DNA of 64,000 bases, taken from Plasmodiophora brassicae (lineage: Eukaryota > Endomyxa > Phytomyxea > Plasmodiophorida > Plasmodiophoridae). The stretch lies in the NCBI GenBank assembly GCA_039704465.1, contig JASFAU010000001.1:496001-560000 (forward strand), given 5' to 3'. Each line of letters begins with the position of its first letter. Positions within the stretch are counted from its first letter, which is position 1. The notes under the pieces are model-generated. The model searched no databases and had not been told where the DNA came from. It saw nothing but the letters and a program-made list of their open reading frames with translations. The position numbers and the translations under genes were made by a program. Shown piece by piece: positions 1-64,000 of this stretch.

Positions 1-98
1 CGTTCTTGTCGTCGTGGCCGCCTGACGCCCGTAACGCAGAACTGGAATTGCACCTGCAAGCGGCATTCGCGTCACGCGAGGCAGGGGACGTTGACGGT

Positions 99-1691
99 TC
101 AGGGGTTGGACCTCTCCAGGACGACGGTTTGGATCAGGGCCTCCAGGGATTGCGCCAGGGATTCGTCCGCCTCGGCAGGGAACAGTCGTGCGGACACCCG
201 GACGAGGACCTCGTAGAACTCGCGGAGGAACACCGGATTGCCACCATCGTGGGCGCTGAGCTGATGGCGGCCGCGCGTCAGTGTCCCGCTCCGCTGCGAC
301 CGCAACGGCCCGTGCCCACCTGCCGGAACCGGTCATCGACGCGGCGGTGCATTGCGATGCGACTGATGTCGGCGCGGGACAGGCGCGGCGATCGAATCGC
401 GCAATCGCGGGCCCAGGCCCACAACTGCCGAAGGGTCATGTGGAGGCCCGGCTGGCCCAGGTTCGGCCACCGGGCGTACTCGTAGTAGATGCGTCGCAGG
501 TCCCCTGTGCACCAGCGCGACCGTTCACGCCCGCGCCACCTGTCCATCCGGTGCTGGCCACTCGTTACCATGGTACCGAAGCAGGACCGTCGTGATCATC
601 TCGGTTTGGGAGAACAGCGATGTCGGTTGTGGACGTGCGCATAGGTCACTGCAATCGACGACGAGCTCCTGATAGGCACCACCAGGCGGCGGCGGCGGCG
701 GCGTGACGGCGCCCTCGTCGTCTCCTTCACCGCCCTGGGCCCGGTCACGCGACCCCTCCTGGACCTGGTCGTCGACCCATACGCCAGTGATGACGCGGCC
801 GTTGTCCAGGATCAGTGTCCCATGGCCGTGCTTGGCGTTGTTCCGCCATTCGCCAGTGTACACGGCGCCGTTGGCGTACGTGAACGTGCCTTGCCCTAGC
901 AGGCGGTCGGTTCAGGCAGGATCGCTGTGCACAGACGGCGAACATCGAGTGACCATGACGGGCGCCGGCGACGAACTCGCCGCGGTACTGGTTGCACGTC
1001 TGCAGATGTGGCATGGCGTCCGCCGTCGACGTCTTCGACACCGCATCGGCCCCTTTGAACGACGACGTGGGTGATCGTTTCGGTCGGCCCGGCAAACGGT
1101 AACGTCGTTCCAACCTGAGATCTTCGACCAGGTGTGCGTTCCGACGCCATGCGGCTCGTCGTTGCGCCATTCGCCTTCGTAGACCTCGTTCGTGGTCGAC
1201 CAGGTCATCACGCCGTACCCGTGCTTGAGGTCGGCGACCCAGTCGCCGTCATACGTGTTGCCCGACCCGTACTTCTGACGTCCTTTCCCATGGCGACGGC
1301 CATGGGCCCATTCGCCGGCATAGACGGCGTTGCCAACGGTCAATCGCCCCTTGCCATGACGGCGCCCGTCCAACCAGGTTCCTGTGTACGTCGAGGTGAC
1401 CCTGTCCCCGTCGACGGCAATGTCCTGTGGCCATCAGGTGTCACACCAACCGACGTTGGCCCTTGACTCGCGAGCCCATACCGAATGGGTCTGCTTGCCA
1501 TTGCCGGATCGCATGCCGCCGGCGACATCGCCAACGTATACGCTCGAGGGCCCCCATCGGTAGGTCCCTGCGCCGTCCAGGGACCCGGCCCCGATGTCAC
1601 CCGTAAACGTACACCCTGGGGAGACGTCGTCCCAGGTCAGTGTGTTCGTCCCGTCGTCAGCAGGGGCGCTGTCAGCCACCGACGCCGACAT
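99..1691 (-). CDS. RSPH10B-like: Radial spoke head 10-like MORN-repeat protein
   Basis: Predicted flagellar radial-spoke component of the axoneme. Five exons (1691-1482, 1424-1115, 895-569, 504-320, 260-99) join in phase into a 397-residue protein. The first three exons carry MORN repeats with the G-x-G...Y-x-G-x-W pattern, for example GQGTFTYANGAVYTGEW across the second intron. After a proline-rich spacer (about residues 220-240) comes the RSPH10B-type C-terminal region: VLLRYH, IYYEYA, then LRQLWAWARDC and LSRADISRI, then FLREFYEVLVRVS. That order matches the animal and algal RSPH10B tail, where the repeats dock on the spoke head. The start is the first ATG of the open first exon; a more distal upstream exon cannot be excluded, since animal proteins are longer. 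It implies that the organism builds a motile flagellum. Its 3' end lies near the left window edge. Confidence 0.85.
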
Positions 1692-1857
1692 CGCCGACCG
1701 TGATCGAGTTCAGCCTGAGACGGTCAGCGGTGGATGCCATTCCAACTTGACGCTGCTCTCAGCCGTTGCACCTGTCGCGTCTTGGTACGAATACGATCAC
1801 GACAATCCTAAACTGCATGGGCAGGTGTAGTATATTTGTGGCAGTGACCGACCACCG

Positions 1858-2668
1858 TTAGACAGGAAGGACGAGACTCTGACCCCGGCCAACCCTGACG
1901 CACCGGTCAGCAATGACACGACGATGCACAGACGACGCCTGACTGACGTCGTGATGTAGTAGTAGAAGAAGTCGCAGTAGATGGCGGTTTGGATGATGCC
2001 GGTGATCCAAACGATAGGATGCCAGTAGCCAGGTTCTGTGAGCAGACGGTAGATCCAGTTCAGCAGGTACAGTGCTCGGTAGCCGCCGAGGGTGAACACG
2101 TAGTGTCCCGTCAGGTTCTCCACGAATCCGCCCGATGTCCTCGCTACCTGATGGACCATGAACAATTGCGGGACGATTGCGACTGCCTCGACCCATAACG
2201 AGAACGTGTACAGCACCTGGACCGGCGAGCAGGATTCAGCGCCGAACGACACATACGCAATAGAAACAAGCGGACCTCCTCGATTGTGAACTTCTCGTTC
2301 CAGATCATGGCGAGCAGGAAGCACGGGATCATGAGCATCTCCATGCGGACCTTGTCGAGTTCCCGGTTGTACGTCTTGGAGAATGGCGGCTTGACATACA
2401 TGAGGTAGACAATGAAGATGGACGATCCAATGTACAGGACTTTCATCAGCGACAAATACGTCATGACGAGCGACGGCAACTTGAACAGCACGAACACCTT
2501 GTAGAGCATGTGGCCCAGATCGAGATACCGCGTGACGAACACGACGGCGTACAGGACCTGCGTCTTCCTCGAGATGCCCTTCGACGACCGCGTCGCAAAC
2601 ATCTTGACCAGCAGGATAAAGATACTGGCGAGGTGCAGGACATCGCCCAGGAACGATATCAGGTTCAT
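1858..2668 (-). CDS. ERD2/KDELR: ER lumen protein-retaining (KDEL) receptor
   Basis: Seven-transmembrane Golgi receptor that binds C-terminal KDEL/HDEL signals and returns ER residents in COPI vesicles. Exons 2668-2276, 2216-1944 and 1878-1858 give 228 residues, close to the usual 212-220. Family hallmarks: start MNLISFLGDVLHLASI, GISRKTQVLYAVVFVTRYLDL, LYTFSLWVEAVAIVPQLFMV, HYVFTLGGYRALYLLNWIYR and YCDFFYYYIT. The third exon is only seven codons long and ends in SLVLPV, mirroring the family's usual LSLPA end. Reading through the 65-nt intron instead would give an unlikely tail of about 50 residues. The gene starts head to head with the tetraspanin gene. Confidence 0.93.
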
Positions 2669-3049
2669 GGCGGCGATCCGGCGAACGAGCGACGACGACG
2701 ACGACGACCAGACCCGCGGCGCACACCCACGGAGCGCAACGCACTGTGCTGTCTGCGCACTAATTAACGACCCAGCCGCCGTCAGCGGCGCGCGGCCGCA
2801 CCCGCAGGATATTCTGCGCGGCTGGACTGACTTGGGCCGGTGCAGTTCGCCGGAGACGGGCCGCGCCGCTCGTCAGGCGGTTTCGTCGCGGTGTGCCGGA
2901 TTCCGCGACGCTCGTGTTGCCTGGGCTGCCGAGTACGATCCATGGCGTACAATTGGGGGGATTGATCGGCGGTCAGATTTGTACGGGTTCGCGTCGACGT
3001 ACGAGGCCCGGCGCTGTCGGTCGGGTAGGCCGTACGTAATCGTGTCGCC
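2669..3049. promoter_or_regulatory. Divergent intergenic region, KDEL receptor / tetraspanin
   Basis: About 380 bp between two divergently transcribed starts, so it should hold both promoters. It contains a short GAC/CGA trinucleotide run near 2693-2710 and is otherwise GC-rich. I see no clear TATA box or other named element. Confidence 0.4.
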
Positions 3050-3796
3050 ATGCCGGGCATCGGGAAGGCCAAGGAGAGCGTGACGCTGCCCGACAACGAG
3101 GACGGCACGTACTACGACCGGCACCAGAAGTACGAGAACAACCTGCGCGCCACGCGCCGTAGCTGGACGCGTCGCTCCATGATCGACCTCAGCCTGTTGT
3201 GGCGCAAGCGCTTTCTGGCGTTCTCCCACGTCCTGAACGGCGTGGTCGCCGCTGGCATCCTAGGCTATTGCATATGGCGGTTTGTGACCGTCCCCGAGGT
3301 CGCGTCGTACGACATCACGAAACGCAGCATCATCGTCACGGGCGTTGCCATAGCCGTCGCCGTGTTCGGGTTCCTGGTCGCCCCGCGCATGAACCGCTGC
3401 ACGTTCTACCTGCACGGCTGCATGGTCATCGTCACCAGCATCGTCGTCGGGTACCTGGTCGTCGTCCAGTACCTGACGCTGATGGACGCCGGCACGGCCG
3501 TATCGTCATCGTGGACGACGGCGCCGACCAGCACGAAGGTGCTGGCCCAGGAGCACTTCGGGTGCTGCGGGCTGAACGCCCTGCACGACGACCCGAACGC
3601 CGGGTGCCCCGTGCCATTGTCCAAAGCATGGCCGCCCTGCCTGGGACCGTTCGCCGACGACCTGAAGCGCCACCTCCTCATCCTAATCGTGTCGCACCTC
3701 GTCCTGATCGGCATGCAAATGACGTGCCTGGTCGCCGCCGGCGTCCTGGCGCGCGCCATGGCCAACCAGCTGGCCTCGTTCCTATCGATGGGATAA
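3050..3796 (+). CDS. Tetraspanin-like four-TM protein
   Basis: Single-exon protein of 248 residues. Four hydrophobic segments are visible: about residues 53-72 (FSHVLNGVVAAGILGYCIW), 88-108, 120-142 and 213-240. The loop between TM3 and TM4 contains the tetraspanin signature CCG (HFGCCGLN) followed by further cysteines (GCP, PPC), as in the large extracellular loop. The loop is short (about 60 residues) and the N-terminus is long and charged (about 50 residues). Tetraspanins organise membrane microdomains at the plasma membrane and in endosomes. The start is the first ATG of the frame. The family call rests on CCG plus topology; the cytoplasmic cysteines were not examined in detail. Confidence 0.75.
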   Translation: MPGIGKAKESVTLPDNEDGTYYDRHQKYENNLRATRRSWTRRSMIDLSLLWRKRFLAFSHVLNGVVAAGILGYCIWRFVTVPEVASYDITKRSIIVTGVAIAVAVFGFLVAPRMNRCTFYLHGCMVIVTSIVVGYLVVVQYLTLMDAGTAVSSSWTTAPTSTKVLAQEHFGCCGLNALHDDPNAGCPVPLSKAWPPCLGPFADDLKRHLLILIVSHLVLIGMQMTCLVAAGVLARAMANQLASFLSMG

Positions 3797-3850
3797 CGGG
3801 CGCGCGCGACACGTCGAATATGACAATACACGGTCAAGCGGTCGGTCGGT

Positions 3851-6651
3851 TTAGAATTTAGATTGGGTCGGCTGCGCCGCCTTCCTGGCTTCGTTGACGC
3901 GGGCCATCATGTCCTCGTCGATGGGCGTCTCGGTGCCATCGTCTCTGTTGAACTCGGCCTCCAGCTCCTCGTCCGGCTGGACATGCGCCGACCCGGGCAC
4001 GCGTTCGCCCGCTGCCTGGTCCAGGGACGTGTCAGTGAACACGTCGTCGCCGTCGTCGTCCGGACCCGCCGACAGCGTCCAGTCCTCCATCTTGTGCGCC
4101 TCAGCGCCCGGCTCCTGCTCCTGAGCGGGATCCGCCGGCGGCGACGTCGGCGGGATCATTCGTGACGCGTCCAGCTTGCTGGCAGCGTCGCCGACAGCGT
4201 TCAGCATGATGCGGTTGATACGTTGCAGCATGCAGCGCGGGTCATCCATCAGGCCAGCGGCGACGAGCGCGTTGTCAAAGACCTGCTCGACGAGGTCAGC
4301 GGCGGCCTTCTCGTTCGTGTCCCGCAGGGCGAAGATGCCGCGCATGATCGGGTGGCGGATGTTGATCTCCAGCTTCTGCTTCGCCAGCGCGTCCGTCATC
4401 GACTTGCCGCCGTCCACCATCTTCATCATGCGTCGCACGGCCGCGTTCTCGTGGTCGACAATGATGGCAGGCGAACTGACGAGGCGATCGGTGACCGCGA
4501 CGCTGGTGACACGCTGCCCGAGGACGTTGTTGAAGAACGTCGGCATCGACACGCGCATCGACGCTTCGATGTTGTCGTCGGGACGGTTGTCTTCGGGCTT
4601 GCTGGCGTCCGTCTTGGGCGTGGGAGGCTCGGCGCGCGCCTGGGCGCTCTCGATGGAGACCAGACTACGACCCTGGTGGCTCTTCAGGTTCTGCATGACA
4701 AAGTCGTCCACCTCGCGGAACAGGAACAGGACTTCGGTGCCGGCGGCCTTGAACGGTTCGTAGTACGGCGACGTCTCGGCCAGCTCCCGGGACGGGATGC
4801 AGAAGTAGTAGATGGCCTTCTGGTCGGCCGGCATCCTCGCCACGTACTCGTCGAGGGATGCGTTTCCGCCGACCGACGATGAGAACCGAAGCAGGCCCGC
4901 GATGCGAGCCTTGTTCGTGTCATCCGTGCAGACGCCCTCCTTCAGGAATTGGCCATACTGAACGCCCGTCCAGTCAGGTGCGCGAAACAAGGACGCAGCA
5001 AGCGGGTGGACGCACCTCGTTGATGAAGTCGTCGAACTTCTTCGGCTCGTTCTTGGCCATGTCCTCGAGATGACGGAGAAGGCGCTTGGCGAGGACGTTG
5101 TTGATTCGGCGGACCAGCGCCGAGTTCTGCATCGACTCACGGGAGATGTTTAACGGGATGTCGGCACTGTCGACAGCACCCTTGACGAAACTGTGGTATT
5201 CGTTAGCCCCGTTCTAGGACGCCGCATCGACGAGACGAACCGAAGCCATTCCGGCAGTAGGTTCGACGAGTTCGGCTGAATCATGACCTTACGGCTGTAC
5301 AGGTTCACGCCAGGCTTCTCCTTGCCCATACCTGTCGCGAAACAAACTCAGAGGACGACCCACGGAGGAACGTCGAACGACAGTACCGAATTTCTCACTA
5401 TGACGCTTGGGGATGAAGAGCAGTGCGTTCAGGGAGATGGGCACGTCAGTCGCAAAGTGCAGGGTGTCCATCGGGTCCTCGTATCCCTGAGCCTCCGAGG
5501 TCAGAACAACCACTGCGGAACTGTGAATACCGAACCGACATGGGTGAGTTGCTTGAAGAACTCGGTGTACTCTTCAGGCTTGATATCCGATTTGGATCGG
5601 AGCCACAGGGCACCCAGCGACGTCTGTTTCTTGTCGTTGACGAAGATGGGGAACCCGACGTTGCTGCTGTGCTTCTCAACGATGCGCGTCAGTTCCGAAT
5701 CCTTGGCGAACCGCCTACAGTCCGTTCGCAGATGCAGAACGATTTTCGTGCCGACGGGAACGCCCTCGGCCTCGCCCAGCTGATAGGATCCCATGCCGTC
5801 GGACGTCCAGTAGTAAGCCGGTGCTGAATCGCCAGCCGTGGCCGGTCGCGTGAAAACTTCAACCTGTTCAGGACATCAGTACGTTGTGTCACCATCCAGC
5901 GGTGGGTGACGGCAGCAGTGACCTTGTCGGCGACCATGAACGCGGCGTAGAATCCAACACCAAACTGTCCAATGATGGACGTTGCAGAGGTCGCCGCATC
6001 GGCATCGCCTCCCTGAAGGCGTCCCAGGAACTCTTTCGACCCGGATCGGGCGATCGTTCCCAGGTTTGCAACCAACTCCTCGCGCGTCATCCCGATACCC
6101 GTGTCGGTGACCGTCAACGTGCCTTTGACCTCATCGCCCGTGATCATGATCTCCAGCGGTCGGTCGAATTCCGATTCGCCACCCGCCGTCAGCCTTGTCA
6201 GACGAAGCTTCTCCAAGGCATCGCTCGCGTTCGATACAAGCTCACGAAGGAACACTTCCTGCGAACGCCGCGTTACGTGACGCCACGAACAGACGGGGAC
6301 ACATGCAAACCTTGTCAGTGTACAGCGAGTTCGCAACGATATCCAAAAGCTGCCGGGTCTCCGCTTGGAACGACAGGGTTTCCGTGGTTCCCTTCACGAC
6401 GGGTTCGGGTGCCGGTGGTTCCGGCGCGGCATCAATAACTTCGCCTTCGGCGGCGGCTTTCTCAGCACCTGCGTCGGCAGTACGAGCTGATTAGGAGGAG
6501 GACTGCGAAGCACCGACGTCAGCAACGGCAGGTGCGTACCCGTCGTGGACAGCGGCCGATAGGCGACCGTCAGGGGCAGTCGCCCAGTCGGGGGGTAGGC
6601 GCGGGCAGCGACGGCCGGCAGACGACGCGCGAGTCTGGACAGGAGCTGCAT
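3851..6651 (-). CDS. TRAP1: Mitochondrial Hsp90, TRAP1 type
   Basis: ATP-dependent Hsp90 chaperone of the mitochondrial matrix. Eight exons (6651-6540, 6486-6311, 6258-5923, 5863-5540, 5486-5387, 5331-5241, 5190-5016, 4957-3851) close in phase into 806 residues. The N-terminus, [19 protein letters not shown], is an arginine-rich amphipathic presequence. Then comes [20 protein letters not shown], typical of TRAP1/HtpG rather than cytosolic Hsp90. The GHKL ATPase motifs follow: [14 protein letters not shown] (catalytic E, Asn), DTGIGM and [13 protein letters not shown] (lid). The middle domain has [14 protein letters not shown] and DIPLNISRE, the last with the conserved Arg contacting ATP. The C-terminal dimerisation segment (LEINIRHP) is present. 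An acidic tail of about 100 residues rich in D/E follows it and is not typical of the family. Confidence 0.92.
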
Positions 6652-6966
6652 CGCCACGCAGCAGCTGCAGTTTGGCAAATGACGGGAGGCCGTGCGTGGG
6701 GCGCTGCGCGCAGTCCGCCCCGCGCCGCCACTGTTGCAGTTGCAGCGTTGTGGCGGGTCACCGGACACCGCTCACCCAGCAGCGGAACATTCCGGATGCT
6801 GCAGTCGTGCCGCGTCGCCCGCACCGACGGCAAAGTGCGGCGCGCTGCAGATGCATGCGCCAGGTCAATACATACAGGGGGCGATTTGTTGCGGGAACGT
6901 TTCTGCGGTGGCAGAGTCCTGCAGCACCGGGGGGAGAGATGTATTGGGATACAGTGGATCCGTTGT
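6652..6966. other. Intergenic, TRAP1 upstream
   Basis: About 315 bp between the TRAP1 start and the end of the next minus-strand gene. The overlapping open frames on both strands look like shadows. A TRAP1 promoter is expected here; no clear element is seen. Confidence 0.4.
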
Positions 6967-8942
6967 TCACCATTCGGTCTCGTTGAAGTCCTTGAAGAAC
7001 TTGCCGAATGGAACAACGCCGTTGGCGAAACCGTTGATGATGGGGTCGAGGACGCGGGCCATGGCGTCCACCTCGTCGATCGGGGTCGCCCAGTTGCGCT
7101 CGGCGTTGGCAACACACTTCTCGAACGGGTTCTCGTCGTTGATCCAGCCCGTGTCGACGCTGTTCATGTAGATGCGGTCGCGAGCGAAATCGATCGCGCT
7201 CGTCCTCGTCAGCATGTTCAGTGCGGCCTTCGCCATGTTCGTGTGCACATGCTCAGGCCCTGTGCACGAGCGCTTAACACCGTTGCTCCCTACGATTACA
7301 GCCGACGGAGCACCGACCTTTGAATCTGTAGAATTTCCCTTCCATGGCGGACACATTGACAATGAACTTCATGTCGTCTGGACGGTCCTTCTGCAGAAGC
7401 AACGGTTTCAAGCGCGAGTTCAGGATGAACGGGGATAGGACATTGACGGCAAACACTTCGACCAGCTGCGTCGTGCTCGTTAGAACGAGACACGCGACTC
7501 TCAACGCGAATCGACTGACCTCGACGGGACTAACCTCGTGGCATAGTAGCGTCCACGAGTTCTTCGGCCTGCATTTTACATGTCAGCATCCCAGCATGCA
7601 TTACGCAGTGGACGACCAGCTGACCTCAAATCCAGCTGCTGGTTGTTGACGTCAAATTGATGTTGTGGGAAGTACTGGTCCAGTGACAGGTCATCGTCCA
7701 GTAGAGCCACCTGGGACAGTACGGCAGACATGGGAGTCGATGGACGAAATCCACCATCTTGTGGAGCGCCAGCAATGCGCAGCGTATCATCGCCTCGTAC
7801 GGTTGACATTGCCGCTTCGCTGAGGAACGTCCTCGGGTCAGACTCGGTCGCCATCATATGCTGCTCGAGTCGGGTTAATAACAGTATTCCAGATACGTCA
7901 GCCACGTCCCGATGTTCCTACCCGATAGAACGCAGGAGGGCGCCTGACGGTCTGAGCAGCATTGTTAACTATACCATCAAGTCGCGAATATTCACCTTTT
8001 ATCCGCTCTGTCAGGCGGATGGTGGCATTCAGATCACGAAGATCGATCCCATAGACTATATCCCGCCAGTCAGACCCGAAACAACGACATCACGTCAACA
8101 CGATCTCAAGCTTACTGTGCAAACGAGACTGGTAGTCATCGAATTCAGGCAGAGAGGAGAAACGCTTGGCACAGTCCATCGGGAACCGGGTAGTTGCCAA
8201 GACAGTGGCGCCACACTCCAAAAGGCGCTTGCAACATTCGAACCCGATCTTGATACGTGCACCGGTGACCAGGAAGACTTTGCCCGACAGATCGGTCCGT
8301 GCCATCCGCTTGGACCAGTTCAGGGCCGCGCAAGAAGGACACAGCTGGTCGTAGAAGTGATGCAGGTCCACGAACCGTCGCTTGCAGATGTAGCAGCCTA
8401 TGGACGATTAAAAGCGAATCGACTGATGAGCAGCGTGACCAACCGCGATGGTGAAACAACGGACGCTCTTCTTCGTCAGCAATGGTTCCGGCATCGTCGG
8501 TTTCAACCGAAACATTATTACTAGTGCCGTCTGACGCAGCACATATGAGCCGACGAGAGGCATTCTCGAGCTGGCTGAGCGCCTGGAAACGTTGCGCACG
8601 AATGCGGCGCTTGGCGCTGTACTCAACGTCCAGCTTTTTCAGTTGACGCCTGCGACACTCCAACAGGTTGCGTCGCTCATGTTCCAGCTTTCCGGCGGTG
8701 ACAGCAGCGTACAGCTTGTGGATGCGGGAGCGAACCCCACGAAACCGTTTGGAACGCAGGTTAACCTGGAGCAACGCGTCCAGAGTTTCCTCAAACGCCG
8801 CGACCTGCTCGTCTGTGATCTGCGCGGAGGCGGCACAGTCGGCGTCATCCTCCAGATCGCTGCACGCGTGCACTTCCGGCACGGATTCCTGGACGCGTTG
8901 CAGAAGGCGATCTAACGCGGCGTCACCCGGAGAAGCCGCCAT
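6967..8942 (-). CDS. SDR-fold protein with N-terminal coiled coil and zinc knuckle
   Basis: Seven exons (8942-8444, 8397-8116, 8055-7922, 7860-7625, 7568-7520, 7465-7318, 7259-6967) join in phase into 546 residues. Residues 1-165 are charged and predicted coiled coil. A CxxC-x14-CxxC knuckle follows (CYICKRRF...LCPSC). The Rossmann domain starts near residue 205 with TGARIKIGFE and continues with VNNAAQTVRRPPAFYR, NVSAMEG and HTNMAKAALNMLTRTSA. It ends with a tail of PFGKFFKDFN. This matches an uncharacterised SDR group of protists and plants that carries the same knuckle and the DLRPKNSW segment. The serine of the SDR triad is kept, but in the YxxxK position the tyrosine reads Thr (TNMAK). 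Oxidoreductase activity is therefore uncertain, and substrate and pathway are unknown. Confidence 0.85.
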
Positions 8943-10027
8943 GGAATTCCGGTGGCCCGGCAGCGCGTGTGTTTGCTGCGGACACCGTGCGGCGTGCGGA
9001 CTCCGCGTCGCTCCGTGATTTCGCCCAAACGCAACAGACCCCGTTTTTCTTTACACCTGAGAAGCTTGTTATGGCTTCTACGATCTCGGATGGCAATACC
9101 AGCGACGGTCACTTGGTACCCGGATTATGGCAAACCTTCTCGGCGATACGTACGCTTCCCGATTCAACCATATGGCTTGGCCACTGCTGCATCGCGGGGC
9201 ATGTTTCTGGACAAGCCCAATGATTAGTCTTTCGGTCCCGCATCAAGAAACGTAATCTTCATCTGAAGGCACTGGATAGGTGACGCGCGCCCTACCTCTG
9301 TGGAACAAGCTTCCCTGGGACGATGTTATTGCGTTTGCCTGGACGATGTTGACGACTTTGACATCGTAGTACGTTATCCTTTGGCACCGCTAAGGCTCCC
9401 GAAGACGGTCAATTCTGTATACTACAGTTACCGTTGGGTGGGGTGGGGGAGAAGAGGTTCTAGTGCTTGCATGGCGAGCCTTGGCTAATAAGGACCCGAT
9501 GCAGTGTGGCCGTAGTAGCGCTGACAACGACGTCAGGTGGATCCAATCATGACTGATAACGTTTCGTTCTGGGTCATCGTCGTTGACTTTCATTATGCAT
9601 CTGGCACCAAACTCGGTACGACGTGAAGCCGTATCAAGTTCATTCCACAGCCAGTCCGGTATGTCAGCATCGATCGCAATCTCGACCTATGCATTTAAAA
9701 GGATCAGTATCCTGGTCCGATATATTGTCGTGCAATAAACCGACACGGGACACTTCGTCGTCTACGACAGCACGTGCTGTCCCGCCATCATGTCTCGCGT
9801 CGCGAGGGCAGTCAGCCCAAATCAGCAACTGTCTGTGATGGACCGGAACCCGGCCTTGTCGATAATATCGGCGTCAGGAGTCAGCCGTCTGCATGAGGAT
9901 GTAGAACACGCGGGCGGCTACATACTATAGATGAACGGAATAACGAATTGTATTCATGGATGAATGTTTTTCCAAAACTGACCAGGCACCGCCGTCATAT
10001 GGTCGCCAACCTTGACGGTCACCTGAT
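8943..10027. other. Intergenic region, no gene seen
   Basis: About 1.1 kb, more AT-rich than the neighbouring genes. Only short open frames occur on either strand, without motifs, splice continuity or hydrophobic segments. A promoter for the minus-strand SDR gene is expected at its left end. Confidence 0.4.
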
Positions 10028-11503
10028 CTACACGATCACGGCGTCGCGGAGGCGTCTCTGCCTCTTGTTCGGTTGCGAGCTGGGGAGCGACTGCGCGTCG
10101 CTACCTCGATCACGACTCATCATCGGCGTCACGATAGCGCTCCCGTACGAATTCCTCATCTCTTCGAGCTGCTGTGGACTCAACCTAGGCAGAGGAGGCA
10201 CTGTGGAAGGCGTATGTGTGGCCGTCTCGTCGCCAGCGGCATCGATGCTCTGGTCGCCATCAACGTCGGTGCTCTCGTCGACATCGGCATTGTCGCTCTG
10301 GTCGACATCATCATCGGCGCCGCTCTCGCCGGCATTACCGTCAGAGTTGGGGTCTGGGTTCCGTGCAGGTGACGCTTCGTTGCGGTCGCCGCCAGCGCAC
10401 GCGTTCATCCCTTGACGAAACTTCCGCATCTCGGCAACGTGCAGTATTACTGCCTTGCAGCGATCAGCACGCGTTAGTTTCAACCCCGCCTTAATTTCCT
10501 GGATCATTTCCGAGGCATCGTCCGGGTCGCTAATCGGCGTGATAAGGTTGTCGTGGAAAACCTCACAGAAGCCCTCGATATCCATCCCTTCCAGGACCTT
10601 GTCATTTGCCGAACGCTGGACTTGACACGCCACTTGGAGCCGAACCTCTTTCCTAATATTCGTGAGCAATGCGCGAAACAAGTCCAAGTCCCGTTTGGCG
10701 ACAGCCGATTCCAGGGCCCGGATCACCCCGCCTGTGGAGACTCGGTCATGCTTCAGGATCCCGATGAGGACGGCGTGATCAGGCCTTTTCATATTGTCGA
10801 GGAAGTCTTCGTCACCCCAAACGTCCGTCGGGGCCACGTTATCGACGATCGCACTCCAGATGACGCCACCCGCCTGGAATGCGAGATCCATGATGATGCC
10901 GTTAGGAGATACGCCGCGTTGGAGCGCGGAAGCGACCAGGCCCACATCGCTTTTCCGTACCGCCATCAGCAGCAACTCTTCGGTACCCCTTGCACCTGCC
11001 CGCAGGAGCGTGTCGGCAGCCCTCATCGAATGGGACTTCTCAGCGACCAGCAAGGGCAACCCGTGACGTATGTTTGGGTCGATACCATTGTCGAGCAGGT
11101 ATTGGACAATATCGTGGCGGTCGGAGGCAGCGGCGGCAATGAGCGGCTCGTAGTTCTTGGCGTCAATCGGCGAACGAACACTTTCGATGAGGTATCTGAC
11201 GAGGTCGAGGGACGGCGTGCTTGCGGCTCGGACCAGGCATTCATGGCCTCGAGCTGACACGTCCGCGTTGTGCCGAACAAGCAGCTTGACGACATCGACG
11301 TTGCCTGCGGTGCACGCAATCATCAACGCCTCGTTGTCCTGGGCGCCGACAGGGGCGCCCAACTCCAGCAGGCTAGCAATCGCTATTGTATCGCCGTGGA
11401 TGACCGCCTGGAACAACGAGCCGGCCAACGCGTCGCCAAAGTCATCGCATGCACAGAACCCGAACGACAGGGCGAACACAAGCAGCAGTCGCAGGCACAG
11501 CAT
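10028..11503 (-). CDS. Ankyrin-repeat protein with N-terminal signal peptide
   Basis: Single-exon protein. I chose the internal ATG at 11503 because it gives a textbook signal peptide (MLCLRLLLVFALSFGFCACD). Starting 28 codons upstream instead adds a proline run and buries the hydrophobic core. Length is 491 residues. About residues 30-200 form divergent ankyrin repeats, for example IACTAGNVDVVKLLVRHNADV and IAAAASDRHDIVQYLLDNGIDP. The C-terminal third is an acidic, low-complexity stretch rich in D/S (about residues 375-440), followed by a basic tail (PNKRQRRLRD). Ankyrin repeats mediate protein binding. The repeats would face the lumen or outside if the signal peptide works, which is unusual for this fold. 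No relatives occur elsewhere in the window. Confidence 0.8.
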   Translation of the reverse strand: MLCLRLLLVFALSFGFCACDDFGDALAGSLFQAVIHGDTIAIASLLELGAPVGAQDNEALMIACTAGNVDVVKLLVRHNADVSARGHECLVRAASTPSLDLVRYLIESVRSPIDAKNYEPLIAAAASDRHDIVQYLLDNGIDPNIRHGLPLLVAEKSHSMRAADTLLRAGARGTEELLLMAVRKSDVGLVASALQRGVSPNGIIMDLAFQAGGVIWSAIVDNVAPTDVWGDEDFLDNMKRPDHAVLIGILKHDRVSTGGVIRALESAVAKRDLDLFRALLTNIRKEVRLQVACQVQRSANDKVLEGMDIEGFCEVFHDNLITPISDPDDASEMIQEIKAGLKLTRADRCKAVILHVAEMRKFRQGMNACAGGDRNEASPARNPDPNSDGNAGESGADDDVDQSDNADVDESTDVDGDQSIDAAGDETATHTPSTVPPLPRLSPQQLEEMRNSYGSAIVTPMMSRDRGSDAQSLPSSQPNKRQRRLRDAVIV

Positions 11504-12070
11504 GGTTTCAACAGAATGCGGCGGCGGTGGTGGCGGCGGGCCACGGCCCAACTGCGCACTGAATCCAGAAATAGAAAACGCCGCCACCGTTGACCGGACT
11601 GCGGTCTGCCCAACGAGACATCGCTTGTTGCGCGAGTGCCCACCATCCGCCCCATGTGTCCGAAAGGACCGGCGTTACGGCCCTGAGCTCACGTCGGGCT
11701 TGGTGTAGAGGAAGCGCAACGGCGCCCATTGTCCGATGGGCAATGAGGGTTTTCGTCTGGACATGAAGCATCAGAAGTAGCGCTTGCTGGCGCTTGACCG
11801 CGGGCATCGAAGCTCGAGTACGACCAGGTCGATGGCGACAATTGTTGAAAAAGCGCGTAAACGGTGCCCTTAACTATGAAGAGCCACAGCATGGGCGCCA
11901 TGACCGCGGCCGATGAGGAGATCAAGAGGCACTGCGCGCGATCGACCTGCTCCAGCTGGTCGTTTCGAGCCCATACCTTTTTCCGCTCGTTATGCTGTCA
12001 TGCGCGCTATCGTGTTTACTAGATTATATGGTGGCTCAATAAGGTACTCTGTAAAGTCAGTCAGCAACGC
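11504..12070. other. Intergenic region
   Basis: About 570 bp between the ankyrin gene start and the stop of the first 7TM gene. It includes the alternative 28-codon in-frame extension of the ankyrin gene with a polyproline run. Nothing else is supported. Confidence 0.4.
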
Positions 12071-13116
12071 CTATGTCAACTGCAGCGCCGATCGATTCAC
12101 GAACACGGTGGCGGGTCGAAGCTTAGGTTTGACGTCGACTGTCGTCGCCTTCGTTAATGCGGTTTGCTCATAGAGCGCTCTGGGTATCCACCTGAAATAC
12201 ATAATCAGCCGTATCATTGCACCCAGGTTTCCTCCACAATGGTACGCTGTCGAGCAAGTGCAAACCACTGCGAGGTTGATTGTTACGTCGATGACTCCCA
12301 TCAGGTTCTCAATTGCCATGTGCAATGTGTCAAAGGATCCGAACACGATATCGTTGATGAGGAGGTACATCATGGTGCTAGTCGTAGCCATGAGTGCAAT
12401 TGTGGAAAATGTCAGGTTTCGATGTGCGATTGTTTCCAGCCTTTCATTGCGGGCCTGCCCTGCCCCGGATGACTCGTCTGATTTCGCCATGCGAGCCTGG
12501 TGCTCGCGTAGAGATGTCGTAAATTTGTAGATCAGTAGCACAGAGAACGTAAACGCGGCCAGAACGAACATGATGACTACGTAGACAGGGTAGTAAGGCA
12601 CGCACACGCCATAGTGTTCGTCGACGTGGCCTCTCGAAACAGCGGCTGTGAAGACAGCGAACGGGACGACGCTGATGATCCCGCTTTGGATCACTCTCAT
12701 TAGCAGTGTCGACCTGGCGTGCTCATCGACAAGCAGCGCACGGCAATATAAGAATTGCAGGACCGAGCCGATGGTAGCACAGTCTACACATATGTATCAT
12801 CCCCATCCAGTCAGATTAGCTCGATGAAGTTCAGTACCTGGCACGACTTACAGAAGAAGCTGAGGAGCCCACCGGCGACAACGTCGCACAGGTGCGCTTG
12901 CGACGACGCCCACGGGTACAACCATTGGACAGCGACGCAAATCGCGGCGATACATGCAGAGCTCGAGGTGCTCAGAATCGACCCCGTCATTAAAGTGATC
13001 TTGCCCCCTTGGATAATGGTCGCTGTGGCACATACGGCGACCAGAAACGACGATATTGCCAGGAGACTGCCACCAATGCCAATGGCAAGTGCCAGCCCCT
13101 GCACAGCGTCCGCCAT
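12071..13116 (-). CDS. 7TM receptor-like family, copy 1
   Basis: Three exons (13116-12852, 12783-12246, 12191-12071) close in phase into 307 residues. Exon 1 encodes TM1 (LAIGIGGSLLAISSFLVAV), TM2 and the start of TM3. Exon 2 begins at the Y of the TM3 motif and continues GSVLQFLYCRALLVDE, then TM4, the loop ending in VCVPYYPVY, TM5 (FTFSVLLIYKF), the basic loop TSLREHQARMA, TM6, and TM7 with LHMAIENLMG and VCTCSTA. Exon 3 is a cytoplasmic tail starting WIPRAL. Short N-terminus, seven segments, a large basic loop after TM5 and a charged tail fit a G-protein-coupled-receptor-like layout. I see no motif that assigns a known class, so ligand and coupling are unknown. The start is the ATG aligned with the other copies; an ATG 14 codons upstream is also possible. 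Confidence 0.75.
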
Positions 13117-13303
13117 CGCCTCCAGGCGCCTTACTGGGGAGTACAATATGGATTTCATGGTACCTCGTGACGACCCATTATGTCGTATATAGCACACGAA
13201 GCGCTACCGGAAGAACAGGGCACAGGCACACACGCAACGAAGGTCATTTATATAGGTTGGCGAGGGATCTTTGCATCATCGGATCAGCACAGCAATATTG
13301 GAT

Positions 13304-14323
13304 TCAGAGGGAGGATTGGTGGGGTTTCTCGTGGGTGTCGGCCGTCGTTAGTTTGTGAGTGCGCGTCATGCTCACCGTTTTCAACGCTTGCGGTATCCAC
13401 CTGACGCGCAGCTTGTTAGTAATCAGCCATTCGTAATTCCTTACGGGGCGATTAGTACGCGGTCGAGCAAGTGCAAATAACTGTGATGTTGATGGCCACG
13501 TCGATACTGCCGACCAGGTTCTCAATGGCCATGTGCAGTGGATCGTAGGGCGGGAACAGGATGTCGTTGACCAGAAGGCAGACCATGGTGCTGGTTGTGC
13601 CTCCGAGCGCGATCGACGAAAAGAATAGATTCCGGCGGGCGATCTGTGCTAGCTTGTCGTTGCGAGCGTGGGTGCCTGCGCCCTTCTCACTTGGAGACGT
13701 CATGCGTGCCTGATGCTCTCTCAGAGACATTGTGAACTTGTAGATCAGAAGGACGGAAAACGTGGCTGTGGCCACGACCATCAAGACGGCCATATATACC
13801 GGCTCGTACAGGACACACATGCCATATGTCTCGTCGACACCACCACTTGACAGAGCGCTCATAACGATGGCGAACGGGATCACGCCGATGATTCCAATCT
13901 GGATGAGCTTCATCAGCGGGGTCGACCCCGCCGTCTCGTCCACCAGCAACGCACGACAATACAGGAATTGCAGGACGGATCCAACCGTGAGGCAATCTAC
14001 ATGGCCGACAGTATGTCAGTTAGAGCGCGCGCGTCAGCCAGCTATGGATGATGCGTCCTACAGGAGAATGTGACCATCCAGCCGGCAACAATGTTGCACG
14101 CCAACGCTTGCGACGCTGACCACGGGTAAAGCCACATGAACGCGACAGAGGTCCCAGCGATGGTGGCGCTGACCGCAGCGCTTAGGATGGACCCCAACAT
14201 AAGGGAGGCTTTCCCATCCCGAATCATGGTGGTTGCAGTACATACGGCGACAAGAAACGTGCACACCGCCAACGTGGCGCAAGCTATGCCTGTTGCATGC
14301 GCCACCCACTCCACCGTCGACAT
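13304..14323 (-). CDS. 7TM receptor-like family, copy 2
   Basis: Three exons (14323-14062, 13996-13459, 13400-13304) give 298 residues in phase. It starts MSTVEWVAHATGIACATLA, so the conserved TVEW lies at the N-terminus as in copies 4 and 5. Shared blocks are GSVLQFLYCRALLVDE, VDETYGMCVLYEPVY, FSVLLIYKFTMSLREHQARM, RNLFFSSIALGGTTST, LHMAIENLVGSIDVAIN and CTCSTA. The tail exon starts WIPQALK. Hydrophobic profile and exon phases equal those of copy 1, from which it is separated by under 200 bp in head-to-tail order. Function unknown; membrane receptor or channel-like roles both fit. Confidence 0.78.
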
Positions 14324-15079
14324 CGTCCCGGAATATGGGCTTGACTACTTATGAATCAGTTGTACAATTTACGATCCGATCCGGTACTATAATATCGAGG
14401 GCCTGGGAGTATGGCGTGCGTATCCGAGTTGAAATATCGACCATGGATATCGGGCGTACATCTGATCAAGGGGCGAAAGCAGGAAGCACATGATCGATCG
14501 GGCAACGTTCACGTCGGCGCACGGAACCGTCTCCAGGAGCACTCAAATCGAACCGGCACCGGATTATGGCACGAACGCGGATGATGCCACCTTTATACAC
14601 GGCTGGAAACAATTGTACTATGCAACTACGTGGTTAATGACTAGAGCGCGGCCTATCGACATCATGGCAGTGATATTCGAACCAACCCGCTCACCCGCCC
14701 GACCCCGACTAGGGTAACGGGTCAAGAGAGACGCCAGGGTATGAGGTGGTAGGCGCAAGACATTACAACACGGTGCGTACATACGGGCGGATGCCGCCCT
14801 ACGACTCGCATCAGCTTTAAATGAGTGTATACCCCCGATTGTACTTTCGTCTCAGTGAGGCCGTGAGACGCTGCGACCTGGTGGGATTCTCGACCGTGCA
14901 ACTCACGACCCTGTTTCAAACGAACCAGATTGAACGAATCAAGGCAGAGCGAAGTTCGGTATCGTCGTACGTGAAGGCGTCCCGGTGACCATGGTAATGC
15001 CCGGGTCCAACAGCACAGTACGACGCAGGCACGCAGCGGAGCGACCGGTGACCAGTCACAAGCCGGCGTTCGCGTCCCA
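14324..15079. other. Intergenic region
   Basis: About 750 bp between the divergently transcribed 7TM copy 2 and coiled-coil genes. It should contain both promoters. Only short, motif-free open frames are present. Confidence 0.4.
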
Positions 15080-16202
15080 ATGGTTCTCAGTGATGTGACG
15101 AACGTTGTCGACGACCACTTCCTCCTGCGCCGCCTGGCGCGAAGGTTATCTTCGCAGCTCGCTGATTGTCGTCTGCAAGCCGAGATCGACAACCTGCGCG
15201 AGCGTCTCGCTCGTCAAGTACGTCAGGGCAGCGTACGAAATCGCCCCGGCGTCTTCTGAACGGTCGATCGGTGGACAGAGGGCGGACCACGAGCTAGACA
15301 TCCGGCGACTTCACGTCGAGCACGGTCGCGTCCTGGCTCGCAAGGTATGCGCCACTAAGACCCGTGTCGCTATGCTCCAACGCCAATGTATGCACACGGC
15401 GAGATCGTTGAACCCTGGCCTGGTTTCGTTACGGACCTGACAGATCAACGACAAGCCGAGCATGCACGCGCGGTGAATCGGTCGCATTTGAAACGCGACG
15501 AACGGCAGCACAGGCACCGATCGACTATGATATGCAAGAAGGTCCAGGAGAGTCAACATCGGTAGGGGAAAGTCGGACGAATCGATGAACGCCTGGTCTA
15601 ATTCGCATTACACCAGATCGCTGGAGCTACTACGAAACCAGCTGGAGACGTCCATCGATATGCAGAGCGATGCGTACAACGTTGTGAAAGCGTTAGCATT
15701 AGACGTGCGCTGGAGCCTTGTCTGCGTCCCCCAACCTTACACACGTCGCAGGCGCTTGAACGATGCTGCCGCTGTTGTCGCCAAGCAGGAAATTACGATC
15801 CTGGTGTTGCAGAAGGAACGAATCGACGTGGAAACGGCAATTGCTAAAGCGGCCGGTGAACGTCAAGCAGTGCGTGATGAGATCGGTCAGCTGGCAGCGG
15901 GGCCTGCATACTGGACATATTCACTCACACGGCATCCAGGATCGCCCGACGACGTGAGAAGCAGACTTCACGCTGTGAAGAAGGCCGTCTCGTCAAGAGA
16001 GTCTGATATCGTCCACACCATCCGATGTCGACGGGTACTGTACCACGGCCTCGACGCGATGGTCAGAGAGCGCGATCAGCTTCACGACCGCCTCCGCAAC
16101 GTCATCGACCTGGTCCAGCAGTGGCGTCTGGCGAAAGAGGTCCATGTCGACAGTGATGTTGAGACCCTGCGGCAAACAGCGACGTCGGCGGAAACGACTT
16201 GA
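15080..16202 (+). CDS. Coiled-coil protein, function unknown
   Basis: Five exons (15080-15217, 15279-15387, 15444-15561, 15617-15673, 15752-16202) join in phase into 290 residues. It is nearly all helical and charged with heptad-like hydrophobics: RLARRLSSQLADCRLQAEI, NLRERLARQ, RRLHVEHGRVLARK, LELLRNQLETSIDMQ and VLQKERIDVETAIAKAAGER. Near residue 190 a less helical stretch (GPAYWTYSLTRHPGSP) breaks the coil. It has no signal peptide or TM segment. I do not recognise the family; basal-body or axonemal coiled-coil proteins look like this, but nothing specific supports that. The exon joins are my inference from splice signals and maintained coil. Confidence 0.65.
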
Positions 16203-17555
16203 TAGGATAAACCTCGATCATCCTGAAACGGTATATGTACGAGAGCAAGATCAGTTACGTCGAGACGGCCAGAACGATAGCCAGGGTGACACAATCGCCA
16301 ACCAGGATGTAGGTCGAGAGACAACCTCGATCAGTTCCCCTCGAGCAGCTGCGATCGCCAGCCTTCGGGATCCGCCTGGTCTGTTCGGCGAAGCATTTCT
16401 ATCGGTGTCGCGAGCTGATGACCGCGCGCCCACGTCGCCAGGTAACAGGCAATGAACGCGTCCGGCGCGGTGGGATCACTCGTGCGCACCAGTGGTTGAC
16501 GTCATTGACTTGTCCCGTCATTGTCCCAGGCAAGCCGTCTTTGCGATCGGCGCAGACCTGCCGCCGAAATCAGATGGCCGGCCCCAGCTCACCACAGGAG
16601 CTGGGTACACGCACCGGCGCATCGTCACATTGTTGGTCACCAGAGAGACAGCTCTGCGTGCCAATGGCTGACCGTAACTTGCGCCGACGTTGTCCCAGGC
16701 AAGCCTGTTTGCTATCAACTTGTATTTATGATTGCATTGATGCTGACGTTACCGGTCGGGCCGGATATCGAACAGGGTCAGTAATCGTTTCGCGTGCGGG
16801 CGAAGACTTGCCCTGACGATGGACATGAAACTTTGCAGATAGAGATGTGGGCGGGTCGCTAGAAGATCCACGACGGACCCGTCGTGTTCAGCGGCCATCG
16901 TGCTTAACATAATGTGAATGCTGCACATGATGAGGACAGCTCGAATGAGGTACGCGGCCCAGCAAGGCAAGGCAGATGTTGAACAGTCTTACAGATGCGC
17001 GGTTCTGCAGGGATGCAGACTGTACGATAGGCGGTGCCGCCATGGGTGCTCGCACTGTCCAGCGTCGGCACATACTCGCTCGGCAACCCAATCGGCATCC
17101 CATGACAGATTCATGTACAGGACCGGCACGCCATACGTTTCGTCCCAGGCGACATCGACCGGCACCTGACCCCATCCCATTCATGATCAGACAGCGGGTC
17201 GACAGCGTATCCGCCGCCCCGTCCACCCTACGTCCTCATCGCCATCGGGCCCCGGCAGCCGGACTCGAGCGCTCAGCACCAACCGCCGCTGATCGCAGTC
17301 CGCCTCCCAGTCGGGCTTGATGTTGGCGACGGCGCGCGCGGACGCTGCGAACACTTCCGCCGTCACACGACCACACGCGTAACCGCCGGCCATTGTCTGC
17401 GCGCGCTCACTGTCACGGCCCACGGGTGACCCGTCCGGAACTTGCAGTTGCTGAGCAGCCAACTCCGGGCGGCATTCCACCTGCTGCTGCGGACAGCTGC
17501 AGCCCCCGGGGCCCGGGGCCGGGACCGCTTCGGGCCACCTGGACCGGACCGCACG
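16203..17555. other. Intergenic region with possible membrane-protein relic
   Basis: About 1.35 kb. On the minus strand near 16749-17200 there are hydrophobic stretches in two frames and a fragment DETYGVPVLYMN (about 17100-17150) that resembles the loop DETYGMCVLYEPVYM of 7TM copy 2. It may be an old decayed 7TM copy, but no exon structure survives. A minus-strand open frame at 17187-17440 upstream of the ankyrin gene has no recognisable content. Confidence 0.25.
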
Positions 17556-18566
17556 ATGCGCCTGGACGACTTCGATGATGACGTCCTGGGTATCGTCGCC
17601 TCGTATGCGACGGATGACGCCGACAGCGTCGTCGTTTACAATGTCTGCCGGCGTCTGCGACGCGCCATTGTCGGGTGTCTGGTGCGCTGCGGGCCGTCCG
17701 CCCTGATTTCGGCCTGCCGGGTCGGGCATGTCGGTTTGGTGCGAGACGTGCTGGCCGATCGGCAGCGACTGGATCCCGGCGCCCATGGCAATGCCGCTAT
17801 ACGGTGGGCGGCCAGTAAAGGGCATGTGCAGGTCGTGCGCATGCTGCTTGAAGACGGACGTGTTGACCCGTCCGCCAACGACGGCGATGCGATTCAGTGT
17901 GCGGCCATTGAAGGTCATGCCGATGTCGTCGCGGTCCTGCTGGCCGACCCACGTGTCGACCCGACTGCGCATGACCATGCAACGATCCGGTGGGCGGTGC
18001 GTTGGGGCCGCGAAGACGTCGTGCGCTGCCTGCTGAAGGACGGTCGGGCGGACCCGGGAGCGCATGGCAATTTCGCGATCCAGGACGCGGCTTCCGAGGG
18101 ATTTGACGGCGTCGTCCAGGAGCTGATTCGCGATGCACGCGTCGACCCGGGCGCTAACAACAGTTTCGCGCTGAGGGGGGCATCCGCCAACGGCCATGTT
18201 CGGGTCGTGCAGGTCCTGCTGAAGGACGCTCGTGCCGACTCGAGCTCCGACGACAACTATGCATTAAGGTGGGCGGCCTGCAATGGGCATGCGGACGTCG
18301 TACAGGTGCTGCTAGGTGATCCACGCGTCGACCCGGGCGCCGACCACAGCTGGGCCATGCGTCACGCGGCATGTAATGGACACGTCCAGGTCGTGCATTT
18401 GCTGCTGGAAGACGGGCGGTCGGATCCAGGCGCCGACGATAACTTCGCCATACGGGAGGCATCCAGATGGGGGTTCACCGCAGTTGTCGACCTGTTACGT
18501 GCTGATGGGCGTGTCGACCCCAACGCAGTACGCGTACCATGGCTTACCCACACTCGGCAGCGCTGA
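17556..18566 (+). CDS. F-box-like ankyrin-repeat protein
   Basis: Single exon. I chose the ATG at 17556 (MRLDDFDDDVLGIVASYAT), because the 38 codons upstream are low-complexity and GC-driven. Length is 336 residues. Residues 1-45 resemble a degenerate F-box (DDVLGIVASY...VCRRLRR). From about residue 48 there follow one partial and eight full ankyrin units of 33 residues with consensus DPGA-D-N-AI-WAA-NGH-VVQ-LL-D-RV. This short-spaced DPx..GH.EVV.LLL.D.RV type is common in amoebae, chytrids and the giant viruses infecting protists. A typical role would be a substrate adaptor in an SCF-like ubiquitin ligase, but this is inferred only from the fold. The copy is intact and lies between the 7TM clusters. 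Confidence 0.8.
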   Translation: MRLDDFDDDVLGIVASYATDDADSVVVYNVCRRLRRAIVGCLVRCGPSALISACRVGHVGLVRDVLADRQRLDPGAHGNAAIRWAASKGHVQVVRMLLEDGRVDPSANDGDAIQCAAIEGHADVVAVLLADPRVDPTAHDHATIRWAVRWGREDVVRCLLKDGRADPGAHGNFAIQDAASEGFDGVVQELIRDARVDPGANNSFALRGASANGHVRVVQVLLKDARADSSSDDNYALRWAACNGHADVVQVLLGDPRVDPGADHSWAMRHAACNGHVQVVHLLLEDGRSDPGADDNFAIREASRWGFTAVVDLLRADGRVDPNAVRVPWLTHTRQR

Positions 18567-18616
18567 CCTACATTCCATATTAGGTGGCGAAAGGTACCCC
18601 GGGTTCACATTAACGT

Positions 18617-19170
18617 AACCGGTTATCGGCACGTTCGGGTTCCGGATTGCTGTTGGAGCGTGTGGCGCTACTCCCGACGCAGAGACGTTCGTGTGGTCAG
18701 TGGGCCCAGAAACCTCGCTGCCAGCAATGTCGTGCATGGCTTGCGCCGCCTGGAAGGTTTTCATCAATCGTCGACGACGCTCTCTCGTTGACCAGCAACG
18801 CTCGACAGTACAGGACTTGCAGAACGGACCCGATGGCCATGGCATCTGCGTTCGTGAGTCTGGCGCAATCCGTATACCGAGACACATAGATTGCAGAAGA
18901 AATACTTTGCAGATCACTGTTTACAATGGCAGCCAAGTGAAGCCCGGCGAATGCGACAAAGCTGCCAGCCTAACAGGAACACAACGTAGCGTTCAGGATG
19001 GATGCAACAAATGAAAAGGTTGAAATGATTCCTCTTGGACCATGTTCATTGCAGTATTTACACATAGCGGCAAGGAAAGTTGCTATGACCATAGAACTGG
19101 TTGAGATCCCATCGACAAGGACCCCCAATCCCACAGCCGAAGTACTCGGCTTCGCCCGCTAGGTGAGCGA
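18617..19170 (-). pseudogene. 7TM receptor-like family, decayed copy 3
   Basis: The minus strand keeps recognisable pieces: exon-1-like SILNATLCSC with an in-frame stop (about 18970-19130), then the exon-2 start MAIGSVLQVLYCRALLVNE (about 18785-18850). After that the frame breaks, and a loop-like fragment (ITGYVNVNPGYLS) ends near 18590. TM4-TM7 are missing. Stop codon, frameshift and truncation make it a pseudogene of the neighbouring 7TM family. Confidence 0.7.
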
Positions 19171-19587
19171 CAACTGAGGCAGGGTACTCGTGCATTTGCT
19201 ACCGATCCGCAGCGATTAGGGACTCACATGCACTGACCGTACCATCATAATTGACGGTTCTTCCGATCCGACGAGCCCCTTGTGGAGTAATAAGTCCTGT
19301 TGTACGAGCAATCGTCCCGTACCGGAAATGCAGCGCCACAAGACCAGCATAGCCCACACCATTGGAGTTACAGTCGACGCACGGCAGGTACTTCCTGATC
19401 TGTAGACGTCACAGTACCGTTGTCCTCCGGAGATCCTGGCGCTGAAGTTGATGACGTGGCGCTTCATTGCAGGGACAGATGTGCGAACCTTCCTCGCTGC
19501 ATTGGAGGTTCACAACAATACATAGCGGCAGGATGTGAACGACCAGCCCTTTTGAATCCAATTTTCGCTGGTGACGAGGCAACGCAC

Positions 19588-21352
19588 ACCGAAAGGTTTA
19601 CGTGGTTCTTCCGCCAGCCACAGTAGGCGACGATATGTACAACGTCCCGCCCAGAGGATTCCGGGTCGGCCTCTGTTGTTCTACCCCAGCATGCGGTTGT
19701 TGATTGCCAGAATCCAGCCCGACAGCCGCTCCATAGCCCTTGCTCGTGCCAACAGATATGATATCATTATTATGAATGATATTCTTTCCCTGATTCTTCA
19801 GACGTCGATGGTTGGAACGTTTCGGGTCGTTGTGTCAATGCTTCCACAGACTTTGCTTCGGCGCCGGCTTGTTACGTCGACGCCTGGCAGGCCGTCAGTC
19901 ACCTAGGCATGGCGCCTGTTATTTGGTCACCAAGTGGTTTGACGATTAGAAGATGAGTAATCCGGTTAATGGTACTGCCGCCCGTAGTTGAGGCGCCATT
20001 GCCCGGCACCGTTTTGGTAGTCGGCACCTGCTTTAGCATTGTAATGATCTTCGCCTTGAGTGATGATGGAATCCACCTGGCGCATCGGATGACGGTTCAG
20101 ACTCATTAGAATACCCCCAGCTCGTGCGTGAAACGTACACATTCGAGCAGGTGCAGATTACTATGCAGTTGATGGACACGTCGACAACGCCAATTAAGTT
20201 TTCGATCGCCATGTGCAGTGGATCGTACGGTGGGAACACGATGTCGTTGATGAGTAGGCAAACCATAGTGCTGGTGGTGAACCCGAGGGCAATGGACGAG
20301 AAGAATAAGTTCCGACGCGCGACCTGCTCCAGCCTGTCGTTGCGCGCGTTGGCGTCCGCGCTACGTCGGTCGCTCTGAGATGCCATACGGGCTTGGTGCT
20401 CGCGTAGCGACGTTGCAAACTTGTAGATCAGTAGGAAAGAGAACGTGGCGCTGGCCAGGACAATCAAGGCAGCCACGTACACAGGATTACGTGGCACACA
20501 CATGCGGTATGTCTCGTTAACTTGACCTGTTGACGTGACGCCAGCAAAGACAGCGAACGGGACCACACCCAATATCCCGAACTGGATCATTTTCATCAAC
20601 TTCGTAGAAGCCGCTTTCTCGTCGACCAGCAACGCACGGCAGTACAGGAATTGCAGAACAGATCCGACAGCCATGGTATCTATCAGGCCCAATTGATCCA
20701 CTTTGTTATCTGCGGGCGTTCGGAGGAATAGGAGCCAGGCTTACAAGAGAAGGACAGGATTCCTCCAGCGACGGCGTTGCATAGTTCTGCTTGCGAAGAC
20801 GACCACGAATAGAGCCACCACATAACCGCAACGCAGGTCGCACCTATGCTGCTGCAGAATGTCGCGCCGAAGATGGACGCCAGCATGAGTGTGATCTTTC
20901 TCTCCTGGATCATGGTGACTACCGTACACAAGGAGGTCAAGAATGCACATGTCGCCAGAGCGGTACCACCAATGCCGGCCGCAGATGCCACCCATTCGAC
21001 AGCCGTCATGTCCGCCATCTCGCTCACTAGGTTCACCCTGCTTGTACACTTAGCGTTAATGGGTTCTCTGGGGCGATCCAGTTAGTCCACTCGTTAGTAT
21101 TGGTGATAACCATGCCACTTTAACGATCGAACCACTAGATGTGCTGGCGCATATGAAATATACGATCAGTCTCGTACTCTGCATACTGATCTGGTCAGTA
21201 CCTTAACCCCGCCATGTGGGAGAGGTTTACTGAAGCCCATAAACGAGTAGTTCGCAGCCGCTGTTTACCTGAGCCCTCCTGCGTGTATCACAGTCGTCCC
21301 TGCATGTAACTAGCAACAAGCCGGATCGGAATTCGGTGCCGTAGCGCGCTAC
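19588..21352. repeat. Segmental duplication, unit 1
   Basis: This segment aligns collinearly with 22391-24138 at an offset of about 2.8 kb. Shared landmarks are the cgaaa(g/t)gtttacgtggtt start, the AGCATG...GCCAGAAT block, all of the 7TM gene, its upstream region and the final TGCCGTAGCGCGCTA. After 21352 the two copies diverge: unit 1 has a unique insert, then the truncated family pseudogene. The duplication is recent enough for intergenic sequence to be alignable by eye. Confidence 0.8.
19899..21018 (-). CDS. 7TM receptor-like family, copy 4
   Basis: Three exons (21018-20745, 20679-20139, 20076-19899) close in phase into 330 residues. It starts MADMTAVEWVASAAGIGG; an ATG six codons upstream is possible. 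Conserved blocks: TLMLASIFGATFCSSIGA (TM2), MAVGSVLQFLYCRALLVDE (TM3), MIQFGILGVVPFAVFAGV (TM4), the loop with NETYRMCVPRNPVY, TM5 ending LLIYKFATSLREHQARMA, RNLFFSSIALGFTTST (TM6), LHMAIENLIGVVDVSIN (TM7) and CTCSNV. The tail exon starts WIPSSLKAKI and is about 59 residues long. This is the near-twin of copy 5 by segmental duplication. Reading frames stay open in both, so purifying selection on both is plausible. Confidence 0.8.
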
Positions 21353-21625
21353 TAGGTGACCGAGTAGGGGGCCTCCGTCCCCCTACCCAATCACCCTTCG
21401 GTGCCGGTTCCGAAGATCGTGGGAAAGTTCGCAGAACGGTAGGTTACCCCGAGCTACGGTAACATGCGGATCTAATTTATTGAAGATCAAGCGCATCATC
21501 ACCATTAATCAGAGCCAGAGAACGCCAGTTAGTGGTAGCTTGCACCTGCCTGCCATACCGGGTTAATCCCTTATGCACCGTGCATTGCACACGATGTCCG
21601 AGCCGAACAGGTATCACTGACAGTA
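21353..21625. other. Unique insert with hairpin in unit 1
   Basis: About 270 bp not found at the equivalent place in unit 2. It contains a perfect inverted repeat: GTAGGGGG at 21364-21371 and CCCCCTAC at 21379-21386 around a 7-nt loop. No gene is seen. It could be a small non-autonomous insertion or a Pol III-type fragment; I cannot decide. Confidence 0.35.
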
Positions 21626-22335
21626 ATGGATCTCTCCGTAGCGTCGTTGCAATTGGCATCCTAGCTGGTCGTCCTCTCTGCGGCGGGCAGGCGTGATGCC
21701 AGGTTGAAACGACCGGTGACTGGGGTGCGGTGCTTTTGTCGCTGACCGGATGTACCTCTATGAGGGGTGATAGACCCGCTGACAACCGCGAGCACGTACG
21801 CGAAGCAGTCCTTCGTCTAAAGCAAGCACGATCGTCACTGTCCGGTGCTGAACGCATCATTCTCAGCGTCGGACAGTTCTTCGGTAACGATCTGCATGTT
21901 GCGGATCCCCGAAGCGCCCGGTATGCTCGGCAGGTCTTATCCTGTATGCCACGAACCCAATCGACCTAACTTCGAGGCCGTGTTCCGCGATTTTGAGCAA
22001 CGACTCATCACTGGCACGGTGTCTCTCATGGTGTCACTTGCCAGTGCGTACTACTGGATCCACCTGCTCGCTGATCAGAACGGCAACAACACAACAGTGC
22101 GCCAACGAGAGACATCAAGGATGTCCGCAGCGAATCTATCAAGATGTCGCGTCGCAGCTGACATCCACAATCCGTTCCTGGGCCCCAGACAACGACCAGG
22201 TCAAGGTGCTCCAATCCATGCTCCAAACCAATCGTCTACCCAACGTATTCGGTATGCGCGACGCGGGTCGATTGCGTTGCCCGATACAGGGAGAATTGCA
22301 CAATTTGCAACAGTTGTGGATGCAATTTTCTGTGG
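21626..22335 (+). pseudogene. Pseudo-nucleotidyltransferase family, truncated copy A
   Basis: This is the unit-1 counterpart of intact copy B. The signal-peptide exon (ATG at 21626) has lost one base relative to copy B and gained others, so it soon reaches a stop. The second exon keeps ADNREHVREAVLRLKQARSS and PNFEAVFRDFEQRLITGTV but is interrupted by frameshifts near 21910 and 22085. The sequence ends near 22335 and then runs into the start of duplication unit 2. The linker and the whole nucleotidyltransferase domain are absent. It was probably broken by the unequal exchange that made the tandem duplication. Confidence 0.8.
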
Positions 22336-22390
22336 AGCATGCGCATGCCGCCGGCACGTTGATTTAATGGCGTCGACGACCTGCGCGTGC

Positions 22391-24138
22391 CGAAATGTTT
22401 ACGTGGTTATTTCGCCAGAGTCAGTAGTCGTTGATATGTAGGAAGCATTGCTCAGCGGATTCCGGACCGGACTCTATTGCTCAACCCCAGCATGTTGCTG
22501 GTCGCCAGAATTCAGACGGACAGCCGCTTCAGAACCATTGACGGCGCCAAAAGAAACGGCAGCATGATTATGAATGACATTCTTTCATTGCTTCGTCAGT
22601 CGTCGACGATCGGAAACGTTACGGGTCCTTGTGTCGATATTTCTCGCACAGACTTTGTTTCGGCGCCGACGTGTTACGTCGACGCCTGGCAGGCCGTCAG
22701 TCACCTAGGCATGGTGCCTGTTATTTGGTCATCAAGTGGTTTGACGATTTGAAGATGAGTAATCCGGTTAAGGGTACTGCCGCCGGTTGTTGAGGCATTG
22801 CCTGGCACCGTTTTGCTACTCGGCACCTGCTTTCGCATTGTAGTGATCTTCGCCTTGAGTGCTGATGGAATCCATCTGGCGCATCGGATGGTGGTTCAGA
22901 TTCATTTGAATACCCAGGTCATGCGTGGCACTTACACATTCGAGCAGGTGCAGATTACAATGCAGTTGATGGACAGGTCGACAATGCCAATGAAATTTTC
23001 GATCGCCATGTGCAGTGGGTCGAACGGTGGGAACACAATGCTGTTGATGAGAAGGCAAACCATAGTGCTGGTGGTGAACCCGAGGGCAATGGACGAGAAG
23101 ACCAAGTTCCGACGCGCGATCTGCTCCAGCCTGTCGTTGCGAGCATGGACGCCCGCGCCACTCTCTGGCGATGCCATACGGGCTTGGTGTTCGCGTAGTG
23201 ACGTTGTAAACTTGTAGATCAGTAGGACAGAGAACGTGGCGCTGGCCAGGACAATCAAGGCCGCCACGTACACAGGATTACTTGGCACACATATGCGGTA
23301 CGTATCGTTAACTTGACCGTTTGACGTAACACCATTGAAGATAGCGAACGGGAACACACCCAATATCGCGAGCTGGACCAGTTTCATAAACTTCGTGGAA
23401 GCCGCTTTCTCGTCGACCAGCAACGCACGGCAGTACAGGAATTGCAGAACAGATCCGACCGCCATGGTATCTACAATTGGTCCACCTTGTTAGCTGTGAG
23501 CGTTCGCAGGAACAGGAGCCATGCTTACAAAAGAAGGAAAGGATTCCTCCAGCGAGGACGTTGCACATGTCCGTTTGCGAAGGCGACCACGAATAGAGTC
23601 GCCACATAACCCCTACGCAGACCCCACATATGCTGCTGCAGAATGTCGCACTGAAGATGGATGCCAGCATGAGTGTGATCTTTCTCTCCTGGATCATGGA
23701 GGCTATCGTGCACAAGGCGACCAAGAATGCACATGTCGCCAGAGCGGTACCACCAATGCCGGCCGCAGATGCCATCCATTCGACAGCCGTCATGCCCGCC
23801 ATCTTCTCGCTCACTAGGTTCTCACTGCCTGTACCCTCAACGTTAATGGGTTCCCTGTGGACGATCCAGTTAGTCCACTCGTTAGTATTGGTGATAACCA
23901 TCCACTTTAACGATCGAACCACTAGAATGATGTGCATATGAAATATACGATCAGTCTCGTACTCTGCATACTGATCTGGTCAGTACCTTTACCCCGCCAT
24001 GTGGGAGAGGTTTACTGAAACCCGTAAACGAGTAGCTCGCAGCCGCTGTTTACCTGAGCCTCCTGCGTGTACCACAGTCGTCCCTGCATGTAACCAGCAA
24101 CAAGTCGGATCGGAATTCGGTGCCGTAGCGCGCTATTC
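22391..24138. repeat. Segmental duplication, unit 2
   Basis: Partner of 19588-21352. It carries 7TM copy 5 and is followed directly by intact family copy B. The right-hand edge is the conserved TGCCGTAGCGCGCTATTCCT element at 24121. Confidence 0.8.
22701..23802 (-). CDS. 7TM receptor-like family, copy 5
   Basis: Three exons (23802-23529, 23470-22936, 22875-22701) give 327 residues in phase. It starts MAGMTAVEWMASAAGIGG. It shares every block with copy 4: GSVLQFLYCRALLVDEKA, the loop with NDTYRICVPSNPVY, LLIYKFTTSLREHQARMA, RNLVFSSIALGFTTST and LHMAIENFIGIVDLSIN. The donor after CTCSN is a near-consensus GTAAGT, and the tail exon starts WIPSALKAKI. Differences from copy 4 cluster in loops and tail. 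It sits head to head with family copy B, with about 390 bp between starts that may form a shared promoter. Confidence 0.8.
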
Positions 24139-24141
24139 CTG
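24121..24141 (+). promoter_or_regulatory. Conserved upstream element of family genes (copy B)
   Basis: TGCCG followed by GCGCTATTCCTG lies about 50 bp before the copy B start codon. Near-identical strings occur before copies G (40498-40511) and I (48399-48417) at 55-64 bp, a diverged one before copy C (from 28451), and the cut form before pseudogene A (21337). It could be a core-promoter or initiator element, or part of the 5' UTR. Confidence 0.5.
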
Positions 24142-24189
24142 TCTCCTGGACGGTGGCGTACGGAGCAGCGGCGTTTTTCACTGGCAGCA

Positions 24190-26733
24190 ATGCACCTCTT
24201 GCGTAGCGTCGTTGCAATTGGTATCCTGGTCGTCCTCTCTGCGGCGGTCAGGCGCGACGCCAGGTTGAAACGACCGGTGACTGGGACTTTCGTCGCTGAC
24301 CGGATGTACGTCTAGGAGGGGTGATGGACCCGCCGACAACCGGGAGCACATACGCGAAGCAGTCTTTCGTCTGGAGCAAGCTCGATCGTCACTGTCCGGT
24401 GCTGAACGCATCATCCTCAGCGTCGGGCAGTCCTTCGGTAACGATCTGTTACGGATTCCCGAAGCGCCCGATTTACTCGGTGTATGCCACCAACCCAATC
24501 GACCTAACTTCGAGGCCGTGTTCCGCGATTTCGAGCAACGGCTCATCACTGGCACGGTGTCTCTCATGGAGTCGATTGCCAGTACATACTACTGGATCCA
24601 CCTGCTCGCCGATCAGAACGCCAACAACACACAGTGCGCCGACGAGAGACCCCAACGACGTCAGCAGCGAATCTATCAAGATGTCGTGTCGCAGCTGACA
24701 TCCACAATCCGTTCCTGGGCTCCAGACAACGACCAGGTCAAGGTGCTCCAGTCCATGCTCCAAAGCAATCGTATACCCAACGTATTCGCTATGCGCGACG
24801 CGAATTACGTTGTCCTGCCCGTGCAACACTTCTGGAACGTCACGCGTGTGCAGATCGACGACCTGTTAGACGCGGTATCCGAGACACGGAGGCAAATCGC
24901 GGCATCCAGAGTTCTGCTGAAACACTTGAGTTCCGACCTTATCGTTCTACACGAAGTGTACAAAAGCACTTTGGACCTGTCCCTGCAAAGCTACAACCTA
25001 ACCTGGACCGTTCTGATGGAAGCAACGTGCTTGTGGCCGGATTCGGTGAACAAGACAGTTGTTCATGGTGTACTGACCGACCTTGGTGCCAATATAGATC
25101 GATGGCGACTGCAGCGTGATCAGGTCGCATACATGGCCACCTTGTACGCGGACGCCTTCCTAGATCTGGACAACGCGCGCGACCATGTCGAAGAGTGCCG
25201 GTATTTGGCAAACCTGGATTCGCTTCTCGCAGATGAACCGGTGAAATCTGGCAAGCGCCCTTCCAGGAAGAAGCAACTGAAACGGCAGCGATCTGTGCCA
25301 CAACTGCCGGCTCCTCGAGACAGTGAGCCCGCCCCGGCTGGCAGTCAGCTGGCTCTGACGAGGTCGTTTAATCCTGGAGAGCACGATGTTCCTTTGACAG
25401 CAACCGTACAGCCGACTGTAGACGAAGCTCCTGTTAGGCAGGAGAGCAAGTCGGATGATGAAACTTTGGACGCTGAGACGAATCGATGCTCATCTCCGCC
25501 ATTGGTCATGAACAACGCGCCCGGTGATGATACTCTCCAAGACCCAGCTGTCACGTGCACCGATGAGGTCTTCACCAAGGACAACCATGCTTCCGGCGCG
25601 CTCACGGTGGCCCACGAGCAACATTCGCCAGCGATATCGGCCAACAGCGATAACGACGATGAGCGTGATCCCACGAGTGTACCGCAAGACTCTGGCCCTA
25701 ACCGTCAATCAGAAGGCTTGCCGCCGGGTATTGGTGAGTTTCTGGAGCCGCCTGCAATGGGCGGCAGGTATCTCGAGAACGACGTAGCTAGTTTCGTGGC
25801 CTGGGTCGAGACTATGCGACACAATGACGATCCCTTTCGGTACATTGTTCGGCAACAAATCGAACGAATTGCTGCGACCATGTTCCCCGGTTCCGTCGTG
25901 GTACCGGCGCTATCTCCAGCCGATGACTTGTACATGCACTCGCCATTCAGTGGCCTGGATCTCACTGTCAGCAATTCTGCCCTTCCAGGTGGAAGCCAAC
26001 AGCATCTCCATCAGTTTCGTGACGCGGTACTGCATTTGCCGAACATGTTTGTCTCGGCGACGTACGCTTCACTGCCGGTCCCAAAGCTAATCATCAGCTT
26101 AAGGGACAGTCCGTTGATCGTGACGTTATTCTGGAACGTGGTCATGCGGAACGATTTTGCATCGGAGGTCGCCGTGAAGTATCCCATGGTGAAACCGGTT
26201 CTGTTCTACGTCTGGTACTTCCTCGTCCGTCACGGTCTACATGGTACTGCCGGGGGTGGTATCGACTGGCAACTCCTCCAGGTCATGGTCGTCTCCCACA
26301 TCCAGGTGCCGGCGTTCCATGTTTCGTATCGTTCGTCAGCGCTGTAACTGTCCACCGTACAGGTGAACACTGACGACTGCCGGGCGCCGTTCCAGGGCCG
26401 CTGCCTGCGCTCGTTCTTCACGTACTACGGCACACGTTTCAATTATAATCGGGATTGCATCTCGGTGATCGGCAACGGCCGAGTGTTTCCAAAGGTAGAG
26501 TGCAGACTGACGTAGTCATTCCAGCCGAAAGTGATGTATTGAATTAGGCGGAACGAGGTGCGATGGAGCGTCAAGGCCTCCGCCTGTGTGCTGAGAGCCC
26601 GTATGATTCTGCAGTCGACCTTGGCCGTCACGCGTTCGATATCGGGATCGCCGTGCAAAGGTTCAAGGCCGCCTCCAACCTGTTAATGGACTACTTCCCA
26701 GGCCAGCTCATCAGTACAGACATGACTGGTTGA
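24190..26733 (+). CDS. Secreted pseudo-nucleotidyltransferase family, copy B
   Basis: Four exons (24190-24263, 24316-26305, 26363-26494, 26548-26733) close in phase into 793 residues. Exon 1 is a signal peptide or anchor (MHLLRSVVAIGILVVLSAA). Residues about 25-330 form the family's own helical domain: ADNREHIREAV, LEQARSSLSGAERIILSVGQ, PNFEAVFRDFEQRL, MRDANYVVLPVQHFWNVTRV, then LANLDSLLADEP and a basic patch. A variable acidic linker follows. From about residue 500 the Trf4/PAPD5-like region runs: FLEPPAMGGRYLENDV, QQIERIAATMFPGSVV, DDLYMHSPFSGLDLTVSN, VPKLIISLRDSPLIVTLFWN, KYPMVKPVLFYVWYFLV and GGIDWQLLQVMVVSHIQ. Exon 3 gives SFFTYYGTRFNYN, exon 4 the AESPYDSAVDLG PAP-associated block. Catalytic aspartates are partly lost. 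Confidence 0.85.
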
Positions 26734-28517
26734 TAGTCGTCTAGACGGGTCTCGAACGTGTAGAAATAGGAATCATAATTTGGACTTTGTCGGCGTCGGC
26801 TGCACTCGGGACGTGCCTCAGTTGGAAGATGCGGCCGATGCGTTAATCAATGGCCCGTTCCGGGCTCGTTTGTACGTCTTGACCCGAAAGACGTTGTACG
26901 GCAGTCCATCTCGAGATCGCGGTCGCACCGATATATTGTTCGACATGGATGGCTGTCCTAGCGGAGAACGCCATGCCCAGCGCACAGTAAATCAAACGGG
27001 TCGACACCGCATCGACAGCTTTGAGGTTGCCGGTCGAGGCACGACCGGCAACGTTGCGTCGAGCGCCACCGGACCCCGGGTAGGTCATGGCCGCCGACAA
27101 TCGTTGGAGCACGACCAGGAGCAAAGTACAGGTAATTCTTCCAGGAGCGATGGATAATACTCCATTGCCACTGCAACCGACGCAGCACTGTCCAGGATGA
27201 TCGAGTCAATGCATGTAGAGCGGAGAGACAGCGGTCCGGGAATCGCCACGAAGCAGCCGTACATAGGTGTAGCGAGCGACCCCGTCTCCGATCACGTCCG
27301 TGTCGAGAACCGCTGCTGCCGGGGACGGAGCCGTCCAGCAACGCTAGCCGCTGTCGTACGTACCGGTGCGTGATGTTCAACAAATAGGACACGAAGAACG
27401 CAGCGGCGATGACGCCTGATCACCCGGTCGTTGTGGTCCGGGGACGCGGTACGTACGTTAGGCGTTTCCGGCGCCAGCGTTCGCCACCTGCAGGTACTCG
27501 TCGGCGCTTACCCTTGTCTGTAGGTAGAGCATCGGTAGAAAGCGGGTTCGGGCCCCTCGTGTAACATCTTCGGTGAAAGCGCCCTCTCCTGAGACGGCGT
27601 CTAAAGTGACGCGTGCCTTCAGTCAGACGTCTGCTGGTGAACAGTTCTGCCCAGAAACGAAAAGCACGGGCACCATTGCGGTATAGGTTCAGGTAGGTGG
27701 ACGCGCAAGTGCAGTACAAGGTGACGGGTGCGTATCATTGGGTGCTGGCGGCTGTTCATGATATCGGTGTCAAACCGCTTGTCAACCAGCGGGAAACAGC
27801 TAGCGTCCTCCACCCGAATGGTCGCGACTCTTGCCTGGTGCAGTCGAGGATTTCCTACCTAGCTAGCGAACTTCAGCTGGGATCATGCGCAATTACGTAC
27901 ATGCCCACCGTACACTGGCATGAATGAGTTGTTTCGAACGTGGCGGAGACGGTAAATGCACGTGCTTCCTTGAGAGCCCAGCCTTCGTCAGGCACCAGGA
28001 CATCGTGAATATCCCACCCTCTGCCCTTCCGGCGCCTCGACGCCTGACCCACTTTGCCGGCTGCTGGACAGTGAACAGTGAACGCTAACCAGCTGTTGAA
28101 GAAAGGCCGACCTCGAGATGTCCTCCAACGGTCATGGGCTCATGGTCCAATGGCCAGCGTACCGTCGCTTCCCTGGTTTAGCGGGGCGTTTACAGGGTCC
28201 ATTGGAGCAGCCCCAGGCGCAAAGCGTGTTTCGGCAATGACGCTTACTAAAAAGGCCACAGATATACGAGAAGTCAGACAGGGCAGACTTTGCAGGCCAT
28301 GCACAACGTAGCGTCATGACAATACCAATAGTTGCGGGTGGAACGTTCCTCGAACTAATTCCACAGACGGGTTCCCATGTTATTCGTCCATTGTTGCTGT
28401 GTGCCGTTGACCGCGTCGGCGGATCGGCAGTCCCCAGTCAGGGAATCCCGTGCCGCGCTGAAATCCGCTCCAGTGTGACGCCGCACGGCTTCGTCTCCGC
28501 TGCACCTGAGCGCAGCG
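26734..28517. other. Intergenic region between copies B and C
   Basis: About 1.8 kb. The minus strand at 26843-27400 has hydrophobic and codon-like stretches in several frames (GVIAAAFFVSYLLNITHRYV, RLIYCALGMAF), perhaps a decayed membrane-protein gene, but no coherent exon chain could be built. The rest holds short motif-free frames. A diverged copy of the conserved upstream element begins at 28451, before copy C. Confidence 0.3.
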
Positions 28518-29592
28518 ATGACGTCCTCGGGTAGGGTGAACGTCGTGACAATTGCCGTGTCGGTCATCATCTGTCTTGCCACCAACAAACGCCATGTCCG
28601 GTACGTACCCTTTGTGCGCACACGTACCGTATATTCCAGGCGTTCGTGCTCAAGGGTGCACGTCCAGCGGCTGGCCTGTCGACAATCGCGAGCACATATG
28701 TGAAGCTGTCATGCATTTGGAGGACGCGCGAGCATCGCTTTGTGAAGCTGAGCGCATCGTCCTCGATGTTGGTCGCGAGTTCGGCGGCAATCTGCTGCAT
28801 TTCTCGCTGCCTTCCGATTCGCACGATACGACGCGGGACCCCGACCGACCTCCAGTCAGCCACGATTCAAGCATGCCCAATTTCGAGGCCGTATTCAGCC
28901 TCTTCGAGCGTCGCATTGTTACCGACATCGTGGCGCTCATGGAGGCCGTCGCCAACGCGTACCACTGGGTCCAGGTGGTCGCATCGCAGAACTGGACCGA
29001 GACCATGCTCCCCATCGCTAGAGCCCAAACACGACGATTCTACCGAGACACGTTGACCGACCTGGCATCCGTTATTCGATGTTGGGCACCAGAGATCACC
29101 GACCGTTGCCGTCGGCCCAACATATTCGCCATTCGCGACGCAAGTTACGTCGAGCTGCCCGTCCAACGCTTCTGGGATCTGACCAGCGTTCCGATCAACG
29201 ACCTTACACGTGCGATCTTGCAGACAATCAAACAGGTTGCAGCATCCCGGTCCATGCTGGATCTGCTGAACATCGACCGCGTTTCCCTGCATGACGTATA
29301 CCATTCGGCTTTGACTCTATCCGCGACAAGGTGTCGTCTGATGCAGTCCATGGTGGAAAGTGCACGAACACAGATGGGCATACCGGAACTGACGATCATA
29401 GAACGCGTCTTCTCAACGCTACGGGACCATACGCGTCGGCTGATGCTGCTCCACCGTCATACCGAGTACATGGCTTCGATGTACCGCGCCGCCTTCGAGC
29501 ATCTGGACCGCGCAGACGGGCACATTGCACACAGTTTGAGGCTGGTCCGTCTGCATCCGCTGCTGTCTGATCAAACGGCAAGAGCCGCCTAG
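28518..29592 (+). CDS. Family copy C, N-terminal domain only
   Basis: Two exons (28518-28600, 28668-29592) join in phase into 335 residues. Exon 1 encodes a hydrophobic segment (VVTIAVSVIICLATNKR) after eight polar residues. Exon 2 encodes the complete family N-terminal domain: VDNREHICEAVMHLEDARAS, LCEAERIVLDVGREFG, PNFEAVFSLFERRI, IRDASYVELPVQRFWDLTSV, AASRSMLDLLNIDRVSLHDV and SLRLVRLHPLLSDQ. It stops exactly where other copies enter the basic patch and linker. No nucleotidyltransferase sequence is found downstream. It may be a natural free-standing N-domain or a truncated gene; the intact frame favours the former. It converges with copy D. Confidence 0.75.
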
Positions 29593-29966
29593 ACCGAATA
29601 TTTCACTATATACAGGCCAGGGCGTACAACATTGAAAGACGTTTGATAGACGCAGGTCGTCGTCAGGTCTTCTTGTGCTAGGTAACCAGCATCGTCACTG
29701 CCTTTTGGCCCATCGCGGATACAAATGAGGCGCCCGGCAACTTACGACGTCATTGCTGACTGATCTCTTCCATTGCTCGGGAATGCGCAGTGGCAGAGAT
29801 GCAACATGAGTTGCACCCAGTTCATCATGGAGGAAAAAAGAACTGTGAAGACGATCCCCTTCTCTCGCTCGACGCCCTCACACGGGTCCGGGAGCTCTGG
29901 TAGGACCTGCGCCTTGCCAGTTTATTGCGGTCTGAACCTATATGCGAGAGCGTAGTGGTGGACGTC
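29593..29966. other. Intergenic between convergent copies C and D
   Basis: About 370 bp between two stop codons on opposite strands. No gene or family remnant is seen. 3' untranslated regions are expected. Confidence 0.4.
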
Positions 29967-32357
29967 TCATCCGACCATATCCGCATTCAGAAGAAGACCG
30001 GGATGGTACTCCATTAACAGGCTTGATGCCATCTTGAACAGGTGGATTGCCGCACCGATCATGTATGCATCAACGCCAATGTCGGCATCGGGGTCGTCTG
30101 GGCTGAAAGCACACAAACGGAACTGGAACGCATGGCGCGCTGTTGTACCTCGACCAGACTGTTTCCGTACACACACCATTAGCAACGTGCATGCGTTCGG
30201 CTGACAGTACTGCCAGTCGTCTGTACCTTGGGAAACACTCTGCCGTCTCCGGCCACTGAGATGCATTGGTGGGTATAGTCGAATCGATTGCCGTAGTAAG
30301 TGAAGAACGATCGCAGACAATGCCCATAGAATGGGAACTGGCAGTCGTCAGCATTCACCTATACAACGTCATTCAGAAGCGAGCGAACAAACAAGGCCTG
30401 TGCAGGTGACTGAAGTACCTGGAGGTGGGACACGACCATAATCTGGAGGAGTTGCCAGCCGATACCACCTTGACTAGGATCATGCAACCCGTGCCGGACA
30501 AGGAAGAACCAAACATAGAGCAAGACCGGTTTCATCATGGGATAATTGACGAATGCCATCGGTGCAAACATGTTCGACAGCGCCACGTTGCAGGATACCG
30601 TCACGATCATTGGATTGTCCCGTAACCTGATGACCAGTTTGGTTAGCGGGTGCAGGACGAAAGTTGCCGACGTCAGGAACATATCGGGTACACGTATTAT
30701 CGTTTCACATAAGGTCAGCAGATAGCGCAAGCTGTCACCCTGCAGGGCCGGATTGTGGATAGTGAGATCCAGCCCAGCGAAAGGCGCCTGCATGTACAAA
30801 TGGTCGACAGGGGTCAACATCGGCGCAACGACTGAACCCGGGAAAATGGTCTGGACCAGACGTTCGATCTGCTGTTGTACCGTGTTCCGGATCGATTCGT
30901 CTTTATGCCGCCTAGCGCCAACACAGTCCAGAAACATCAATACATCCGCCTCAAGATACGTGTCACCCAGTGGGAGAGGGGCCGGAAGTGCTGAATCTTT
31001 GCTCGGTGAGACATCCCCGGCAGATGAGTCGCTGGAACAATACTCAGGCGAGGCATGAGCTTGGTTGCCCGCCTGGGCGACGACACCGTTGCAGGATTTG
31101 TCAGGTCCCTGGCGATTGCCATCGGCGTGATTGGCATGTGCGACTGATCCCACAGCCGCATTCCGATCAACGGCATAATACTTCGCCTGTTTCGTGCCTG
31201 AGACCGGCACCTCCAGCTGCAGGCAGGATCGGCGTCGCTTTGGCGGTTTCCTTCTGGACGGCTGGGCTGGATTGCTTGCTGCCCCGTCTGATACCAGCAA
31301 ACTCAAGCTGGTCAGGAACTGACTTTGATCGATGTGTCTGTCAGCGCTGGCCAGGCAGTCGAAGGCGGCTTTGTACAGATCCTCCATGTAGTCGATCTCG
31401 GAAAGCAGTATTTGCCACCGTTCCAAGTTGTCGCGAAGCTTCGCGAAGTCGCTCTGGACGACGTGCATATTCACCCATTTCGACCATGGCCGTTGTGCCC
31501 CCATCAGCACTATCTTGCCCAGATTGTAGCTGGAAGACGACAGGTCCAGAGTACGACGGTACAATCCCCGAAGAACAATGCGGTCGGTATCCATGTCCTC
31601 CAGCATCGACCTGGTCGCTAAGGTCTGGCTGCTCGTCGTCGATATCGCAGTCACCAAATCGTCCAGCGGCACGTGCGTTTCGTTCCAGAAACGTTGAATC
31701 GGAAGAGCGACGAAATTCGCATCGCGCCTGGCATAGATGTTGGACAGCGGCTCGATCTGGGGCGCGACATGCAACAGGATGGTAGAAGCATTGCCTGACG
31801 TGTGCACCCGAACCAGAGATGCGAGACGGGCAGCAACGTCGTAAAAGTCTTGTCCCGTTCCGAGTAGTTCGTTGACGTACATGGACTCGTTTGCGCTCGA
31901 TGCGATATGTCTAGTCCACACGTCTACAGAGGTGGCTGAGTGCATGAGCGACACAAGCTGGGTGACGAATGTGCGCTCGAAATCGCGGAACGCGTTCTCA
32001 AACTTTCGCGGGTCGGCAAGACGGCATGGGCAAGGCCGGGGGAGACGCGTGCCGCCACCCGCATTCGACGGTTTGAGAACCCGCAACAGGTCGCCACCGA
32101 ACGATCGTCCCACATCGAGTATGATGCGCTCTGCTTCGCACAGCGACGAACGCGCTTCCTCCAAATGCATAACCGCGTTCGCTATGTGCTCGCGGTCGTC
32201 GGCATGACCGTCCCCCCGCCTGTAAAACGTACAACCGGATATCAATAAACCACGAGAGGCAGCAAGCTACGAAGTACCGTGCACTGCGCTCCGCAGCGTC
32301 GCCGAGGGCGACGAGCAGTCCAATTGCGACGATGGCGGTTCCCAGGGACGTCCTCAT
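29967..32357 (-). CDS. Secreted pseudo-nucleotidyltransferase family, copy D
   Basis: Four exons (32357-32278, 32219-30419, 30358-30227, 30158-29967) close in phase into 734 residues. Signal peptide MRTSLGTAIVAIGLLVALGD. N-domain: HADDREHIANAVMHLEEARS, RRDANFVALPIQRFWNETHV, QFLTSLSLLVSDG, then the basic SRRKPPKRRRS. The linker is the shortest of the full copies. Nucleotidyltransferase-like region: YLEADVLMFLDCV, QQIERLVQTIFPGSVV, DHLYMQAPFAGLDLTIHN, LTKLVIRLRDNPMIVTVSCN, YPMMKPVLLYVWFFLV and GGIGWQLLQIMVVSHLQ; the GGIG here equals the motif of true Trf4 proteins. Exon 3: SFFTYYGNRFDYT. Exon 4 starts SGRGTTARHAF and ends MEYHPGLLLNADMVG. The putative third catalytic Asp is Thr. Confidence 0.85.
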
Positions 32358-32635
32358 GGAGCGGTGAAGCTGCAATGCCAGTTGCGCGCTCGCCAGTTGC
32401 GCTCATCACTGCAAGGCCGCCGAAAATGGCGCCCCAGCGGCACCGTGCTGGTCATTGCCACACTACCACTGCGCAGGTGATGCCGATTGCCGATGATCTC
32501 CAGGCGTTCGTGTGCTATACCGCAGGTGTGCCATTGTGATAGCACTCCTTAAAGAACCGTCTCCCGTTCCGTGGCTAGAATGACACCACGACTACTTGGT
32601 CAATTCCAACGGGGGGTTTGGAGCCCGGCACGGAT

Positions 32636-35198
32636 TCATTCGGTAAGGTTTTCACTGGACATGAGCTGACCGGGAAAGTAGTCCATCAACAGATCAGATG
32701 CCATCTTGAACTTTTGGATGATAGTGCGGATCCGGAACGCATGGAGGCCCAGGTCAATATTCGGGTTGTACGGGCTCTCGGCACACAGGCGGACCCGCTG
32801 CTGGCTTGGGGTCATCTGGCCCCGATCAGTCTATGATACACGACACAGTGAGGGATTTCGCTTGCCAGGCACATCTCTAACCAGTACCTTCGCAAACACT
32901 CTTCCGTTGCCGACAGCTGATATGCAGTTCAGATGGTAGTCGAACCGATGGCCATAATAATTGAAGAAAGAGCGCAGACACCGACCCTGAAATGGCATCT
33001 GGCAGTCATCAGCGTTCACCTAAAGTACAGCACGCGCACGAGGTGAGTATACATTGGCCTTTCCAGAGTGTACGTATGAGTCCGTACCTGGATGTGCGAT
33101 ACGACCATGACCTGGAGGAGTAGCCAGTCGATACCGCCCTCACCAGCATCGTGCAGTTCGAGTCGAACGAGGAAGAACCAGACGTAGAGCATGACCGGTC
33201 TCATCATCGGATACTTGATGGATGCATCCAATGAAAAACGATTGGGCATGACCACGTTCCAGGAGATCGTCGCGATCAAAGGGCTGTCGCGTACACGGAG
33301 GGTCAACCTCGGAACCGGTTGCACAGCAACAGTACCAGACGAGAAAACGCTTGGACCATGCATTATCGTGTCGTGCAAGGCAAGGAGACATCGCAATCCC
33401 TCGCCCTGTCGGCGGAAATTGATGATAGTGAAGTCTAGACCGGTGAACGGCGCCTGCAAGTAAAGGTCATCGACAGGGGATAGAGCCGGCCCCAAGACTG
33501 AACCTGGGAACTTGGCCTGCACTATTAGTTCGATCTGCTGTCGAATCATATGCCGAGCAGGGCCTTCGAGGGACCGCTGCACCCCGACCCAGTTGAGGAA
33601 GGCCGCCATATCTGCCTCCAGATGGGTGTCACCCATCGGCGGCGGGTCGAGAAACTGTTCAATACCCGGTGGGACATCATCCAGCAGCAGGACGTCAGGC
33701 GAGAGGCCCGCGGGATCATGTGCGGGTAACAAGGTGCTTGGCTGGGACGCCAAGATCGGCGCCGGAGAGTACGCGGTCGGTTGGTCATCGGCATCCACGT
33801 CCTCGTTGATGGTCATCATGATCGTTTCCGCCGGCGACGATATCAAGGCAGCACGCTCAACATCAATGTTCGCAGAGTCGATGACGAACGTTGCAGCAAC
33901 AGGTGGCGACATGGGCGCATTCGCGTCCACGACCACCCGGCGAACTGAAGCGTCATCGATTCCCTCGGGACGAATTGTAGCATCGGCATCCCAAGCAGAT
34001 GGGTCATCATCAACGGAGGCAGAAGGGCTGCGTACCTCGGCGGACGGTTGTTCGCCTGTCGGGGTTGTGGAATCAGCCGTCGAGGCAGGCACGGTGTTCG
34101 ACACGTCTGCTGACGACTTCCCGGATCGGTTCCGCTTCCGTTGTTTCTTCCTGGGTCGCGGTGGGTCATTTCGCACCGGCTGCTGCTCAAGAAGCAGCGG
34201 GTCCAGCCTGGTCAGGTACCGGCTCTGCTCGACGTTCTTATTCGCTTGCTCGAGGCATTCACCCGCTTCCTTGTACAGGGTGCCCAGGTGTTCGATCTGG
34301 CCAAGCAACAGGCGTAGGCGGTCCATGCCATCACGAAGCGCCACATGATCCAACAGGACGCTCGCCACCGTCGATGCCGACCAGTCGTACCGGTCATCGG
34401 CCACGACGGCCATCGTCAGGGTGTACACTGACAGGGACACGTCTAGGGTCCGGCTGAACACCTCATAAAGTACAACGCGATCGACACTCAGCTCTTCCAG
34501 CATGGAGCGGGATGCTGCGATCTGTCGCTCCGTCTCTTGTATCGCATTGGTCAGGTCGCCGATCGGGACACGGGTCGCGTTCCAGAAGCGGTGCACGGGC
34601 AGGTCGACGAAATTCGCATCTCGGATGGCGAAGATGTTCGTCGTGGGCTGGCCGTCATCTAACCGTAACGAATGGATGACGGACGCCAACTGGGCGACGA
34701 TGTCGCGACACAGGAGAGGACCGCTGGTCGTGTTTCCGGTCTCGTTCAGCGCCGACTGCGTCCAATCATACAAATTGACAACCAGCTCCACGTCCGTCAT
34801 GGTTGCAGCGATGAGGCGCCGTTCGAGACGGCTGAAGACGGCCTCGAACTGGGGCGGGTGTCGAACACTGCGGATGGGCGATCGGGATCGGCGGTTCGTA
34901 TCGGATGGCCTGGGGACTCGCAGAACGACGTCGAACCCGAGACATTGCCCCACACCGAGGACGACGTTTTCTGCTGCACATAACGATGACCGCGCTGCCT
35001 CCAGATGCGATATCGCTTCCGAAATGTGCTCGCGAGTGTCGGCAGGGGCGGCGCCACCGCGCCTACACGTTCCATCGTTCAGCAAGCGGATTACGAGCAC
35101 AGGCCGACGCACATGGCGGCATACCTTGCGCGTCGTTTCGCAGCGTCACAGATGACGATCAGCATGGCAACAGTGATGATGCTGTGCAGGAGCGTCAT
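32636..35198 (-). CDS. Secreted pseudo-nucleotidyltransferase family, copy E
   Basis: Four exons (35198-35125, 35062-33088, 33019-32888, 32830-32636) close in phase into 791 residues. Signal peptide MTLLHSIITVAMLIVICDAA followed by KRRARR, a possible dibasic processing site. N-domain: ADTREHISEAISHLEAARSS, FEAVFSRLERRL, IRDANFVDLPVHRFWNATRV, AASRSMLEELSVDRVVLYEV, SRYLTRLDPLLLEQ, then the basic PRKKQRKRNRS. A linker of about 180 residues is rich in S/T/D/P. Nucleotidyltransferase-like region: QQIELIVQAKFPGSVL, DDLYLQAPFTGLDFTIIN, VPRLTLRVRDSPLIATISWN, KYPMMRPVMLYVWFFLV and GGIDWLLLQVMVVSHIQ. Exon 3: SFFNYYGHRFDYH. Exon 4: AESPYNPNIDLG and LMDYFPGQLMSSENL. Head-to-tail with copy D. Confidence 0.85.
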
Positions 35199-35509
35199 GA
35201 CTGGCCAGCAGCAACGCCAAACAACGCGCGGCGCCGACCCTATTTCCGTTGCCGCGATCCTGCTGACCCGCCCACTTCCCGACCCGCCGCACGGCACCTT
35301 CTGGGGCCAACAGACAGAGCCAGCGTCAACCACGCAGACACGGACGTCACAATCATGAACAACGCAAACGAGAACGTGTCAGCGGTCCGGTGTATTGTGT
35401 GCAGGCGACATCTGTGTGTTGGGCCTTGTGTCATCGCAGTGCCACACGTGTTGATCAGCGCGCTCCTGTACGATATGACCTGCAGAACACATCTCATCGA
35501 CAGTGCTGG
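35199..35509. other. Intergenic between copies E and F
   Basis: About 310 bp upstream of copy E on the minus strand, GC-rich. The copy E promoter is expected. The conserved TGCCG..TATTCCTG element found before copies B, G and I is not evident here. Confidence 0.4.
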
Positions 35510-38108
35510 CTAGCCCGGCAGGGCGTACGATCCGAGCATGTCCTCGCTGATGAGCCGGCCGGGAACGTTGTCCATCAGCAGTTCGGACGCCCTCTTGAAC
35601 TTGTCGACGACGGTGCGGATGCTGGATGCCAGAGCGCCAAGGTCGACGGCGGGGTCGTATGGGCTCTCCGCACACAGCCGGAACGCGTCGTGCCACATCG
35701 ACCCTGACAGATCCGACTGACAAGTCGCACACACAGTCGTCAGCGTGTTCCGATGGCCGCGGATGCCCCTAAAATTCCCATGGTACCTTTGGAAATACTC
35801 GGCCGTCGCCGACCACCGAGATGCAATCCCGATGGTAATTGAACCGCGCGCCATAGTAATGGAAGAACATACGCAGACATCGACCCTGGAACGGCGGCCG
35901 ACAGTCGTCAGCGTTCACCTGTAACGAACATCGACGTCATACAGCTAAGGAATGCGACGATGCACGGGGCAGTACTATATACCTGAATGTGAGACACGAC
36001 CATGATCTGGAGGAGTTGCCAATCGATACCGCCCTGGCGCAAGTCGTGTAGGCCATGGCGGACGAGGAAGACCCAAACGTAGAGCAGGACCGGCCTCATC
36101 ATCGGATACTTGGCGGCCGCTTCCTTGGCAAAAGCGTTCGGCAGGACCGTGTTCCAGGATAACGACAGGATTAATGGGCTGTCAGGTACCGTGACGATCA
36201 GCGTCGGAAACGGTATCAGGGTAATCGCTGGCGACAGGAATAAATCCCGCGCTTGTACGATTGTGCCAAGCAGTCCAGAAAGGTACTGCAAGGCGTCACC
36301 ATGAAGATCGCGATTGCTTATAGTCAGGTCCAGACCGGTGAACGGCGCCTGCGTATACAGGTCGTCCACCGGGGACAACTTCAACAACAGGAGTGAACGT
36401 GGAAACAGGGTCTGGACAATCTCCTCGACTTGCCGACGCACCGTGTACCGCACAGGATTGTAACGCTGTCGCCACACGGGCACCCATTCGAGGAACACAA
36501 CCAGATCCACTTCGAGATGCGCGTCGCTCATTAGCAACGGCTGCACAGAATGCCCCGGTAGCACATCCTGGAATATCATCGGCGAGATCGGCGCGTTCGA
36601 ATCAGCACTGCCACACGCGTTGTCGTTGACGGTCAGAATGGGCGACGTTTGCACGGGTGCGCCGCGCTGGTCAGTAATGCATGGAACGCTGGAGAGGATG
36701 TCGTCAGCGGGAGTCACTGCGCCCTCTTCGACAATCTGGTTATCCCCAAGATCGATATCATCGCTATAATCCTCCAAAGCTCCTAGTTGCAACATTTCAG
36801 CAGCCGGTTCTGGCACAGGTGGGTTCGGGCCCACGACGAGTTGGCGAATTTCGCGTGGGACGTACAATGGCGTCCGTACGTACCTTGGTCAACCGGCAAT
36901 GGATTGTTGCAGTTGGTTGCTGCTGAACCGAGTGTCTCCACGATTGGTTGTACGTCTGCCGACGTAAGAGAAGAATCGGTCTGCACAGAAACACTCGTTG
37001 ATGTCTCTGCTGACGCCTCGAGCCCCGGTACAGGTCGGGTACGGCTCCGTTGGTTGATCCCGGACGGGGACGAATCATCTCTGATCAGCTCCTCCGAGAG
37101 CAGCGGGTCCAGGCTCGCGAGGGACGAACTCAGCTCGATATGTTTGCTCGCTTGCTCAAGGCATGCCACCGCGTCCTGGTACAGGGTGCCCATGTACTCA
37201 ATCTGGCCAACCAGCAGGCGCACTCGGGCGACTCTGACCCGGAGTGTCACACGGTCCATCATCATGCTCGCCATCGACGATGTTCGATCGCTGGACATAA
37301 CGGCGTCTGTTGACAAACTGTAGACGGAGGCGGACACGCCCAGAACCCGGGTGTAGACGCCATACAGGATAAGCCGGTCAACGTTCAGCTGCCTCAGCGT
37401 CGATCGCGATGCCGAGATCTGGTTGGCGGTCTCTGATATCGCATTCGTCAAGTCGTCGACTGGCACGCGGGTCGCATTCCAGAAGCGTCGCACGGGCAGT
37501 ACGACGAAATTCGCATCGCGGATCGTGAACAAGTTCGTCGTACGCCGGCCTTGATTGCCCAGGAGCGCCTGAACGACGGAGGCCAGCTGGGCAACGGTAT
37601 CATGAGAGATCCGACGAGAACGATGGGGTTCTGGGGCGTTCCTTTCGGGATCGTTCAAGGCCTGATGGGCCGATTCGTACAGATTGGTGATCAGCTCCAA
37701 ATCGGCAGTGGTTTCAGCGGTCAGACGTCGCTCGAGACGACAGAATATGGACATGAACTTGGGCGGGTTCGGTCCATATTGGCAAGTAGGCGAGCGAGAC
37801 GGGTGGGTCGTCCGCCTATCACCAGACGGCCTGGGGATGCGCGGGAAGCTGTCGGTACCGAAGAACCAACCCACGTTAAGAACGATGTGTTCAGCTTCGC
37901 ATAGCGATGATCGCGCTGCTTCCAGATGTTTGACGGCTTCCGATATGTACTCGCGATGGTCGGCAGGGCCGACGACGTCTTGCCTATGGACGAACCGAGA
38001 CGTTCAGCAGCGCATCAAAGATCATTGGACGCGGCAGGACCATCCGCGTCGCTTGGCAGCGTTGCAGACGACGATGACCAGCACGACAATCGTGAGGGAG
38101 GTGCGCAT
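35510..38108 (-). CDS. Secreted pseudo-nucleotidyltransferase family, copy F
   Basis: Five exons (38108-38041, 37983-36884, 36809-35983, 35918-35787, 35716-35510) close in phase into 777 residues. An extra 74-nt intron with a GTACGT donor splits the linker. Signal peptide MRTSLTIVVLVIVVCNAAKR. The usual exon-1 donor position is altered here and a site a few bases on is needed (GGATG/GTCC). N-domain: ADHREYISEAVKHLEAARSS, IRDANFVVLPVRRFWNATRV, SASRSTLRQLNVDRLILYGV and SSLASLDPLLSEEL; the basic patch is weak. Nucleotidyltransferase-like region: EIVQTLFPRSLL (the conserved FPGS Gly is Arg), DDLYTQAPFTGLDLTISN, FPTLIVTVPDSPLILSLSWN, KYPMMRPVLLYVWVFLV and GGIDWQLLQIMVVSHIQ. Exon 4 carries AESPYDPAVDLG and ISEDMLGSYALPG. 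Confidence 0.82.
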
Positions 38109-40564
38109 GATTCCTCAGCGGCCAGCAGGGATGACAATCCAGTGCGTCTGTAATCTGCAGCGACCGGTGGTGCGCAGGTGGCCCGCGCACTGTACCGAGC
38201 CGAGCCGACAATTTGCCGACCCGCTTTCAGGGGTCTGCGCAGTGCGCATGGCCTATCCCCGTATGCGGCATCCATGAAGTACGTCGTTGTTGTACGCATC
38301 CGTCACCCGTCGTGTTCGCTTGGCTGCCACCCACCCGTACCTGCTCGTACCCGGTCAATGCCTACAACGCTCCACCCAACCCAAGCACCCTACCTACAAC
38401 AAGCAATCTGCAGGCATCTATGGGTCGAACAGTTCAGGCACGACAGTGCGGTGTACAACAACGGAAACTCGTCCATACCGTGCTGAGGTCTTCCATCGTT
38501 CACCATTCTTCTGGTCTTGTGCAGCCCCAATGTCCGGGCATCTACTGTGCTTCCTAGGAGCACGTGCCGCTGATGCTCGGCAGTTCGAACCGGTGCAAAT
38601 AATGAGTCAGCACCAGCCCGTCTCCATCAATCCGGTACCCTGTATCCGACGGGTGCGGAAACGGGTGACCGGGTGGAACTGGATCCGGCTCCGGGTACGC
38701 AGTGCAGACCGGTTTGGCAAGGCCGATCACGTCGCCCGACGAATGTCGAGTCGCCGCAGGCTTGGGTACGCCGTGACGACGGCCAGCGAATGCCGCGCGG
38801 GCAGCAATCCCCGCGGCTGCCTCGACTGCCTCATGACGGGCGACGGGATCGGCCGAGATCCGGACTACGCGCAAACGCGGCGTCCTCGACACGACCGATG
38901 GCAGCGCTGACGCGACCCATGAGCGCCGGGATAATGCTCTGCAGCGACACGCATGCGTAGACGAACACGTCTGCCGTTATCCGTATTCCTGAGATCGCGG
39001 AAGCTGTTCGACCCGATTGGAGGGTTTGCACGGGACATCAATGGATGCAGTCCATGCGATCATTGCCAATGGAAACGATCGGGTTCGCGGTGAATGTCGT
39101 CGACGCGTATCAGCTGATGTCAGGTGTTGCGAGGAACAAGTCGGTGCTGCACTCCAGCTGATTGTGAAGTCTAATACCGTTTCTCATGTTCGGATGTCTG
39201 CGTAGGGCGGACGTTGTTGATTCATGTCCCACGACGACCGGCAAACGGTTTACCTCTGGCGAATCGCCGTCTCCAGGACCCGACGATGCCTGTCCCGAAT
39301 CGCCATTCAGGCCGGATGGTCCTACTGATTTGATGGAACTCGGGGTTCAAGATCGGCCGTGGGTTCATCGATGTTTACGGCTTGCCGACTAGTTAGCTCG
39401 CCACTCGTGTTCTGGGTACGCACGCGCCCGCATGTCACGCCATTGTTTCATTTGTGTTCTGACGTCTTCCGTCTGCCTATCAGGTACACCCTAAACGTGT
39501 TCGTTCTCCGCGATCGTCCTACCCGCTGCTCGCTGCCATCTTGTTCGGCAGGCATCGCGACGACACCATGGCCAGTCGTCGCCATCCATGGCACACTGTG
39601 TCACGTGTAGTACGTACATCGAGCGATGATGCCGACGTTGAAGTTCGTTATGCGCACGGTCACGAGCTGTACGTGTATCTGCCTGTCCTGGTCATCCATG
39701 GCTGAGTACTCACATGATTCCGTGTCGCAGATCCCAGGAGGCGCCCGAGATTTGGCCAGAAGACGTCGATGGTGAAGGATGTCGGGAGCAACGAAACTAC
39801 CGGTACTGTGCTGTACGATGCTACGGTCGCCTCCAGGATCAGCTGTCTCATTTTCGGGTACGTTGGCGGCCGTTGATATCATTTGTGCTCCGTGACCTTT
39901 GATGATTCCCAGTCAGGTACACCCGGACCTGCTGATTTGCCTCGTTCGTTCTAGCCGATCATCACCTCCCGCTTATTTGCGATCCTGACCAGCAGCGTTC
40001 CAAGGCGCGGTGGGTACGTCCTGGTTGACGATGCTGTCCAAGATGCGCATCCTGTCGCCGGCGTATCGCTCAACCGCATCCGTCCTTACTTCAACGATGT
40101 CAAGCGGCACGGGGCGGATCGCATCTGGGTGCTGTTGTTTCCGAACGCGTATGCCAAGTCGCTTCAGCTTCGTAGAGAAACCAAAAAGCCGCGTTCGTGA
40201 TCACGTGTGGCTGATCCTCGTCCGTCGTCCGGGATATCTCCAAGTACGACCTGCTGATAGAAGTACACCAACACAGTTTGGAAGTCATTGGCCAGGGTGG
40301 CCGGACTCGACAACAGCACATGCAAACCGGCCGACGGCAGCCAGACAGCATCTTCATCCGTCGTTCGTCGTGTGTTCGGGGGAAGGCATCCAGTAAGCCT
40401 ACTATTGGTCGCGTCAATGCTACCTCTCGAAGTACTTGTATGGCATTGGTGCAGTAGAAATTCCTTGGCGAAGGCCGAGTTGGTGTCCGACACGACGTGC
40501 CGCTATTCCTGGCGAAACCGCTGCCGCAGTTTCGCGATCCGTCTGGCCTCTTGGGAGCCGCGAA
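38109..40564. other. Divergent intergenic region, copies F and G
   Basis: About 2.45 kb between the starts of two divergently transcribed family copies. Open frames at 38554-39031 (-), 39601-39882 (-) and 40010-40400 (+) have some codon-like character, such as SLNRIRPYFNDVKRHGADRI near 40070 (+), but no exon chain, motif or relative could be established. They may be fragments of decayed genes. The conserved upstream element of copy G lies at 40498-40511. Confidence 0.35.
40498..40511 (+). promoter_or_regulatory. Conserved upstream element (copy G)
   Basis: TGCCGCTATTCCTG, 54 bp before the copy G start codon. It matches the strings before copies B and I. Confidence 0.5.
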
Positions 40565-43394
40565 ATGCCCGTCGAACGTCGGCTATGCAGCATCGTCGCT
40601 GCGTTCGTCTTTCTGACGTCCGTCTGTGAAGCTGGTAAACGCCACGTCGGCAGGTACGCCGAGCAATTCGAGGCACGCACGGGCTTGGTTTTGACGAGAT
40701 GTCCGCTCATGTAGGTCTGGCGATGGCCGTCCTGTCGACAATCGCGAGCACATTGTCGATGCAGTTATGCATTTGGAGGAGGCACGGTCATCGCTGTGCA
40801 AAGCCGAACGTCTGATACTGAGCGCGGGACAGTCTTTCGGCGAAGACAGCATAGCACCTCCTGTACTAACATCTGCACTAGACGCTGCGATGCGGCATGT
40901 CGACCGGTTTCCGGTGCGCCATGATGAAATCCCGCCCAACTTTAGCGCCACGTTCTGTCGTTTCGAGCAAACGTTTGTCTCTGAAGTGCTGTCCCACATA
41001 GACTTGGCATTGGAACCCAATCAGTGCACACCAGAAGATCGCGGTAATCTTCTTCTCGGGGTCGTATCCCTCATGCGCCATGCTGGTACCAAACGATTGC
41101 AAGATCAATATGGCATCAAGTCCTTACACAACATTTACGCGGAGCGCGACGAGAGCTACGTCGACCTACCCGTGCAACGCTTCTGGAATACGTCGCATGT
41201 ACCAATCGACGACCTGGATAACGCCATATCAGTGATGGGCAGTCAGATTGCAGCGACTAGGTCCATGCTGGAACGAATGCGATTCGACCAGCTCCTTCTG
41301 CATGGCGCTTACCTAACGGCTCTGAACCTATCTACGCCAAGGATCACGTTGTCCATGGGGAAGCTGGACGAATTTCGAGCCAGAATGGATCGCATGGAGT
41401 TGCTGACGAATCAGATCGCGTTCATTGGCGATGTGTACGAGGCGTCCTTCCATCTTCTGCACGTTGCAGACGCGCATATCGAAGACGTTCGGTACCTGGC
41501 CAGTCTGGATTCGATTCTGTCTGATGAACCCCCGACTCAACCTCAACATCAACGGATCGGCCTTGGACGGAAGCAGAGTCGTCGATCAAAGCGGAAACAG
41601 GCGAGACGGCGCCGGCGTCCCTGTGATCAACTTCCAGAAGTACCGAAACGTACATCGGACATCGTTGCTTCCACGATGGCTACTTCCACGACGGCAGCCG
41701 GTCAAGCGACAAGTGAGGCAGCGTCTTCAGGGACAGACGACGGTCCGTTGTCCTGTCCGACACAAGCCGATCATTGGACTGCGAATGCAGAAACAGAACC
41801 GAGGCAGTCTGATGGCCTTGAAATGGCCAGTGAGGGCAAACCCGTCGACGTCATGCTCGATTCATCGGCGACAGACCGGTTCGACACTCCAGGTGAGGCC
41901 TCGGCGAGTTGTGCGCCAAGTGAACGTGGCACGCCGGTAGAACGTGATCCGTCTTGTGCAGTCGCCCTTCGTGACAATGTCGAACGGCAAGTGGAGCAGA
42001 ACAGCATCGAGTCCACCGGTGTCCACGTGAGCGGAACATTACAGCAAATTGAGCGTTCTTCGAGCACGTCCGGAAGCAGTACTGATGATTATGATGATGA
42101 CGACGATACTGGTATTGAGCGCTTGCCGCCGTCAACGTCGCCGATGGAAATGCCTGCCGAGAGCAATGACATACCAAACGACGACAACTGGACGGCCGCC
42201 GTCACGCCGACTTCCTACGATTCACCAGAACTGGCCGCCCGGCTACCTGATGAGCCTAGGATCAAGAGTGGCGACCCATCAAGCGGCGAATTGCTCATGC
42301 AGTATTCTCGTGACACTCGCATGGAGGACGTTCTCCTGGGCATTGCAGAATTTCTGGAACCGCCTCCGATGGGGGATCCGTACTTCGATGCTGACGTACT
42401 CGGATTTCTGGACTGGGTTAACGGTGCTTGTAATGCCTACGATCCCATTCGGGACGTAGTACGGCGACAGATCGAGCGGATAGTTCAGGTCGAGTTCCCG
42501 GGCTCCACGGTGGCGCCGATGCTGCTGCCTGTCGATGAATTGTACAAGCAGGCTCTGTTTACTGGCCTGGATCTCACTATTGTCAACTCTGGTCTGCAAA
42601 GTGAGGGTCTTCAATACCTGAAGGCGTTGCGTGAAAGAGTGAATCGTTTGCCTTCCGTTTCGTCTTCGATATCTCTTGTGCTGTTACCTTTCCCGAAGCT
42701 CATCTTCAAGTTACGCGACGGCCCGCTACTGGTGACGTTATCCTGGAACGTGTTTCAGCCGAATATGTTCGCAACCGAGGCCATCATCAGATACCCGTTG
42801 CTGAAACCGGTCATGCTCTATGTCTGGTATTTCCTTGTCCGACACGGCTTTCATGACGTGACCCAGGGTGGTGTCGACTGGCAACTGCTCCAGGTCATGG
42901 TCGTGTCACACATTCAGGCACGGTTCTGTGTATTGGCCTGATATAACCCACTTGTTCTCATTCCAATTGTGTTGAACAGATGAACCGCGATGTCTGTCAG
43001 GCGCCATCCCAGGGTCGATGTCTGAGGGCATTCTTCACGTACTATGGCAAACGGTTCGATTACAATCGGGATTGCATTTCGGTGACCGGCAACGGCAGAG
43101 TTTTTCCAAAGGTAACAGTTATGGTGGACAGTCGTACTAAACGACTGCTAATGGCATTGGCTCCTATTCATTATACAGACCGATCGAGGCGCGACGGCGC
43201 TCCATGAATTCCGTCTGTGTGCGGAAAGCCCTGACGACCCCAATGTTGACGTTGGCCGTCAGGCGTATAACATCGCCGCTGTAGTCGACAAGTTCAGGCA
43301 GGCATCTGACATGTTATACGACTACTATCCCGGCTTGCTCCTGAGCGAAGACATGCTCGGAGCCGGCAAGCACGCTCTTGTCCCGCCGGCGTAA
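40565..43394 (+). CDS. Secreted pseudo-nucleotidyltransferase family, copy G
   Basis: Four exons (40565-40653, 40715-42917, 42980-43111, 43179-43394) close in phase into 879 residues. The intron after exon 2 has a GC donor (CAG/GCACGG) where every other copy has GT. Signal peptide MPVERRLCSIVAAFVFLTSV. N-domain: VDNREHIVDAVMHLEEARSS, PNFSATFCRFEQTF, ERDESYVDLPVQRFWNTSHV, AATRSMLERMRFDQLLLHGA, RYLASLDSILSDEP, then the basic RSKRKQARRRRR. The linker is long, about 260 residues, with a D-run near residue 460. Nucleotidyltransferase-like region: QQIERIVQ-type helix, EFPGSTVAPMLLPVDELYKQ, ALFTGLDLTIVN, FPKLIFKLRDGPLLVTLSWN, RYPLLKPVMLYVWYFLV and GGVDWQLLQVMVVSHIQ. Exon 3: AFFTYYGKRFDYN. Exon 4: AESPDDPNVDVG. 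Confidence 0.84.
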
Positions 43395-44397
43395 GATCCC
43401 GACGACGGCACGCAGGCGCCAAACATGAATTTCCCGATGACGTCAGTACACGATGCAACCATACGCTGTCAGCGGTTACGTATTGAGCATGGGAATTGCC
43501 GTCATACATACTGGTGCCCGTTAGCAATACCTACTGGACGTCAGAGATGACGACGCGCGAACTGCGCGCGACTGGCGATCCTGAATCCCGCGGTTTGAGA
43601 TCCTATTAGACCATTCCGGCAGTGTGCCGAGATGTCGATCCATCGGAGCTTTAGTGGTTGTGAGCGTGAGCTGCGATAGCACCGACGTGCCTGACGCCAG
43701 CATTGGCGTCCTCGTTAATCGCCAGTCGTCCATCGTGCTCCAGTAATTCGTTAATGTAAGCTCGACCCCTTCCGAGTTTTTCGAACTTCGACTTCAATGA
43801 TCAGGCGGTCGGACTCGTCGCCGAAATGTCAAGAATCGGTGATGCTCGACGAACGACGGCGGCACCTTTGTTTTAAACGTGTAGGGCGCGTGATGACTGG
43901 CCGGTCTCTTCACGAGACTGGTCAAAACGCAGCGTTGTACTCGTTACCACACGTTCGATTCGGCGTCAATCTGATTCCCCTACATCGAGGCTCTGCATAT
44001 ATACGCAGCTGCGTTTCCTTTGGAGGAAGGTCACACTGTGCATATCCTGACATTTTTCGTAGTAAGTCGTCTGTTGTCCACGCAATGATGAGGTTTCCGT
44101 TAGGGTTCGGACTCCAGCATGGCTCTGCAAGGCAGGCTCCCTGATGGCATGCTGTTCATCATGCCCTATTACGCCGAGCCTGCGACGATGTGGTCAGCTG
44201 ATCACTGGCTGAGGCCCCATATCACGGTAGACAGCGGCAGAATAAACACGTTTGCCACGATCCGCCGAATGTCATTCATAACTCAATCTAGGTAGCTGCA
44301 GCGCCGGCGAACTCTGTGAAATTGGTGTTGCATAAATAGGTAGACGCGCACTTGCCAGTGGACGGAGTGCGCTGTAGCGCAACCAGTTCATCGACAA
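43395..44397. other. Intergenic between copies G and H
   Basis: About 1 kb between two same-strand family copies. Only short open frames without motifs are present. The promoter of copy H is expected at its right end; a partial TGCGCTGTAGCGC string lies at about 44368-44380. Confidence 0.35.
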
Positions 44398-55972: not shown

Positions 55973-56714
55973 CTACGATGCCGTCTCCTCGAGCATGCCT
56001 TGCCGGATGAGGAGTTCGACGTCGTGGCGCCGCACGAGATGGGTGGAGTGCTGCTCCAGGGACAGCGGGCCGTTGTCCGTCTGGATCGTCCCGCACGATT
56101 GCAGGACGCGCACCTCGACGAGCAGGGAGGCCGGCGGGTCCTGATCCTACGGACGGACGGCAGGTCGGTCAGGTGTGTGGTCGGGAGGGCGCCGCCATGC
56201 CCCCACGTACGTACCAGGGTCAGGTCCATGTCCATGACCTGCTGGTACAGGCGCAGGTTGCGCGCGTACCCGTCCAGGAACCGGGATTCGCCCGCGCTCG
56301 TGTGCCCGCGCACGTCGGCAGGCGGCTGGCCCAGCGTCCACCAGTACGATTTCAGCCGTTCGAGGCGGTCGTTGCTGAACGAAGGTCTGGGTCAGTGGTC
56401 GGCCGGGCCGGGGCGCGCGTACGCACAGGTAGGCGAGGACGGCGCGCTTGTTGAACAGGGCGGCGTGGTAGTGCGCGATCATGGCGCATGCAATCTCGGG
56501 CTGCTCCGGGTCGGCGTCCGATGGCCTGCGGCGGGGGCGGTCAGCGGCGGGCCAGCATCGCATGCGGCGCGCCAGACCCGGCGGCCTGCTCGATCAGCGA
56601 CGACAACGTCTGCAGCTCGGCGACGATCTGCCGTATGCGATCATCGCGGTAGGCGGGCAGCCATCGGGCGCGATTCAGGTCGGCGACCAGGGCCAGCGCG
56701 TGATGCCCGAGCAT
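55973..56714 (-). CDS. GINS1/PSF1: GINS complex subunit PSF1
   Basis: Nuclear DNA replication factor: PSF1 in the GINS tetramer bridges Cdc45 and Mcm2-7 in the CMG helicase. Four exons (56714-56578, 56525-56427, 56374-56215, 56146-55973) close in phase into 189 residues, against 196 in human. Matching order: ALALVADLNRARWLPAYRDD, IACAMIAHYHAALFNKRAVL, AYLNDRLERLKSYWW, GESRFLDGYARNLRLYQQ, PPASLLVEVRVLQSCGTI, SLEQHSTHLVRR and ELLIRQGMLEE. The last two blocks form the B-domain typical of PSF1. The start is the first ATG aligned with the family. It ends about 80 bp from the convergent TBC gene. Confidence 0.9.
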
Positions 56715-57211
56715 GCGGGCGGGGGGGACGCCGCCACGTACGAAGACGACGCGCGCAGCAGACGGACGTGGGCCGCCGCTATTTTGGGGCGCACTGCCCT
56801 CGCCTGCTGTGTGAGTCGGGTTGGACTGCACATCTGCAACGCGTCACGGCCCTGCAGCGTGCCCCAGTGGGACTGCCCCTCCCCCCGCCCCCAACTTCCC
56901 CAGCTGTCACTGCACGGGTGGTACTGCGAAGCTGCAGCCGCCATGCGACGGTCGTCGAGCGCTTTTACATGGTTCTAGCCAGTCGTCGTTTGCGCCCAAC
57001 ATGTCGCAGGCTCGCCGATTGGCATGTATGGCTGATGCCGCTGGTTGATGAGATGACGCGTGGTGCATCGCTCTAGGCATGGAAGCGTCCCTGGAGAATA
57101 TCTTCGGTAGGCCATCGTTAGGATCAACTTCTAATATCTGCGCTTGATCCTGATACGACTGTATTGCGGGTCGACAGCGGGCGTCGTAGGCGTGCAGCGA
57201 GGGCGCCGCCC
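56715..57211. promoter_or_regulatory. Divergent intergenic region, PSF1 / RhoGEF
   Basis: About 500 bp between divergently transcribed starts, so both promoters are expected. It is somewhat AT-richer near 56945-57150. No named element is recognised. Confidence 0.4.
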
Positions 57212-60200
57212 ATGGCCGACGACGAATGGGACCAGACTGTGGATCCCAGCTCGGGCCAGACCTACTGGTACAACAGGGTCACCGGCGCGTCGCAATGGGA
57301 TGACCCTCACGCGCGCTATACGACCACTTCCCCGGCTGCCCCTGCTGCTCCAGGCCCGCAGCAGGCCCCGGGCCCGGCTGCGCCTCCTGCTGGACCGACG
57401 GCCATGCTTCAGTTGCAGATGCAGAGGCGCATGAAGGACCGCGCCAGGAATGCGTCCGTCGCGGCCGCCGATACGATACCCAGAGCTGGGCCTGAGCCGA
57501 TACCCATCCGGTCGCTGTCGACCAAGGACTCCAAGGCCATGGCCGACCAGGTGCAGGCGGCCGGTGTCAGCGTTGCGTTCCTGCCTGCACCCGCACGAGG
57601 AGCGAAACATCGCCAGCCGGCCCCAGTCAATACGGAACCCACAGCGGCACAGGACGTTCGACCACCGGCCGTCGCCGCCCATGCCGTCAACAGCGACGCC
57701 GAGGCCCATGCCGTCAACAGCGACGCCGACGCCCGGAAACAGGATCAAGGGCAGCACCCAGTGAAGGTGGACGCACCGAAGGAGGCCGTTGAAGCGCCGC
57801 CCAAGGAGACCATGGCCCTCCCTAGGCGGGCGGGGCCGCCGAGTCGCATCGTCAAGCCAAAGAGCGGTGCCGGCGGCGCCGCCGGTCTCCTAGCATCCGT
57901 TGTCGGTGCTGCTGGCGGCACGCAAACAACAGCGGCGACGCCCGACGACGCGCGCTCGTCGGCCCGTCCGCAGGAATCCATCGACGGGCCTGGGCGCTCG
58001 CGTCCCCCAGCCGGCGCTGACGCTGTCACCAGCCAGAAGGCTGATGACCATGACGAGGCACATGCAATCGAACGCCCATCTGATGCCGCAGCTGGTGGGC
58101 CACCGATGGGCGCCAACAAGCGGGAACAAGGACCGCCCGATGGCGGCCCGCGTCCCAGCAGCAGTGCTGATGGTGGGCCGCCAGGGCCCGCGATACCTGA
58201 TACCAACGCCAGGGCCGGCGCAGACGACGGCAACGCGATTGCTGGTCGACCGCCTGTCGTCACCCTGGACCTCCTGCAGAGTCAGCTGGGCCGCAGGCAG
58301 AAATCGACAGGGGCGCCACCATCCCGGCGACCCGATGCTGTCCACCCTCCTCGCGGGCAGCACCACGACCGGACACCGCTGGGCCATCCAGAAGATCCTG
58401 CACCAACGCTGGCGCCCGCCGACCGCCCACCGGTCGCTGACGTTGCGGCCGTATCCATGGGCCCGGGACCGACAACCCGGCTGAACGCGTCCGACCCCGA
58501 ACGCGATGCCGACGTTACGCGTCCGCACGAGATCGCTGCCGACACGTCGCTGACGAAACCGTCGACGGCGGGCGTGCCGGCCGCCCATCCGTCGTCCGCT
58601 GCTGGAGCGGGCGCTACTGCCGATGGGGATGACGGCCACCAACCGATGCATCCGGGCGTCCCGGTCGTGGCGTTGGCAACGGGCGCCGACAGTGATCCTG
58701 CTGTGCTGGAGCCCCACCCGTCAACGTGTGCCGCTGCGTCCAACGCGTCTGCTGCCGACGCCCAGACTAGTGACGGTCACATCCATCCGGAGAAACATGC
58801 TGGTCGGGCGGGCGACCAGATCGGACCTGCGCCTGATGCCGGGACAGCAGCAGGTGGATCCGAGCAAGGGCAGCAGGGCGCTGCTCGACCCAAACACCGA
58901 GGCATCCAGGTCATGTTCCCGGGCGCGCACACGCCATCGGTGCGTGCGCCCCACGACGCCAACGACAACGCGGCGCCCAGTGCCGCTGGGCATGGCACCA
59001 CCTCCGGTCGTCCGGTGCGCCCTCAAGATGCCCTGCCGGGCCCCGCCTCGACGGTCGTGACGGCTGCATCAGCACCCACCGAGCCGCCACCGACGATCCA
59101 GGACCCAACGTCGGCAACAGGCACAGCTGCCGAGGCAATCACAGGCAGCGCTGCTGGAACCAGCGGCGACGTCGCCATTGGAGCACGTGCTGCCGCGTCT
59201 CTGACTACTCCTGCGGAGGCTCCTGGGTCGGCCGGCGCTGACGTTGTCGCCCGTGACGGCACCCTGGCAGTGGGCAACACGGATGCGTTCGGCGGTGTCG
59301 CCGGGCATGGCAAGGTCGTGGCGCGGCAGGCGCCACCTACTACGACGGGCCCTTCGGATGCCGATCAGGGCAACCCGACGGCAGATGACGACCCGTGTTC
59401 CGCCCTGTCGTCTGGGGAGTCGCTGCCCAGCGGTGCCGATGATGGCCTGCCAGCAGCAGCGGCGGCGGCGGGGGACCCGAGCGTCGCGCCGGAATCAGGA
59501 AGCGGCAGCCTGTCAGGGCGACGTCGCCCCGTGCCGGCCCTGTCCGTTCAGGCCAAGATCATCTCGGAGATGCTGTCATCGGAGCGGTCCTTCGTGGCGT
59601 CGTTGACGCAGCTGGCCACCGTGGTCATACCGCGGCTGAACGAGGCACCGCACCTGCAGGCGCTGATCTCGGACGCTCGCGTCGCCCTGATGTTCGGCAG
59701 CGCCGAGCAGGTTCTGTCGCTGAACGGCCAGCTGGTGCACGACCTGACCGTGGCCGTCGAGGACGGGACGACGCCGTGCACACCGGCGTCGGTGGCCGCC
59801 ATCTTCGAGCAGTACGCGCCCCTGTTCTCCATCTACACGACGTACGCGACCCATTACGGGCACGCGCTCCCCGTCCTGGTCCAGCAGGCCGAACAGATCG
59901 ACCTGGCCCTGAGGAACATCTCCATGCAGGGCCAGACGCTCTTCTCGCTGGGCATCATGCCGATCCAGCGCGTGCCGCGATACGCCCTGCTGCTGCGCGA
60001 GCTGCTCAAGGAGACCAAGGGCGACCCGGACGTGCAGCGCGCCCTGGCCGTCACCGAACAGGCCGCCGCGTCCATCAACGAGGCGATTCGGGCGGCCGAG
60101 ACGCGCGACGAGATGCTCAAACGCGTCAAGGGCAAGGCGCAGGCGCTGATCGCCACCGGCCATCAGCTGCTGCGGACGGGCGCCCTGTCCAAGATGGACA

Positions 60201-62727
60201 GGAACGGCAACTTCAAACGGTGGGTCGACGCCCGCCGCCGTCGTCGTCCGAGGGTGGGGGCTGACGACGACCGCCACTGTCTGCAGGCACACGTTCATGC
60301 TGTTCGCCGACCAGCTGCGGTACGGCGGGCACAACGAGCGCAGCGTCCCGCTGCACGGGTGCACGGTCGCGCGCGACACGTTCGAGCTGAAGCGCCGAGG
60401 CCTGGCCGGGACGGCCTTCGTCCTGCAGACGACGACCAAGTCGTTCATCGTGCAGGCGGACACCGAGGACGACGCCAGCGCCTGGATGGCGGCCATCGAC
60501 GAGGCGGCCCGGTTGGCCCCGGCCACGGGCGGCGCCGACACCGACGACGACGACGGCGGGACGACGGCGGCGCCCGTCATGACGCGCACCGACTTCTGTG
60601 CCGTCTGCGCCGCCCGCTTCTCCATGCTGGTGCGCCCGCGACACTGTGCCCGCTGCGGCCGATCCGTCTGCCCCAGCTGCTGCCTGAAGATGCCCTCCAC
60701 GAGCAGCCGGCCCGGCCTGGTCTGCGCCCTGTGCCGCCCCAGCGACCCGGTGACGACGACCAGCAGCACCAGCACCAGCACCAGCAGCGCCCATCATCAT
60801 GCGGCGCCGTCGTCCACCAGCGTACCGGCGTCCGGTGGCGCGTCGACGCCCCGGAATCACTTCGCCATCGCCCTGCAGGAGCTCAAGGCCAAGGTCGCCG
60901 TCGTGCCGCCCAGCGTGGACCTGCCCGAGACGACGCCGGACGCGCCTGCCGAACCGGCGCGCCACCACGACGAGCCGACCCGGCTGTCGCCGCGGCGCGC
61001 CCTGGGCCGCATCTTCAAGGGCGGGTCCCGGTCGTCGTCGAACGCCGCCTCCGAGTCGGCGTCGTCGGCGGCCTCGCGGGCCACGTCGATCGGTGAACCG
61101 GCCGTCATCGTCAGCGCCGTCAGGGCGCAGCACGACCTGCTGGCCGAGGTCCAGGCGCGCCTCGGCGTGCCGGCGCCCGCTCCCGTGCAACCGGTGCCGT
61201 CCGGGGCCGCCCTGCCCGATCAGGGCCCGCCGCCCGTCGCCATCGCCATCACCCCCGTCACCAGCAGCAGCAGCAGCGGCAGCATCAGCCACGCGGCCAT
61301 CTCGTCGTACGACGACGCCCGGCAGGCGCTGCTGGCGTCGGAGGCGGCGTACGCCACCCAGCTGGACGATATCGCGCGTGTCTTCGCCAACCCGCTCCTG
61401 CAGGACGTGTCGTGCGCGTCGCTGCCGCCGTCGCTGGCCATCGTGTTCGACACGATCGGCAACCTGAGGACCGTCCACGGGCAGCTCGTGCAATCGGTCG
61501 TCGCCGGCGCCGACCTGGGCGACGCCCTGCTCAAGTTCAGCCACCTGTCGAAGCGCTTCTACGTCATGTTCGCCAAGCACTACGGCGAGGGCGTCGCCGG
61601 GTTCGCCGAGGAGGATGGCGCCAGCAGCGTCTTCCAGCGCATCGTCCAGTGCGGGCGCCAGTACGACGCCGGCGCCGTCTCCGGGCCACTGCTCCTGAAC
61701 AAGTGGCTGGTCGGCCCGCTGAGGCGGGTGCCCACCTACGTGTCGCTGATCGACCGCACCATGGCGGTGGCGCCCAGCCCGGCGCTCCAGGCCGCACAGG
61801 TACGTGTGTCCCGTCGTCCGCCAACAACGTCGTGACGCCCCGCTTCTGACGCGCGCCGTCTCCCCCCCGTCCCCGTAGCAATCGGTGGGCGACACGTGGG
61901 CGCGCATGAGCGAGATCATGGAGATGCGCGCGCAGTACGAGACGTTGCTGTCGCTGGAGAGACGGTTCGAGCGCGGCGGCAGCGGCCTGGTCGACCTGGC
62001 CGTCCCGAACCGTCGCCTGGTGCGCTGGGGCGTCCTGGACAAGTTCGACCGGCACGGCAAGGCCGAGTCGCTGGCGTTCCACCTGTTCACCGACGTGCTC
62101 ATCTACTCTCAGATCGTCGGCGACAACTTCCGCCTGCGTCGACGCCTGGACCTGGCGCAGTGCACAGTGGCCCAGACCGGCAAGAACGCCAAGGCCAAGT
62201 ACGACCTGTCGTTCCAGGTCCGCGTCAAGGGCACCGCCAAGACCATCATTGTCGGCGCCGGCACCCCCGACGACAAGGACGCCTGGATCAAGGACATCAT
62301 GGCTTGCATTGCGCGGCAGGAGGCGCACCAGAGGAAGATCAGCAGCACGACGGGGGCGGGCGGGCAAACCGCCGACGACGTCACGTCGACGACGGTCGCT
62401 TCGACCTGGGCCGATACGGCCACGGCCGCGTCCACCATGGTGCCGTTGGCCGATCCTGGATCCGGCGCCGCCAGGGCCGCCGCCGACCCGTCCAGGTACG
62501 CCATGTTCTACGAGGAGGACGACGCCCCGGTCAAGGCGCGCAACGACGACGACGACGACGGCGGCGGCGTCGGGGCAAATGTGCAGGCCGATCCCGAGGC
62601 CGCCGAACGGCACCCGAAGGAGGTGGACAGCCTCTGGGCCAGGTACCTGACCGATGCCGGCGAGGAATACTATCACGACGCCGTCACGGGCAGGTCGACG
62701 TGGACGAAACCCAAGAACCTGCTATAA
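57212..62727 (+). CDS. WW-DH-PH-FYVE-DH-PH-WW Rho guanine exchange factor
   Basis: Three exons (57212-60219, 60287-61799, 61879-62727) close in phase into 1,789 residues. WW domain at 4-35 (EWDQTVDPSSGQTYWYNRVT..W). Residues about 36-775 are low-complexity, rich in A/P/G/D. DH1 (about 776-985) has SEMLSSERSFVASLTQL (CR1) and MPIQRVPRYALLLRELL (CR3). PH1 is split by intron 1. A FYVE finger follows near 1104-1150 (CAVCAARFSMLVRPRHCARC). DH2 (about 1337-1545) has ALLASEAAYATQLDDIARVF and LVGPLRRVPTYVSLIDR. PH2 is at about 1554-1660, and a second WW at the C-terminus (YYHDAVTGRSTWTKP). The protein should activate Rho-family GTPases at phosphoinositide membranes. The start at 57212 places the WW at the N-terminus; an open frame extends 16 codons further upstream. 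Confidence 0.9.
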
Positions 62728-62796
62728 ACACGTTCATAAGACGCAGGGGCAGCGATCGCGGCACGCTGATGCCCTGCATCGTGGCAGGTCACACGT

Positions 62797-64000
62797 TTAT
62801 GCCGACGGTCGTATCCGGGTGCTCTTGTGCGAGGACGACGCCAGCACGCTGTACGATTCCGACACGTCCCGCTTGTCGTTCGACAATGTCGCCATCTGCA
62901 CGTCAACGGCGTCGTTCGGCTCGCAGTCGTTGGACTTGCAGACGCTGTCCCGCATGTCCACCGGGATCTCGTCGACGATCCGGAAGCGGCCACAATTGTT
63001 CAGGTGCTCGTTCTCGACCCGGAAGATGATCCACTGGCCGCGGCGCAGCATCTCGCCGAGCGCCAGCGCCAGCAGGAGAACATCCTACAGAAGGGCGTCG
63101 TTCAGCAAAGCGCATAGGCAGGCGACAGGGGCGCGCATCCGACCTGGTTGACGAGAATGGTGTCCGCTGTGGATGGCGATATGGTGAGCACCCAGGTGAT
63201 GCGCAGCAGCAGGTTGATCAGCATGGCAGCGTAGTAGACGGCAGGCGGGAACATCAGGCGCGAACGCAGGAGCGGCGGCCGGGCACCGCGCTGCAGCAGG
63301 CCCCAGTCCATTCGGATGTCCCAGGCGTACAGATACAGTGTGCTCATGATGGCGACGACGACCCAGGTGATTTGCAGGGACACCGCATCCGGGTACGTGC
63401 TGGATAACAATGAGAAGAACGTGACGGTCAGCGCCGACCCGTACTTGGCGGCGTTGGCCAGGTGTGGGAACACGTCCAGGGTATCATAGTATCGACGGAA
63501 GCACTGCGCCATACGCCACCAGTACGGCAGGAACGCGACTGCCCATCTGCCTGTCAGCACCGCGTCTTGGCAAGTCGTGGAGCTGCGCTCCAGGAACGAC
63601 CCCGTTGCGTAGTAGCACATGACATAGTTCAGGTCGTACAGGATGCGCACCAGGGACGTCTACGGCAACGGACGACGCCAGTCAGCGACACCGTCAACGC
63701 ACCGTCGCGTTCGTCATACGTACAAGGATATCGGCGATGAAGAACGTCCGGAAGTGGACCCGGTAGAACGGCGAGCAGACGATCGTCCAGAGCGTGCGGA
63801 GAAAGAAGACGCGCGACGATTTGTAAAACACGTCGAACGGGCAGAACAGGACGGCCGCCAGGGTGACCATGGCGCCCAGGTGCAACCATCCCGGGTTGAT
63901 GACCCAGGTCGTGGTGAACATGGTCACGGCCAGGAACACCGACAGCGACGACAGGACAATGACGAAGCACAAGGCCGCCGCCAGGATCACCTGATTGCTC
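62797..64000 (-). CDS. XPR1-like: XPR1/EXS-domain phosphate exporter (partial)
   Basis: Multi-pass phosphate exporter of the SPX-EXS family; only the EXS part is in the window, and the N-terminal SPX domain would lie beyond 64000. Visible exons are 64000-63724 (which may contain a further upstream junction near 63990), 63659-63144 and 63084-62797. Hydrophobic helices include LAAALCFVIVLSSLSVFLAV. EXS signatures: SPFYRVHFRTFFIADIL, SLVRILYDLNYVMCYY, PYWWRMAQCFRRYYDT, LANAAKYGSALTVTFF, YLYAWDIRMDWGLLQ, RITWVLTISP, and in the last exon EMLRRGQWIIFRVENEHLNN and CGRFRIVDEIP, the same ending as animal XPR1. The C-terminal tail of about 45 residues is acidic and Ser-rich. It converges with the RhoGEF gene, about 70 bp between stops. 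Confidence 0.9.

What the first reader, a model, noticed from the sequence alone, without database searches (positions are those of the whole stretch)
24190..51437. Multicopy secreted family with a Trf4/PAPD5-like nucleotidyltransferase fold
Seen: eight gene copies (B-I) plus one pseudogene share a signal-peptide exon, an N-domain, a linker and three C-terminal exons. In the seven full copies the C-terminal blocks follow the order of Trf4/PAPD5: LEAD..FLDWV helix, QQIERIVQ-FPGS, GLDLTI strand, P-LVI-L-DSP, KYPMMKPVLLYVW, GGIDWQLLQVMVVSHIQ, FFTYYG-RFNY, and AESPYDP-VD-G in the PAP-associated region. Known: true Trf4 proteins read KYPVLPYLVLVLKQFL, GGIGSYSLFLMAVSFLQ, FFELYGRHFNY and EDPLQPGNDVG at these places. 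Inference: a paralogous, rapidly evolving branch of non-canonical poly(A) polymerases redirected into the secretory pathway, a combination I do not know from described families.
Basis: partly seen in the sequence, partly recalled or inferred. Interest (0 to 1): 0.95.

Follow-up and report, generated by a model that had tools for sequence, protein, structure and literature searches.

The report
Secreted dead-enzyme Trf4-like protein array
The clubroot parasite of cabbages carries a tandem cluster of genes for apparently secreted proteins that are built like RNA-tailing enzymes but have lost residues such enzymes need, while sister genes elsewhere in the same genome keep them.

Summary

The interpretation needs a major correction. 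'FPGS' is not the GS motif. In 7 of 7 copies the real GS glycine, the first and third catalytic aspartates, the lysine of 'KYYL' and the serine of 'GGxGS' are replaced. Yet this half is the most conserved part (dN/dS about 0.3). The array is best read as secreted pseudo-nucleotidyltransferases, not poly(A) polymerases.

Relatives of the same architecture elsewhere in the genome (C3 array, C7, C4, C6) keep the motifs: 16 of 25 members examined. Six of seven window copies also carry an NLS-like Lys/Arg stretch. My capped literature searches showed no description of the family; databases already auto-label members 'PAP-associated'. Secretion and host-directed function are inferred.

The parts
24190..26733 (+). 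Copy B, intact, 793 aa; exons 24190-24263, 24316-26305, 26363-26494, 26548-26733
   Evidence: identical to public protein P0002 (793/793)
28518..29592 (+). Copy C: N-domain-only gene; leader-like ATG near 28518, main ORF 28549-29592
   Evidence: leader junction not verified
29967..32357 (-). Copy D, intact, 734 aa; exons 32278-32357, 30419-32219, 30227-30358, 29967-30158
32636..35198 (-). Copy E, intact, 791 aa; exons 35125-35198, 33088-35062, 32888-33019, 32636-32830
35510..38108 (-). Copy F, intact, 768 aa; five exons 38041-38108, 36884-37983, 35983-36782, 35787-35918, 35510-35716; lacks the Lys/Arg-rich stretch
   Evidence: P0005 confirms the later exons
40565..43394 (+). Copy G, intact, 879 aa; exons 40565-40653, 40715-42917, 42980-43111, 43179-43394; second intron GC-AG
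44398..47159 (+). Copy H, intact, 838 aa; five exons 44398-44480, 44548-45533, 45588-46711, 46788-46919, 46968-47159
   Evidence: strain version P0001 (783 of 836 identical)
48479..51437 (+). Copy I, intact, 919 aa; exons 48479-48558, 48628-50989, 51050-51175, 51246-51437
   Evidence: strain version P0004 = PBRA_000404 (879 of 918 identical)
21317..22292 (+). Broken remnant of a copy-B-like 5' part (leader region and part of the N-domain)
   Evidence: only compared, not read through
26396..26530 (+). PAP_assoc (PF03828) match in copy B; the other six window matches are 30215-30325 (-), 32870-32986 (-), 35769-35885 (-), 43013-43129 (+), 46821-47030 (+), 51077-51193 (+)
   Evidence: converted from C1 coordinates (window base 1 = C1:496001)

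Best explanation
The array encodes seven intact, apparently secreted proteins with four parts: an N-terminal helical-bundle domain, a linker that is disordered and starts with a Lys/Arg-rich stretch in 6 of 7 copies, a Trf4-class nucleotidyltransferase core, and a PAP_assoc region. The core is a pseudoenzyme: the fold is kept under purifying selection, but residues for metal and NTP binding have been replaced on the stem of this clade. It belongs to a larger P. brassicae family with the same layout whose other members (C3 array, C7, C4, C6) keep the catalytic motifs. Most likely that branch consists of secreted terminal nucleotidyltransferases, and the window branch works by binding: as an RNA- or protein-binding scaffold, partner or competitor of RNA-tailing or RNA-surveillance enzymes, outside the parasite's own cytosol and perhaps in the host nucleus. 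Shown here by computation: gene structure, homology, predicted fold, residue replacement, intact sister branch, constraint. Inferred: secretion (hydropathy only, no SignalP), delivery to the host, nuclear entry, binding role.
Against: No experiment or expression data. The copy-B model is modest (mean pLDDT 61.7, pTM 0.41) and its alignment contained intact-branch relatives. The AlphaFold model of intact-branch P0011 was poor in this part, and Foldseek gave no match at E 0.001 or better, so intact-branch fold rests on sequence. D2 and PVDDLY aspartates stay conserved in the window branch, so unusual chemistry is not excluded. Copy F lacks the Lys/Arg stretch. Three copies have a later 19-residue window above hydropathy 1.6 (F 1.94, I 1.65, H 1.67), probably buried helices. 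The tree has long branches and an unsure root.
Confidence: 0.6

Rival explanations
1. One reading: the window copies are active non-canonical poly(A) or nucleotidyl polymerases redirected to the secretory pathway, perhaps with a rebuilt active site that uses the conserved GLD and PVDDLY aspartates.
For: Trf4-class fold; the second aspartate and an aspartate of PVDDLY are invariant in A3; strong constraint.
Against: Two of three catalytic aspartates, the GS glycine, the lysine and the GGxGS serine are replaced in 7 of 7 copies; Pfam's palm-domain model PF22600 finds 21 places in the genome, none in the window.
Confidence: 0.08
2. Secreted or endomembrane proteins that are not host-directed: for example ER, cell-surface or resting-spore proteins of the parasite, with the dead core used as a structural or partner domain and the Lys/Arg stretch as a processing or RNA/anion-binding site.
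For: Only a leader was seen; no host-targeting motif was tested. Copy F has no Lys/Arg stretch.
Against: Tandem expansion, divergence between copies and strain differences are common in host-interaction genes (general knowledge), but they do not exclude this.
Confidence: 0.28
3. Decaying gene copies: the catalytic residues were lost because the genes are on the way to pseudogenes.
For: One broken copy and one N-domain-only copy lie in or beside the array; strain versions differ (H and P0001 at 53 residues, I and P0004 at 39).
Against: All seven full frames are open; the NTase part has the same median dN/dS as the intact array (0.29 and 0.30) and is better conserved than the N-domain; replaced residues are the same in all seven copies at four of the five lost positions.
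Confidence: 0.04

Closest known systems
Trf4/PAPD5 (TENT4) non-canonical poly(A) polymerases; yeast Trf4, PDB 3nyb
   Same: Same order of blocks, PAP_assoc, best PDB match by profile and by fold.
   Different: Leader peptide, added N-domain and linker, loss of GS glycine, D1, D3, lysine and serine.
Intact-motif paralogues in the same genome (C3 array, C7, C4, C6; e.g. P0011, P0009)
   Same: Same layout, hhalign probability 100%; leaders read by eye in 7 of the 16; Lys/Arg stretch in P0011.
   Different: They keep all catalytic motifs; the leaders of the other nine were not established.
DZF-domain proteins NF45/NF90
   Same: Nucleotidyltransferase-fold pseudoenzymes that lost catalytic residues; the DZF heterodimer raises dsRNA affinity (PMC11952958, passages). 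Works-like comparison only.
   Different: Nuclear host proteins of animals, no PAP_assoc-type relation shown here, not secreted; no DZF chain among the 50 rows.
Expanded secreted families of P. brassicae (ankyrin, kinase, chitin deacetylase clusters)
   Same: Multicopy predicted secreted proteins of the same parasite (PMC12503489, sections 6 and 7 read).
   Different: The words polymerase, transferase and Trf4 do not occur in that paper's main text; its supplements were not read.

Membership tests
Trf4/PAPD5 (TENT) non-canonical poly(A) polymerases | PAP_assoc region | tested here: met
   PF03828 over cut-off in 7 of 7 window copies and in P0001-P0005
Trf4/PAPD5 (TENT) non-canonical poly(A) polymerases | Nucleotidyltransferase fold of the TENT type | tested here: met
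Trf4/PAPD5 (TENT) non-canonical poly(A) polymerases | GS motif and three catalytic aspartates | tested here: not met
   GS glycine, D1 and D3 replaced in 7 of 7; only D2 kept
Trf4/PAPD5 (TENT) non-canonical poly(A) polymerases | Nucleotide addition to RNA 3' ends | not testable with these tools
   needs purified protein
Nucleotidyltransferase-fold pseudoenzyme | Fold kept, catalytic residues lost, gene under constraint | tested here: met
   constraint from simple pairwise NG86 estimates only
DZF (NF45/NF90) family | Match to DZF proteins | tested here: inconclusive
   no DZF family in the Pfam tables; no DZF chain in the 50 rows shown
Secreted host-directed effector | N-terminal signal peptide, no other membrane helix | tested here: inconclusive
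   hydropathy supports a leader in 7 of 7; no SignalP or TM predictor was available; F, H and I have later windows slightly above 1.6
Secreted host-directed effector | Presence and action in the host cell | not testable with these tools
   no proteomic, expression or localisation data

The most novel reading that the evidence does not exclude
P. brassicae exports into the host cell, probably into the nucleus, a two-tier set of Trf4-like proteins: catalytically intact secreted terminal nucleotidyltransferases that re-tail host RNA, and a tandem array of dead paralogues (the window) that act as decoys or partners controlling host RNA surveillance or small-RNA tailing. This would be an unrecognised class of plant-pathogen effector acting on RNA 3' ends.
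Probability: 0.3. Interest if true: 0.92.

Novelty: new variant of a known kind. Interest (0 to 1): 0.74.

Why it matters
RNA 3'-tailing enzymes normally work in nucleus, cytosol or mitochondria (general knowledge). A parasite genome with at least 25 members of a Trf4-like family, of which those checked carry a leader peptide, split into a motif-intact and a motif-dead branch, would be an unusual redirection. It gives a testable idea of how an intracellular plant parasite that cannot be grown alone might interfere with host RNA metabolism. It is also a natural experiment in pseudoenzyme evolution: two arrays with the same layout and similar constraint, one with and one without catalytic residues. 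In practice, proteins auto-labelled 'PAP-associated' here should not be assumed to be polymerases.

Tried and rejected
Rejected: 'FPGS' as the GS motif; in the alignments it falls on FPDA/WPDA, before the true GS. Rejected: pseudogene decay.

Led nowhere or against: Pfam on the unspliced main exons found PAP_assoc only in copy I, because the domain lies in later exons. The first protein search, with copy G, gave one hit; only the 7993 candidates sharing most words were scored. Copy I alone against PDB gave only GLD-2 at E 0.97. AlphaFold of intact-branch P0011 was poor in the NTase part; Foldseek then gave 0 matches at E 0.001 or better, best E 0.057 to designed helical bundles. The N-domain therefore has no identified relative; it was not modelled alone (both jobs used). 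P0011 scores just under the PF22600 cut-off (26.6 against 27 bits), P0009 over it. Relatives outside P. brassicae: only two Diphasiastrum proteins (E about 6e-7) besides unnamed contigs; the search is limited to shared words, so restriction to P. brassicae is not shown. The common tail 'TARAA' of N-domain-only copies C and C6a is unexplained; their DNA matches only in two short pieces.

Literature: searches looked for the family, its locus tags (two real, four guessed) or effectors of this kind. No listed paper described it, but lists were capped (20 of 488, 10 of 68, 12 of 203), and supplements could not be read. One search looked for the complete-genome paper, for DZF papers. Papers seen: PMC12503489 (sections 6 and 7, and passages); PMC4471660, PMC11278463, PMC9530463, PMC8595600, PMC11952958 (passages only).

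Full report
WHERE IT IS. The window is C1:496001-560000 of a 25.3-Mb, 21-contig assembly. Protein searches return Plasmodiophora brassicae, one protein identical to copy B (P0002, 793/793), so the organism is the clubroot parasite.

WHAT THE GENES ARE. Splicing at consensus introns gives seven intact proteins of 734-919 aa (B, D, E, F, G, H, I) without internal stops. Each has a short hydrophobic leader on its own exon, then one large exon with N-domain, linker and nucleotidyltransferase core (F and H have one extra linker intron), then two exons with the PAP_assoc region. Public proteins P0001, P0002, P0004, and P0005 apart from its start, agree with this layout. Copy C stops after the N-domain, and a broken 5' remnant of a B-like copy lies at 21.3-22.3 kb. 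B, C, G, H, I are on +, D, E, F on -.

IS IT A POLYMERASE? Probably not. The genome holds relatives of the same layout: an array on C3 (133-172 kb), a pair on C7, and genes at C3:1652k, C4:193k and C6:372k. Window and intact branches align with hhalign probability 100%, E 6.4e-50 over 265 columns. The intact branch reads roughly AGSxxYGLHLxAPxSDLDLVV ... VDIxWN ... YxKYYL ... GGLGSF; the window branch reads LSPxDDLYxQAPFTGLDLTI ... VTLSWN ... YVWYFL ... GGIDWQ. In a table of eight positions, 11 of 11 C3/C7 members keep GS, D1, D2, D3, the lysine and the GGxGS serine (one has K for the glycine before that serine). Of the window copies, 7 of 7 have L for the GS glycine, G for D1, W for the lysine and W for the serine, and T (5), S (1) or A (1) for D3; D2 is kept. 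With six more members, 16 of 25 match the intact GS-DxD-D pattern. The nine that do not are the seven window copies, P0003 on C16, and a separately degenerate gene at C1:446k with N for D1 and H for D3. The direct alignment of A3 to Trf4 puts GS, D1, D2 and the third position on the same columns; that 3nyb reads alanine at the third position because a D294A mutant was crystallised is recalled. Pfam's palm model PF22600 finds 21 places (20 over cut-off), none in the window.

IS IT DECAYING? No sign of it. By pairwise NG86 estimates the nucleotidyltransferase part has median dN/dS 0.29 in the window array (21 pairs) and 0.30 in nine C3 members (36 pairs). It and PAP_assoc are the most conserved parts: mean identity 53% and 61%, against 40% for the N-domain and 24% for the linker. 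Synonymous sites are near saturation (median dS about 1.1), so these ratios are rough. A tree of 24 rows puts the seven window copies and P0003 in one clade (support 100/99) with a stem of 1.99; only 4 of 21 inner branches are well supported and long branches make the root unsure. A canonical Trf4-like gene, with no leader seen, lies at C4:1599k with intact motifs (L039).

OTHER ANATOMY. Six of seven copies have a dense Lys/Arg stretch just after the N-domain (7-12 K/R in 20 residues; the best other window in any of these proteins is 7), as do P0003 (11) and P0011 (10); copy F does not. It resembles a nuclear localisation signal but could bind RNA or be a processing site. In the models the linker is disordered and the N-domain a bundle of long helices; P0001-P0005, P0011 and P0009 show no Pfam match outside the catalytic half at E 1. 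N-domain-only genes also occur on C6 (two) and C16:886k, with hydrophobic leaders, and C14 (leader not seen); C20:129k also matches the N-domain. Strain versions differ: H and P0001 at 53 residues spread over all parts, I and P0004 at 39, 26 of them in the linker; B and P0002 are identical.

HOW IT MAY WORK. The parasite lives inside root cells (general knowledge), so a secreted protein meets host cytoplasm. The likeliest role is binding without catalysis, as for NF45/NF90, whose DZF domains are nucleotidyltransferase pseudoenzymes and whose DZF heterodimer raises dsRNA affinity (PMC11952958, passages). The window proteins could pair with or compete against the intact branch or host Trf4/URT1/HESO1-type enzymes (names recalled). 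My estimates: Trf4-class descent 0.97; loss of standard catalysis 0.9; secreted 0.85; host-directed 0.6; nuclear 0.4.

NOVELTY. Databases already label members 'PAP-associated domain-containing', so the Pfam link is not new. My capped searches listed no description of the family, and the 2025 structural secretome study of gall-formers does not use the words polymerase, transferase or Trf4 in its main text (supplements not read). I rate it a new variant of a known kind: a secreted, lineage-expanded TENT family with a pseudoenzyme branch.

Noticed in passing
C3:133-172 kb, C7:105-111 kb, C3:1652 kb, C4:193 kb, C6:372 kb (L003, L004, L040-L050): Sixteen relatives of the same layout with intact catalytic motifs, mostly in one array; possibly secreted active terminal nucleotidyltransferases.
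   Followed up: partly
C1:446 kb (L036): A further family member with a separately degenerate active site (N for D1, H for D3, GS and lysine kept).
   Followed up: partly
window 28518-29592; C6:1316-1320 kb (L021); C14:13.7 kb (L023); C16:886 kb (L024): N-domain-only genes; C and the first C6 gene end in the same five residues TARAA, and the C14 and C16 genes are 73% identical over 358 aa with their own C-terminal tail.
   Followed up: partly
window copy I, linker (about 49.9-50.4 kb): A long, nearly exact internal repeat (APSTAASDDDEKRTRPAL..PTEMLSASDNA...) inside the disordered linker, also present in P0004.
   Followed up: no
window 10031-11674 (-) and 17430-18563 (+): Two ankyrin-repeat ORFs upstream of the array (Pfam Ank_2 E 7.8e-20 and 2.4e-32).
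   Followed up: no
window 22816-23979 (-): ORFs with several hydrophobic stretches, apparently a membrane protein, between the broken copy and copy B; one 185-aa piece gave no Pfam match.
   Followed up: no
window 1797-5149 (-) and 51617-61096 (+): Housekeeping-type neighbours: ER-lumen retention receptor, HSP90, a weak FYVE match below cut-off, RhoGEF with WW domain.
   Followed up: no
public proteins P0005, P0006, P0007: Database gene models look wrong: P0005 has an unlikely N-terminus, and P0006 and P0007 appear to fuse neighbouring genes; several records carry a 'mitochondrion' label on megabase contigs.
   Followed up: no
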